From positions 1-45,416 of the forward strand of contig NZ_WJSP02000004.1 in the NCBI RefSeq assembly GCF_009720255.1: a stretch of DNA of 45,416 bases. The letters are read 5' to 3'. Position numbers and translations under genes: made by a program. The notes under the pieces are model-generated. The model was given only the letters and a program-made list of their open reading frames with translations. It was not told the origin of the DNA and ran no database searches. The stretch comes from Agromyces humi. Its GTDB lineage: Bacteria; Actinomycetota; Actinomycetes; Actinomycetales; Microbacteriaceae. Positions within the stretch are counted from its first letter, which is position 1. Each line of letters begins with the position of its first letter. Shown here one piece after another: positions 1-45,416 of the stretch.

Positions 1-1
1 G

Positions 2-127
2 TTCGATTCCGAGGCGGTCGCGTCCGAGGGGTCATGGACCGCGACCGCGGACCTGTTCCTGCGCACGCCCGCCACCGTCGCCCCCGGCGACTACACCGCC
101 ACCATCACCCTCTCACTCTTCGAGTGA
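2..127 (+). CDS. WxL-type cell-surface protein, C-terminal end (partial)
   Basis: Only the last 41 codons are in the window; the reading frame is open from base 2 to TGA at 125-127. The visible end (TATADLFLRTPATVAPGDYT, then TITLSLFE) has the look of the closing beta strands of WxL domains, which bind peptidoglycan non-covalently and usually end in a G-x-Y-x-A-x-(I/L)-T strand. The identification leans on context: a DUF916-type gene and a small LPxTG gene follow directly, the partners of WxL proteins in csc clusters. The N-terminus, signal peptide and first WxL motif lie outside the window. It could be another beta-sandwich surface protein. Confidence 0.5.
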   Translation, partial: FDSEAVASEGSWTATADLFLRTPATVAPGDYTATITLSLFE

Positions 128-220
128 TGGTGGTCCGAGGGCGCGGCCCACGGGTCGCGCCCTCGGGCATCCGCCCCGTTGCGGAGCGGGAGCAGACCTC
201 GTCGACAGGAGAGCAGGAGC

Positions 221-1309
221 ATGGGAACGAGTCCTGAGCGCGGCATGCGCGTGGGAGCACGACGAGGGGCGGCGACGATCGCCGCCCTCGTGGTGGTGGC
301 GCTGCAGCTGGCAGGAGCCGGAGCGGCGGTCGCCGACGACGAGCCGACGGTCACGTGGGCGGCGAGCCCGGCAGACGAGAACGGTCCCGACGGCCGGGCG
401 TGGGTCGAGCTGGAACTCGACCCGGGAGAGACCGCCACCGAGCATCTCGCGGTGCGCAATCTCGGCGTCGAGGAGATCACCTTCACACTCGCTGCCGCAG
501 ACGGGTACCTCACCTCGACCGGCCGATTCAACATGCTGCCCTCGGATCAGGAATCGAAGGATGCCGGGACCTGGATCGACGTCGCCGAGCAGGTCACGGT
601 GCCGCCCGGCGGCACGCGCATCCTCCCGTTCACGGTCGAGGTGCCGAAGAACGCCACTCCGGGAGACCATGCGGCGGGAATCGCCGCGGCCGTCTTCTCG
701 GTCGACTCGTCGGAGGCCGGCACACGTCTCGGCGTGGAGAGCAGGGTCGGGTTCCGGGTGATGACCCGAGTGACCGGCGAACTGCAGCCCGCCTTGGACG
801 TGGCGGCGATCGAGGCGGGCTACGACCTTTCGTGGAACCCCTTCGCGCCCGGCGCCATCCAGGTCAGCGCCACGCTCGAGAACGCCGGCAACGTCCGGCT
901 CGACGTTCCCGTCTCCGCCGGCTCGGACGGCCGGATGCCGCCCGAGCCCTCGGGCGGGGAGGCTGCCCAGCCCGTGCAGCTCCTTCCCGGGGACCGCAGG
1001 GCGGTGGCCGTCGAGGTCCCGGAGATCTGGCCGCTCGGCTTCGCGGTGGTGCCGATCGAGTTGCGACCCGCGGTCGTCGGGCCCGACGGCGGGACCACCC
1101 CGATGGCACCCATCACCCGCGACGTCTTCGTGTGGACGATGCCCTGGCCGCACCTGATCATCCTCGCGGCGGTCGCGCTCATCATCGGTGGGCTCTTCTG
1201 GGGCCGACGCCGTCGTGCCCGCGAGATCGAGCGTCTCGTGCAGGAGGCCCAGGAAGCGGGCCGACGCGAGGCGTTCGCGAACAGCATCGCCGGTGCGGGC
1301 GACGCGTGA
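221..1309 (+). CDS. DUF916-like surface protein (WxL-interacting type) with C-terminal membrane anchor
   Basis: 362 aa. The ATG at 221 is chosen because AGGAG precedes it (about 207-219), whereas an upstream in-frame ATG at 179 has no clear RBS and would put a charged tail before the signal peptide. A signal peptide (hydrophobic run AALVVVALQLAGAGAAV, then cleavage near VADDEP) is followed by a beta-rich extracellular region (about residues 40-310) with the feature typical of DUF916: repeated 'NLG..EITFTL' and 'VPPGGTRILPFTVEVP' strands. A transmembrane helix near residues 318-335 (HLIILAAVALIIGGLFW) is followed by a basic RRRRAR stop-transfer and a short cytoplasmic helix. In Firmicutes, proteins of this type bind WxL proteins and peptidoglycan. 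It overlaps the next gene by 4 bp (GTGA), so the two are translationally coupled. The family is assigned by pattern, not by search. Confidence 0.7.
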   Translation: MGTSPERGMRVGARRGAATIAALVVVALQLAGAGAAVADDEPTVTWAASPADENGPDGRAWVELELDPGETATEHLAVRNLGVEEITFTLAAADGYLTSTGRFNMLPSDQESKDAGTWIDVAEQVTVPPGGTRILPFTVEVPKNATPGDHAAGIAAAVFSVDSSEAGTRLGVESRVGFRVMTRVTGELQPALDVAAIEAGYDLSWNPFAPGAIQVSATLENAGNVRLDVPVSAGSDGRMPPEPSGGEAAQPVQLLPGDRRAVAVEVPEIWPLGFAVVPIELRPAVVGPDGGTTPMAPITRDVFVWTMPWPHLIILAAVALIIGGLFWGRRRRAREIERLVQEAQEAGRREAFANSIAGAGDA

Positions 1310-1632
1310 CTCGGATTCCCGAGCGCAGCAGATCGAGCGCGCGGCGGTTCCTGCTGCACGGCGTCGCCGCCGTGGGGCTGCTCCTGATGACCTCGACCGG
1401 ATCGCCCGCGTGGGCCGGCGAGGCCGACGGCAACCAGGTCGACGTCATCGTGCGGATCGCGCCCGCATGCGCGTCCCCGGCCGCATGCGTCGACGAGCCG
1501 GGCGCCATGCTGCCGTCGACCGGTGTCGCATCCCAGGCGCTCGCCCTGCTCGGGACCGGGACGGTCATGGCGGGGGTGCTCCTCGCGGTCGGCGCCCGGC
1601 GGACCCGTTCCGCCGGACCGGAGCGGACATGA
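1306..1632 (+). CDS. Small sortase-anchored surface protein (LPSTG)
   Basis: 108 aa, GTG start at 1306 inside the stop of the preceding gene (GTGA). It has a basic N-terminus, a hydrophobic signal peptide (FLLHGVAAVGLLLMTSTG) ending at SPAWAGEA, a short acidic/Cys-containing middle (about 45 aa) and a complete C-terminal sorting signal: LPSTG (bases 1510-1524), a hydrophobic helix (ALALLGTGTVMAGVLLAV) and a basic tail (GARRTR). It should be cleaved between T and G by a housekeeping sortase and attached to the wall. Size, position after a DUF916 gene and a nearly linker-less body resemble CscD, the small LPxTG protein of csc clusters. Two Cys (APACASPAACVDEP) may form a disulfide. No sortase gene is in the window. 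Confidence 0.8.
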   Translation: MTRIPERSRSSARRFLLHGVAAVGLLLMTSTGSPAWAGEADGNQVDVIVRIAPACASPAACVDEPGAMLPSTGVASQALALLGTGTVMAGVLLAVGARRTRSAGPERT

Positions 1633-1670
1633 GCGTCGGCGCTCGTCCCCGGGAGGGATTCCGACGCGTT

Positions 1671-1701
1671 CCACGGCCACTGTGCATGATCCCGGCCGTG
1701 G
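1671..1701 (+). terminator. Possible terminator hairpin after the surface-protein genes
   Basis: An 8-bp perfect inverted repeat, CCACGGCC (1671-1678) and GGCCGTGG (1694-1701), with a 15-nt loop lies 38 bp after the LPSTG gene. There is no T-tract, and the loop is long, so this is only a candidate. Confidence 0.3.
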
Positions 1702-1827
1702 GGTACGTCGATCGGTATGCTTGGCACGTCTGCACAGCAGCACCGGGAACGCTGGAGACCCCACCGAGCGCGCGGTACCCGGTCGTATAGGTCCTGCGAC
1801 GGATTCGTCGCGATGAGCGGAGTGTGA

Positions 1828-2847
1828 GTGACCGCGAACGCAGGCCCGGAGAAACCCAACATCCGGCAGGTCGCCTCGATCGCCGGCGTGTCGCACATGA
1901 CCGTGTCACGCGTGCTCAACGACTACCCGAACATCCGGGAATCCACGCGGCGGCGGGTGCTCGAGGTGATCGAGGAGCTCAACTACCGTCCGAACCTCAC
2001 GGCGCGAGCACTCGCCACGCAGCGCACCAAGCGCATCGGCGTGGTCATCGAGAGTGCGGTCGAGTACGGACCCACCAGCACGCTGCGGGCCGTCGAGTTC
2101 GCCGCGCGCGAGGCCGGGTACTCGGTGAGCTCGGTGGCCATGCGCGACGATGACTCGATGAGTCCGCAGGACGCCGTCGACCACCTCACCGCCCAGGGGG
2201 TCGACGCCATCTGCGTGGTCGCTCCACGGTCGTCCTCCGTCTCGGCCCTGCGGAAGATCACGATCGGGGTCCCCGTCCTCGTGATCAAGGCGGACAGCGA
2301 TCCGACCTTCCTCACCGTCTCCGTCGACCAGCAGTTCGGGGCAACGCTCGCCGTCGACCACCTGGCCGAGCTCGGCCACCGCGACATCCTCCACGTCGCC
2401 GGGCCGCTCGACTGGCTCGACGCCCGCGCGCGCGAACGAGCCTTCCACAGCCGGGTGAAGGCGTGGGGCATCCGTGAGCGGCCGATCGTCGTGGGCGACT
2501 GGTCGGCCGACTTCGGCTACGACTTCGCGCGGGGCGTCAGCCGTCTTCCCGACTACACGGCGGTGTTCGCGGCGAACGACGACATGGCCCTCGGACTCAT
2601 CCACGGATTCCACGAGGCGGGCTTCTCCGTGCCCGACGACATCAGCATCGTCGGGTTCGACGACCTGCCGGTCTCACGGCACTTCCTCCCGCCCCTGACC
2701 ACGGTCCGGCAGGACTTCCACGCCCTCGGCGTCAAGGCGGTCGATGTCCTGCGCGCAGCGGTCGAGGGCCAGGAGATCCCGCAGCGCACGAAGATCGCGG
2801 TGGAGCTCAAGGTGCGCGATTCCACCGCGCCGCCCCGCCGACGCTGA
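1828..2847 (+). CDS. LacI-family transcriptional regulator
   Basis: 339 aa, GTG start at 1828. The N-terminal LacI helix-turn-helix is clear (VASIAGVSHMTVSRVLN, about residues 12-28), followed by the hinge helix region (NYRPNLTARALATQRTKRIG) and a periplasmic-binding-protein-like effector domain (residues about 65-330) with the conserved 'FAANDDMALGLIHGFHEAG' and 'PDDISIVGFDDLPVSRHFLPPLTTVRQDF' segments. It probably represses the adjacent sugar ABC transporter and is released by the sugar. A second LacI gene closes the cluster at 9635, so the division of labour is unknown. A LacI-type palindrome at 4684-4701 is the best candidate target. Confidence 0.93.
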   Translation: MTANAGPEKPNIRQVASIAGVSHMTVSRVLNDYPNIRESTRRRVLEVIEELNYRPNLTARALATQRTKRIGVVIESAVEYGPTSTLRAVEFAAREAGYSVSSVAMRDDDSMSPQDAVDHLTAQGVDAICVVAPRSSSVSALRKITIGVPVLVIKADSDPTFLTVSVDQQFGATLAVDHLAELGHRDILHVAGPLDWLDARARERAFHSRVKAWGIRERPIVVGDWSADFGYDFARGVSRLPDYTAVFAANDDMALGLIHGFHEAGFSVPDDISIVGFDDLPVSRHFLPPLTTVRQDFHALGVKAVDVLRAAVEGQEIPQRTKIAVELKVRDSTAPPRRR

Positions 2848-2877
2848 CGACGCCGGGCTCCCGCCGACGACGACCGG

Positions 2878-2896
2878 CCGGGCCTTCGAGGCCGGG
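2878..2896 (+). terminator. Weak hairpin after lacI
   Basis: GGCCT (2881-2885), loop TCG, AGGCC (2889-2893), extendable by two pairs past one mismatch. It is 30 bp after the lacI stop and has no T-tract. It may separate lacI from the next gene; it may equally be GC-rich background. Confidence 0.25.
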
Positions 2897-2931
2897 GCCG
2901 TCATCTGGGTGCCGTTCGGCGCACCGTCGCC

Positions 2932-2970
2932 TAGGCTGAATGCGACAGGAGGTCTATCGATCAACCTCCT
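2932..2970 (+). promoter_or_regulatory. Candidate -10 and 5' hairpin upstream of the extra ATPase gene
   Basis: A TAGGCT hexamer (2932-2937) fits the actinobacterial -10 pattern TAnnnT. Ten bases downstream is a perfect 7-bp inverted repeat, AGGAGGT (2947-2953) and ACCTCCT (2964-2970), loop 10 nt. The left arm is a strong Shine-Dalgarno sequence but no ATG, GTG or TTG follows at a usable distance; the gene's ATG is 40 nt further on. The hairpin could sit at the mRNA 5' end as a stabiliser, a decoy ribosome site or an operator. Confidence 0.35.
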
Positions 2971-2992
2971 GGGTCCCACGCGCCAACCGACG

Positions 2993-4540
2993 ATGGATTC
3001 GACGATGACTCCCGCACCTGCCCCCGTGGTCGAGATGACCGGCATCACGGTCGCGTTCCCCGGTGTGCTGGCGCTGGACGACGTGGACCTGCGGCTCTTC
3101 CCCGGTGAGGTCCACGCGATCATGGGTGAGAACGGTGCTGGGAAGTCGACGCTGGTGAAGGCGCTGACGGGTGCGTACCAACTCGAGCGCGGCGAGATCC
3201 GGATCGACGGGGTGGTCCGGAGGCTGACGACGCCCGTCGAGAGTGCGGCGGCGGGAATCGCCCCGGTCTACCAGGACAGTCATCTGGTTCCCAACCTCAG
3301 CGTCGCCGAGAACGTCATGCTCGGCAACGAGACCAGGCGACGCTTCGGCATCAACTGGACCGCGACGCGACGACGTGCTGCCGACATGCTCGGCCAGCTG
3401 GGGCTCGATGACCTCGACCCGCGCGTTCGGCTGTCCGTGCTTCCTCCGGCGATCCAGCAACTCGTCGCGATCGCCCGGGCGATGGTCGGCGCGCCGCGCG
3501 TGCTGGTGCTCGACGAGCCCACCTCGAGTCTCGAGCCCGACGAAGTGGACCGGCTCTTCGCCGTCGTCCGGCGCCTGCGCGACCGCGGAGTCGCGATCGT
3601 CTTCATCTCGCACTTCCTCGAGCAGGTCTATGCGATCAGCGACCGCATGACCGTGCTCCGCAACGGGCGCCGAGAAGGCGAATACCTCACGAAGCGGCTG
3701 GATCGCGCCGACCTGATCTCGAAGATGATCGGCAAGGACATCGCCGGCTTGCAGGCGCTCGGTTCCCAGCGTCAGTCGCACCTCCACGAGCCGCTTGGCG
3801 GTGAGGTGTACCGCGCTGCCTCGCTCGCGCGCCGCGGCCAGATGGAGCCGATCGACCTGACGTTGCATCGAGGTGAGATCGTGGGGCTGGCCGGCCTGCG
3901 CGGTTCCGGTCGCACCGAGCTCGCGTACCTCATGAGCGGAGCGGAACGAGCCGATTCCGGCGCGCTCTGGATCGACGGCCGGCGGAGCACCATCGCCACG
4001 CCACGGGCGGGGCTCCGCCACCGTGTCGCGATGTCGAGCGAGAACCGTCGCGTCGAGGGCGTCATCGAGGACCTGAGCGTCCGTGACAACATCGTGCTCG
4101 CCCTCCAAGCGCTGCGAGGCTGGGCGCGGCCGATCACCCGCGAAGAGCGGGACGACCTCGTCGATTCGTACATCGAGGGTCTCGGGATCCGGCCCGCCGC
4201 TCCCGACACTCCCGTCCGGTACCTGTCGGGCGGCGCCCAGCAGAAGGTCCTGCTGGCGCGCTGGCTCGCGACACGCCCCAGGGTGCTGATCCTCGACGAG
4301 CCGACGCGCGGTGTCGACATCGCCGCCAAGCTGGACATCCAGCGGCGCGTGGCCCAACTGGCGCGCGACGGGGTGGCCGTGGTCTTCATCTCCTCCGAGC
4401 TGGAGGAGGTCGTGAGATTGAGTGATCGCATCGTCGTGCTGAAGGACCGCGAGAAGATCGGCGAGATCACCAACGGCCCGGGGGTGACCGTCGACACGAT
4501 CGTCGAGCTCATCGCCGCCGACCACGAGCCATCGGAGTGA
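2993..4540 (+). CDS. Sugar ABC transporter ATP-binding protein, double NBD (second ATPase of the cluster)
   Basis: 515 aa from ATG 2993 (ATG 3005 is an alternative; neither has a strong RBS). It is two fused nucleotide-binding domains of the RbsA/MglA/YtfR type. NBD1: Walker A GENGAGKST, degenerate signature (LSVLPPAIQQL instead of LSGGQ), Walker B VLVLDEPTSSLE, switch His in IVFISHFLEQVY. NBD2: degenerate P-loop GLRGSGRTEL, signature LSGGAQQKVLLARWLA, Walker B VLILDEPTRGVD, no switch His (VFISSELEEV). It energises uptake by ring-forming permeases at the membrane. It closely resembles the ATPase at 5923, and only one pair of permeases is present, so it is either a duplicate that can swap in, or it serves permeases elsewhere. 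Confidence 0.9.
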   Translation: MDSTMTPAPAPVVEMTGITVAFPGVLALDDVDLRLFPGEVHAIMGENGAGKSTLVKALTGAYQLERGEIRIDGVVRRLTTPVESAAAGIAPVYQDSHLVPNLSVAENVMLGNETRRRFGINWTATRRRAADMLGQLGLDDLDPRVRLSVLPPAIQQLVAIARAMVGAPRVLVLDEPTSSLEPDEVDRLFAVVRRLRDRGVAIVFISHFLEQVYAISDRMTVLRNGRREGEYLTKRLDRADLISKMIGKDIAGLQALGSQRQSHLHEPLGGEVYRAASLARRGQMEPIDLTLHRGEIVGLAGLRGSGRTELAYLMSGAERADSGALWIDGRRSTIATPRAGLRHRVAMSSENRRVEGVIEDLSVRDNIVLALQALRGWARPITREERDDLVDSYIEGLGIRPAAPDTPVRYLSGGAQQKVLLARWLATRPRVLILDEPTRGVDIAAKLDIQRRVAQLARDGVAVVFISSELEEVVRLSDRIVVLKDREKIGEITNGPGVTVDTIVELIAADHEPSE

Positions 4541-4809
4541 CCGCCCGCGCGCCGGCCGGCGAGGCCGACCTCGGCCGCTCCGCGCGAAGGCCGCGAGTCC
4601 GAGCGGGTCCTCGATCATGTGATCGGTAACACCTTCGACGCGGCCGCCAACCGCATTATGACTTCGATGGTTGCGCTCGTTGAAATGTTCCCGGTAACAT
4701 TCCGGCAAGGCACGCATGAGCGGTGCTGCTGCAATCCATCACATTCGGCCGATACGGCCATGGGGCATCCGGAATGCCCGGAAACCCGGTATCTCGAGGA
4801 GGAGATCAC
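4541..4809 (+). promoter_or_regulatory. Upstream region of the binding-protein gene, with candidate promoter
   Basis: This 269-bp gap carries a short palindrome (CGATCA-TG-TGATCG, about 4613-4626), a possible promoter (TTCGAC 4634-4639, 17-bp spacer, TATGAC 4657-4662) and, downstream of it, a LacI-type operator (4684-4701, listed separately). It is more AT-rich than its surroundings between about 4610 and 4710, as expected for a regulated promoter. The strong RBS GAGGAGG lies just before the ATG at 4810. The -35/-10 assignment is tentative. Confidence 0.4.
4684..4701 (+). promoter_or_regulatory. LacI-type operator
   Basis: AATGTTCCCGGTAACATT: perfect 6-bp arms AATGTT/AACATT around a centre containing CCGG. 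A central CG with TGTT...AACA arms is the usual form of LacI/GalR-family operators. It lies 108 bp before the binding-protein gene of a transporter flanked by two lacI-type genes. Which regulator binds is not decidable from sequence. Confidence 0.6.
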
Positions 4810-5805
4810 ATGTCTGCAACGAGGCGATTCACCCAGGTCCTGGGTCTGGCCGCAGCGGGCGCACTCGCGTTCGGCCTGGCCGGCTGCTCGGGCGGAGCTT
4901 CGGCCGCGGGTGGCGGCGACGACGAGCTGACCACCGTGGGGTTCGTCGCCGTGGGGCCCGAGGGCGCCTGGCGTGAGGCGAACGAGGCCAACATCCAGGA
5001 CACCTTCACCAAGGAGGCCGGCTTCGACCTCAAGTACGCGCCGGCGACGAACCTCGACCAGAAGTCGCAGATCGACGCGTTCACGTCGTTCGTCGACGAG
5101 GGCGTCGACGTGATCCTGCTCTCTGCCACGGAAGGCTCCGGTTGGGAGGACTCGCTGGAGCGTGCGCAGGAGGCCGAGATCCCGGTCATCCTCATCGACC
5201 GCGGCATCGAGCCCGACGACACCGACCTCTACGTCACCCGCATCGCCCCCGACAACAACGAGGTCAGCCAGGGTGTCGCCGACTGGGCGGTCGGCGCCTT
5301 CCCCGACGGCGCGAACTACTTCGTCCTCGAGGGGCCGGCCGGTGTGTCGGTCGTGAACGAGCGCAACGAAGGGTGGGACGAGGTCATCGGTTCGGAGCCC
5401 AGCTTCGTGAAGGTCGGCGCCCAGACCGCCAACTGGTCGACCGAAGAGGCGAAGAGCGTCTTCGAGACCGTCCTCAAGTCCAACAACAACGACATCCAGG
5501 TGGTCTTCGCCCAGAACGACGAGATGGGCCTCGGCGCCATCCAGGCGGTCGAGGAAGCCGGCCTGGTTCCCGGGGTCGACGTCAAGATCGCCACCATCGA
5601 CGGCACCAAGGCTGCGCTCGAGGCGCTCGCCGACAACAAGCTGAGCTTCGTCGCCGAGTACAACCCGCTGTTCGGCGAGACCGCCCTCGACGTGGTCAAC
5701 AAGGTCTTGGACGGCGAGTCCGTCGACTCGTACATCATCGTCCCGAGCGAGACCTTCGACTCGCCCGAGGCCGCCGCTGAGGCGCTTCCCGACCGGAAGT
5801 TCTGA
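4810..5805 (+). CDS. ytfQ: Sugar ABC transporter substrate-binding lipoprotein, YtfQ-like
   Basis: 331 aa from ATG 4810, preceded by GAGGAGG; longer in-frame starts would bury the signal peptide. Lipoprotein signal: TQVLGLAAAGALAFGLAGC with lipobox LAGC, Cys followed by SGG. The mature part is a Periplasmic_BP_4-type sugar binder; 'VGFVAVGPEGAWREANEANI', 'GVDVILLSATEGSGWEDSL', 'AEIPVILIDRGIEPDD' and 'FAQNDEMGLGAIQAVEEAGL' parallel E. coli YtfQ, the galactofuranose-binding protein, more than RbsB or MglB. It delivers substrate to the YtfT/YjfF permeases outside the cytoplasmic membrane. The ligand is inferred from family only; a related furanose or pentose is possible. Two hairpins follow the gene and could give it excess mRNA over the downstream genes. 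Confidence 0.9.
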   Translation: MSATRRFTQVLGLAAAGALAFGLAGCSGGASAAGGGDDELTTVGFVAVGPEGAWREANEANIQDTFTKEAGFDLKYAPATNLDQKSQIDAFTSFVDEGVDVILLSATEGSGWEDSLERAQEAEIPVILIDRGIEPDDTDLYVTRIAPDNNEVSQGVADWAVGAFPDGANYFVLEGPAGVSVVNERNEGWDEVIGSEPSFVKVGAQTANWSTEEAKSVFETVLKSNNNDIQVVFAQNDEMGLGAIQAVEEAGLVPGVDVKIATIDGTKAALEALADNKLSFVAEYNPLFGETALDVVNKVLDGESVDSYIIVPSETFDSPEAAAEALPDRKF

Positions 5806-5811
5806 GCCGAC

Positions 5812-5871
5812 GCCGAGGTGCCACCTCGGCGCTCCTGATGCGGGGCTCGCCCGATGGGCGGGCCTCGCATC
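5812..5871 (+). terminator. Two tandem intercistronic hairpins (attenuation/mRNA stability)
   Basis: Hairpin 1: GCCGAGGT (5812-5819), 3-nt loop, ACCTCGGC (5823-5830). Hairpin 2: a 16-bp stem, 5837-5852 with 5856-5871, loop GAT, fully paired with two G-U wobbles. They lie between the binding-protein and ATPase genes with no T-tract. Such structures commonly protect the binding-protein mRNA or attenuate read-through to the membrane-protein genes. Confidence 0.6.
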
Positions 5872-5922
5872 CTCCAATCCACAGCGATCCGCGGATCGCG
5901 GACGAACACTGGGAGCAATGCG

Positions 5923-7488
5923 ATGACAGAGTCGCTGCCGATCGTCGAGATGAGCGACATCTCCATCTCGTTCCCCGGCGTGAAAGCGCTCGACGGGGTC
6001 AACTTCAGGCTCTTCCCCGGTGAGGTGCACACCCTCATGGGAGAGAACGGGGCCGGCAAGTCGACCTTGATCAAAGCCCTCACCGGTGTCTACCGGATCG
6101 ACGCCGGCGAGATCTTCGTCTCGGGCGCGCCCACCCGGCTGAACGGCACGTCGGACGCGCAGGATGCCGGCATCTCGACGGTGTACCAGGAGGTGAACCT
6201 GTGCTCGAACCTGACGATCGGCGAGAACGTCATGCTCGGGCACGAGGTCCGCGGACCGCTCGGCATCAACTGGCGGGCGACGCACCGGGCCGCCTCCGAG
6301 GTGCTCGAGAAGCTCGGACTCGGCCGGCTGAATCCGCGGGCACCGCTCTCGTCGCTGTCCCTGGCCCTCCAGCAACTCGTCGCGATCAGCCGATCGATGG
6401 TGTCGCGGTCGAAGGTGCTGATCCTCGATGAGCCGACCTCGAGCCTCGACGCCAACGAGGTGGAACAGCTCTTCACCGTCATGCGGCGCCTCCGAGACCA
6501 GGACGTCGCGATCCTCTTCGTCTCGCACTTCCTCGACCAGGTCTACGCGATCAGCGATCGCCTGACCGTGCTCCGCAACGGGAGGTTCGAGGGCGAATAC
6601 CTCACCCCCGAACTGGACCGCAGCTCGCTGATCTCGAAGATGATCGGCAAGGACCTCGTCGTGCTCGAGTCGCTGGACTCCGAGAACGCCGTGCGCGATC
6701 ACCGTCACACGGACGCTCCCATCTACCGGGCCACCGGGATCAGCAGGCGGGGTGCGATCGAGCAGCTCGACCTCGACCTCCACCGCGGCGAGATCGTCGG
6801 TTTCGCGGGCCTGCTCGGGTCGGGCCGCACCGAGCTCGCGCGGCTCATCTACGGCGCCGATCGCATCGAGACCGGGTCGGTCGAACTCCGCGGCAAGCGG
6901 GTCGACATCAACTCGCCGGCATCCGCACTGTCCCAGCGGATCGCGTTCTCGAGCGAGAACCGACGTGACGAGGGGATCATCCGCGACCTCAGTGTTCGCG
7001 AGAACCTCATCCTCGGCGTCCAGGCCAAGCGTGGGTGGGCGCGTCCCATCCCACGGAAGGAGAAGGACGCGTTGGTCAGCAGGTACCTGGTCGACCTGAA
7101 CGTCAGGCCGGCTGATCCCGACCGGGCGATCAAGAACCTCTCGGGCGGGAACCAGCAGAAGGTGCTCCTCGGCCGGTGGCTCGCCACGAAGCCCGAGATC
7201 CTGATCCTGGATGAGCCCACGAGGGGGATCGACGTCGGCGCGAAGGCCGAGATCCAGGAACGGGTCATCGCCCTCGCCGATGAAGGGGTCTCCATCGTCT
7301 TCATCTCCTCGGAACTCGAAGAGGTGGTCCGGCTCAGCGACCGCATCGTGGTCCTGAAGGACCACCGGAAGATCGCCGAGGTCGCGAACGGGCCATCGGT
7401 CACGGCCGACTCCATCATCACCACCATCGCCGAGGAAGGCATGACCGACACTTCCGCCGCTGACGACGACGTCAAGGAGATCGCATGA
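5923..7488 (+). CDS. ytfR: Sugar ABC transporter ATP-binding protein, YtfR-like
   Basis: 521 aa from ATG 5923 with GGGAG at 5911-5915. Fused double NBD protein. NBD1: GENGAGKST, degenerate signature LSSLSLALQQL, Walker B VLILDEPTSSLD, switch His in LFVSHFLDQVY. NBD2: degenerate P-loop GLLGSGRTEL, canonical LSGGNQQKVLLGRWLA, Walker B ILILDEPTRGID. Its stop overlaps the start of the first permease (ATGA), so it is the operon's own ATPase. With the upstream binding protein and downstream YtfT/YjfF-type permeases it reproduces the ytfQ-ytfR-ytfT-yjfF order of E. coli. NBD1 of both ATPases in this cluster shares the same loss of the LSGG motif. Confidence 0.92.
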   Translation: MTESLPIVEMSDISISFPGVKALDGVNFRLFPGEVHTLMGENGAGKSTLIKALTGVYRIDAGEIFVSGAPTRLNGTSDAQDAGISTVYQEVNLCSNLTIGENVMLGHEVRGPLGINWRATHRAASEVLEKLGLGRLNPRAPLSSLSLALQQLVAISRSMVSRSKVLILDEPTSSLDANEVEQLFTVMRRLRDQDVAILFVSHFLDQVYAISDRLTVLRNGRFEGEYLTPELDRSSLISKMIGKDLVVLESLDSENAVRDHRHTDAPIYRATGISRRGAIEQLDLDLHRGEIVGFAGLLGSGRTELARLIYGADRIETGSVELRGKRVDINSPASALSQRIAFSSENRRDEGIIRDLSVRENLILGVQAKRGWARPIPRKEKDALVSRYLVDLNVRPADPDRAIKNLSGGNQQKVLLGRWLATKPEILILDEPTRGIDVGAKAEIQERVIALADEGVSIVFISSELEEVVRLSDRIVVLKDHRKIAEVANGPSVTADSIITTIAEEGMTDTSAADDDVKEIA

Positions 7489-8555
7489 TGAGCGACACCA
7501 CACCGAGCATCGGGCGCTGGTTCGCCGAGCTGGCTCGACGCCAGTACTTCTGGGGCATCGTCGCCATCGTGGTGCTCCTGCTGATCAACGTCCTGAAGGA
7601 TCCGACCTACCTGTCGATCAGCGTCAGTCCGACGACGGGCAACCTGGTCGGCAACCTCATCGACATCCTGCGCGCCGCGGCACCGATCATGCTGATCGCG
7701 GTCGGCATGTGCCTGGTGGTCGCCACCGGAGGCATCGACCTCAGCGTCGGCTCCGTCATGGTCGTCTCGGGAGCGGTCTCCATGGAGTTCCTGCACAGCG
7801 CGTCGGGATCCGTGGGCGACGCGTTCCTCGCGTTCGGCCTCGCGGTGCTGATCAGTGCCGTCCTCGGCACCGTGAACGGCGTGCTCGTCGCCGTCGTGGG
7901 GCTGCAGCCCTTCATCAGCACCCTCTTCATCATGCTCGCCGGACGCGGGCTCGCGAAGGTGATCACGGGCGGCCAGAACACGGCCGCGACGAACGACTCC
8001 TTCCGATGGCTCGCCAACGGGTACGTCTTCGGGATCCCGGTCGTCTTCATCCTCGCGCTCCTCGTGGTGATCGCCGTCGGCGTGCTGGTGCGGCGGAGTG
8101 CGCTCGGGCTCATGATCGAGGCGATCGGCATGGACCCCAAGGCCGCCCGCCTGGCCGGCGTGAACCGACGCGGCCTCCTGTTCACGGTGTACATCTTCAG
8201 TGCCGTCCTGGCGGGCATCGCCGGGGTCTTCGGGACGGCGAGCGTCATGACGGTGGACGTCTCGCGAACCGGATACCAACTCGAACTGGACGCCATCCTC
8301 GCCGTCGTCATCGGCGGAACGTCCCTCGCCGGTGGCAAGTTCAACATCACCGGCGCCGTCGTGGGCGCCCTGCTGATCGCGACCCTCGACAAGACGGTCG
8401 TGTTCCTCGGCGTCTCGTCATCCGCCACGCCGGCGTTCAAGGCGATCGTGATCGTCGTCCTCTGCCTCCTCCAGTCCGAGCGGGTCCGCCAGGTCTTCCG
8501 CCAGCGCCGCGCCAGCCGGCCGCACACTCCTCAGAAAGAGGTCATCCCCGCATGA
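7485..8555 (+). CDS. ytfT: Sugar ABC transporter permease, YtfT-like
   Basis: 356 aa from ATG 7485 (a second ATG follows at 7488). It has eight or more hydrophobic helices and the branched-chain/ribose permease signature (AAAPIMLIAVGMCLVVATGG, then IDLSVGSVM). 'AVVGLQPFISTLFIMLAGRG', 'ALGLMIEAIGMDPKAARLAGV' and 'LDAILAVVIGGTSLAGGKFN' correspond closely to E. coli YtfT, which pairs with YjfF in the galactofuranose importer. It overlaps the ATPase upstream and the second permease downstream by 4 bp each (ATGA), giving tight translational coupling and equimolar synthesis. It is an inner-membrane channel subunit. Confidence 0.92.
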   Translation: MMSDTTPSIGRWFAELARRQYFWGIVAIVVLLLINVLKDPTYLSISVSPTTGNLVGNLIDILRAAAPIMLIAVGMCLVVATGGIDLSVGSVMVVSGAVSMEFLHSASGSVGDAFLAFGLAVLISAVLGTVNGVLVAVVGLQPFISTLFIMLAGRGLAKVITGGQNTAATNDSFRWLANGYVFGIPVVFILALLVVIAVGVLVRRSALGLMIEAIGMDPKAARLAGVNRRGLLFTVYIFSAVLAGIAGVFGTASVMTVDVSRTGYQLELDAILAVVIGGTSLAGGKFNITGAVVGALLIATLDKTVVFLGVSSSATPAFKAIVIVVLCLLQSERVRQVFRQRRASRPHTPQKEVIPA

Positions 8556-9589
8556 GCACCACGACCATGCGCCAGCACGCACCCGTGCGCGCGGAGAGCC
8601 GCGGCATCCGGAACTGGCTCAAGCTCCACGTGGACCTGCTGCCCACCCTGGCCGCCATCGTCATCTTCGTCGCGATGATCATCTACGGCGAGGTCGCCTA
8701 CGGCCGGATCCTGCAGGCGAACACGCTGTCGAACCTGCTCATCAACAACGCGCACCTGATCATCCTCGCCGCGGGCATGACCTTCGTGATCCTCACCGGC
8801 GGGATCGACCTCTCGGTCGGGGCGATCATCGCGTTCAGCAGCGTGTCGGGCGTCCTGCTGATCAATGCCGGATGGGATCCGTGGCTCGTGATGGGCCTCA
8901 TGGTGCTCATCGGGTCGGCGTTCGGCGTGACATCCGGCATCCTCATCCAGTACTTCAACGTGCAGCCGTTCATCGCCACGCTCGCCATGATGTTCCTGGG
9001 ACGCGGGCTCGCAGCGATGCTGAGCACCGTTCCGGAGCGATTGGCGGATGACTCACCGGTGCGTCTCCTGGCCACGAACTTCAAGCTCATCGACGGCCCG
9101 AAGGTGAACGACCTCGTGATCACCCCTGGCGTCATCATCGCCGTCATCGTGGTCGGCATCGCCTTCTTCGTGCTGCATCGCACGCGGATGGGTCGCACGG
9201 TCTACGCGATCGGCGGCTCCGAGCAGTCCGCCGGCCTCATGGGACTTCCGGTTCCCCGCACGAAGCTGTGGGTCTACGTCATCAGCGGCACCCTCGCGGG
9301 TCTGGCCGCGGTCGTCTACACCGCGCGCCTCGGAAGCGCCCAGAACATCACCGGCATCGGCTGGGAGCTCGATGCGATCGCCGCGACCGTGATCGGCGGC
9401 ACGCTGCTGACCGGCGGCGTCGGGTTCGTGCTCGGTTCCGTCGTCGGCGCCCTCGTGCTCGGCCTGATGAACGTGCTGATCACCCGCGACGGCGGCATCC
9501 CGCCCGAGGCGACCACCATCATCACCGGGTGCATCCTCCTCGTCTTCGTCCTGCTCCAGCGGCTCGTGCTCGCACGACGGCGCGAATAG
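8552..9589 (+). CDS. yjfF: Sugar ABC transporter permease, YjfF-like
   Basis: 345 aa from ATG 8552, overlapping the previous stop (ATGA). The polytopic permease has 'AGMTFVILTGGIDLSVGAII', 'VQPFIATLAMMFLGRGLAAM', 'RMGRTVYAIGGSEQSAGLMG' and 'LDAIAATVIGGTLLTGGVG', which match the YjfF subfamily. It is expected to form a heterodimeric pore with the YtfT-like permease. It ends the operon; a LacI gene follows 45 bp later in the same direction and may be co-transcribed. Confidence 0.92.
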   Translation: MSTTTMRQHAPVRAESRGIRNWLKLHVDLLPTLAAIVIFVAMIIYGEVAYGRILQANTLSNLLINNAHLIILAAGMTFVILTGGIDLSVGAIIAFSSVSGVLLINAGWDPWLVMGLMVLIGSAFGVTSGILIQYFNVQPFIATLAMMFLGRGLAAMLSTVPERLADDSPVRLLATNFKLIDGPKVNDLVITPGVIIAVIVVGIAFFVLHRTRMGRTVYAIGGSEQSAGLMGLPVPRTKLWVYVISGTLAGLAAVVYTARLGSAQNITGIGWELDAIAATVIGGTLLTGGVGFVLGSVVGALVLGLMNVLITRDGGIPPEATTIITGCILLVFVLLQRLVLARRRE

Positions 9590-9634
9590 GCGCGGCGCGA
9601 GGCACGCCAGGTCCTGGGTCTCGAGGGGGTCCAC

Positions 9635-10684
9635 GTGTCGCAGGATCGGCAGACGCGCCATGGTGACATCCGGCCGACCTCCACGATCATGGATGTCGCA
9701 CGGTTGGCGGGCGTGTCGCACCAGACGGTCTCCAGGGTGCTGAACCGGCTGCCCAACGTGCGACCCGCCACTCGGGCCAGGGTCGAACTGGCGATCGCGC
9801 AGCTGCGGTACGTGCCGTCCGAGGCGGCCCGCGCGCTGGCGACGAAGCGGTCGCTCTCCGTGGGCCTGATCGTCGAGGGCCCTCCGTGGCACGCCCCCGC
9901 CAGCATGGCCCTGCACTTCACCGAGGCGGCCGCGCGGGCCGGCTACGCGGTGCTCGCCGCGCAGATTCGCGAGTCCGACTCCAGGCAGGTGCGGGAGGCC
10001 GTCGACCTCTTCGTGCGGCGGAACGTCGCCGCGATCGGCATCGTCGCGTCCACTCGTGAGACGGTCGCCACCATCGCGGGCGGCGAGGTCGGCGTGCCGG
10101 TGGTCGCCGTGGGCCCCGATGTCGCCGGTCCCGGCGGATCCGCGGATCCCGACCAGTTCCGCGCGGCGAAGGCCGCCGTCGAGCACCTCATCGGCCTCGG
10201 ACATCGCCACATCAGGCACGTGTCGGGGCCGCCGCGCTCCCTGGACGGCACGGAGCGTACGCGTGCGTGGCGCTCGGCGCTCTCGGAGCACGGGCTCGAG
10301 GCGCCGGCACCGATCGCGGGGGACTGGACCGCAGCCGGCGGGTACGCCGCAGCGCGGCACCTGCTGGCGACGGATCCGTCGCTGACCGCGGTGTTCGCCG
10401 CGAACGACCAGATGGCGCTGGGGCTCATGCGGGCGTTCCGCGAGAGCGGCATGGACATCCCCGCCGACGTCAGCGTCGTGGGATTCGACGATGCCCCCGA
10501 CGCCGAGTACTACACGCCGCCGCTGACCACCGTCCGACGCGACCTCGAGGCGCTCGGACGGGAGGCGTTCGACGCCGTCCTGGCCGAACTGGGGGAGCGA
10601 CGGCACGGTGAAATCGCACGAAGGCCGACGCGCCTCGTCGAGCGCGGGAGCACCGCTGCGCCGCGGTCGCACCTCTCGAGATGA
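9635..10684 (+). CDS. LacI-family transcriptional regulator (second of the sugar cluster)
   Basis: 349 aa, GTG start at 9635 preceded by GAGGGGG. LacI helix-turn-helix VARLAGVSHQTVSRVLN (about residues 21-37), hinge segment 'RYVPSEAARALATKRSLSVG', effector domain with 'FAANDQMALGLMRAFRESGM' and 'PADVSVVGFDDAPDAEYYTP'. It is related to but clearly distinct from the first LacI (1828). Its position 45 bp behind the permease gene suggests co-transcription and feedback control. Its operator is unknown; the palindrome at 4684-4701 is a candidate for either LacI. Confidence 0.93.
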   Translation: MSQDRQTRHGDIRPTSTIMDVARLAGVSHQTVSRVLNRLPNVRPATRARVELAIAQLRYVPSEAARALATKRSLSVGLIVEGPPWHAPASMALHFTEAAARAGYAVLAAQIRESDSRQVREAVDLFVRRNVAAIGIVASTRETVATIAGGEVGVPVVAVGPDVAGPGGSADPDQFRAAKAAVEHLIGLGHRHIRHVSGPPRSLDGTERTRAWRSALSEHGLEAPAPIAGDWTAAGGYAAARHLLATDPSLTAVFAANDQMALGLMRAFRESGMDIPADVSVVGFDDAPDAEYYTPPLTTVRRDLEALGREAFDAVLAELGERRHGEIARRPTRLVERGSTAAPRSHLSR

Positions 10685-10757
10685 CGCGACCGGCTCGGTC
10701 TCCACTCGCGCGGAACCCGGAAGGCGGGGGCATGGGGATCGGAGACGGTGGTTCGGG

Positions 10758-11675
10758 TCACGGCAGCAGCCGTGACGGGGACGTGTCGGGCGAGGGCACG
10801 GGCCCGGGCGTGGTCGGTGACTCAGGAACCCGCGCACCGCCGCGTTGCGCGCCGGCACCGGCCAGCACGACGAGAAGGATGCCGGCGACCTGCAGCACCG
10901 ACGGCAGCTGGTGCAGCACCAGCAGGCCGAGGACCACGCCGAACGCCGGTTCGAGCGCCATGAGCGTTCCGAACGCGGTGTGCGTCATCCGGCGCAGGGC
11001 GAGCATCTCGAGCCCGAACGCGAGCACGGGGGCGAGCAGTGCGAGCACGAGCGCGAACAGCAGGACCCGCCAGTCGAGGTGTCCGAACGATTGCGGAACC
11101 CCGATGAAGGCCGTGACGATCGCGGCGATCGGAATCGTCATCGACAGGCCGCTGATGCCGGCGAAGCGATCGCCCACGCGCTGGGTCAAGACGATGTAGA
11201 CGCCCCAGCCGAGTCCGGCCAGCGCGGCGAAGCCCACCCCGATCAGGTCCATCTCACCGCGCCAGGGCTCGGTGAGCAGCACCACGCCCGCGAGCGCGAG
11301 CACGGGCCACACCATCATGCGGCGGCTGCGGCTGAGGATCGCCGCGACCGTCAGCGGCCCGAGGAACTCGATCGCGACCGCGGTCCCCAACGGGATGCGG
11401 TCGATCGCCGAGAGGAACGCCGTGGTCATGAGGCCGCTGGCGACACCCAATCCGACGAGCGCAGGGACATCCGCTCGACGGATCGAGCGCAGCGGCGGCC
11501 GAGCGATCAGGATCAGGACGAGCGCGCCCATGCTGAGCCGAAGCCACGCGGTGCCCGCCGCGCCGACCTCCGCGATGAGCCCGACGGACAGCGCATTGCA
11601 CAGCTGGATCAGCAGCATCGCGGCGACGGCCATCGACCAGGCCGGCACGCTGTTCGCCACGCTGAACCGGCTCAC
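10758..11675 (-). CDS. EamA-family (DMT) transporter, RhtA-like
   Basis: 305 aa, GTG start at 11675 (GGAG 4-5 nt upstream on the minus strand). Ten hydrophobic segments form two EamA repeats; 'LRLSMGALVLILIARPPL', 'SAIDRIPLGTAVAIEFLGPL' and 'RRMTHTAFGTLMALEPAFG' are typical of RhtA/YdcZ-type metabolite exporters of the inner membrane, often for amino acids such as threonine or homoserine. It lies 21 bp downstream of the XRE-cupin regulator gene and is presumably its target in a two-gene operon. The hydrophilic Pro-rich tail (PESPTTPGPVPSPDTSPS) is unusual. An 8-bp hairpin (10757-10776) overlaps its stop and may serve as terminator against the convergent lacI gene. Confidence 0.88.
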   Translation of the reverse strand: MSRFSVANSVPAWSMAVAAMLLIQLCNALSVGLIAEVGAAGTAWLRLSMGALVLILIARPPLRSIRRADVPALVGLGVASGLMTTAFLSAIDRIPLGTAVAIEFLGPLTVAAILSRSRRMMVWPVLALAGVVLLTEPWRGEMDLIGVGFAALAGLGWGVYIVLTQRVGDRFAGISGLSMTIPIAAIVTAFIGVPQSFGHLDWRVLLFALVLALLAPVLAFGLEMLALRRMTHTAFGTLMALEPAFGVVLGLLVLHQLPSVLQVAGILLVVLAGAGAQRGGARVPESPTTPGPVPSPDTSPSRLLP

Positions 11676-11696
11676 GATGCTCCGATCGAGGACGAT

Positions 11697-12302
11697 TCAC
11701 CCATCGATGCCGTCCTTCCGGTGCGCGGATCCGACGCCCGGCTCGTACACGGCGAGCGAGAAGCGGGTGGGCACGTCAGCCGGGTTCGCGTAGGAGTGCG
11801 CCTCGTCACCGACGAAGCTCAGCGCATCGCCGACCGAGAGGGTGAACGTTTCGCCGGCCAGGGCGATGGCGAGCGTGCCTTCGTGGACGTGCAGCAGCTC
11901 GCGGGTGCGCTCCGAGTGCGCCTCGCTCGCATGCGTCTCGCCGGGCGCGAGCGTCCAGTCCCAGAGTTCCAGCACGTCGGGTGGTTCGGTGCCGGCGACG
12001 AGGACCCCGCGCCCGCCGGTGTCGCCGCGCCACAGGACGGCCCCTCCGCCGGCGCGAGTGACCTTCGTCCGTGCACGATGCGGGGGCTCGACGAGCGCGG
12101 GGAGTCCGACGCCCAGGGCATCGCTCAGCCGCAGGAGGGTGCCGATGCTCGGGTTGACGGTTCCCTGCTCGACGCTGACGACCATCCGGCGGCTGACCCC
12201 CGCCACCTCGGCGAGGCGGTCGAGCGTCCAGCCCCGATCGATGCGCTCGTGTCGCACCCGGGACCCGATCACGCCCGCCAATGCTTCTGCATCCAATCCC
12301 AT
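11697..12302 (-). CDS. XRE-family regulator with C-terminal cupin domain
   Basis: 201 aa from ATG 12302 (bases 12300-12302); the open frame continues to a GTG at 12320, but that start would lie within the operator and -10. Residues about 10-65 form a Cro/CI helix-turn-helix (LDRLAEVAGVSRRMVVSVEQ, then GTVNPSIGTLLRLSDALGV). Residues about 105-190 are a cupin (APGETHASEAHSERTRELLH, GTLAIALAGETFTLSVGDAL) able to sense a small ligand. Architecture and linkage to an EamA exporter suggest a ligand-responsive repressor of metabolite efflux and of itself. A TATGCT -10 ends 6 bp before the ATG, implying a leaderless mRNA. Confidence 0.88.
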   Translation of the reverse strand: MGLDAEALAGVIGSRVRHERIDRGWTLDRLAEVAGVSRRMVVSVEQGTVNPSIGTLLRLSDALGVGLPALVEPPHRARTKVTRAGGGAVLWRGDTGGRGVLVAGTEPPDVLELWDWTLAPGETHASEAHSERTRELLHVHEGTLAIALAGETFTLSVGDALSFVGDEAHSYANPADVPTRFSLAVYEPGVGSAHRKDGIDG

Positions 12303-12331
12303 CAGTGCAGCATACTGCACTGATCGTGCAG
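12302..12331 (-). promoter_or_regulatory. Overlapping palindromic operators and -10 of the XRE-cupin gene
   Basis: On the plus strand, TCAGTGCAG (12302-12310), CATA, CTGCACTGA (12315-12323) is a perfect 9-bp inverted repeat. Its right half also pairs with GTGCAGT (12326-12332) as a second 7-bp inverted repeat. Three GTGCAG half-sites thus start at 12305, 12315 (inverted) and 12326, about one helical turn apart. On the minus strand the first repeat contains TATGCT, a good -10, 6 bp before the ATG. Repressor binding would cover -10 and start; autoregulation is inferred. Confidence 0.7.
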
Positions 12332-12367
12332 TCCTCTACGCGGACGCCGGGCGACCCATTCGCTTCG

Positions 12368-15088
12368 TCACACCACCACGTGAGCCGCGTCGAGGTGACG
12401 GCGGGCGGCGCTGATCGCGAGACGGGCGTGCTCCTTCGCGCCCACCTGCGCCACGAGCATCGCGCGCGGTATCTCCAGCGCGAACGGAAGGCCTGCAGGC
12501 AGGGCCGCCAGGATGCCGAGCATGTCGATCTCGCCTTCACCCGGGAAGAGACGCTCGAAGCGTGCCGTGTGGATCAGTCCCGCGGTGGTCGTGGGAATCT
12601 CCCCAGGCGCGTCGCACACGTGGGCGTAGTGGAACCATTCGGGTGGAAGCATCCGCAGGTCGTCCACGCTGGATCCCGACCGGGCGAAGTGCAGGAGGTC
12701 GATGAGCATTCCTGCGTTGGGTTGGTCGGCCGCCCGGAGGACTCGCGTGGCCTCGGTCAGGTTCGGGGTCTCCGTCCATGACGGGAACTCGAGGTCGATG
12801 GTCAGCCCGAGCGGCAACGCCAACTGGCACAGCTCGGCGAACCGATCGGTCTTGCGTGAGAAGTCCGCATCCGGCAGCTGCGTGATGACGTGACGGGCTC
12901 CGAGCTCGGCGCCCGCCTCCAGGAAGCGCAGGTAGTCGCGCGGACTGTCTCCCGACGTGAAGCGCGCGAGCTCGATATCGAGCACTTCGATGCCGGTCGC
13001 CGCGAGGTGCGTCTTCGTGGCCCGCATCAACGCCGGGTCGTATGCCAGCGGGTAGTGGGGTTCCTGCGCCGTGACCTTGGTCATCCGCACGCCCACATAG
13101 CGGTAGCCGGCGGCGGCAGCGGCGTCCACCAGTTCAGGAGGCGACAGGCTCAGCGCGGTCAGGTGAGCGAGCGAGTAGTCGTGCCGGTCTTCGGATGCCG
13201 CCTCGGTCGGTGCACTCGCCAGCATGCGCAACCGCTGCCGACGATGCGCGGCCATGCGCAACGGAACACTGTGGGGATCACCGAAACCCGCATAGCCGTT
13301 GACGCGCTGGACCACCTCGAAGAAGACGCGCGAGCCCAGCATCTCCGTGAAGAAGTGCAGGAACTCCCCGCGCTCGTCCCGGTCGTAGAGGATCGAGTGC
13401 TCGCGAAGGCGGTCGACGAACTCGGTCGGCAGGGACAGGCGGGTACCGAGGTCGTCATAGTAGTTGCCTGGCATCTCGAGGATCGGTGCTCCGCGCTCGC
13501 GCATGATCCTCGCGCACTCGATCGCGTCGTCGGTGGCGAAGGCGACGAGTTGCGGACTCGAGACGCCGGGCGCCCAATCGCCGCGCCGCAGCGGGGTCGT
13601 ACTCAGCATGATGCGCACGCGTCCACTCGGATCTCGTGCCGACCAACTGCGGATGAGTCCGAAGGGAGCAGTGATCTCCGCAGAGGCGCCCGGCTCGAGG
13701 CCGAGGACAGCGTGGAAGAACAGGGCGGATTGATCGAAGTCGTCGACCGACTCGGTGATGGACACATGATCGATTCCCCCGAGCATGGGGGAGGCGTCGT
13801 CCGTTGCACCGGTCGGACTGAAGTCGTCGAGCCACGCACGCTCGCCATCGGAGTTGCAGAAGAACAGCGCCGTGCCGTCGGGGGTGGCCACGGAGTCCAA
13901 GTCGGTCTCGTCGGGGCCGCGGCGTCGCGCGAGCTTCGCTGCCAGCAGCCGCTCAGCCCGTCGGATCGAGGCGGTCGGGTCCGTGCTCTCGACGGCGAGC
14001 GCGCTGATCGATGCGGTGGCCGGAGCGACCGAGCGGTCGGGGGCGAGATTCAGCAGGACCCGAGCGCGGCCCTGCTCCCACAGTTCCACCGGCTTGGAGC
14101 GATGCTGCCCGGCGTGCGCGAACCCGAGTGCGGCGAGGGCGCGCGAGACGAGGGGGGCGGATACCTCGTCCACGGCGAGCTCGGCGAACGCGAAGCCCTC
14201 CAGCCGCGGAGCCGGTGTCAGGTGGCCGTGAGGGAACAACTGGGATGCGTCTCCCGTGCCGCGGGCGGCGGCCGCCTCGGCAAGCGTGAGCATGGAGCGC
14301 ATCGCGTCGGTGGCGGCGTGCCTGGGATCCTCCTGCTGGTAGACATCGTTGAACACTTCGAGCGCGATCGGGCCGGTGTACCCCATGGTCAGGACCCGGC
14401 TGAGGAATCCAGCGATGTCGAGCGAGCCCTGTCCCGGGAACATCCGGTAGTGGAGGCTCCACTCTCGAACATCCATGTTCAATCGGGGCGCATCCGCGAG
14501 CTGGACGTGGAACACCTTCTCGCGGGCCACCCGGGCGATGGCGGTGGGATCGTTGTCGACGGACAGGACGTGGAAGCTGTCGAGGCACATCCCCAGCGCG
14601 GGGTGATCGACACGTTCGACGATGCGCCAGGCATCCTGGAAGGTGCGGACACGTCCCCAGGGCACGGCCTCGTACGCGAGCCGGAGTCCGCGCTGCTCGG
14701 CCCGGTCAGCCAGGAGGTTCAGCTGCTCCGCCGTGAGATCGTCGTCGTCGAGTCCGCTCGCGGTTCTCGACGAGCAGCACACGAGGACGCGCGCGCCGAG
14801 TTCGGACAGCAGGTCGAACTTCCGCTCGGCGTGACGCAGGCCGGCGACGAAGAGGTCGGGCGGAACCGTCTCGACGTGGAACGGCTGGTACACGTCGACC
14901 GACAGGCCGAGGCTCGCAGCCTCCTCGGCCATTCGGGCGGGCGACCACGGCGACATGACGAGGTCGTACTCGAGCATCTCCACCCCGGCGAATCCGGCCG
15001 CCGCCGCGGCGCGCAACTTGTCTTCGAGCGTGCCCGACAGGCACACGGTCGAGATGATGACGTTCTGCGCACCGGGGACGACGTTCAT
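12368..15088 (-). CDS. Three-domain fusion: QuiC-like 3-dehydroshikimate dehydratase barrel, HPPD/VOC-like domain, second xylose-isomerase-like barrel
   Basis: 906 aa, ATG at 15088 with GAGGAGG upstream. Residues 1-285: xylose-isomerase-like TIM barrel of QuiC/AsbF type; E140, D170, Q196 and E244 occupy the metal-ligand positions with near-QuiC spacing (E134, D165, Q191, E239). Residues about 295-620: 4-hydroxyphenylpyruvate-dioxygenase-like VOC region as in Pseudomonas QuiC1. The facial triad is incomplete: H441 and E591 are present, but the middle His is L514 (PQLVAFAT, against PQHLAFAT in the paralogue at 30466). Residues 638-906: an extra TIM barrel with possible ligands E767, D797, H800, H823 and E872, resembling free-standing sugar-phosphate isomerase/epimerases. 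QuiC enzymes convert 3-dehydroshikimate to protocatechuate. It is the last gene of a four-gene operon (49 bp after the ThDP gene). The extra barrel suggests a further isomerisation or dehydration step; substrate unknown. Confidence 0.85.
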   Translation of the reverse strand: MNVVPGAQNVIISTVCLSGTLEDKLRAAAAAGFAGVEMLEYDLVMSPWSPARMAEEAASLGLSVDVYQPFHVETVPPDLFVAGLRHAERKFDLLSELGARVLVCCSSRTASGLDDDDLTAEQLNLLADRAEQRGLRLAYEAVPWGRVRTFQDAWRIVERVDHPALGMCLDSFHVLSVDNDPTAIARVAREKVFHVQLADAPRLNMDVREWSLHYRMFPGQGSLDIAGFLSRVLTMGYTGPIALEVFNDVYQQEDPRHAATDAMRSMLTLAEAAAARGTGDASQLFPHGHLTPAPRLEGFAFAELAVDEVSAPLVSRALAALGFAHAGQHRSKPVELWEQGRARVLLNLAPDRSVAPATASISALAVESTDPTASIRRAERLLAAKLARRRGPDETDLDSVATPDGTALFFCNSDGERAWLDDFSPTGATDDASPMLGGIDHVSITESVDDFDQSALFFHAVLGLEPGASAEITAPFGLIRSWSARDPSGRVRIMLSTTPLRRGDWAPGVSSPQLVAFATDDAIECARIMRERGAPILEMPGNYYDDLGTRLSLPTEFVDRLREHSILYDRDERGEFLHFFTEMLGSRVFFEVVQRVNGYAGFGDPHSVPLRMAAHRRQRLRMLASAPTEAASEDRHDYSLAHLTALSLSPPELVDAAAAAGYRYVGVRMTKVTAQEPHYPLAYDPALMRATKTHLAATGIEVLDIELARFTSGDSPRDYLRFLEAGAELGARHVITQLPDADFSRKTDRFAELCQLALPLGLTIDLEFPSWTETPNLTEATRVLRAADQPNAGMLIDLLHFARSGSSVDDLRMLPPEWFHYAHVCDAPGEIPTTTAGLIHTARFERLFPGEGEIDMLGILAALPAGLPFALEIPRAMLVAQVGAKEHARLAISAARRHLDAAHVVV

Positions 15089-15137
15089 GAGTGAACCTCC
15101 TCACGTGCGAGCGATTTCGGGCTGGTGACCGCGGTGC

Positions 15138-16901
15138 TCAGTGCGTCGCGACGTGTTCGATCGCCGCATCGGGCGAGTAGATGTCGAGGATGTTCCAGTG
15201 GCCCGTGGTCGGCGTCGGCACATTCACCATGGACACGTCGATCACGACCGGACTGCCGAGCGCGATCGCACGCTCGAGGGCCGGCTTGAACTCCGCAGCG
15301 GAGTCGACCTTGATGCCGGTGACCCCGTAGGCTTCCGCGATCGCGGCGAAGTTCGTGTACATCGGATCGTCCGCGTTGCCGAAGACCGTCCCGTAGGTGG
15401 TGTCGAACGCGGCCTTCTCGAGCCCTGCGATGGTGCCGAAGGCGTTGTTGTTCATGACGACCCAGACGACGGGAACGTTCTCCTCCCGAGCGGTGGCGAG
15501 CACCGCCGGGTTCTGTCCGAAGCCGCCGTCGCCCACGAGGGAGACGACGACGCGATCCGGGCGGGCGATCTTGGCCCCGACGGCGGCGGGCGCCCCGAAG
15601 CCCATGGTCGCGAATCCGCCCGGCGTGAGGAACGTGCCGGGAGTGAGGATGTCGAACTGCTGGCCGACGCCGTTCTTGTTCCAGCCCACGTCCGTGGTGA
15701 TGATCGCGTCGGCCGGCAGCACCTCCCGAGTCTCGGAGAGGATCCGTTCGGGTCGCATCGGCCAGGCGTCGGAGGCCTGGGCAGCCGCATTCTGGAGCTT
15801 CACCGTCGCGCGACTCACGGCGATCTGCGCCAGCAGCTCGTCGCGCCGCACGCCTGCCGGGGCGAGGCGGCGCGCGACACGGACGAGCACGGCCAGCGCG
15901 GACTTGAGGTCGGCCAGCGCGCCGATCTCCAGCGGGTAGTTGCGTCCGAGCTCGGCAGGATCGACGTCGATCTGCATGAGCTTCGTCGTGGGCACGTCGA
16001 AGGTGTACTCGGGGTACCACGAGCTCGAGTCGGCTTCCGCGAACCGGGTGCCCAGTGCGAGGATCCAGTCGGCCGTTCGCGTCGTCTCGTTGGTGAACGC
16101 CGTTCCCCAGAATCCCGTCATGCCAAGGACCAGGGCGCTGTCGTCGGGCATCGCGCCCTTGCCCATGAGGCTGTGCGCGATGGGGAGCGACAGCAGCGAG
16201 GCGAATTCGGCGAGCTCGGATGCCGCGTCGGCAGCGACGATGCCGCCACCGACGTACAGCACGGGCCGGTCGGCATCCAGGAGGTGCTGCACGATCCGCT
16301 CGGCCACCGCTTCATCGAGGCTGGGCCTCACCAGCGAACGGGTGTTCCCGACCACCTTGTCGAACAGCGCGACGTCGATCTCCGCGGAGAACACGTCCAT
16401 GGGCACGTCGACGAGGACGGGACCGGGTCGGCCGCTCTCCGCGAGGGTGAATGCCTTGTCCAGCACCTCGGCGATGAGGTGGGGCTGGTCGACCCGCCAT
16501 GCACGCTTGACGAACGGCCGGTAGATCTCGTACTGCGCCGCGTCGGCGTGGAGATTGATCTCTTGGTGCGGATGCTTCCCGAAGTAGTGGGTGGGCACGT
16601 CGCCGGCGATGACGACCATCGGGATCGAGTCGAGTGCGGCGTTGGCCACCCCGGTCGTGGCATTCGTCAGGCCCGGGCCGAGGTGCGTCAGCACGACTCC
16701 CGCCCGCTTGGCCACCCGTGCGTAGCCGTCGGCGGCGTGGGCGGCGATCTGCTCGTGGCGCACGTTCACGAAGGAGATGCGCTCGCTCTTCTCGAGGGCT
16801 GCGAGCAGCGCGATGTTCGTGTGTCCGCACAGCCCGAAGACGTGCTCGACCTCGCGTGCCTCCAGGTATCGAACGATCTGGTTGGAAACCAGGTCCTTCA
16901 T
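15138..16901 (-). CDS. Thiamine-diphosphate-dependent enzyme, acetolactate-synthase-like
   Basis: 587 aa, ATG at 16901 with AAGGAG 6 nt upstream (the GTG at 16916 lacks this). Three-domain ThDP fold: N-terminal PYR domain with the catalytic Glu (RHEQIAAHAADGYAR, E50), central domain, C-terminal PP domain with the GDGG...NNN ThDP/Mg motif at about residues 455-484. 'FGLCGHTNIALLAALE' and 'HLGPGLTNATTGVANA' are ALS/benzoylformate-decarboxylase family features. Possible reactions: decarboxylation or carboligation of a 2-oxo acid, or cleavage of a 2-hydroxyacyl-CoA. It is not a biosynthetic ilvB by context: no ilvN follows, and it sits between a citryl-CoA-lyase-like gene and a QuiC fusion. Specific substrate unknown. 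Confidence 0.88.
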   Translation of the reverse strand: MKDLVSNQIVRYLEAREVEHVFGLCGHTNIALLAALEKSERISFVNVRHEQIAAHAADGYARVAKRAGVVLTHLGPGLTNATTGVANAALDSIPMVVIAGDVPTHYFGKHPHQEINLHADAAQYEIYRPFVKRAWRVDQPHLIAEVLDKAFTLAESGRPGPVLVDVPMDVFSAEIDVALFDKVVGNTRSLVRPSLDEAVAERIVQHLLDADRPVLYVGGGIVAADAASELAEFASLLSLPIAHSLMGKGAMPDDSALVLGMTGFWGTAFTNETTRTADWILALGTRFAEADSSSWYPEYTFDVPTTKLMQIDVDPAELGRNYPLEIGALADLKSALAVLVRVARRLAPAGVRRDELLAQIAVSRATVKLQNAAAQASDAWPMRPERILSETREVLPADAIITTDVGWNKNGVGQQFDILTPGTFLTPGGFATMGFGAPAAVGAKIARPDRVVVSLVGDGGFGQNPAVLATAREENVPVVWVVMNNNAFGTIAGLEKAAFDTTYGTVFGNADDPMYTNFAAIAEAYGVTGIKVDSAAEFKPALERAIALGSPVVIDVSMVNVPTPTTGHWNILDIYSPDAAIEHVATH

Positions 16902-16912
16902 GGCGTTCTCCT

Positions 16913-17797
16913 TCACTCGTCGCCTTCGTGCGGGACCGATCGGCGAGCCGGACCCGAGTAGGTGTATCCGATGGACTTCGGCATCGGACCCTTGATGCGG
17001 CCACCCTGCGTCATCTGCTCGACGGTGTGGGCGAGGATGCCCACCGAGCGCGCGAGGATGAAGACACCGCGCCCGAGCTCAGGGCTGAACCCGAGCTCGC
17101 AGTAGATGACGGCCGTCACTCCGTCGACGTTCATGGGAATGGGCTTGGGCCTGCCCTCGTTGATCGCGTGCTCGACCGCGCGGCCGATCGCCGCGAAGCG
17201 GCCGCTCACCACCCCCTCCGCCGCCGCCGCGTCGACGAGCGCCAGCAGGCGAGGCGAGCGTGGATCGAGCGGATGGAATCGATGGCCGAATCCGGGGAAA
17301 TAGCGGACGCCCGCATCGCGGTGCCGTTGCAGGACGAGCCGGACCGCCTCCTCGAGGTCGTCCGATCGTTCGAGCTCGGCGTCGACCTCGAGGTACAACT
17401 CCATGCACTGCTGGCCCGGACCGCCATGGACGTCGTCGAGCACGTTGATCGCCGACGCCATCGCGCCGTTGACGGGCACACCGCAGGTCGTCGCCATCCG
17501 GGCGATCGCGATCGACGGCGCCTGCGGTCCGTGGTCGACGGATGCCACGAGTGCCGTCTCGAAGAGGGCGGCCTGAGCGCGCGAGGGCAGTTCGCCGCGC
17601 AGCATGAGCCAGATGGTGTCGACGAATCCGACGTTGCCGATGAGCTCCTGGATGGGATAGCCGCGCAGTGCGATCTCCCCGGGGCTGATGTCGATGATGT
17701 CCGTTCGCCACCAGCGGCGTGCTTCGTCGACGAGGGCTTCCGGCGACGTTCCGGTCACCGGCTCGCGCTCGGCACCGTCGTTCCCCGGTGCGGTCAC
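16913..17797 (-). CDS. Short citrate-synthase-fold protein (citryl-CoA-lyase-like)
   Basis: 294 aa from GTG 17797, which overlaps the stop of the aldehyde dehydrogenase gene (GTGA). Citrate synthases are about 370-430 aa; this one lacks much of the N-terminal part, as do stand-alone citryl-CoA lyases. All three catalytic residues are recognisable: H124 in DDVHGGPGQQ, H172 in GFGHRFHPLDPR, D225 in MNVDGVTAV. It could therefore cleave or form a citryl-CoA-like thioester or condense an acyl-CoA with a 2-oxo acid. Co-translation with an acyl-CoA-forming aldehyde dehydrogenase supports a CoA-thioester substrate. It ends 12 bp before the ThDP gene's ATG. Confidence 0.82.
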   Translation of the reverse strand: MTAPGNDGAEREPVTGTSPEALVDEARRWWRTDIIDISPGEIALRGYPIQELIGNVGFVDTIWLMLRGELPSRAQAALFETALVASVDHGPQAPSIAIARMATTCGVPVNGAMASAINVLDDVHGGPGQQCMELYLEVDAELERSDDLEEAVRLVLQRHRDAGVRYFPGFGHRFHPLDPRSPRLLALVDAAAAEGVVSGRFAAIGRAVEHAINEGRPKPIPMNVDGVTAVIYCELGFSPELGRGVFILARSVGILAHTVEQMTQGGRIKGPMPKSIGYTYSGPARRSVPHEGDE

Positions 17798-19245
17798 GGG
17801 GCCGCCGCCAGTGTCGCGTCCGACGACTCGAGCGCTTCGTCGTAGAAGTCCCCGAACAGCTCCTCGTCGGATGGCCGGTCCTCGGCGATGGTGCGCGCGA
17901 CCCACGTCGTGTTCAGGTAGTGACGGAGGGAGACGTTCTCGGAGGTGATGTTGCCGCCCCAGGTGCCGCACCCCATGGACGAGGTCATGGGCATCCCGTT
18001 CGTGAACGATCCCGCGTTCGCCTTCGAGTTCGGCTGGCGGACCATGATCCGCGAGACCGGCATGTGGCGGGCGAAGTAGTCGATGTGCGCATCGTCGGTG
18101 GAGGCGATGCCGCACGAGTGGCCCTTGCCGCCGATGTCGTAGAGCCGCTTCGCGAGCTCGACGCCGTCCTCGAAGCTGCCCTCGTAGGCGTGGACCGCCA
18201 TCAGGGTGGTCAACTTCTCCTTGCAGAACTGGCGGTCGTCGCCGATGCCGTCGCCCTCGACCAGGATGAACCTGCGGTCCGCTGGGATGTCGAATCCGGC
18301 GGCCCTCGCGAGCGCCTGCGGCGACACCGCCACGGTGTCTGGCAGCCGGTGCCCTTCCTCGTCCCAGATCACCGACTGCAGCGCCGCTCGCTCATCCGAC
18401 GTCGCGAGGTATCCGCCTTCGGCCTGGAGCGCATCGAGCATCTCCCGATACCGCCCCGCGGGCACCAGGACGTTCCCGTCCGCCGAACAGCCCGAGCCGA
18501 AGTCCGACGTCTTGGACAGCATGCAGTTGCGTGCCGTCTCCTTCAGGTCGGCGGTCTCATCGACGAACTCGGTCGCATTGCCCGCCCCCACTCCGTAGGC
18601 GGGCGTTCCCGAGCTGTAGGCCGCTCGGACGAGGCCCTGACCGCCCGTGGCGATCACGAGGTCGGATCGCCGCATGATCTCCTGCGACGCCGCCAGGCTC
18701 GGCAGCGTGATGCACTGCAGGATGTCGGCGGGCGCGCCCTCCGCCTCCAGCGCCTCGCGCATGAGCCGGACGGTCTCGAAGGTCGTGTGCTTCGACCGCG
18801 GATGCGGCGAGAACACCACGACGTCGCGGGCCTTGATCGCGTAGATGGCGTTGCCGGCAGGGGTCAGGTCGGGGTTCGTCGTCGGGACGACGCATCCGAT
18901 GATCCCGACCGGCTTCCCGTACTTGACGAGCCCCTTCTCGGGATCCTCCTCGATGATCCCCACCGAGGGACTGCGCAGCGCATCCCGAAGGACGCCGCGG
19001 ATCTTCATCCGCTTGTTCATGCGGCTGTCGAAGTCGCCGAGGCCGGACTCCTCGATTCCCATCCCCACCAGCCGATGGAATGCGGAGCGGTTCGCGACCG
19101 CCCACGCGACGGCCTGGATCAGGCGGTCGACGCGAGCCTGGTCATAGGTCTCGATGATCGCGAGCGCGGCCTGCGCTCGGGCGAAGACGTCATCGAGTTC
19201 CTGCTCCTGCTCAGGGGAGAGGGACTTGGGTGTTGAAGCGGCCAT
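17794..19245 (-). CDS. CoA-acylating aldehyde dehydrogenase (sulfoacetaldehyde dehydrogenase / AdhE-N type)
   Basis: 483 aa, ATG at 19245 with GGAG 6 nt before it; upstream in-frame Met codons fall in the operator-bearing promoter region. ALDH fold with 'IIGCVVPTTNPDLTPAGNAI' (coenzyme entry region of the acylating group), 'GGQGLVRAAYSSGTPAYGVG' and the catalytic Cys C253 in GSGCSADGN. These are marks of the CoA-dependent acetaldehyde/sulfoacetaldehyde/succinate-semialdehyde dehydrogenases, which oxidise an aldehyde to an acyl-CoA with NAD(P)+. It opens the operon with the citryl-CoA-lyase-like and ThDP genes, so its aldehyde may come from the ThDP enzyme. No sulfonate genes are near, so the sulfoacetaldehyde label should not be taken literally. 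Confidence 0.85.
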   Translation of the reverse strand: MAASTPKSLSPEQEQELDDVFARAQAALAIIETYDQARVDRLIQAVAWAVANRSAFHRLVGMGIEESGLGDFDSRMNKRMKIRGVLRDALRSPSVGIIEEDPEKGLVKYGKPVGIIGCVVPTTNPDLTPAGNAIYAIKARDVVVFSPHPRSKHTTFETVRLMREALEAEGAPADILQCITLPSLAASQEIMRRSDLVIATGGQGLVRAAYSSGTPAYGVGAGNATEFVDETADLKETARNCMLSKTSDFGSGCSADGNVLVPAGRYREMLDALQAEGGYLATSDERAALQSVIWDEEGHRLPDTVAVSPQALARAAGFDIPADRRFILVEGDGIGDDRQFCKEKLTTLMAVHAYEGSFEDGVELAKRLYDIGGKGHSCGIASTDDAHIDYFARHMPVSRIMVRQPNSKANAGSFTNGMPMTSSMGCGTWGGNITSENVSLRHYLNTTWVARTIAEDRPSDEELFGDFYDEALESSDATLAAAP

Positions 19246-19315
19246 GACAACTCCGTCCATGGGCATTTGTGCCGATTGCCGCATGGTAGGCACACGCCGT
19301 CGTCGTCGACAAAGC

Positions 19316-19335
19316 GTGTCCCATTGGGCAGAAAC
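19316..19335 (+). promoter_or_regulatory. IclR-type operator candidate, site 1
   Basis: GTGTCCCATTGGGCAGAAAC. Its first ten bases are identical to the site before the TRAP genes (22326-22344), and GGC matches in the centre; the right half is shifted by one base. It lies in the aldehyde dehydrogenase / PQQ divergent promoter. Confidence 0.5.
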
Positions 19336-19377
19336 GGGGCTCCGGCCATCCAGATCCGCGGCTGCCGACGGCGGCAG

Positions 19378-19398
19378 TTGTACCACTCGATGGGTCAT
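19378..19398 (+). promoter_or_regulatory. IclR-type operator candidate, site 2
   Basis: The core TACCACTCGATGGGTCA (19381-19397) is an imperfect palindrome. It agrees with the dctP-upstream site (27468-27488) at 17 of 21 positions. It lies in the same divergent promoter as site 1. Confidence 0.55.
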
Positions 19399-19567
19399 GC
19401 GGTTGCCCGCCCATGCCCTCGGGGTTAGCGTCCGAGCGCCAGCCGGATTCACCGACCCGCGGATTCACCGATCCCGAGGTCGGAGGAGCCGGGCGGCACC
19501 CCAGGGCGACGTCGGAAGGGCGAGAGCTCATCCGTCGCCGGATCAACGACGATCAAGGAGTCAACGG

Positions 19568-22258
19568 ATGCGCAAACGACTGACCACGAGGTTGGGGGTC
19601 GCGGGAATCGGGGCACTGATGGTGTTCGCGGTGGCCGCGTCCCCCGCGTACGGACTTGCGGGTTCCGCAGAACCGGCCCCGCCCGCGGGGCTGACGGGCC
19701 TCGAGCCGACCGGCGCCGACATGCCGACCGTCGGCGGCAACCTCGGCAATCAGCACTATTCGGGTCTGACGGATATCACCAAGCAGAACCTGAAGGATCT
19801 CGCACCGGCCTGGCGGACGCACCTGTCGGCCGTCGCGCCCGCGTCGACCAACGTCGGACAGCAGACGACGCCGATCGTCGTCGGCGGCGTCATCTACCTC
19901 GATACGCCGAGCGGCGGCGTCATCGCCGTCGACGGCGTGACGGGGGACGCCATCTGGAAGTGGGACAAGCCCGCCTACGGAACCTCGGGCACTCGGCGCG
20001 GCGTCTCGGCGGGCGACGGGAAGATCTTCACCCTGGCCGGCGGCAACCGCGTGGTCGCGCTCGACCAGGCGACAGGCGCTGAGGTGTGGGCGGTGCAGCC
20101 CACCGGGCCCAACGGCGAAGACCTCGGCCGCGTCGGCAAGGTCGCGACCGTGTACTCCGACGGGGTCGTGTACGCCCACGCTGCGGACGGCGACCGCGGT
20201 GCGGTCGTCGCGCTGGACGCGAGCGACGGCCACTACCTCTGGCACTTCTTCGGCGGACCGAAGCGCGGCGAGCTCTTCACGGGCCTGGACGGCGCGACCT
20301 TCGACGCGTCGGCGACCTGGGGCCCCGTGCAGGCCGACGGCACAGACTGCGCGGAAGAGGGCGGTGCGACGTCGTGGATGCACGGCGCCGTCGACCCCGA
20401 ACTGGGCTACTACATCATGACCTTCGGCAACGCGCGCAGCTGCACGTCGTCGCAGAACGCCTCGGGGCGCCCCGGCGACAACCTGTTCTCGGACACGATG
20501 GTCGCCGTCGACGCACGGACCGGCACGTTCAAGTGGCACTACCAGTCCATCCACCACGATGTGTGGGACATGGACAACGTGCACCCGCCGACGCTCGCCG
20601 ACATCACGGTCGACGGTGAGGAGCGAAAGGTCGCCTTCTACGGCAGCAAGTCAGGCCACCAGTTCGTCATCGACCGCACCAACGGCAAGCCCGTGCTGCC
20701 CGTGACCGAGAAGCCCGTGATCACGGACTCGCGCCAGCACAACGCAGCGACGCAGCCCATGCCGGAGACGCGGCTCATGCCGGACTGCGTCGTGTGGGAG
20801 AAACTCGACGCTGACAACGTCCCGGGAAACCCCTGGCGCGGTGTGCCGAACTACAACGGGTACCAGGCGGATGCCGAGGGGAATCTCGTGTTCAACCCCG
20901 ACAGCTACGTCTCGGTCGACGAGCCGTTCCTCAACTATCCTGCGGGTTCGTCGGGACACCGCGAGGGCTGCCTGTACGACCCGCAGTTCCAAGCGCCGAT
21001 CCTGTCGACGACGAGTCAGAACGGCGGCGGCGACTGGTCGAACAACTCCTACAGCCAGAGCACGAACCTGGTCTACTTCCCGTACGGCACGAACCCGGTC
21101 GCGCACTTTGACGGCGCAGCCTCCAACGGCCTGCGTGCCATCGGGCAGTACCAGACCGGTGGCATCCTGGCCTACGACGCGTCGACCGGCGAGGTCGCGT
21201 GGCGCAACCACCTCGGCACGGACATGTCGCACGGCCAAGGACCGCTGACGACGGCATCCGACCTGCTCTTCGTCGGACAGATCGATGGCGAGGTCCTGGC
21301 GATGGATGCCGCTGACGGCAGCGTGCTCTGGAGCTTCCAGACGGGCTCCGGCATCGCATCGGCGCCGGTCACCTACGAGGTCGACGGCGAGCAGTACGTC
21401 GCCGTGTTCGCCGCCGGATCGACCAATCCGTACGGGGCATCCGTCACGCAGGGCGACTCGCTCTGGGCCTTCAAGCTCGGCGGGACCTATACGACCGAGT
21501 CGGGAAGCCAGGAGGGACCCGACACGGCACCACTGTCGATCCGTCGGCCGGTGGGCGGTGCGGCCGTCGCCGGTGAGACGGTCGGCAACACGGTGCTCCT
21601 CGCACGGACCAGCCGCACTGCCGACACCGCCGCGGCGCGAGACAGTGTGTCCCAGAACGGGATGCAGCCCACGCACCTGCGCGTGCCCGTCGGCACGACG
21701 GTGACGTTCCGGAACCCCGGGGCGGAGACGTTCCCGAACTTCCCGAACCTGAAGCCGCATTGCGCGACGCAGTTCTTCGAGGGTGAGTTCGACGTCGAGC
21801 TGCAGCCGGGAGAGACGTACCAGCACACGTTCGACCGTGCCGGCGAGTACTTCTTCAACGACTGCACCGATCCGCGGCCGACCGGCAAGATCGAGGTGTA
21901 CCTCGAGCCGCAGGATCAGCCGGGGGCGCTGAGGTTCACGCCGGCCCGGCTCGATCTCGGTTCGGGAACCGGGCTCTTCACCGGGGTGAACGGAACGATC
22001 TCGGCTCACTTCGAACTGCCATCGGGATACGAATACGAAAGCGGTGCCGTCCTGCTTGCTCCGCTCTCGCCGGCTCCCATCCCGGCCGCGAAGGTGACGG
22101 CGAACAAGAACCGGATCATCGTCCAGTTCGAGGCCGCCGACGTCGACAACAACGTGCCGACCGGCGAGGTGACGTTGACCCTGAGGGCCAACGTCCTCAA
22201 CACCCAAGGCGTGCAGGAACAACTCTCGTCGAGCGCGACGGTGACCATCCGCAAGTAG
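19568..22258 (+). CDS. Secreted PQQ-dependent dehydrogenase with C-terminal cupredoxin-like domain
   Basis: 896 aa, ATG at 19568 with AAGGAG 7 nt upstream. Sec signal peptide (basic start, GVAGIGALMVFAVAASPAYG). Residues about 55-640 are an eight-bladed PQQ beta-propeller: repeats such as 'GVIAVDGVTGDAIWKWD' and 'VLAMDAADGSVLWSFQTGSG', and the quinate/glucose-dehydrogenase-like HHDVWDMD near 328-335. Residues about 680-775 are cupredoxin-like (HLRVPVGTTVTFRN ... EYFFNDCTDPRPTGKIEVY), but the Cys is not followed by the His/Met ligands of a type 1 copper site. Residues about 780-896 form a beta-sandwich. It probably oxidises a polyol or carbocyclic acid such as quinate at the cell surface. No PQQ synthesis genes are in the window. 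The distinct adjacent Cys-Cys of methanol dehydrogenases is absent. Confidence 0.88.
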   Translation: MRKRLTTRLGVAGIGALMVFAVAASPAYGLAGSAEPAPPAGLTGLEPTGADMPTVGGNLGNQHYSGLTDITKQNLKDLAPAWRTHLSAVAPASTNVGQQTTPIVVGGVIYLDTPSGGVIAVDGVTGDAIWKWDKPAYGTSGTRRGVSAGDGKIFTLAGGNRVVALDQATGAEVWAVQPTGPNGEDLGRVGKVATVYSDGVVYAHAADGDRGAVVALDASDGHYLWHFFGGPKRGELFTGLDGATFDASATWGPVQADGTDCAEEGGATSWMHGAVDPELGYYIMTFGNARSCTSSQNASGRPGDNLFSDTMVAVDARTGTFKWHYQSIHHDVWDMDNVHPPTLADITVDGEERKVAFYGSKSGHQFVIDRTNGKPVLPVTEKPVITDSRQHNAATQPMPETRLMPDCVVWEKLDADNVPGNPWRGVPNYNGYQADAEGNLVFNPDSYVSVDEPFLNYPAGSSGHREGCLYDPQFQAPILSTTSQNGGGDWSNNSYSQSTNLVYFPYGTNPVAHFDGAASNGLRAIGQYQTGGILAYDASTGEVAWRNHLGTDMSHGQGPLTTASDLLFVGQIDGEVLAMDAADGSVLWSFQTGSGIASAPVTYEVDGEQYVAVFAAGSTNPYGASVTQGDSLWAFKLGGTYTTESGSQEGPDTAPLSIRRPVGGAAVAGETVGNTVLLARTSRTADTAAARDSVSQNGMQPTHLRVPVGTTVTFRNPGAETFPNFPNLKPHCATQFFEGEFDVELQPGETYQHTFDRAGEYFFNDCTDPRPTGKIEVYLEPQDQPGALRFTPARLDLGSGTGLFTGVNGTISAHFELPSGYEYESGAVLLAPLSPAPIPAAKVTANKNRIIVQFEAADVDNNVPTGEVTLTLRANVLNTQGVQEQLSSSATVTIRK

Positions 22259-22274
22259 CCGATTCCGACACGAC

Positions 22275-22314
22275 ACCGATCCGTCTCCGTCGTCTTCGAT
22301 GGAGACGGATCGGT
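22275..22314 (+). terminator. Terminator after the PQQ dehydrogenase
   Basis: A perfect 14-bp stem, ACCGATCCGTCTCC (22275-22288) with GGAGACGGATCGGT (22301-22314), 12-nt loop, starts 16 bp after the stop codon. A T-tract is missing, as is common in high-GC actinobacteria. Confidence 0.75.
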
Positions 22315-22325
22315 CTGTGCGGGCC

Positions 22326-22344
22326 GTGTCCCATTCGGCGAGAC
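22326..22344 (+). promoter_or_regulatory. IclR-type operator candidate before the TRAP genes, site 3
   Basis: GTGTCCCATTCGGCGAGAC. Extended by three bases (to 22347) it matches the site at the start of the iclR gene (30307-30328) in 20 of 22 positions. It is immediately downstream of the PQQ terminator and about 110 bp before the first TRAP-operon start. Confidence 0.65.
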
Positions 22345-22436
22345 TCGACTTTGCACATGCCGGACGGCAGACCAGAGTCACAGGGGCAGCGATGTGCGTG
22401 AGCACGCAGGACCCCGCATCAACAGAGAGGTTGACC

Positions 22437-22469
22437 ATGCACCCCGACACCGTGGCGGTGACGCCATGA
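22437..22469 (+). CDS. Ten-codon leader ORF coupled to dctQ
   Basis: MHPDTVAVTP, ATG at 22437 preceded by GAGAGG, stop TGA at 22467-22469 overlapping the dctQ ATG (ATGA). The dctQ ATG itself has no recognisable Shine-Dalgarno, so ribosomes may load here and reinitiate. It is probably a translational-coupling leader, with no function of its own peptide assumed. Chance is possible at this size. Confidence 0.45.
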   Translation: MHPDTVAVTP

Positions 22470-23122
22470 CCGACAAGGAACCGGGGCCGGAGCCCGAGGG
22501 GGACCAGCCCGCCGAGCCTGAGAACGCGACGCGGAAGGCGTCAGAGGCGGCCCTCGGCGACTCGATCTACCCTCATACCGACACCTTCTATGCTGGGCCC
22601 GAACTCAACAAGGGCGTCCCAACCGACCCCGGCTTCATTCGGGTCCTCTCGGCAGTCGAGATCACGATCGGCGTCACGCTCTTCACCTTGATCGTCTTCG
22701 GCGTCATGTACCAAGTGCTGGGGCGGTACTTCCCATCGATCAGCTGGGTCGGCGCCGGCGAGATCGCCCTGATGTCGATGGTGGCCATGACCTTCATCAC
22801 GACGGGCTATCTGGTTGGACGCAACGGGCACATCGTGCTCGAGATGTTCGACGAACTCCTTGCCGGATCCCGGCTCTTCGTCGCCTTGCGGGTCGTCTCG
22901 GCGGTCATCATGGTCATCATCAGCCTGGCCCTCGCGTATGAGGCGTTCGTGAAGATCGAGACCGAGTGGGGCAGGCTCAGCGCGGCGATGCATGTGCCGA
23001 TGGGCGTGCTGTACCTCTTCGCCCTCGTCGGCTTCCTTTCGGCAGCGATCCACTCCTCCTTCAAGATCCCGTTCGCGAACCGTCCGGAGCGCAAGCTCGA
23101 CATCGGCGAGATGGAAGGCTGA
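22466..23122 (+). CDS. dctQ: TRAP transporter small membrane subunit (DctQ)
   Basis: 218 aa from ATG 22466. A long acidic N-terminal extension (about 55 aa, rich in E, P and D) precedes four transmembrane helices (residues about 68-200). The conserved DctQ features are present: an early helix followed by 'QVLGRYFPSISWVGAGEIA', then 'VGRNGHIVLEMFDELL'. DctQ links DctP and DctM in solute:Na+ symport of C4-dicarboxylate-like or other acids. An upstream start at 22394 is less likely. The extension is unusual for the family and is predicted cytoplasmic. It is followed after 3 bp by dctM. Confidence 0.85.
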   Translation: MTDKEPGPEPEGDQPAEPENATRKASEAALGDSIYPHTDTFYAGPELNKGVPTDPGFIRVLSAVEITIGVTLFTLIVFGVMYQVLGRYFPSISWVGAGEIALMSMVAMTFITTGYLVGRNGHIVLEMFDELLAGSRLFVALRVVSAVIMVIISLALAYEAFVKIETEWGRLSAAMHVPMGVLYLFALVGFLSAAIHSSFKIPFANRPERKLDIGEMEG

Positions 23123-23125
23123 CAC

Positions 23126-24406
23126 TTGGATCTCTGGCTCTACATCCTGCTGTTCGTCATCCTGCTGCTGCTGAGAGTCCCCGTCGCGTTCGCGATGATC
23201 GGGTCGAGCATGCTGTACTTCTACAGCCACGGGCTCTCGGCGGGCTATGCGATCTCCTCGATCGTCAACGGCATCAACAGCTTCCCGCTGCTCGCGGTCC
23301 CGCTGTTCATCTTCGTCGGAACCATTGCCAATCACCTGGGCATCGCCACGCGGCTCTACGACCTGGCGCGGGCGCTCCTGCCGCGGCTCCCGGGCAACCT
23401 CGCATACGTGAACCTCGGTACGGCGATCGGCTTCTCCTGGATCAGCGGCTCCGCGCTCGCCGATGCAGCGTCGACGAGCAAAGTCCAGATCCCTCAGATG
23501 CTCAAGGCGGGTTACCCGTACGGCTTCTCGGCCGGCCTGACGGCAGCGGGCTCGCTGATGAGCACCGTCATGCCGCCCAGCATCCCCGCCGTGCTCTTCG
23601 CGGCGACCGCGTCCATCTCCACCGGTGCCCTGTTCGCAGGCTCGATCATCCCTGCCATGCTCATGGCGGTCGGGCTGGCCGCCTATGTCTTCTTCTGGGT
23701 CCGGCGCCATCCCGACGTCGCGGTGAGCCGCCCCTTCGTCGGCTCGATGCTCGGCAAGGCGGCCGTGCGGGTGATCGGACCGGCGTTGCTCCCCGTGATC
23801 ATCCTCGGCGGCATCTTCAGTGGGCTGTTCACACCCACCGAGAGCGCCGGCATCGCGGCGGTGTACATGCTCATCCTCGGTGCGATCTACCGCACGCTGA
23901 ACTGGCGCGTGTTCTGGAAGTCCGCCAAGGAGACGGTCGTCATCTCGGGCGGGATCCTCCTGATCCTGGGCGCGTCGAACCTCATGGGCCAAGTCCTGGC
24001 GCGCGAGCAGGTCTCGCGCATGCTGGGGGAGTGGCTGACAGGATTCACCGACAATCCGCTCGTGTTCCTGCTGATGCTCAACGTGCTGCTGATCCTGCTC
24101 GGCATCCCGCTCGAGGCGCCGCCGGTGATCCTGGTGCTCGTGCCGATCCTCATGCCGATCATCGCGCAGTTCGGGATCGATCCCGTACAACTCGGCGTCA
24201 TCATGATCCTCAACCTGATGATCGGTTCGTTGACACCACCGGTCGGGGCAGTGCTGTTCGTCGTCGGCTCGATCACTCGCAGGCCGATGGGAGAGCTCTT
24301 CCGCGGCATCCTTCCCTTCCTGATCCCGCTCGGGGCGGTGCTGCTGCTCCTGACCCTGTTCCCGGTCATCGTCACGAGCCTGCCGACGCTGCTCGGCCTG
24401 ATGTAG
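23126..24406 (+). CDS. dctM: TRAP transporter large permease (DctM)
   Basis: 426 aa, TTG start at 23126 with GGAAGG 8 nt upstream; no ATG or GTG fits the conserved N-terminus (LWLYILLFVILLLLRVPVAF). It has at least ten hydrophobic helices; 'NSFPLLAVPLFIFVGTIANH', 'SGSALADAASTSKVQIPQML' and 'GYPYGFSAGLTAAGSLMSTV' followed by MPPSIP are DctM signatures. It forms the elevator-type channel in the cytoplasmic membrane and works with DctQ and the binding protein at 27667. The gene for an AroQ-like enzyme follows after 9 bp, in the same transcript, which indicates a carbocyclic acid as cargo. Confidence 0.92.
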   Translation: MDLWLYILLFVILLLLRVPVAFAMIGSSMLYFYSHGLSAGYAISSIVNGINSFPLLAVPLFIFVGTIANHLGIATRLYDLARALLPRLPGNLAYVNLGTAIGFSWISGSALADAASTSKVQIPQMLKAGYPYGFSAGLTAAGSLMSTVMPPSIPAVLFAATASISTGALFAGSIIPAMLMAVGLAAYVFFWVRRHPDVAVSRPFVGSMLGKAAVRVIGPALLPVIILGGIFSGLFTPTESAGIAAVYMLILGAIYRTLNWRVFWKSAKETVVISGGILLILGASNLMGQVLAREQVSRMLGEWLTGFTDNPLVFLLMLNVLLILLGIPLEAPPVILVLVPILMPIIAQFGIDPVQLGVIMILNLMIGSLTPPVGAVLFVVGSITRRPMGELFRGILPFLIPLGAVLLLLTLFPVIVTSLPTLLGLM

Positions 24407-24415
24407 GAGACATCC

Positions 24416-24862
24416 ATGTCGAGGACCCTCTTCGTGCTGAACGGATCGAACTTGAACATGCTCGGTCTACGCCAGCCTGAGGTGTACGGCTCATCGACGC
24501 TGGACGATGTTCGCGGCGACTGCGAACGGGTGGCGAGCGAGTTGGGATTCGACCTCTTCTTCGCGCAATCCAATGCCGAGCACGAGATCGTGGAGTGGTT
24601 GCACGAGGCGTTCCGGCGGCAGGCGACCGTCGTGATCAACCCCGCGGGTTTCAGTTTCCAGTCCGTGCCGATCCTCGACGCCCTTCGAATGCTCACCACC
24701 CCTGTGGTCGAGGTGCACATCACCAACATCCATGCCCGGGATGCGGTCTACCACCACTCCCTCATGTCGTCGGTCGCACGGGTGGTGATCGCCGGCGCGG
24801 GCGTCTACGGATATGAACTGGCGATTCGTGCGGCCGACCGATTGGCGCCACAGGGCACGTAG
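24416..24862 (+). CDS. Type II 3-dehydroquinase homologue with altered substrate pocket
   Basis: 148 aa, the normal length for AroQ. Catalytic core: R19 and Y24 (lid loop LGLRQPEVYG), N75 and H101 align at the same numbers as in M. tuberculosis AroQ. Two residues known there to contact ring hydroxyls are changed: H81 is F (INPAGFSFQS instead of the usual G-x-T-H-T-S), and R112 is Y (HARDAVYHHS instead of HAREEFRRHS). S103 is T. The fold and acid/base chemistry (dehydration of a cyclic hydroxy-ketone acid) should be kept, with a different or less hydroxylated substrate. It is co-transcribed with dctQM. A role in aromatic amino acid synthesis is unlikely. No gene symbol is given because the activity is in doubt. 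Confidence 0.85.
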   Translation: MSRTLFVLNGSNLNMLGLRQPEVYGSSTLDDVRGDCERVASELGFDLFFAQSNAEHEIVEWLHEAFRRQATVVINPAGFSFQSVPILDALRMLTTPVVEVHITNIHARDAVYHHSLMSSVARVVIAGAGVYGYELAIRAADRLAPQGT

Positions 24863-24888
24863 CGACCGCCTGACCGTCGTGCGCCAGG

Positions 24889-26250
24889 TCAGCTGCGGGC
24901 GATCGAGTCGGCGGCTCCGATCCCGAACACGAGTGCCTTCGTCAGCGCTGTTCCGGTCATGTAGGACGCGCCGTGGAAACCACCGACGACCTCACCTGCG
25001 GCGTACAGCCCCTCGATGCGGCTTCCGTCCACCCGCTTCACCGCCGTGTCGGCCCCGACGCTCAGTCCGCCGTACGTCGAGGTCATCGCCGTCACGGCGG
25101 CGTAGGCGTAGAACGGCGGGGTCTCCAAGCGCACCAGCGAGCCCACTCCGTTCACGAGACCCGTCCGTCCGAACGGGTCGTCGCGGCGCCCTGACACGCT
25201 CTCGTTGTACTGCGCAACGGTGCGCTCGAGGCGTTCCGGCGGGATACCGAGCTCACGCCCGAGCGCTGAGATCGTCGGTGCGCTCACGAGGTGCCCGAGC
25301 TCCTCGAGGCGCTCCATGTCCGACAGCGGAACGCCGGGCTTCGAACGGGCCCGCACGACGGCATCGAAGATCTGGAAGGCAGTCCGGCCCGGCTGGCCCA
25401 GCACAGCGGACCCGAGGACCTTGTACGACGCTGACTCGTCCGCGAAGCGCTGACCGTGGACGTTCACGAGGATCGCGCCGAGGTAGTTGGCGGTCAACAG
25501 CTCGTGCTCGTCGTCGCTCGTTTCCGCGTGCTGGCCGTAGGTGCCGGCGACGTGCCCGATGTCGGCGAGGCCGGCACCGAGCATCCATGCCATTCGGAGC
25601 CCGTCGCCGGTGTTGCCCGCGCCTCCGTACGGCATGGCAGCAGCCTGATCCGGCACGAACAGGTCGAGCAGCTCGCGCGAGCGCGAGAACCCGCCGCTGG
25701 CGAGGACGACCCCTGAGGAGGCGAAGAGGTCTCCGGTCGCGGACGTGATGCCGACCACCCGGGATCCGTCCGTGACGAGGTCACCGGCCGGGTGGCCGGT
25801 GAGGATGACGGCACCCGCCGCGACGGCTTCGTCCTCGAGGTGCGCGAGCAGATCGCCGATGCGGATCAGGTGTGCGCGGGCGACGGTCATTCCGGCACTG
25901 ACCTTGAGTTCATCGGTCCATGCCCCCGCACGATCGATCGCCGCGACCGCGTCGGCCTGCCGGTCGACGAGCGCGCGCAGCAGTGTCTCGTCGGCGAAGC
26001 CTCCGCCGGTCGCCGCCATGTCCGCCAGGAACAGGTCGTCGGAATCCTCGACCCCCGCTCGGCGCTGGAGCGTCGAGCCGGAGAACGCGAACCAACCTCC
26101 GCTCAGGGCGGAGCTGCCTCCCAGCCGATCGCGCTTCTCCACGAGGGCGACCCTCAGCCCGTTCGTGGCGAGGCGGTGCGTCGCGGCCAGGCCGGCGAGT
26201 CCTCCGCCGACGATGATCGCGTCGAACACCCGACCGGACGGCGTCGTCAT
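24889..26250 (-). CDS. FAD-dependent dehydrogenase, fumarate-reductase/flavocytochrome-c fold
   Basis: 453 aa, ATG at 26250, 10 bp after the stop of the upstream Gfo/Idh gene. N-terminal dinucleotide-binding motif (AIIVGGGLAGLAATHRLATN, then E at VALVEKRD), 'GGSSALSGGWF', and a C-terminal FAD-domain closing motif (GLYAAGEVVGGFHGASYMTG). This fold covers fumarate and urocanate reductases, tricarballylate dehydrogenase TcuA and 3-ketosteroid dehydrogenases, all of which act on C-C single/double bonds next to a carbonyl or carboxyl group. A desaturation or reduction of a cyclic acid in this pathway is plausible. It is convergent with the aroQ-like gene (26 bp apart). Confidence 0.85.
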   Translation of the reverse strand: MTTPSGRVFDAIIVGGGLAGLAATHRLATNGLRVALVEKRDRLGGSSALSGGWFAFSGSTLQRRAGVEDSDDLFLADMAATGGGFADETLLRALVDRQADAVAAIDRAGAWTDELKVSAGMTVARAHLIRIGDLLAHLEDEAVAAGAVILTGHPAGDLVTDGSRVVGITSATGDLFASSGVVLASGGFSRSRELLDLFVPDQAAAMPYGGAGNTGDGLRMAWMLGAGLADIGHVAGTYGQHAETSDDEHELLTANYLGAILVNVHGQRFADESASYKVLGSAVLGQPGRTAFQIFDAVVRARSKPGVPLSDMERLEELGHLVSAPTISALGRELGIPPERLERTVAQYNESVSGRRDDPFGRTGLVNGVGSLVRLETPPFYAYAAVTAMTSTYGGLSVGADTAVKRVDGSRIEGLYAAGEVVGGFHGASYMTGTALTKALVFGIGAADSIARS

Positions 26251-26260
26251 CGCTGCCCGG

Positions 26261-27349
26261 TCACGGCTGCTCCGACGCTTCGACTTCCGCCCGGAACCGC
26301 GCGACGTCGACCGTCCGGGAGGTGCCGGCGGCGAGCGCCGCCGCCTCGACGAGTGCGAGCGTGCGGGAGGCGTCTTCGGCCGTGACGAGTGGCTCCGCCA
26401 TTCCACGTGCGACGTCGACGAAGTGGTCGAGCTGTGCCTGGAAGGAGCCGCGCCGTTCGACGGGGAGGTAGGTACGTGACAGCGGCGAATGCCAGTCGCG
26501 AGGGACGGACGGACCATAGGTGTACTTCGCGAGATTCGGCACCGACAGTGCCCCGTGCGTGCCGACGATCCGGTAGGCGACCCCGTCGGGGACGAATGGG
26601 AACGCGAGCGTCTCTTCGGTGGCCTGGTCCCAGCCCCACGGCGAGACCCCGGCGTCGGAGGCGAGGAAGCTTCCGACTGCTCCGGACTCGAACCGGAGGT
26701 TCAGCGACACCGTGTCCTCGACCTCGAGGCCACGGGCATGCGAACTGCGCATCGCTTGGATCTCGGCCACCTCGCCGCACAGGTGCCGCAGGAGGTCCAG
26801 GTCATGCACGACGTTGATGAGCATGACGCCTGCGCCCGGTGCGCGGTGCCATGGGGTGTCGGTGAAATACGCGTCGTCCTTGCGCGCGGACCAGAGTCCG
26901 CTGACGGCGACGATCTCTCCGAGCTCGCCCTCGCGGATGGCGGTGCGGGCACGTGCGACGGCCGGATGATGGCGGCGGTGGTGGCCGACCAGGAGTCGCC
27001 CGTTCAGCTTGGCAACCGTGTCGACGAGCCGACGGGAATCGGCGGAGTCCATGGCGATCGGCTTCTCGAGCAGTACCGCGACGCCGGCCTCGAGGCATTC
27101 GACGGCTGTCTCGACGTGCAGGGGGTTGGGATTGGCGATGATGGCTGCGTCGATTCCCCCTGCGTCGAGCATCGTGACGACGTCCTCATACGTCGGACAG
27201 TCGTGACCCACGTCTGCGGACAGGAGCGGGTCGGCGATCGCGGCCAGGACCGCCCCCTGGGCCGCTCGAATGAACTCGATGTGCTGCCGCCCCATGAACC
27301 CTGCTCCGACGACTCCGATGCGAAGCGGGGGTGGTTCGGATGCGGTCAT
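26261..27349 (-). CDS. Gfo/Idh/MocA-family oxidoreductase
   Basis: 362 aa, ATG at 27349 preceded by GGGAGG. Rossmann N-terminus (IGVVGAGFMGRQHIEF), conserved EKPIAM with the catalytic Lys, and C-terminal alpha/beta domain containing 'GAGVMLINVVHDLDLLRHLC' (the usual G-G-x-x-x-D-x-G-x-H-x-x-D position; here INVVHDLDLL). The family oxidises sugar or cyclitol hydroxyls with NAD(P)+ (for example inositol dehydrogenase). It is the first gene of a two-gene operon with the FAD dehydrogenase, divergent from dctP across a promoter carrying two operator candidates. Dehydrogenation of a ring hydroxyl of the imported compound is the simplest role. Confidence 0.88.
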   Translation of the reverse strand: MTASEPPPLRIGVVGAGFMGRQHIEFIRAAQGAVLAAIADPLLSADVGHDCPTYEDVVTMLDAGGIDAAIIANPNPLHVETAVECLEAGVAVLLEKPIAMDSADSRRLVDTVAKLNGRLLVGHHRRHHPAVARARTAIREGELGEIVAVSGLWSARKDDAYFTDTPWHRAPGAGVMLINVVHDLDLLRHLCGEVAEIQAMRSSHARGLEVEDTVSLNLRFESGAVGSFLASDAGVSPWGWDQATEETLAFPFVPDGVAYRIVGTHGALSVPNLAKYTYGPSVPRDWHSPLSRTYLPVERRGSFQAQLDHFVDVARGMAEPLVTAEDASRTLALVEAAALAAGTSRTVDVARFRAEVEASEQP

Positions 27350-27421
27350 GGGGCCTCCCTGCAACGTCGCCGTCGCACCGGTCGGAATCGAGCGTATGGC
27401 AGGATGGATCGACGCACACGA

Positions 27422-27442
27422 GTCGTTCCATTCAGCGGCGAC
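27422..27442 (+). promoter_or_regulatory. IclR-type operator candidate, site 4 (weaker)
   Basis: The core GTTCCATTCAGCG (27425-27437) shares GTTCCATTC with the site at 30307-30325; the right half is one base longer (GGCGAC). It is weaker than site 5 nearby. Confidence 0.4.
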
Positions 27443-27467
27443 GGTCTCCACTGGAGCTCCGGGCAGC

Positions 27468-27488
27468 ATGTTCCACTCGACGGGACAT
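27468..27488 (+). promoter_or_regulatory. IclR-type operator candidate, site 5
   Basis: The core TGTTCCACTCGACGGGACA (27469-27487) has arms ATGTTCC and GGGACAT that pair with one wobble. It fits the regional consensus well and lies about 180 bp before dctP and 120 bp before the gfo/idh start. Confidence 0.6.
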
Positions 27489-27666
27489 CGCTTTGCGAAC
27501 CGATCGAAGTCCGTAAGAGTCGGCACTGCCACCGAGCCGTAGCTTGACAGCGTGGTCGACGACGATCTCGCCCCGTGCGGAGCATGTCGATTGCATGTCG
27601 CGCTTCGGCCACCGATCTCACGTCGGCGCTTGCACGAAGACGTGCGAAGAAAAAGAGGAGAGTCCC

Positions 27667-28725
27667 ATGGGCACAGCCCGATCGACGCGCCGAGGCTTGA
27701 TCGCCGCGTCGGTGCTCGCAGCAACCACCCTCGTCGTCACCGGTTGTTCCGGCGGCGGCGGCGCTCCCGAAGAGTCCGGTGACGCGGGCGCTTCGGACAA
27801 CAAGCCCGTGACCATCACTGTCGCGACGAGCCAGAACGAGCAGACCCCGAACTACTTCTGCGGCGTCGAGCTGCTCAAGGAGCGACTCGAGGAAGCCGAC
27901 ATCGGCTTCACCGTCGAGCTGTATCCGGCAAGTCAGCTCGGCCCCGACGCAGACCGCTTCCCGCTCGTGCAGGCCGGCGACATCGATATCGACCTGCAGG
28001 GTGCGTCCGCGCTGAGCGCCACGTACGAGCCGATCGGCGTCGTCGATGCCGCCTACGCGTTCAATGACGTGGACCACGCGTTCAAGTGGATCGACGAGAG
28101 CTCGGAAGACCTGTTCTCGGGTTTCCATGAGGCCACCGGCGTCAACATCGTCGACGGGTGGTTCTTCGGCAACCGCACCTTCACCACCAAGGACGTCGAG
28201 GTGCACGGCCCCGATGACCTGGAGGGTGTGCCGATCCGATTCCCGAACTCCCCGATCTTCCTCGCGAATGCCGAAGCGCTCGGAGTGACGAGCCCCGTGT
28301 CGGTGGCCGTCGAGGAGGTCTACACCGCCCTGCAGCAGGGGATCGCGGTGGGCCAGGAGAACCCGATCGTCGCGACGCGCTCGTCCAGCTACGATGAGGT
28401 CCTCAACACCGCCATCTTGAACGACCACAACGTCGGCATCCACTGGATCCTCGTCAGCGACAAGACGTACGAGAAGATGAGCGAGGAACAGACGGCGCTG
28501 CTCGAGGAGACCGTCCACGACATCCGCCCCGAGAACCGGGAATGCGTCGAGGAGGCGACCGAGGAGATCCTCGACGAGTATCGCGCGAACGACGCGTTCA
28601 CGGTGATCGAGAAGGAGGACATCGACATGGATGCCTTCATCAGTCAGGCGGAGGAGTTCTTCGAGGGCTACTTCACCGGTGAGAACCTCGAGGCATACCA
28701 GGCGATCCGCGAGACCGCGGACTGA
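27667..28725 (+). CDS. dctP: TRAP transporter substrate-binding lipoprotein (DctP)
   Basis: 352 aa, ATG at 27667 with AGGAG 6-10 nt before it. Lipoprotein signal: RRGLIAASVLAATTLVVTGC, lipobox VTGC followed by SGGGG. The mature part is a DctP-type extracytoplasmic receptor: 'YPASQLGPDADRFPLVQAGD' (the conserved S-Q-L-G motif), 'GVPIRFPNSPIFLANAEALG' including the Arg that salt-bridges a substrate carboxylate in this family, and 'VYTALQQGIAVGQENP'. The ligand is therefore probably a carboxylate. It is 3.3 kb away from dctQM, separated by an AroQ-like gene and two opposite-strand genes, which is unusual because the three TRAP genes are normally adjacent. Confidence 0.92.
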   Translation: MGTARSTRRGLIAASVLAATTLVVTGCSGGGGAPEESGDAGASDNKPVTITVATSQNEQTPNYFCGVELLKERLEEADIGFTVELYPASQLGPDADRFPLVQAGDIDIDLQGASALSATYEPIGVVDAAYAFNDVDHAFKWIDESSEDLFSGFHEATGVNIVDGWFFGNRTFTTKDVEVHGPDDLEGVPIRFPNSPIFLANAEALGVTSPVSVAVEEVYTALQQGIAVGQENPIVATRSSSYDEVLNTAILNDHNVGIHWILVSDKTYEKMSEEQTALLEETVHDIRPENRECVEEATEEILDEYRANDAFTVIEKEDIDMDAFISQAEEFFEGYFTGENLEAYQAIRETAD

Positions 28726-28739
28726 CCTCCGCGAGCCAG

Positions 28740-28775
28740 GAACGGGGTGGGTGCGCAGACGCACCCACCCCGTTC
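28740..28775. terminator. Strong bidirectional terminator hairpin between dctP and iclR
   Basis: A perfect 16-bp stem (28740-28755 with 28760-28775), loop CAGA, 14 bp after the dctP stop. The convergent iclR gene ends 30 bp further. The long perfect stem in a convergent gap is characteristic of an actinobacterial terminator without a U-tract. Confidence 0.85.
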
Positions 28776-28805
28776 TCCGCGTGTCCGACCGGCTCGTGTG
28801 CCGGA

Positions 28806-29570
28806 TCAGTGCGCCGGGCTCGTCCCCAGCCGACGACTCAGCGTCATCCCGGCGGCGCGCACCGCCGGAGCGACGCGGTCGGGTACCACGTCCGCGACCG
28901 TCCCGGTCACGGAGATCGCTGCGACGGGCGCGCCACCATGGCCGAGGATCGGGCTCGCTGCGCACGCGCGGTCGATGGCGCACTCCTCGTTCTCGGTCGC
29001 CACCCCGAGCCTGCGGATCTCGATCAGCTCGCGCCGCAACGCCGATGGCTCGGAGATCGTGTGCGGCGTGCGCACCTCCAGGCCAGCTCGGATGACGCGC
29101 TCGACGACGTCCTGCGGTGAGAAGGCCAGGATGGCCTTCCCGAGTGCCGTCGCGTGTGCGGGGAGGCGGCCGCCCATCCTCGCCAACGGCTTCGAGGCGG
29201 ACTCGCCGCGCACGATCGCGACGAAGACGACGTCGGCGCCTTCGAGCACCGCCAGGTTCACCGTCTGACCGGTCGCGTCGCGCAGCTCGGTCATCACCGG
29301 AAGCGCCAGGTGCCGCAGCCTTCGCGGCTGCTCGACGGTCATGGCCAATTCGAAGAGGCGAGTGCCCAGATAGAGCTTGTCGCCATGGCGGTCGAGGAAG
29401 CGCTGCGCGACGAGGTCGGCGGCGAGCCGGGAGACGGTGGACTTCGGAAGGTTGGCACGCCGGGCCAGCTCCGAGACACCGATCCCTTCGTCGTTCTCGC
29501 CGAACGCGTCGAAGACGGCCGTCACGCGGTCGAGCACGCTGACCGAATCCGTCCAGTCTGAAGTGCGCAT
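28806..29570 (-). CDS. IclR-family transcriptional regulator 1
   Basis: 254 aa, ATG at 29570, 3 bp after the stop of the upstream iclR gene. N-terminal winged helix (VSELARRANLPKSTVSRLAA), C-terminal IclR effector domain ('GGRLPAHATALGKAILAFSP', 'AIDRACAASPILGHGGAPVA'). IclR regulators commonly control aromatic and quinate/protocatechuate catabolism. It resembles the regulator at 34198 throughout (GGRLP-HATALGKA, LRR-L--IRR), while its operon partner resembles the one at 34972, so the pairs look duplicated. Confidence 0.92.
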   Translation of the reverse strand: MRTSDWTDSVSVLDRVTAVFDAFGENDEGIGVSELARRANLPKSTVSRLAADLVAQRFLDRHGDKLYLGTRLFELAMTVEQPRRLRHLALPVMTELRDATGQTVNLAVLEGADVVFVAIVRGESASKPLARMGGRLPAHATALGKAILAFSPQDVVERVIRAGLEVRTPHTISEPSALRRELIEIRRLGVATENEECAIDRACAASPILGHGGAPVAAISVTGTVADVVPDRVAPAVRAAGMTLSRRLGTSPAH

Positions 29571-29573
29571 GTC

Positions 29574-30332
29574 CTATGCGGCCGTGAGTCGACGGCTGAC
29601 GTTCGTGCCTGCGGCACGTACGAGGGGTGCGACGCGATCCGGATCCATCGCTCCGCTGGGTCCCGCGATCGAGATCGCGCCGAGCACGACACGGTCACCC
29701 GCAAGGACGGGGCTCGCGACGGCGAAGATGCCGGGGTACGAGACCTCGAGGTCCGTCGCGACGACGGAGGCGCGCACATGGGTGAGTTCGGCGCGGAAGT
29801 GGTCGGCGTCGTCGTCGATGAGCGGCGCGGTGACCCGGTCCACCACGTCCTGATCGGCGCAGAAGGCGAGGTAGGCCTTGCCGCTGGCGGTCGTCAGTGC
29901 GGGCGAGCGCATGCCGGCACGGGTCGGGAGCATCGGAAGACGACCCGCGACGGCGGCGATCGACACCATGTCCGTCCCCTGCTGCACCCAGAGACCCACC
30001 CGCTCGCCCGTGACGTCCCGCAGCTGCCGGATGACGGGCGCCGCGGCGGTGAGCAGCCGGCGAGGGAGGCTCGCGCGGGTGCCGAGTTCGAAGAGGCGCA
30101 ACCCGAGGGTCACGCCGTCCTCCGTGCGTTCGACGTAGCGCTGAGCGGTGAGCTCCGCGACGAGCCGCGAGACGGTGGACTTCGGCAGGCACGTCGTCGA
30201 CGCGATATCGGTGATGGAGATCGAGCCGCCGGAGTCCTTCACGGCATCGAGGATGGCGATCATGCGTCCGAGCACGGAGGCCGGTCCGCCCGGCGGAGCG
30301 GGAGTCGTGTTCCATTCGGCGAAACTCGTCAT
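29574..30332 (-). CDS. IclR-family transcriptional regulator 2
   Basis: 252 aa, ATG at 30332 with a strong GGAGGGG 7 nt upstream. Winged helix 'STTCLPKSTVSRLVAELTAQ', effector domain 'PTRAGMRSPALTTASGKAYL'. It is close to the regulator at 34972 (both have GRL-x-P-x-RAG-x-R-x-P-x-x-TTA-x-GKA). Codons 3-9 contain a near-perfect copy of the regional operator motif (30307-30325), suggesting that this gene or its transcript is controlled by binding within its own 5' coding end. It is divergent from the quiC operon. Confidence 0.92.
   Translation of the reverse strand: MTSFAEWNTTPAPPGGPASVLGRMIAILDAVKDSGGSISITDIASTTCLPKSTVSRLVAELTAQRYVERTEDGVTLGLRLFELGTRASLPRRLLTAAAPVIRQLRDVTGERVGLWVQQGTDMVSIAAVAGRLPMLPTRAGMRSPALTTASGKAYLAFCADQDVVDRVTAPLIDDDADHFRAELTHVRASVVATDLEVSYPGIFAVASPVLAGDRVVLGAISIAGPSGAMDPDRVAPLVRAAGTNVSRRLTAA
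30307..30325 (+). promoter_or_regulatory. IclR-type operator candidate within the start of iclR 2, site 6
   Basis: GTGTTCCATTCGGCGAAAC. It differs from the TRAP-promoter site (22326-22344) at only two of 19 bases. It overlaps codons 3-9 of the iclR gene whose strong RBS fixes the start at 30332. Confidence 0.6.
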
Positions 30333-30374
30333 CGAGTATCCCCTCCCAGCGGCTTGAATCGTCGTCGATCGCCT

Positions 30375-30403
30375 TTGATTCCGAACGTACTAGTTCGTAC
30401 AGA
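30375..30403 (+). promoter_or_regulatory. Candidate quiC promoter with TetR-type operator in the spacer
   Basis: TTGATT (30375-30380), 17-bp spacer, TACAGA (30398-30403) is a weak but correctly spaced promoter. The spacer and edge carry ACG-T-ACTAGT-T-CGT (30385-30398), a palindrome apart from the two single bases flanking ACTAGT. Placement between -35 and -10 is typical of TetR operators, and the operon it drives ends with a tetR gene. Confidence 0.5.
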
Positions 30404-30465
30404 TCCATGCAATGCTGTTTTGAGAACCAGGCGGACGCCAATGCCGGTGGACGCAGAAGGGTGCC

Positions 30466-32313
30466 ATGCGCACATCGATCGCCACGGTCTGCCTGAGCGG
30501 CACACTCGACCAGAAACTCGTTGCCGCGCACGAGGCGGGATTCGATGGCGTCGAGATCTTCGAGCCGGATCTGGTCGCCTCGCCCGAGTCGCCTGAGGCG
30601 ATCCGCGCGAGAGCCGAGCAGCTCGGCCTGTCGCTCGACCTCTACCAGCCCTTCCGCGACTTCGAGGGAGTCGGTCCCGAGCTCCTCGCACAGAACCTTC
30701 GCCGGGCCGCGGCCAAGTTCGCCCTGATGAATCGCCTCGGCATCGAGACCCTGCTGTTGTGCAGCAACGTCGCGACGGCGCGGAGCGGGGATGAGCAGCT
30801 CGCCGCTGCCCAACTGCGGCAACTCGGGGACGTCGCCGAGCGCTTCGGTGTTCGCGTCGCCTATGAGGCGCTCGCCTGGGGCCGATTCGTCGACAGCTTC
30901 GAAGCAGCGGCTCGCATCGTGCGCCTCGCCGACCACCCGCGCATCGGCCTCTGTCTCGACAGCTTCCACATCCTCTCGAAGGGCCACAATCCTGAGGCGA
31001 TCGAGACCATCTCCGCTGACAAGATCTTCTTCGTGCAGATGGCTGACGCCCCGCTCCTCTCCATGGACGTGCTCTCGTGGAGCCGGCACCACCGCCTCTT
31101 CCCGGGGGAGGGCGGTTTCGACCTCGGCACCTTCATGGGACACCTGGTCCGAACGGGCTACGACGGCCCGATCTCACTCGAGATCTTCAACGACACCTTC
31201 CGCCAGGCCGATCCGCTCGCGACGGCGGTCGACGCGCGACGCTCGTTGCGCTGGCTCGAGCATGAGACCGCCGCCTCCTTGGGCGCAGCGGCGGGCGGAG
31301 GTGCGGCTCGGATGTGCACGGCCGGGCTTCCCGCCGTCGAGCCCCCTGCCGACATCAACTACGTCGAGCTGCGAACCGGCGAGTTGCACGAGCTCAGGCG
31401 CCTGCTCGGGCAACTGGGCTTCCGCTCCCACGGAGGGCACCGGACGAAGCCGGTCGAGCTGTGGTCGCAGGGCGGCGTTCGGATCGTGCTCGGCGCGCCG
31501 GATTCGGAGCAGATGCGGCCGACGGTCGCGGGCATCGGCCTTTCCGTGAGTGATCCTGCCACTGCGCTGCGGCGGGCGCGGGACCTGTTCGCTCCCGACG
31601 TTCCTCGGGAGGAGGGAACAGGCGAGGAACCCCTCGTCGGTGTTCGAGCGCCTGACGGGTCGGAGGTGTTCTTCGGTGCCGCGGGAGCATCGACGCCCGC
31701 ATGGGTGAGTGAGTTCGGCGCCCCCGAGCACGGCGACCCGCAGATGGTCGAACGTATCGATCACGTCAACCTCGCCCAGCCCTGGCAGCACTTCGATGCA
31801 GCGGTGCTCTTCTTCCGTTCGGTGCTCGACCTGCGCACGGAGGCGTCGATCGAGGTGGCCGCACCGGTGGGCCTGGTGCGCAGCCAGGTCCTCCACAGCG
31901 ACAACGGGATCCTGCGAATCGCGCTCAACCTGGTGCCCTCGGGTGCGAGCGCGGATGCGATCCTTCCGCAGCACCTCGCCTTCGCGACATCCGATGCCCT
32001 CGCGCTCGCTCGTGCGGCTCGTGACCGCGGTTTCAGGCCCCTCGACATCCCGGCGAACTACTACGACGACATCGAGGCACGCTACCAGCTCGAGCCTGCG
32101 CTCCTCGATGAGCTCAGGGAGCTGAACGTCATGTACGACCGGGACGAGACCGGGGAATTCCTGCACTTCTACACCCATCCCATCGGGACCGTGTTCCTCG
32201 AGGTCGTCGAGCGTCGTGGCGGATACGCGGGGTACGGTGCGCTCAACGCGCCCGTCCGGCTCGCTGCCCAATACCAGCATCGCCACGCCGTACGTCGGGG
32301 GGCCCTCACGTGA
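30466..32313 (+). CDS. quiC: 3-dehydroshikimate dehydratase, QuiC1 type (TIM barrel + HPPD-like domain)
   Basis: 615 aa, ATG at 30466 with AAGGG upstream. Residues 1-270: xylose-isomerase-like barrel with E134, D165, Q191 and E239, the same numbers as the metal ligands of Pseudomonas putida QuiC1. Residues about 290-610: HPPD-like VOC region with an intact 2-His-1-carboxylate set, H433 (IDHVNLA), H503 (PQHLAFAT) and E579 (VFLEVVERRGGYAGYG). QuiC converts 3-dehydroshikimate to protocatechuate in quinate/shikimate catabolism in the cytoplasm; the HPPD-like half is not required for that reaction in other QuiC proteins as far as is known. It is first in an operon with dabb, a shikimate dehydrogenase homologue and tetR, each overlapping by 4 bp. 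Confidence 0.9.
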   Translation: MRTSIATVCLSGTLDQKLVAAHEAGFDGVEIFEPDLVASPESPEAIRARAEQLGLSLDLYQPFRDFEGVGPELLAQNLRRAAAKFALMNRLGIETLLLCSNVATARSGDEQLAAAQLRQLGDVAERFGVRVAYEALAWGRFVDSFEAAARIVRLADHPRIGLCLDSFHILSKGHNPEAIETISADKIFFVQMADAPLLSMDVLSWSRHHRLFPGEGGFDLGTFMGHLVRTGYDGPISLEIFNDTFRQADPLATAVDARRSLRWLEHETAASLGAAAGGGAARMCTAGLPAVEPPADINYVELRTGELHELRRLLGQLGFRSHGGHRTKPVELWSQGGVRIVLGAPDSEQMRPTVAGIGLSVSDPATALRRARDLFAPDVPREEGTGEEPLVGVRAPDGSEVFFGAAGASTPAWVSEFGAPEHGDPQMVERIDHVNLAQPWQHFDAAVLFFRSVLDLRTEASIEVAAPVGLVRSQVLHSDNGILRIALNLVPSGASADAILPQHLAFATSDALALARAARDRGFRPLDIPANYYDDIEARYQLEPALLDELRELNVMYDRDETGEFLHFYTHPIGTVFLEVVERRGGYAGYGALNAPVRLAAQYQHRHAVRRGALT

Positions 32314-32612
32314 TCCGGCACGTCGCCGTCTTTCGATTCGCCCCGGAATTCACGATGGAACAGCGAGAGCATTGGATGTCGTTGCTGCGGGCGCTGCCGA
32401 GGCACATCCCCGAACTGCGCAGCATGACCGTCGGTCCGGATGTGCTGGGAGCCCCGACGTCGCATGAGCTCGCCATCGTCGCCGACTTCGACGACCTCGA
32501 CGGATTGGCCGCCTACACGCGGCATCCGGCCCACGCCGAGGTGCTGAAGCTCTCCGCACCGGTGAAGGTGTCGCTTGCGACGGTCGACTTCGAGATTCCG
32601 GATGCCTCGTGA
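32310..32612 (+). CDS. Dabb-domain (stress-responsive alpha/beta barrel) protein
   Basis: 100 aa, GTG start at 32310 overlapping the quiC stop (GTGA). Typical Dabb start MIRHVAVFRFAPEFT, helix with 'LRALPRHIPELRSMTVGPDV', and 'YTRHPAHAEVLK' (the conserved Y-x-x-H-P-x-H). Dabb proteins are dimeric ferredoxin-like barrels; some act as cyclases or lyases on small polyketide-like or ring substrates, many are uncharacterised. Its position between quiC and the dehydrogenase suggests an accessory step on the same intermediate. Confidence 0.85.
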   Translation: MIRHVAVFRFAPEFTMEQREHWMSLLRALPRHIPELRSMTVGPDVLGAPTSHELAIVADFDDLDGLAAYTRHPAHAEVLKLSAPVKVSLATVDFEIPDAS

Positions 32613-33520
32613 CCGGTCGTGCGCGTGACCTCGGAGGACGCTACCTCGTCGGCCTGATCGGCGAGGGCATCACCGCATCCCTGACCCCGGCGATGCACGA
32701 AGCGGAAGCCCGGGAGATGGGACTGGACTACGAGTACCGCATCTTCGACCTGATCGAGCTGGGCCGCCCGGCAACGGACGTCGGCGCGATCCTCGCCGAA
32801 GCCGAGTCCGCGGGCTTCGCGGCGATGAACATCACCCACCCATGCAAGCAGCTCGTCGTCGACCTCGTCGATGAGCTGGATTCGGATGCCGCGCACCTGG
32901 GAGCAGTGAACCTCGTGGTCTTCGACGATGGCCGTCTCATCGGGTTCAACACGGACTGGATGGGGTACCGCGACGGTCTCGTGGCAGGCCTGCCGGGCGC
33001 ATCGTTCGAGCGCGTGGTGCAGATCGGCTGCGGGGGCGCGGGGGCCGCGACCGCGTACGCGCTCCTCTCGGAGGGCACCGAGCGGCTCGACCTGGTGGAC
33101 GTCGACCCCGCCCGCGCGGAAGACCTCGCCGCTCGGATGCGCACGCACTTCCCTGGGCTGCGCATCGGGACGCTCGCACCGGACGACGTCCCCCGAGCGA
33201 TCGCGCGCGCGAGCGGCGTCGTCCACGCCACGCCCATGGGGATGCTCCACCACCCCGGGATCCCCTTCGACCCCGACCTGCTGCGGCAGGGAGCCTGGGT
33301 GTCGGATGTCGTCTACCGACCCCTCGAGACGGAACTCGTCCGGCGGGCTGCGGAGCGCGGGCATCCGGTGCTCGACGGCGGGCGGATGGCCGTGGGCCAG
33401 GCATGCGCTAGTCTCCGAATCATCTCGGGCCTGCTGCCCGATCGTGAGCGGATGGAGCGGCATTTCCGTGCGCTCGTCCGCGCTGAGGGGCAGTCCCGCG
33501 CCGGAGGGAGTTCGCAATGA
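32609..33520 (+). CDS. Quinate/shikimate dehydrogenase (AroE/QsuD family, probably NAD-dependent)
   Basis: 303 aa, GTG start at 32609 overlapping the dabb stop. Substrate-binding motif ITASLTPAMHEAEA (S24, T26), catalytic K80 in NITHPCKQLV and D116 in FNTDWMGY, nucleotide-binding GCGGAG (140-145), and 'ATPMGM'. After strand beta2 the sequence is LVDVDPARA; acidic residues there and no NRT/R motif favour NAD+ over NADP+, as in catabolic quinate/shikimate dehydrogenases such as C. glutamicum QsuD. It interconverts quinate and 3-dehydroquinate or shikimate and 3-dehydroshikimate. Linked to quiC and tetR, it is catabolic rather than the biosynthetic AroE. Confidence 0.88.
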   Translation: MTGRARDLGGRYLVGLIGEGITASLTPAMHEAEAREMGLDYEYRIFDLIELGRPATDVGAILAEAESAGFAAMNITHPCKQLVVDLVDELDSDAAHLGAVNLVVFDDGRLIGFNTDWMGYRDGLVAGLPGASFERVVQIGCGGAGAATAYALLSEGTERLDLVDVDPARAEDLAARMRTHFPGLRIGTLAPDDVPRAIARASGVVHATPMGMLHHPGIPFDPDLLRQGAWVSDVVYRPLETELVRRAAERGHPVLDGGRMAVGQACASLRIISGLLPDRERMERHFRALVRAEGQSRAGGSSQ

Positions 33521-34191
33521 CCGATCGCCTGAGCGATGTGCGCGACAACGGGATGACCGAGCGTGCGATCCGGACCCAGGGGGACATCCTCGAGGTCGCC
33601 ACCGCCGAGTTCGCGGCGAACGGCTACGCGGGCGCCCGAGTCGACGAGATCGCCGCGCGCACTCGCACGACGAAGCGCATGATCTACTACTACTTCGGTT
33701 CGAAGGAGGGGCTGTACCTCGCAGTTCTGGAACGCGTCTACGCGCAGATCCGCCGGGTCGAGCGCGGCATCCAGATCGACGAGCTGTCACCGGATGACGC
33801 GCTGCGAACCCTCGCGGAGGCGACGTACGATCACCACACGACGCACGAGGCGTTCATCCAGCTCGTCAGTATCGAGAACATCCATCGTGCCGAGCATCTG
33901 CGCCAGTCCGAGACGATTCTGCGCGAGAACGTCACCGCTATCACGCTGCTCGAGGAGGTCATCGATCGGGGGGTGCGCGACGGCATCTTCCGCGACGACG
34001 TCGATGCCGTCGACGTGCACATGATGATCAGCGCCTACGCGTGCTTCCACGTCGCCAACCGGCACACCTTCGCCGCCATCTTCGATCGGGACATGCTCGA
34101 CCCCGCACTCCAGGAGTCGCACCGACGGCTCATCGGCGACATGGTCGTTGCGACCATGACGGATCGTCGCAACGATCGACGCGTGCCCTGA
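33517..34191 (+). CDS. TetR-family transcriptional regulator
   Basis: 224 aa, ATG at 33517 overlapping the dehydrogenase stop (ATGA). TetR helix-turn-helix region 'GARVDEIAARTRTTKRMIYY' then YFGSKEGLYLAVLERVY (about residues 42-80) and a C-terminal ligand/dimer domain with His/Met-rich helices (VDAVDVHMMISAYACFHVAN). It is the last gene of the quiC operon and probably represses it through the palindrome at 30385-30398. It is convergent with the iclR at 34198, with 6 bp between the stop codons and no obvious terminator. Confidence 0.9.
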   Translation: MTDRLSDVRDNGMTERAIRTQGDILEVATAEFAANGYAGARVDEIAARTRTTKRMIYYYFGSKEGLYLAVLERVYAQIRRVERGIQIDELSPDDALRTLAEATYDHHTTHEAFIQLVSIENIHRAEHLRQSETILRENVTAITLLEEVIDRGVRDGIFRDDVDAVDVHMMISAYACFHVANRHTFAAIFDRDMLDPALQESHRRLIGDMVVATMTDRRNDRRVP

Positions 34192-34197
34192 CCGGCG

Positions 34198-34968
34198 TCA
34201 GACCGCCGGCGGCCTGCCCGGGGCGAGGCGACGCGTGAGCGCCTGCGCAGCAGCGCGGATCGCCGGCGCGAACCGGTCGGCGTCGAATCGATCCGTGCAT
34301 CCCGAGACCGAGACCGCCCCCACGAGCCCGCCCGAGGGCGCGAACACGGCGCTCGCCGCGCACGACAGCCCGGCGGCGAACTCCCCGACCTCCTCGGCGA
34401 GTGCGCCCCGTCGGATGCCGACGAGCTGACGCCGCAGCACCGCCGGATCCCTGATCGTCCGGGACGTCCAGGCTTCGAGCCCCGAGGCGAGGACCTCCTC
34501 GACGTCGGAAAGGGGTGAGTGCGCGAGCACGGCCTTTCCCAGCGCGGTGGCATGAATCGGCAGCCGTCCGCCGGTGCGGACGGTCGGCGGTGCCGCCGAG
34601 CGACCGCGCATCACGCCGATGCAGACCATCTCGCCGCGGTCGGGGATGGCCAGGTGCACGTTCTCACCGGTCGCGTTGCGAAGGTCGGCCAACACCGGCA
34701 GAGCAGCGACCCTGAGCTCTCGCGGCTGCTGGGCGAGCTGCCCGAGCTCGAACAACCGGAGGCCGAGATGGATCCGCTTCCCTTCGCGCTCCAGATACCT
34801 CTGGCGCACCAGCGTCGCGACCAGTCGGGAGACGGTGGACTTCGGAAGGCCCGCACGCAGCGCGAGTTCGGAGATGCCCAATCCCCGGTCGTCCTGGTCG
34901 AACGCCTCGAGGATGGAGGTCATGCGGTCGAGGACGCCCAGCGCGTCGTTCGCGGCAGCCTCGGGCAT
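34198..34968 (-). CDS. IclR-family transcriptional regulator 3
   Basis: 256 aa, ATG at 34968, 3 bp after the stop of the upstream iclR at 34972, so the two are one operon. Winged helix 'ISELALRAGLPKSTVSRLVA'; effector domain 'GGRLPIHATALGKAVLAHSP' and 'GLSCAASAVFAPSGGLVGAV'. It is the counterpart of regulator 1 at 28806 by sequence and by second position in its pair. Effector probably a pathway intermediate. Confidence 0.92.
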   Translation of the reverse strand: MPEAAANDALGVLDRMTSILEAFDQDDRGLGISELALRAGLPKSTVSRLVATLVRQRYLEREGKRIHLGLRLFELGQLAQQPRELRVAALPVLADLRNATGENVHLAIPDRGEMVCIGVMRGRSAAPPTVRTGGRLPIHATALGKAVLAHSPLSDVEEVLASGLEAWTSRTIRDPAVLRRQLVGIRRGALAEEVGEFAAGLSCAASAVFAPSGGLVGAVSVSGCTDRFDADRFAPAIRAAAQALTRRLAPGRPPAV

Positions 34969-34971
34969 CGG

Positions 34972-35712
34972 TCAGGCCACCTGCAGTGCCAGCCGATGGG
35001 TGAGCGCGAGCGCCGCGTGTCGCACGAGCGGCATCATCCGGTTCGCATCCATGTCCGTCACCGGCCCCGCGACGGAGATCGCCGCCACCGGCAACCGTTC
35101 CGGTGAGAGGACCGGGCTCGCCACCCCCACGACTCCGGCGAAGGTCTCGCAGCGGTCGATGGCGACCGATTCCGCCCGAACCATGGCGAGCTCCCGCTCG
35201 AGCACGCGACGCTGGTGAGGATCGAGGCCGGTCATCACGCTGCAGAGGACCGACTCGTCATCCGTGAATGCCAGGACGGCCTTGCCGAGTGCGGTGGTCA
35301 CCGACGGCACCCGCACTCCCGCCCGCGACGGTACCGGCCGCAACCGGCCCCGCACCGAGATCACCGAGAGCATGTCGCGCCCTTCCTGAACCGCGACGTT
35401 CAGGTGCTCACCGGTCGCGTTGAACAGCTCGACGAGCACCGGCAGAGCGGCAACGCTGAGGCGTCGGGGAGTGCTGGCGCGCGCCCCGAGCTCGAAGAGC
35501 CTCAGGCCGATCACGACTCCATCCTCGGTCCGCATCAGGTAGTGCTGCCGCACGAGATCGCCGACCAGACGCGAGACGGTGGACTTCGGGATGCCGGTGC
35601 TGAGCGCGAGCCCGGTGATCGTGGTCGAGCCGTGGGACTCCCGGACGGTCTCGAGGATGGCGAGAATCCGGTCGAGCACGGAGACGGGCTCGTCTCTGAG
35701 AGCGGATCGCAT
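34972..35712 (-). CDS. IclR-family transcriptional regulator 4
   Basis: 246 aa from ATG 35712; the frame stays open upstream to 35808, but those codons would span the operator at 35775-35791 and give a Pro/Arg-rich tail absent from the other three IclR proteins. N-terminal winged helix 'GLALSTGIPKSTVSRLVGDL'; effector domain 'PSRAGVRVPSVTTALGKAVL' and 'FAGVVGVASPVLSPERLPVA'. It is the counterpart of regulator 2 (29574). It leads the operon with regulator 3 and probably represses itself through the perfect palindrome 63 bp upstream. Confidence 0.9.
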   Translation of the reverse strand: MRSALRDEPVSVLDRILAILETVRESHGSTTITGLALSTGIPKSTVSRLVGDLVRQHYLMRTEDGVVIGLRLFELGARASTPRRLSVAALPVLVELFNATGEHLNVAVQEGRDMLSVISVRGRLRPVPSRAGVRVPSVTTALGKAVLAFTDDESVLCSVMTGLDPHQRRVLERELAMVRAESVAIDRCETFAGVVGVASPVLSPERLPVAAISVAGPVTDMDANRMMPLVRHAALALTHRLALQVA

Positions 35713-35774
35713 GTCGGCAGTATCCGCCGACTTCGGCAGGGGCGGCAAGCGCGGTCTGCAATGCCGACGGGGCG

Positions 35775-35791
35775 GTCCCACTGAGTGGGAC
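35775..35791 (-). promoter_or_regulatory. IclR-type operator, perfect palindrome, site 7
   Basis: GTCCCACT-G-AGTGGGAC, a perfect 17-bp palindrome 63 bp upstream of iclR 4. Read on the minus strand and extended by two bases it is GTGTCCCACTCAGTGGGAC, aligning with the TRAP-promoter site at 14 of 19 positions. It shows the symmetric form of the regional motif. Confidence 0.7.
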
Positions 35792-35827
35792 ACACCCTGC
35801 TCGACCACGTCGTCTCGCCGGCGTGGA

Positions 35828-35866
35828 GAGGGCCCGAACCCGCCGCTTCGGCGTGTTCGGGCCCTC
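35828..35866 (-). terminator. Terminator after the ThuA-domain gene
   Basis: An 18-position stem (35828-35845 with 35849-35866), one mismatch, loop CTT, 34 bp past the stop of the minus-strand ThuA gene. It isolates that gene from the iclR 4 promoter. Confidence 0.8.
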
Positions 35867-35899
35867 CGGCTCAGGACTCGCGGAGTCCGTGGACGTGTG

Positions 35900-36877
35900 T
35901 CAGACCGTGCAGAACGGCTTGATGCCCATGGCGCTCTCGAGGCCCTCCATCACGTGCTGCTTGAAGAACTCGTCACCCGCCAGCGGGACATCGGTCCAAG
36001 CCGCGGCGTCGTGACCGAGAGTCGTCAGCCACGCCCGGCCGCCGTCGTAGTACTGGCACCAGCTCACCGGGTGCGACTCGCCATGGCCGGCAGGGGTCGC
36101 CTCGCTCGTGGCCTTGTCGACCTCGAGCAGCACGTTGACGAAGCTGGGATAGGGCACCAGGTTGTACCACTCGTCCTTGAAGGCCCAGGTCTCCGGCATG
36201 AACGACGTCGAGACGTCGTTGCCGTTGATCGTCTCGACCGTGCCGTCCCGGTTCGGTCCGTGGTTGTAGAAGTTCGCTCCACCCAGCAGGCCTTCGTAGT
36301 ACGGCCAGTGGTACTCGGCTCCGAACGCGTTGTGGATGCCGACGAAGCCGCCGCCGCCCCGGATGTACTGCATCAGCGTCGTCTGCGCCGCGTCGTCGAG
36401 GGTGTCTCGGTTGGAGCTCAGGAAGACGACCGCCTGGTAGTTGTTGAGGCGGAACTGCGAGAGGTCCTCGGTGTAGTCGGCCGCGATCCCGCGCTCCGCC
36501 GCCCAGGCGATGAGCGCGGCCTGGGCGATGTTGTCGGCCTTCAGCGGGGGGTTGAGCCCTGCCGCCAGCGGCGAGCCGAGGTGGGCGTGGCGCGGACCCG
36601 CGGTGCGGCTCCAGATGAGGATCCGCTTCGGCTCACCCTCGGTCCAGCCGTTGCCCCATTCGTTGTAGCAGGTCGGGTCGGCACCGCGGCAGACGCCGTA
36701 GTCCTTGATCTCATCGAGGTAGATCTCGCTTGCCGTCGTCGGCTGTCCACCGAGTCCGTTGCCGTTGCCGTTGCCGTTCCCGTTGCCAGCGCTCAGGGCT
36801 GTTCCTCCGACGGCCATGCTCGCGCCGAGCGCTGCCGCGGCGACGAGGGCGACTCCGGAGCGTATGAGGGATTTCAT
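35900..36877 (-). CDS. Secreted ThuA-domain protein
   Basis: 325 aa, ATG at 36877 with AAAGGAG upstream. Sec signal peptide (KSLIRSGVALVAAAALGASM, then AVGGTALSAG), then a (GN)5 low-complexity linker encoded by hexamer repeats (36758-36787). The rest is a ThuA-like class-I-glutamine-amidotransferase fold ('GIHNAFGAEYHWPYYEGLLG', 'HPVSWCQYYDGGRAWLTTLG'). ThuA proteins are linked to trehalose/sugar oxidation in rhizobia, with unclear chemistry. The conserved 'GHDAAAW' and 'FKQHVMEGLESAMG' near the end are typical. Four Cys in the secreted part could form disulfides. Its link to the ring-acid pathway is by position only. Confidence 0.82.
   Translation of the reverse strand: MKSLIRSGVALVAAAALGASMAVGGTALSAGNGNGNGNGNGLGGQPTTASEIYLDEIKDYGVCRGADPTCYNEWGNGWTEGEPKRILIWSRTAGPRHAHLGSPLAAGLNPPLKADNIAQAALIAWAAERGIAADYTEDLSQFRLNNYQAVVFLSSNRDTLDDAAQTTLMQYIRGGGGFVGIHNAFGAEYHWPYYEGLLGGANFYNHGPNRDGTVETINGNDVSTSFMPETWAFKDEWYNLVPYPSFVNVLLEVDKATSEATPAGHGESHPVSWCQYYDGGRAWLTTLGHDAAAWTDVPLAGDEFFKQHVMEGLESAMGIKPFCTV
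36758..36787 (-). repeat. Hexamer repeat encoding Gly-Asn linker
   Basis: Five 6-bp units (GTTGCC three times, GTTCCC, GTTGCC on the plus strand) encode the (GN)5 linker after the signal peptide of the ThuA protein. Such tracts can change copy number by slippage in 6-bp steps without breaking the frame. Confidence 0.85.
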
Positions 36878-36981
36878 GTGATCTCCTTTGATCGTTCCTG
36901 CTGATTCCTCGAGTGCGCCGAGCGCGACCGGTCCGAGGCTGGTGTGAATCTAGGCGCCGCCCAAGCGGGGAGGCAAAGTCC

Positions 36982-36998
36982 GTTCCACCCAGTAAGCC
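36982..36998 (+). promoter_or_regulatory. Weak operator-like site in the thuA/propeller divergent region
   Basis: GTTCCACCCAGTAAGCC shares GTTCCAC with the regional motif but matches the perfect palindrome at only 11 of 17 positions. It lies between two divergent genes (36877 and 37082), where a site would make sense, but may be chance. Confidence 0.25.
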
Positions 36999-37081
36999 GA
37001 CCGCGACGTCCAACCACCGGAGACCCGCTCGGAGATGGACACGAACGTCGATGATGGCGTTCACTGGAGACCGGAGGCGCC

Positions 37082-38032
37082 ATGGATGACGGTCGATTGC
37101 TCGTCGTGTGCAAGGACGACAGCACGCTCGAGGTCATCGACCTCGAGACGTCCATGCCTGCTGGGGTCGTCACGGCATCGGGCTTCACTCCGCATGAGGT
37201 CGTCGCGACCGACGACGGACGACGTGCCTTCCTGCCCGTGTACAGCGATGCGCCGGTCGGGTCTCCGGGAAGCGACGGTCGGCGGGTCGACGTCGTCGAT
37301 CTCCTGACGTTCGAGCGTGTCGGCGAGATCCGGCTGGGCTTCGCGAGCCGACCGCACCAATCGAGCCTGCTCTCGACGGATCGCGTGGCCGTCTCCACGG
37401 AGCTCGACGAATCGGTCACCGTGATCGACCAGCGAACCCTTCGAGTCGTCGCGCGACTGCCGACCGGTCAGGCGGAGTCGCACACGTTCGCAGTCAGCGC
37501 GGACGGACGTCGCCTCGTGACGGCGAATGTCGGCCCGGGGAGCGTCAGCGTGATCGATGTCCCGTCGCGTGCGCTCCGTGGCGTCGTGGAGGTGGCGGAG
37601 AAGGTCAACCGCATCTGCCTCGAGCCCCGAGGACGGTACGCCTACACAGCCGACCAGGGTTCGCCTCGGATCACCGTCATCGATACGGAGCTCGTCCAGC
37701 GCGTCGGTTGGATCGAGTTGCCGTCGATCGGGTTCGGCACGGCGGTGACGGCCAGCGGTTCGCACCTCGTCGTCGCGCTCAGGGCCGCTTCGGAGATCGC
37801 GGTGGTCGATCCCCGATCCGGCGAGGTCGTGCATCGCATTCCGACCCCGGAGCACCCGCAGGCGATCGTGCTGCACCCCGACGGCGTCCGCGCGTACTCC
37901 GCCTGCGATGCCGACGACTGCGTCGTGGAGGTCGACATCCGTGCAGGACGGCTGCTGCGTCGGATCACGACCGGTCGCAATCCCGATGGGATCGCCTGGA
38001 GCCGGCTTCCCACTCCGGCCGGGATGGGATGA
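37082..38032 (+). CDS. YVTN/lactonase-like beta-propeller protein
   Basis: 316 aa, ATG at 37082 preceded by GGAGG. No signal peptide, so cytoplasmic. About seven blades of the form 'V-x-V-I-D-x-x-T-x-x-x-V' are visible ('STLEVIDLETSMPAGVV', 'ESVTVIDQRTLRVVARLPTG', 'GSVSVIDVPSRALRGVV', 'PRITVIDTELVQRVGWIEL', 'CVVEVDIRAGRLLRRITTG'). Proteins of this type include lactonases (6-phosphogluconolactonase/Pgl-like) and structural propellers. In a pathway with dehydrogenases acting on cyclic hydroxy acids, lactone hydrolysis is possible but no catalytic site can be named. The SDR gene follows after 22 bp. Confidence 0.75.
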   Translation: MDDGRLLVVCKDDSTLEVIDLETSMPAGVVTASGFTPHEVVATDDGRRAFLPVYSDAPVGSPGSDGRRVDVVDLLTFERVGEIRLGFASRPHQSSLLSTDRVAVSTELDESVTVIDQRTLRVVARLPTGQAESHTFAVSADGRRLVTANVGPGSVSVIDVPSRALRGVVEVAEKVNRICLEPRGRYAYTADQGSPRITVIDTELVQRVGWIELPSIGFGTAVTASGSHLVVALRAASEIAVVDPRSGEVVHRIPTPEHPQAIVLHPDGVRAYSACDADDCVVEVDIRAGRLLRRITTGRNPDGIAWSRLPTPAGMG

Positions 38033-38054
38033 GCAGTTCGCGAAAGGTGCACGC

Positions 38055-38816
38055 ATGACTTCACCATTCAGCCTCGAGGGCAAGACCGCCCTCGTCACGG
38101 GCGGCAACCAGGGCCTCGGGAAGGCGTTCGCGTTCGGGCTGGCCGAAGCCGGCGCGCGCGTCGCCATCGCCGGACGCAGCGAGCCACGGAACGCCGCGGT
38201 CGTCGACGAAGCGCGAGGTGCGGGCCACGAGTTCGTGCCGATCACCGCCGACCTCACCGATGACGCCCAGGTCTCGGCGATGATGCACGCCGCGATCGAC
38301 GGCCTCGGCCGGGTCGACGTGTTGGTCAACAACGCCGGGACGTGCGTGCACAACCCGTCGTTCGACGTGACCGACGACGAGTGGGACGCCGTGTGGGACC
38401 TGAACGTGCGAGCCCTGTGGAAGGCCAGCATCGCAGCAGGCGCCCACATGCGTGAACTCGGAGGCGGGTCCATCGTCAATATCGGGAGCATGTCGGGACT
38501 GATCGTCAACCGCCCCCAATGGCAACCGGCCTACAACGCCTCGAAGGCAGCAGTGCACCACCTCACCAAGTCGCTCGCGGTCGAGTGGGCCCCGTACAAC
38601 ATCCGCGTGAATGCCGTCGCGCCGGGTTACGTCAAGACCGAGATGGCGCCGGTCGACCGACCCGAGTTCCAGCGGTACTGGGTCGAGGATGCGCCCCAGC
38701 GGCGCTTCGCCCTTCCCGAGGAGATCGCGCCGAGCGTCGTGTTCCTCGCCAGCGGCGCGTCGTCGTTCGTCACCGGCTCGATCCTCGTCGTGGACGGCGG
38801 GTACACCGCCGTCTGA
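38055..38816 (+). CDS. Short-chain dehydrogenase/reductase (SDR)
   Basis: 253 aa, ATG at 38055 with AAAGG upstream. Classical SDR: cofactor motif TGGNQGLGKAF (residues about 14-24), NNAG, catalytic Ser-Tyr-Lys in 'IVNIGSMSGLIVNRPQWQ' and YNASKAA, 'PGYVKTEM', and C-terminal 'SSFVTGSILVVDGGYTAV'. Most similar in style to gluconate 5-dehydrogenase / 3-oxoacyl-ACP reductase-type NAD(P)-dependent polyol dehydrogenases. Probably co-transcribed with the beta-propeller gene, suggesting a dehydrogenase-lactonase pair. Substrate unknown. Confidence 0.88.
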   Translation: MTSPFSLEGKTALVTGGNQGLGKAFAFGLAEAGARVAIAGRSEPRNAAVVDEARGAGHEFVPITADLTDDAQVSAMMHAAIDGLGRVDVLVNNAGTCVHNPSFDVTDDEWDAVWDLNVRALWKASIAAGAHMRELGGGSIVNIGSMSGLIVNRPQWQPAYNASKAAVHHLTKSLAVEWAPYNIRVNAVAPGYVKTEMAPVDRPEFQRYWVEDAPQRRFALPEEIAPSVVFLASGASSFVTGSILVVDGGYTAV

Positions 38817-38853
38817 TGACCGGGCGACTCCCGGGCTCGGGGAGAATCGAAGC

Positions 38854-39327
38854 ATGACGTCCGCGGCCGAGTTCATCGACCGCACCCTCCAGGCCGAGGG
38901 CTCGGACACGCGAGCGGATGCCGACGCCGACCGCATCGGCGGTGGCCTCAGGTTCTACGGTGCCTCGGTCGGCGCCGTGCGCGGCACGGTGCGCGATGCT
39001 GACCGGCGGTATCCCCGGATGCCGCACGACGAGGTCACGGCGCTCGCGTCGGAGCTGTGGTCGGAGCCCGTGTACGAGCGCCGGCTGGCGGCGATCGTCC
39101 TCCTGCAGCGCGCGGTGCCGATGCTGCGGGGAAACGACCTCACCCGGGTCGAGCAGTTCCTTCGCGACGCTCGCGTGCCGGACCTCATCGACCCGCTTGC
39201 CGGCGACGTCGTCCGTCCGCTGCTCCAACGGCTGGAGGAACCGGATGCCACGCGCGCACGACGGATCGTCCATCGGTGGTCGGAGTCGGACGACCCGAAC
39301 CTGCGCCGTGCCGCCAGGTTGCTCTGA
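38854..39327 (+). CDS. DNA alkylation repair (AlkD-like) protein, C-terminally short
   Basis: 157 aa, ATG at 38854 with GGGGAGAA upstream. HEAT-repeat-like helices ('MPHDEVTALASELWSEPVYE', 'LAAIVLLQRAVPML') and 'RIVHRWSESDDPNLRRAARLL' match the AlkD/DNA alkylation repair family, where D-x-N-x-x-x-R-R is near the catalytic region. Family members are about 210-240 aa; here translation stops directly after that motif, and no other frame continues the domain before the next gene starts 27 bp later. It may be a degraded gene or a short variant. Confidence 0.65.
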   Translation: MTSAAEFIDRTLQAEGSDTRADADADRIGGGLRFYGASVGAVRGTVRDADRRYPRMPHDEVTALASELWSEPVYERRLAAIVLLQRAVPMLRGNDLTRVEQFLRDARVPDLIDPLAGDVVRPLLQRLEEPDATRARRIVHRWSESDDPNLRRAARLL

Positions 39328-39353
39328 GTTCGGATGACGGCCAGACTGCCCGG

Positions 39354-40100
39354 GTGACCACCGACATCGAGCTCGCACGGATCGCAGCGGGCGCCGTCAT
39401 CCTGCACGACGCACGTCGCAAGGTGCGGTGGAGCGTCGACCTCGAGCCGTTCGAGATCGGCGTGTACCCGGTGACGCAGGAGCAGCTCGCCGAGATGCTC
39501 GGAGAGACCGCGACCCACCCGCGCCGGCCGGCGACCGACGTGAGCTGGCTGCGGGCCATCCGGTTCTGCAACGCGGCATCCGAGTGGGAGGGGCTCGACC
39601 CCGTGTACACCTTCGACGGCGAGGAGGTCACGTGGCACGTCGACGCCGACGGGTACCGCCTGCCGACCGAGGCGGAGTGGGAGTTCGCGTGCCGTGCCGG
39701 ATCGACTGGAGCGCACTACGGACCGCTCGCCGAGGTCGCCTGGACGAGCGCCGACGGCGTGACGGCCCCGCAGGACATCGGCGCCAAGCTCCCGAACCTC
39801 AACGGACTGTTCGACACCCTCGGCAACGTCTGGGAGTGGTGCTGGGACCTGCTCGACCCAGCCCGCTACGACGACTATCGGGTCTTCCGGGGCGGTGGAT
39901 TCGCCGACGATGCCTGGAGTGTCAGGGCCTCGACCCGGCGGGGCGGCGCTCCGCGCATGCACCACGAGGATGTCGGGTTCCGCGTCGCGCGTGGCGGCTT
40001 CGATGCGACGGATGCCGCGCAGGGCTGGTCTGCGGAGGCCGACGCGGAGCGCGCCGCGGTCGACGGTCCGCTCCCGCCCGGGTGGACGCCGCGCCGCTGA
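39354..40100 (+). CDS. SUMF1/formylglycine-generating-enzyme-fold protein (no FGE Cys pair)
   Basis: 248 aa, GTG start at 39354. Pattern of the SUMF1 fold: 'FEIGVYPVTQEQLAEML', 'PATDVSWLRAIRFCNAASE', 'YRLPTEAEWEFACRAG', 'GLFDTLGNVWEWCWD', 'VFRGGGFADDAWSVRASTRR', 'HHEDVGFRVAR'. True formylglycine-generating enzymes bind copper with two Cys in the C-terminal part; here that segment (ASTRRGGAPRMHHEDVG) has none, so it is probably not an active FGE. Other members of the fold act in sulfoxide/ergothioneine-type chemistry or as binding domains. A lone cytoplasmic gene next to a truncated alkD-like gene; function unknown. Confidence 0.82.
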   Translation: MTTDIELARIAAGAVILHDARRKVRWSVDLEPFEIGVYPVTQEQLAEMLGETATHPRRPATDVSWLRAIRFCNAASEWEGLDPVYTFDGEEVTWHVDADGYRLPTEAEWEFACRAGSTGAHYGPLAEVAWTSADGVTAPQDIGAKLPNLNGLFDTLGNVWEWCWDLLDPARYDDYRVFRGGGFADDAWSVRASTRRGGAPRMHHEDVGFRVARGGFDATDAAQGWSAEADAERAAVDGPLPPGWTPRR

Positions 40101-40124
40101 CGCGTGGCGCACGCGCCGTCGTGG

Positions 40125-40598
40125 CTACAGTTCCATGGAGTAGTAGAACGCCCGCTCTCCCGTATCGGGGTCTGTGCCACTGAACCCGTGGCGCTCGTAG
40201 AAGCGCTGCGCGTCGACGTCCCCCGCGTCGACGTTGATCTCGATCGCCGAGACGCCCGTCGCTCTCGCCTCGGCGACCAGCAGCCGGATCATCGCCGCAC
40301 CGAGGCCATGACCTCGACGATCGGGCTGGACGTAGAGTTCGTCGAGGAGCGCGACCGGCCCGGCGTACCAGACGTTGCTCCGCAGCGTCACGAGTGCGAC
40401 CCCGGCCGCGGGCTCACCCGCCAGGTAGGCGATGGTGCTGGGCCCGCCGAGCAGCGACCGCAGCCGTCGGCTCAGGACGGCCGTGCCCGGCGAAGGCGTC
40501 TCGAATTCGGTGTTGAAGTCGTGCAGCAGGCGCGCGACCGTCTCGGCATCGTCGGGGCGGGCGCGTCGGGGGCTTGGATCTGCGGAGACGTCCGACAT
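40125..40598 (-). CDS. GNAT-family N-acetyltransferase
   Basis: 157 aa, ATG at 40598. Acetyl-CoA binding loop 'LYVQPDRRGHGLGAAMIRLL' (R/Q-x-x-G-x-G/A form), preceded by 'ALLDEL' and followed by 'AIEINVDAGDVDAQRFYERH' and 'GFSGTDPDTGERAFYYSMEL', standard for single-domain GNAT proteins. Acceptor unknown. Faces the deaminase gene divergently across a 76-bp gap. Confidence 0.88.
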   Translation of the reverse strand: MSDVSADPSPRRARPDDAETVARLLHDFNTEFETPSPGTAVLSRRLRSLLGGPSTIAYLAGEPAAGVALVTLRSNVWYAGPVALLDELYVQPDRRGHGLGAAMIRLLVAEARATGVSAIEINVDAGDVDAQRFYERHGFSGTDPDTGERAFYYSMEL

Positions 40599-40674
40599 GG
40601 CCGTCAGACTAGCCCGCGCAGCACGACCTCTCGAGGGCTCGCCATCGGCGCCGCCTCGCGCCAAGCTTGAGCCC

Positions 40675-41160
40675 ATGACGATCTCCGAGGCCGACCTCAT
40701 CCACCTGCGCCGCGCGGTCGAGCTCGCGCGGGAGGCGCTCGAAGGGGGTGACGGCCCGTTCGGATCGGTGCTCGTCGATCGTGCCGGCGTCGAGCGGTTC
40801 GCAGATCGGAATCGGGAGGAGAGCACGGGCGACCCCACGAGGCATCCGGAGTTCGAGATCGCCCGGTGGTCGGCCGAGCACCTGACCGTCGACGAGCGGG
40901 CGGCAGCCACCGTGTACACGTCGGGGGAGCACTGCCCGATGTGCTCGGCGGCGCACGCCTGGGCCGGCCTGGGCCGGATCGTCTACGTCGCCTCGGCGGA
41001 GCAGATCGCGGGCTGGCGCAGGGAACTCGGCGCCGGGCCGTCTCCCGTGGGCGTGCTGCCGATCACGGTCGTCGCGCCCGGCCTCCCGGTGGAAGGGCCG
41101 GTCGACGAACTCGTTCCCGAGGTGCGCGCGCTCATCGAACGGGCGGTGGGCGCGAACTAG
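40675..41160 (+). CDS. Cytidine/deoxycytidylate-type nucleoside deaminase
   Basis: 161 aa, ATG at 40675. Zinc deaminase signature: 'HPEFEIA' in place of the usual H-A-E, with the proton-shuttle Glu, and 'SGEHCPMCSAAHAW' giving the P-C-x-x-C pair (here C-P-M-C). 'EGGDGPFGSVLVDRAG' is characteristic of the guanine deaminase / TadA-like subgroup. Likely acts on a free base or nucleoside in the cytoplasm. Its stop codon overlaps that of the convergent VOC gene (CTAG). Confidence 0.85.
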   Translation: MTISEADLIHLRRAVELAREALEGGDGPFGSVLVDRAGVERFADRNREESTGDPTRHPEFEIARWSAEHLTVDERAAATVYTSGEHCPMCSAAHAWAGLGRIVYVASAEQIAGWRRELGAGPSPVGVLPITVVAPGLPVEGPVDELVPEVRALIERAVGAN

Positions 41161-41564
41161 CCTGCGGCCGAGTCCCGCGGCGGGTTGTACATGAACTCGA
41201 GGCGGATGCCGTTGTCGTCCTCGATGAAGGACGCGTAGTAGCGGTCGTTGAACCGTGGGTAGAGCTTCGGTTCGCGCACCGCCGTCCAGCCCGCGTCGAC
41301 GGCGATCGCGTGCAGGCGATCGACTTCGGTGCGTGAGTCGACAGCGAAGGCGAGGTGCTGCCAGCCGACCCGCCCGGTGCGGTGCGGCCCGCTGCCCGCC
41401 TCGCGCGCCGGGAAGAGGATCAGCTCCTCCTCGCCCTTGTACCAGGACACTCCGTTGTCGGCATCCTGACGGGTGCACCCGAGCGCCTGCATCACCGGAT
41501 CGAACTGCGCGATCGAGCGGGGCAGGTCATCGACGCTGATGCCGAGATGGTCGAAGAGAGACAC
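41157..41564 (-). CDS. VOC-family (glyoxalase/bleomycin-resistance fold) protein
   Basis: 135 aa, ATG at 41564. Two beta-alpha-beta-beta-beta modules: 'FDHLGISVDDLPRSIAQFD' and 'GRVGWQHLAFAVDSRTEVDR', ending with 'ASFIEDDNGIRLEFMYNPP' (metal-ligand Glu in LEFMYNPP). His in FDHLGIS and WQHLAFAV plus this Glu could form a metal site. Function unspecified, as usual for stand-alone VOC proteins. Confidence 0.85.
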   Translation of the reverse strand: MSLFDHLGISVDDLPRSIAQFDPVMQALGCTRQDADNGVSWYKGEEELILFPAREAGSGPHRTGRVGWQHLAFAVDSRTEVDRLHAIAVDAGWTAVREPKLYPRFNDRYYASFIEDDNGIRLEFMYNPPRDSAAG

Positions 41565-41585
41565 CCGGACATCATATGAGCCCGG

Positions 41586-43340
41586 CTATTCGACGAGCTT
41601 GCCGGCCACCGAGACCTCGCGCATGAGCGCCGCGATCTCCGCGGGGATGGGCGGGATCCCCTCGCGGGTCACGCCGGTCGACGGCGACCAGACCAGGTTG
41701 ACCTGCAGCGAGGCATCCGTCTCGGGGAAGTCGCTGCGGTTGTGGCAGCCGCGGGTCTCACGGCGTTCGAGCGCCGCCTCGAGGGTCGCACGGGCCGCCA
41801 GCGCCGCCGACCTGAGGTCGAAGGCGTGCGCCAGGTCCTGGTAGCCGGCGATGTCGGGGTGGACCCCGATGTCAGCCATGCGCGCCTCGATCGCGTCGAG
41901 CTCGGCGAGCCCCGCGAGGAGGCCGGCCTCGTCGCGCACCACCCCGGCGTGCTCGGTCATGGTGTCGCGGATGGCGCGCTGCAGGGCACGCACGTTCTCG
42001 GCGCCGTCGGATGCCAGCAGCGCCGCGATCTCGTCGCGTGCGGTCTGCACGGCCGCAGCCGAGCGCTTCTGGGCGTCGAGCGAGGCCGAGTACGCCGCCG
42101 CGGCCTGCCCCACGATGCGCCCGAAGACGAGCAGCTCGATGAGCGAGTTGCCGCCGAGGCGGTTGGCGCCGTGCAGGCCGGAGGACGCCTCGCCGATGGC
42201 GTAGAGCCCGGGGACGTCGGTGCCGTGGTCCTCGGGTCGCACCCACACGCCGCCCATCGAGTAGTGCGCGGTGGGCGCGATCTCGATCGGGGACTTCGTG
42301 ATGTCGAGCATCTGCAGCTCGAGCATCGTCTGGTACACGCGGGGGAGGCGCTGCATGATCGTCTCGCGGGGCAGGTGCGAGACATCCAGCCAGACCCCGC
42401 CATTGGGAGTGCCGCGGCCCTCCTTGATCTCGGTGTACGCCGCGAGCGCCACGCGGTCGCGCGTCGAGAGCTCCATGCGCTCGGGGTCGTACTTCGCCAT
42501 GAAGCGCTCGCCGAGGCCGTTGGTGAGGATGCCGCCCTCGCCGCGCGCGGCCTCGCTGATGAGCGTGCCGGCCGCGCTCTCGGGCTCGATGATGCCCGAC
42601 GGATGGAACTGCACGAGCTCGGGGTCGCGTACGCGCCCGCCCGCCTCGACAGCGAGGCGCCACGAGTCTCCGGTGTTCTCGTCGCGCCGCGACGACGTGC
42701 GCCGCCAGATGCGGTTGTGCCCGCCGGCCGCGAGGATCACCGCGTCGGCGTGGATGAGGTAGCGGGTGCCGTCCTCCAGGTCGAAGCCGTAGGCGCCGAA
42801 GACCGCGCCGTCGTCGTTGACGAGGATGCGGGTGACGTAGAGGGTGTCGAGGATCGGCACGCCCAGCTGCGCGGCCCTGTTGATGAGCGTGCGCTGGATC
42901 TCGAGCCCGGTGTAGTCGCCCGCGAAGGCGGTTCGGCGGTAGGTGTGGGCGCCGAAGAAGCGCTGGGAGATGCGGCCGTCGTCCTCGCGGGCGAAGGGCA
43001 TGCCGTACCGCTCGAGGTCCTCGATGCCGCGGGCCGCGCCCGACGTGACGATCTCGACCGTGTGCGGATTGGCGAGCACGTAGCTCTCCTTCAGGGTGTC
43101 GGCGGCGTGCTGCTGCCAGCTGTCGTCGGCGTCCATCGTGGCCAGGGCGGCGTTGATGCCGCCGGCGGCGAGCGACGTGTGGGCGTCGGACTTGGGGCGC
43201 TTCCCGAGGGCGAGTACGTCGACGCCCGCCTCGGCGAGTTCGATGGCGGCGCGCAAGCCCGATCCGCCGGTGCCGATGACGAGGACGGTCGTGGAGATCT
43301 GGCGCTCTGGCGCGGTGCCCGAAGGGATCGTGGTGCTCAT
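41586..43340 (-). CDS. Fumarate-reductase/succinate-dehydrogenase-like flavoprotein subunit
   Basis: 584 aa, ATG at 43340; an upstream in-frame start (43394) would overlap the operator region. FAD-binding motif 'TTVLVIGTGGSGLRAAIELA', 'DAHTSLAAGGINAALA' with H54 at the position of the covalent-FAD His in SdhA/FrdA, substrate region 'VQFHPSGI' and 'SEAARGEGGIL', 'PTAHYSMGGV', and the C-terminal helical domain with 'RGCHNRSDFPETD'. L-aspartate oxidase (NadB) shares the fold, but no nadA/nadC or sdhB/C is nearby. Probably a soluble fumarate-reductase-type enzyme or a NadB relative; regulated by the divergent LysR. Confidence 0.85.
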   Translation of the reverse strand: MSTTIPSGTAPERQISTTVLVIGTGGSGLRAAIELAEAGVDVLALGKRPKSDAHTSLAAGGINAALATMDADDSWQQHAADTLKESYVLANPHTVEIVTSGAARGIEDLERYGMPFAREDDGRISQRFFGAHTYRRTAFAGDYTGLEIQRTLINRAAQLGVPILDTLYVTRILVNDDGAVFGAYGFDLEDGTRYLIHADAVILAAGGHNRIWRRTSSRRDENTGDSWRLAVEAGGRVRDPELVQFHPSGIIEPESAAGTLISEAARGEGGILTNGLGERFMAKYDPERMELSTRDRVALAAYTEIKEGRGTPNGGVWLDVSHLPRETIMQRLPRVYQTMLELQMLDITKSPIEIAPTAHYSMGGVWVRPEDHGTDVPGLYAIGEASSGLHGANRLGGNSLIELLVFGRIVGQAAAAYSASLDAQKRSAAAVQTARDEIAALLASDGAENVRALQRAIRDTMTEHAGVVRDEAGLLAGLAELDAIEARMADIGVHPDIAGYQDLAHAFDLRSAALAARATLEAALERRETRGCHNRSDFPETDASLQVNLVWSPSTGVTREGIPPIPAEIAALMREVSVAGKLVE

Positions 43341-43378
43341 GTGACCCACGCTAGGCAGGCCTGGATCATTACTCCAAT

Positions 43379-43403
43379 GCATCTTGCGTGTCACAACAAT
43401 GCA
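43379..43403. promoter_or_regulatory. LysR-type operator between the flavoprotein gene and lysR
   Basis: The 77-bp divergent gap holds TTG-N7-CAA (43384-43396), fitting T-N11-A, nested in an outer inverted repeat TGCAT (43379-43383) / ATGCA (43399-43403). CAATGCA also occurs twice as a direct repeat (43375, 43397). This is the standard place for an autoregulatory LysR site. Confidence 0.65.
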
Positions 43404-43417
43404 CGTAGGCTATCGAC

Positions 43418-44353
43418 ATGAACCTGGAGCAACTGCGGGGCTTCGTCGAGGTGGCCCGCTTCGGCAACTTCACGCGGGCCGCCGAGGAGCTCTACCTCGC
43501 GCAGCCCTCGCTGAGCCGCCAGATCGCCGCGCTCGAGCAGGACCTCGGCGCCGAGCTGTTCCACCGCGCGCGCGGTGGCAGCACGCTGACCGTCGCGGGC
43601 GAGTCCCTGCTGCCGCTCGCCCGCCGTATGCTCGCCGATGCCGAATCGGTGCGAAGGGAGCTCGCCGAGCTCGCCGGCCTCGAGCGCGGCCGGGTGCGGC
43701 TCGGCGCGACCCCCACGCTGTGCATCAGCCTCGTCGCGGAGGTGCTCAGCGCGTTCCACGCGGAGCATCCGGCCATCGAACTGCACCTCTCGGAGCAGGG
43801 ATCGCTCAGGCTGCTCGACGAACTCGGCAGTGGGGAGCTCGACCTCGCCCTGATCACGACGACGGATGCCTCGTCGGCCCAGCGGTTCACCGTGACCCCA
43901 TTGCTCGTCGAAGAGCTCGTGGTGGTCTCGTCGGCCGCCGCGCCGCCGCTCACCACCCGCGACACCGTCACGCTCGAGGAGGTCGCGCGGCTGCCGCAGA
44001 TCACGTTCGGCTCGAGCTACGACCTCCGCAGCGCCACGGATGCCGCATTCCGCGCGTCGGGGCTCACGCCCGAGGTCGTGCTCGAGGGGGCCGAGATGGA
44101 CGCGGTGCTGCGCTTCGTCGAGCGCGGGCTCGGGGTCGCGATCGTGCCCGCGATGGTGCTCATCGATCGCCCGGGACTGCGGTCGGTGCGGCTCGAGGGG
44201 ACGACGCTCGACCGCACGATCAGCGTCGCGCGACCGGCAGACGTGGCGCCGACCGCGGCCGTCGAGGTCATGCGGCGAACGATCACCACGAGTGCCACGG
44301 CATTCGCGGCGAGAGCGGGTGACACGATGCGGCTCGCGGCGACGAGCCTCTGA
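43418..44353 (+). CDS. LysR-family transcriptional regulator
   Basis: 311 aa, ATG at 43418. N-terminal HTH 'FVEVARFGNFTRAAEELYLA' then QPSLSRQIAALEQDLGAELF (residues 8-47) and a C-terminal substrate-binding domain ('RVRLGATPTLCISLVAEVLS', 'GLGVAIVPAMVLIDRPGL'). Divergent from the flavoprotein gene at 41586, with a T-N11-A box between them, so it most likely controls that gene in response to a small acid and represses itself. Confidence 0.93.
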   Translation: MNLEQLRGFVEVARFGNFTRAAEELYLAQPSLSRQIAALEQDLGAELFHRARGGSTLTVAGESLLPLARRMLADAESVRRELAELAGLERGRVRLGATPTLCISLVAEVLSAFHAEHPAIELHLSEQGSLRLLDELGSGELDLALITTTDASSAQRFTVTPLLVEELVVVSSAAAPPLTTRDTVTLEEVARLPQITFGSSYDLRSATDAAFRASGLTPEVVLEGAEMDAVLRFVERGLGVAIVPAMVLIDRPGLRSVRLEGTTLDRTISVARPADVAPTAAVEVMRRTITTSATAFAARAGDTMRLAATSL

Positions 44354-44370
44354 TGCTCGAGTCGCCTCGC

Positions 44371-45057
44371 TCAGTCGCTCTGCGAGCCTGAGCCGGATGC
44401 CGCGGCCCGCGCGGCCGCTGCGGCGCGCTCCACCCACTTGGGTGTCTCGCCGTAGCGCTGGAACGACACCAGCCGGCCCGCCGCGCTCTCCTCGATGAGC
44501 TGCGCCAGGCGCCGCTCGCGGGTCGCCTCCTGCTTGGCCGAGAGCACCCAGTGCGTCACCTGTCGGCGGTAGGTGGTGGTGGCGGCCTGCCAGAACGCGG
44601 ATGCCGCGGCATCCGCCGCCAATCGCGCCGCCGACTCGGGCGGCAGTTCTTGGAGGGGGTTCTCGTGCGAGTAGACGCTCGACCGGTCTTCGCGGCGCCG
44701 TTCGAACGCGGCGAGGCCGGCGGGATGCATGCGCCCGTCGGAGGTGAGTTGCTCCACGAGCGCGATGTTCACGCTCGACCAGATGCTCGCGGCCTTGCGC
44801 GGGGTCCAGCGCTGTCGGCGCGCGTCGTCGTCGATGCGCTGCGAGACGGAGTCGATCCAGCCGAAGCAGAGCGCCTCGGGCACCGCCTGCTCCCAGGTCA
44901 GCCCGCGATCGGGCACGTGCCGCTTGTACAGCCCCATCCAGAGCTCGGTCTCGGTGTCGTGGTTGGCCTCGAGCCAGGCGCGGAACTCCTCGGGGCCCGA
45001 GAAGAAGACAGCCGGCCGCTCGGGCGTGCCGCCGGGGGTGCCGATCGTCGTGGCCAT
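44371..45057 (-). CDS. YdeI/OmpD-associated family protein
   Basis: 228 aa, ATG at 45057. 'FRAWLEANHDTETELWMGLY', 'EQAVPEALCFGWIDSVSQRI' with 'RRQRWTPRKAASIWSSVN' are the recognised YdeI-family core (a bacteriocin-protection/DUF1801-like group of unclear biochemical role). The C-terminal 'ETRERRLAQLIEESAAGR'-like helix and a Ala/Ser-rich tail follow. Convergent with lysR (17 bp). Confidence 0.85.
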   Translation of the reverse strand: MATTIGTPGGTPERPAVFFSGPEEFRAWLEANHDTETELWMGLYKRHVPDRGLTWEQAVPEALCFGWIDSVSQRIDDDARRQRWTPRKAASIWSSVNIALVEQLTSDGRMHPAGLAAFERRREDRSSVYSHENPLQELPPESAARLAADAAASAFWQAATTTYRRQVTHWVLSAKQEATRERRLAQLIEESAAGRLVSFQRYGETPKWVERAAAAARAAASGSGSQSD

Positions 45058-45241
45058 GAGCCGAGTCTGCCAGCAGCCGCTGACGTCCGTGCACCACTGA
45101 ACGCACCACGGAAATCGGGCGGGCGGGGCCGCGGGCGAGCGCGTACTCTGGAGAGACGGGTCGGCGACGCATGCTCACCACGAGCCGACGGCCGCCCCGC
45201 GGGCACCCCATGAACCGACGCCCGAACGGAGCACCACACCG

Positions 45242-45416
45242 ATGTCTTGGGATGACGATTCCTTCGCCGACGAGTTCGGCGAGCGTCGTCCGGGGCGGGC
45301 GCGCATCACGGGGTGGCGTCTCGTGCGCCGCGTCGCGGCATACGTCGGCGTCGTGGTCGGCGTCGTGGCGCTGGCGGTCGGCGCGGTCTTCGCGGTGAAC
45401 GCCGCGGGTGTTGCGG
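45242..45416 (+). CDS. Predicted membrane protein, N-terminal part (partial)
   Basis: The first 58 codons from ATG 45242; the frame runs off the window. An acidic start (MSWDDDSFADEFGERRPGRA) and a basic stretch precede one hydrophobic helix (VAAYVGVVVGVVALAVGAVF). Type II membrane or signal-anchor topology fits. Too short for a family assignment. A TACTCT hexamer at 45144-45149 could be its -10. Confidence 0.5.
   Translation, partial: MSWDDDSFADEFGERRPGRARITGWRLVRRVAAYVGVVVGVVALAVGAVFAVNAAGVA

Follow-up and report, generated by a model that had tools for sequence, protein, structure and literature searches.

A recurring gene module tied to quinate and shikimate genes, with a candidate hydrolytic route for opening the alicyclic ring

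Introduction

Bacteria are usually described as breaking down quinate and shikimate, two acids abundant in plants, via protocatechuate, the ring of which is opened with oxygen; AroQ interconverts 3-dehydroquinate and 3-dehydroshikimate. Ilyobacter insuetus is reportedly a fermentative specialist on hydroaromatic compounds, and we know of no enzymes that have been assigned to this degradation. Cyclohexane-1,2-dione hydrolase (CDH) splits a C–C bond of cyclohexane-1,2-dione, while its variant H28A/N484A instead joins pyruvate to ketones, as stated in a review (PMC12247030). For QsuB, PMC7442255 reports that the C-terminal domain has no activity on protocatechuate.

The window analyzed here, 45,416 nucleotides of contig NZ_WJSP02000004.1 of Agromyces humi, holds an operon that, judged from genome comparisons, has about an even chance of being a quinate/shikimate catabolic module that opens the alicyclic ring without protocatechuate; its substrates, the dione, the regiochemistry, and the products are all deduced from genomes. 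An earlier note on this DNA knew of no described pathway with this gene set, and no description of the set or of the pathway was found in the open-access literature, among the matches listed.

The operon and its surroundings

Four minus-strand genes make up the operon: a CoA-acylating aldehyde dehydrogenase (ALDH A; 17794..19245, 483 aa, Aldedh PF00171), a citryl-CoA-lyase-like protein with a short citrate-synthase fold (lyase C; 16913..17797, 294 aa, GTG start), a ThDP enzyme (T; 15138..16901, 587 aa, three TPP domains), and a three-part QuiC fusion (12368..15088, 906 aa, with PF01261 in two stretches, Glyoxalase_5, and Glyoxalase). Coordinates and a script check found these genes and their catalytic residues where the earlier note had put them; of its spacings, the 4-bp overlap between A and C and the 49-bp gap (15088 to 15138) stand, and the supposed 12-bp gap is 11 bp (16901 to 16913).

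Divergent from the operon lies a PQQ-type quinoprotein dehydrogenase (19565..22258, plus strand; PF01011, 262 bits), which scores 208 bits, under the cut-off of 833, with TIGR03074, the glucose/quinate/shikimate family, and which would serve periplasmic quinate/shikimate oxidation. Further along the plus strand are the TRAP permeases DctQ (22454..23122, PF04290) and DctM (23126..24406, PF06808, TIGR00786 over cut-off), a type II 3-dehydroquinate dehydratase AroQ (24416..24862, PF01220; NF003806, 177 bits, cut-off 171), the TRAP solute-binding protein DctP (27544..28725; NF037995, 116 bits, cut-off 50), and a quinate/shikimate dehydrogenase of the AroE family (32609..33520; NF009201, 381 bits, cut-off 235). 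An FAD_binding_2 flavoprotein on the minus strand (24889..26244, PF00890) recurs at related actinobacterial loci in the census of neighbor families.

The window also contains a second, ordinary two-domain QuiC homolog (30466..32313, plus strand; 537 bits with NF042435 over model positions 1–632, below the cut-off of 1200), which was absent from the earlier note, stands apart from the module, and was recovered by the whole-genome search as well. It probably belongs to a protocatechuate-forming route, and with such a homolog in the same window, two routes could coexist.

Recurrence of the module

The locus census was recruited with lyase C and covers 80 loci, the best 80 of 84, to which the following counts refer. 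T occurs at 50 of the 80, and 45 of these 50 carry hydroaromatic genes (F4, AroE-type, DHQase, DSD, or PQQ), reference genes that were chosen because they recur at these loci; the other five sit on contigs of at most 8,045 bases. Such genes are found at two of the 30 loci without T, both on contigs shorter than 6 kb, with L024, L028, and L033 counted as lacking T although their contigs are cut. DSD is present at 25 and DHQase at 30 of the 50 T loci. With the window included, A, C, and T are contiguous in 25 of 51 loci, and a CoA-transferase (CoT), C, and T in 11 of 51; CoT is present and A absent at 13 of the 50 T loci, and eight hold both A and a CoT match. A, C, and T are a recurring module tied to quinate/shikimate-type genes, in support of the earlier note on this point, and a search of their neighborhood in other genomes did not find them mostly apart, the outcome that would have refuted it.

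The neighborhood recurs in genomes of several phyla, and given that the catalytic triad of lyase C is also kept throughout its homologs (see below), the operon observation is more than chance. One example is a plasmid of Azoarcus sp. KH32C, with the row HPPD-like, sugar-isomerase-like, CoA-transferase, citryl-CoA lyase, ThDP, shikimate DH, and aroD, where the sugar-isomerase-like gene is a DSD by tblastn. A genome search with T yielded nine genomes, and only four of them count as independent recruits: one is that of the window, and L015, L009, L012, and L018 come from G470, G472, G497, and G603, respectively.

The ThDP enzyme

T has Glu50, GDGG at 457, and MNNN downstream, as confirmed by script. 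Its best model is acetolactate synthase (TIGR00118, 416.1 bits, cut-off 538.35), with lower scores for sulfoacetaldehyde acetyltransferase, Xsc (NF005713, 298 bits, cut-off 620), and IolD (TIGR04377, 239.3 bits, cut-off 715), none of which reaches its cut-off, and its overall identity is higher to acetolactate-synthase-type paralogs (32–35%) than to IolD (27–28%). Individual columns were compared in an alignment of 49 T sequences (47 T loci, the other three, L025, L037, and L044, being too short, plus L006 and the window) and, among the matches listed, 18 other ThDP paralogs from seven genomes, with the partial IolD L095 and L112 omitted. His27, which aligns with His28 of CDH (1/1), is present in 49/49 T and 3/3 IolD and in none of the 18 other paralogs; Asp101 is likewise found in 49/49 T, 3/3 IolD, and 0/18 others. 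CDH His31, His76, and Asn484 are replaced in T by Ile30, Leu74, and Ile491; the two histidines are, we presume, residues that matter in CDH. His112, invariant in 49/49 T, is Phe in 17 of the 18 paralogs and presumably corresponds to the leading His in the HH motif of pyruvate decarboxylases (PMC3534367).

Given the His27 signature, T probably opens the ring by hydrolyzing a C–C bond of a cyclic 1,2-dione and is less likely to be a simple decarboxylase that yields an aldehyde. The earlier reading of T as an aldehyde-making enzyme is changed to this extent, even though a His at position 27 could also suit an aldehyde-releasing decarboxylase.

The QuiC fusion and its third domain

The fusion consists of a DSD-type TIM barrel (residues ~1–285), an HPPD-like VOC part (~291–635), and a metal TIM barrel, F4 (636–906; 12371..13183, minus strand); this third domain had not been separated in the earlier note. 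It scores 522 bits with NF042435, best over residues 12–619, and so misses the cut-off of 1200. This cut-off is considered narrow, since every match across the 30 + 11 genomes screened, out of the 52 genomes with T, fell short of it. In the closed genome G343 the fusion gene is convergent with the trio and so does not share an operon with it.

In the DSD barrel, Glu, Asp, Gln, and Glu, which we take to be the metal ligands, are all present in an alignment to QuiC1 (5hmq). The VOC part of the window protein has Leu in place of the second His of what we take to be the His–His–Glu triad of HPPD, a triad that QuiC1 5hmq keeps in full. Among the VOC parts beside T, each of the 26 complete rows lacks at least one HPPD ligand at the aligned position, although in L022 a His stands in the neighboring column; L088 is partial. 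With its metal triad incomplete, the VOC part was set aside as a hidden protocatechuate dioxygenase.

F4 is a PF01261 TIM barrel that shares the fold of DSD, IolI, and IolE and has a metal site of four ligands: Glu132, Asp162, His or Gln, and Glu237 are conserved in an alignment of 23 sequences, and these positions are assumed by analogy to be the ligands. Its AlphaFold model has a pLDDT of 93.6, and the nearest structures among those listed are IolI (1i60), 2g0w, and QuiC1 (5hmq), in a ranking where numerous epimerases and isomerases reach comparable Z. By analogy, F4 would be an IolE/DSD-like dehydratase acting on 3-dehydroquinate. It is a stand-alone gene at many other loci and is found in 43 of the 52 T genomes, being missing at E ≤ 1e-30 from the other nine; the Microbacterium isolates G400 and G403 have an intact trio without F4, the nearest TIM barrel there being the DSD of an ordinary QuiC. 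F4 is also seen without T next to an FAD-oxidoreductase and a shikimate DH, on plasmids that are not among the three records with T at E ≤ 1e-100. It was therefore dropped as a marker of the module. In four genomes with both T and F4 (G411, G415, G418, and G443, all MAGs), there was no DSD/QuiC match at E ≤ 1e-15.

Thioester formation and cleavage

ALDH A retains Cys253 (script check). Its best NCBIfam model is SauS (NF047625, 452.5 bits), the cut-off of which (600) is not reached, and its best PDB relatives are the acylating succinate-semialdehyde DH 8cei and the acetylating acetaldehyde DH 5j78. The label sulfoacetaldehyde dehydrogenase, like acetolactate synthase for T, misses its curated cut-off, in line with the doubt of the earlier note about the common names. 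The enzyme may oxidize a ring-opened semialdehyde to a CoA thioester, and the idea that it yields the acyl-CoA used by the citrate-synthase-fold protein is plausible. Of the 13 loci with CoT but no A, five (L041, L043, L053, L085, and L087) have no match to a non-acylating ALDH at a 40% identity limit, and none is listed in the KH32C gene table, itself incomplete.

Lyase C passes the cut-off of NF004864 (440.4 bits against 261), has the citryl-CoA lyase 6hxp as its PDB relative, and shares its triad, His124/His172/Asp225, with all 77 sequences compared, window included. Alignment of its homologs revealed no residue separating T-linked from T-free lyases, and with L024, L028, and L033 placed among the former, the T-linked lyases do not form one clade. 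Lyase C itself thus gives homocitryl-CoA no preference over citryl-CoA, and reading its substrate specificity from sequence was abandoned. The earlier note had left open whether the protein condenses or cleaves; cleavage is the reading taken here, in which the lyase would split a 3-hydroxy-3-carboxy-acyl-CoA into acetyl-CoA and a 2-oxo acid, its natural substrate probably being made from an aldehyde or by a CoA-transferase.

A proposed pathway

Either the quinoprotein or an AroE-type dehydrogenase would oxidize quinate to 3-dehydroquinate, and shikimate would enter via 3-dehydroshikimate with AroQ working in reverse. Loss of the C5 hydroxyl, analogous to the action of IolE on inosose, would then be catalyzed by a metal TIM barrel (F4 being the likeliest) and give 1-hydroxy-3,4-dioxocyclohexane-1-carboxylate. 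T may hydrolyze the C3–C4 bond of this 1,2-dione, much as IolD and CDH open their own diones, so that C4 becomes a carboxylate and C3 an aldehyde, from which ALDH A could form homocitryl-CoA; other species appear to employ a non-acylating ALDH and a CoA-transferase at this step. Lyase C would finally cleave homocitryl-CoA into acetyl-CoA (quinate C2 and C3) and 2-oxoglutarate (C7, C1, C6, C5, and C4). By arithmetic, the route balances in mass and redox: C7H12O6 + H2O → C2H4O2 + C5H6O5 + 4 H, equal to one alcohol and one aldehyde oxidation. Several observations count against the route: the two isolates that have the trio but not F4, the lack of a specificity signature in lyase C, the greater overall closeness of T to acetolactate-synthase-type paralogs than to IolD, the separate fusion gene of G343, and the occurrence of F4 without T.

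The full version of this reading, in which several phyla convert quinate/shikimate to acetyl-CoA and 2-oxoglutarate without O2 and without loss of carbon, through a cyclic 1,2-dione, ThDP hydrolysis, and a homocitryl-CoA lyase, with the third domain of the actinobacterial fusion as the dehydratase, has a chance somewhat short of even. The overall interpretation of the earlier note is partly supported.

Protocatechuate dioxygenases and alternative readings

At E ≤ 1e-3, neither PcaH nor LigB was matched in eight of the 52 T genomes, closed G343 included. LigB-family proteins occur in 30 of the 52, and the 22 without a LigB match include the genome of the window and all 12 of G396–G407. Of three single-contig genomes, only G343 stands as a clean case without these dioxygenases: G480 was set aside because of a protein of the LigB family, which scores 114 bits with PF02900 and has class III extradiol dioxygenases, all under cut-off, as its best NCBIfam models, and G676 because of a partial one. 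Among the actinobacterial genomes examined for both, PcaH is over cut-off in 11 of 11 with an ordinary QuiC (G000, G396–G398, G400–G403, and G405–G407) and in only three of eight with a fused QuiC (over it in G399, G442, and G444; not in G343, G404, G408, G480, and G676), a contrast that is suggestive and comes from related genomes.

DSDs with conserved ligands and DHQases at many loci also suit the protocatechuate branch, and one alternative builds on them: in a shunt of protocatechuate 4,5-cleavage, T would decarboxylate 4-carboxy-4-hydroxy-2-oxoadipate to citryl semialdehyde, the ALDH would make citryl-CoA, and the lyase would release acetyl-CoA and oxaloacetate. This matches the annotated lyase substrate exactly and agrees with the DSD and DHQase counts and with the LigB-family proteins in more than half of the T genomes; it is weakened by the genomes without a LigB match, that of the window among them. 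Moreover, the 13 neighbor families annotated by representatives include no protocatechuate 4,5-pathway model, and an amidohydrolase at six loci is best matched by 4-sulfomuconolactone hydrolase, at 86 bits against a cut-off of 500, all of which leaves the shunt improbable. The automatic names, in turn, would point to taurine/sulfoacetaldehyde or other sulfonate degradation, with SauS (452 bits) and Xsc (298 bits) among the matches and two exporters on the plasmid of KH32C, one of TauE/SafE type after aroD and a putative sulfate exporter upstream. Yet both scores lie under their cut-offs (600 and 620), no sulfonate enzyme is among the 13 annotated families, and quinate/shikimate-type genes accompany nearly all T loci in the census, so that this explanation retains next to no probability.

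Two further readings keep the hydroaromatic substrate and change the role of T. As an acyloin lyase in the style of benzaldehyde lyase, T would split C3–C4 of 3-dehydroquinate to a dialdehyde, which the ALDH and lyase would turn into acetyl-CoA and a C5 hydroxy-oxo acid, with F4 as an isomerase or in a later step. Such a lyase would account for the trio-bearing isolates without F4 (G400 and G403) and fit the invariant active-site His of T, but the His27 column is common to two known cyclic-dione hydrolases and the C5 product needs further enzymes, none of which was recognized at the loci; we consider it unlikely. The prospects are also poor for T as an ordinary 2-oxo-acid decarboxylase in another hydroaromatic branch, acting after an unrecognized enzyme has opened the ring: the overall similarity of T to acetolactate-synthase-type enzymes and its His112 (49/49, against Phe in 17/18 paralogs among the matches listed) favor it, whereas no other ring-opening enzyme was recognized among the 13 annotated families.

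Comparison with known systems

If true, the proposed route would lose none of the seven carbons, need no oxygenase, and assign a function to three gene families whose automatic names (acetolactate synthase, sulfoacetaldehyde dehydrogenase, and citryl-CoA lyase) leave their company unexplained; it also makes anaerobic hydroaromatic degradation testable.

The route from quinate/shikimate to protocatechuate (QuiA/QuiB/QuiC; QsuABCD in C. glutamicum) shares its dehydrogenase, DHQase, and DSD genes with many module loci, and the DSD domain aligns with QuiC1 throughout; that route is not known to include the trio or F4. Lyase C is a member of the citryl-CoA lyases (NF004864) by score and catalytic triad, with a natural substrate that may be other than citryl-CoA. 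ALDH A shares the fold and catalytic Cys of SauS but falls below its cut-off and keeps different gene company. CDH (PDB 2pgn) of Aromatoleum diolicum 22Lin resembles T in its ThDP fold, catalytic Glu, and His28, and differs in the three residues that T lacks; the genome of this strain has a T locus (L039) besides CDH (L122). Closest in logic is myo-inositol breakdown by IolE and IolD, with the same proposed order of a dehydrogenase, a TIM-barrel dehydratase of a cyclic keto-alcohol, and a ThDP hydrolase of a cyclic 1,2-dione, and with the His27 and Asp101 columns common to IolD and T. The two differ in substrate class, in the score of T (239 bits with the IolD model, which has a cut-off of 715), and in what follows, as the inositol route continues by IolB/IolC/IolJ where the module has thioester and lyase steps. 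The proposed route, if true, would thus be a mechanistic tie between hydroaromatic and inositol catabolism.

Organization of the operon and its surroundings

The operon at 15138-19245 on the minus strand is real. Its four genes are present as the earlier note described them, and a residue check recovered the positions named there: Glu50 and GDGG457 in the ThDP enzyme, His124/His172/Asp225 in the citryl-CoA-lyase-like protein (the lyase), and Cys253 in the acylating aldehyde dehydrogenase (ALDH). The lyase is the sole one of the four proteins above a curated family cut-off (NF004864, 440 vs 261); the ThDP enzyme scores below the cut-off for acetolactate synthase, the ALDH below that for SauS, and the fusion protein below that for QuiC. 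The same note had recognized a QuiC-type fusion, which is indeed present, but had missed its three-part make-up: in the 906-residue 'QuiC', an HPPD-like VOC part is preceded by a TIM barrel of dehydroshikimate dehydratase (DSD) type and followed by another TIM barrel (F4, residues 636-906).

Further along the window are an ordinary two-domain QuiC homologue, the second QuiC in the window, with an AroE-type quinate/shikimate dehydrogenase (30466-33520, plus strand), DctP (27544), and IclR-type regulators (28806-30332 and 34198-35808). Overall, the window resembles an island for hydroaromatic catabolism that probably houses two routes. A FAD_binding_2 flavoprotein (24889-26244), for which none of the best 25 NCBIfam models listed lies above cut-off, recurs beside the cluster in related actinobacteria.

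Conservation of the gene neighbourhood

The lyase was used to scan one genome per species, and the ThDP enzyme, called present at ≥50% identity, occurs at 50 of the best 80 of 84 lyase loci. When these loci were scored by tblastn for 15 reference-gene groups, picked for recurring at these very loci, the 50 ThDP loci were found to carry the acylating ALDH (33), F4 (37), an AroE-type dehydrogenase (28), DHQase (30), DSD (25), and a PQQ dehydrogenase (14). One or more of the five groups other than the ALDH occur at 45/50, and the five loci lacking them all lie on contigs of ≤8,045 bases; among the 30 loci free of the ThDP enzyme, two carry any of these groups, both on contigs <6 kb. The ThDP loci come from Actinomycetota and Pseudomonadota, plus MAGs labelled Acidobacteriaceae, Gemmatimonadetes, Phycisphaerales, and Armatimonadota. 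Recruitment by the ThDP enzyme instead retrieved 9 of 299 relatives, including the window's genome, and the lyase lies near the ThDP gene in all eight others; four of these were already in the lyase set, leaving four new genomes (G480, G676, G636, and G624), one of which, G636, has no F4, AroE, DHQase, DSD, or PQQ match within its 20 kb. The module is very likely conserved and tied to hydroaromatic genes.

An annotated row on plasmid pAZKH of Azoarcus sp. KH32C reads HPPD-like, sugar-isomerase-like, CoA-transferase, citryl-CoA lyase, ThDP, shikimate dehydrogenase, and aroD, the sugar-isomerase-like gene being DSD by tblastn. After aroD in this row stands a TauE/SafE-type exporter (L133, 19580-20329), whose family (f59) is also found near the ThDP gene at loci L039 and L043. 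Carboxylesterase-family genes adjoin the ThDP gene at Steroidobacter-type loci (L050 at 12633-14324, L051, L078, and L047), which would suit the freeing of quinate from chlorogenate-type esters. The Armatimonadota version of the operon (L070 at 1030-8851, and L071) contains the acylating ALDH, type I DHQase, a Zn alcohol dehydrogenase, the ThDP enzyme, an IclR-like gene, CoA-transferase, and lyase, together with a transporter and a cupin, both assigned by eye; matches of the alcohol dehydrogenase include scyllo-inosose dehydrogenase, all below cut-off, and F4 was not found in these two genomes at E≤1e-30. At five ThDP-free loci of Enterovibrio and Grimontia (L055, L058, L061, L065, and L069), the lyase family is paired with a CoA-transferase and genes resembling, by eye, a tripartite tricarboxylate transporter, perhaps serving a citrate or tricarboxylate route via a citryl-CoA-like ester.

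The F4 domain and a possible protocatechuate branch

The AlphaFold model of F4 (pLDDT 93.6) is closest to the solved folds of IolI (1i60), 2g0w, and the DSD of QuiC1 (5hmq), with TM 0.76-0.77 and 23-26% identity; AsbF and IolE rank next, interspersed with epimerases. Four residues, presumably metal ligands as in the fold family, are conserved in the alignment. F4 is present in 43/52 ThDP genomes at E≤1e-30. A search of 30 ThDP genomes for QuiC/DSD at E≤1e-15 left eight without a match; since four of these (G411, G415, G418, and G443, all MAGs) have F4, the evidence suggests that DSD is dispensable for the module. Counter-evidence comes from Microbacterium isolates G400 and G403, which retain the trio of ALDH, lyase, and ThDP enzyme without F4, and from the closed genome G343, in which fusion gene and trio run towards each other; F4 is also found elsewhere without the ThDP enzyme. 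In Microbacterium (L013 at 12602-13558, L011, and L016), a gene resembling, by eye, the isocitrate-lyase/PEP-mutase superfamily lies downstream of the ThDP gene, at L013 and L016 in the place of the missing fusion gene. On Gemmobacter and Rhodococcus plasmids (L135 and L136), F4 directly adjoins a FAD-dependent oxidoreductase near a shikimate dehydrogenase, with no ThDP gene in the stretch, an arrangement that might serve to desaturate saturated hydroaromatics on the way to protocatechuate.

The DSD and DHQase genes at many loci would be in keeping with a protocatechuate branch as well. PcaH is above cut-off in 23/52 ThDP genomes and LigB-family proteins occur in 30/52, and neither was found at E≤1e-3 in eight (G343, which is closed, G404, G418, G430, G432, G435, G439, and G443), several of them possibly incomplete MAGs, in a search that covered these two protocatechuate-dioxygenase families. 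The full HPPD triad is absent from the VOC parts beside the ThDP enzyme in all 26 complete rows. Among actinobacterial genomes tested for both, the ordinary two-domain QuiC is accompanied by PcaH in 11/11, and those with the fused form only have PcaH in 3/8; in the window's genome the two forms lie 15 kb from each other, and PcaH is present as well. For QsuB, the C-terminal VOC-type domain is reported to be inactive on protocatechuate (PMC7442255).

A putative hydrolytic ring-opening route

In quinate, C1 bears a hydroxyl and a carboxyl group and is flanked by CH2 on either side, a pattern that matches citrate and homocitrate. Given the established chemistry of IolE, IolD, cyclohexane-1,2-dione hydrolase (CDH), and citryl-CoA lyase, 3-dehydroquinate could undergo IolE-type dehydration to 1-hydroxy-3,4-dioxocyclohexane-1-carboxylate, and hydrolytic C3-C4 cleavage of this dione would yield OHC-CH2-C(OH)(COOH)-CH2-CH2-COOH. 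Acylation of the ring-opened aldehyde would then give homocitryl-CoA, which the lyase might cleave to acetyl-CoA and 2-oxoglutarate. Mass and redox of the proposed route balance when one alcohol and one aldehyde are oxidized; dehydration and hydrolysis cancel. The contiguous order ALDH-lyase-ThDP is found at 25/51 loci and CoA-transferase-lyase-ThDP at 11/51 (window included); 13/50 ThDP loci have a CoA-transferase without the acylating ALDH, eight of them with a non-acylating ALDH. This swap upstream of the lyase is consistent with an aldehyde being turned into an acyl-CoA. Within the lyase set compared, ThDP-linked and ThDP-free lyases do not separate by sequence, so homocitryl-CoA stays a putative substrate. 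Among the readings considered, a hydrolytic ring-opening pathway ranks first, with about an even chance of being right; no description of the module was found in open-access papers among the matches listed.

Comparison with known dione hydrolases

According to a review (PMC12247030), cyclohexane-1,2-dione undergoes C-C bond cleavage by CDH, and the H28A/N484A variant of this enzyme couples pyruvate with ketones. The 49 ThDP enzymes of the module (from the window, L006, and 47 of the 50 loci) were aligned with the CDH of the Aromatoleum diolicum genome (L122), a full-length match to PDB 2pgn, with three IolD proteins that exceed their cut-off, and with 18 further ThDP paralogues drawn from seven genomes. 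His27 is invariant in the module enzymes (n=49), aligns with CDH His28, and is present in 3/3 IolD and 0/18 other paralogues; within this alignment, Asp101 is common to the module enzyme and IolD only. In contrast, CDH His31, His76, and Asn484 are absent, and overall identity is 32-35% to acetolactate-synthase-type paralogues versus 27-28% to IolD. Judged by these residues and identities, the module enzyme resembles a dione hydrolase at one key position yet belongs to neither IolD nor CDH.
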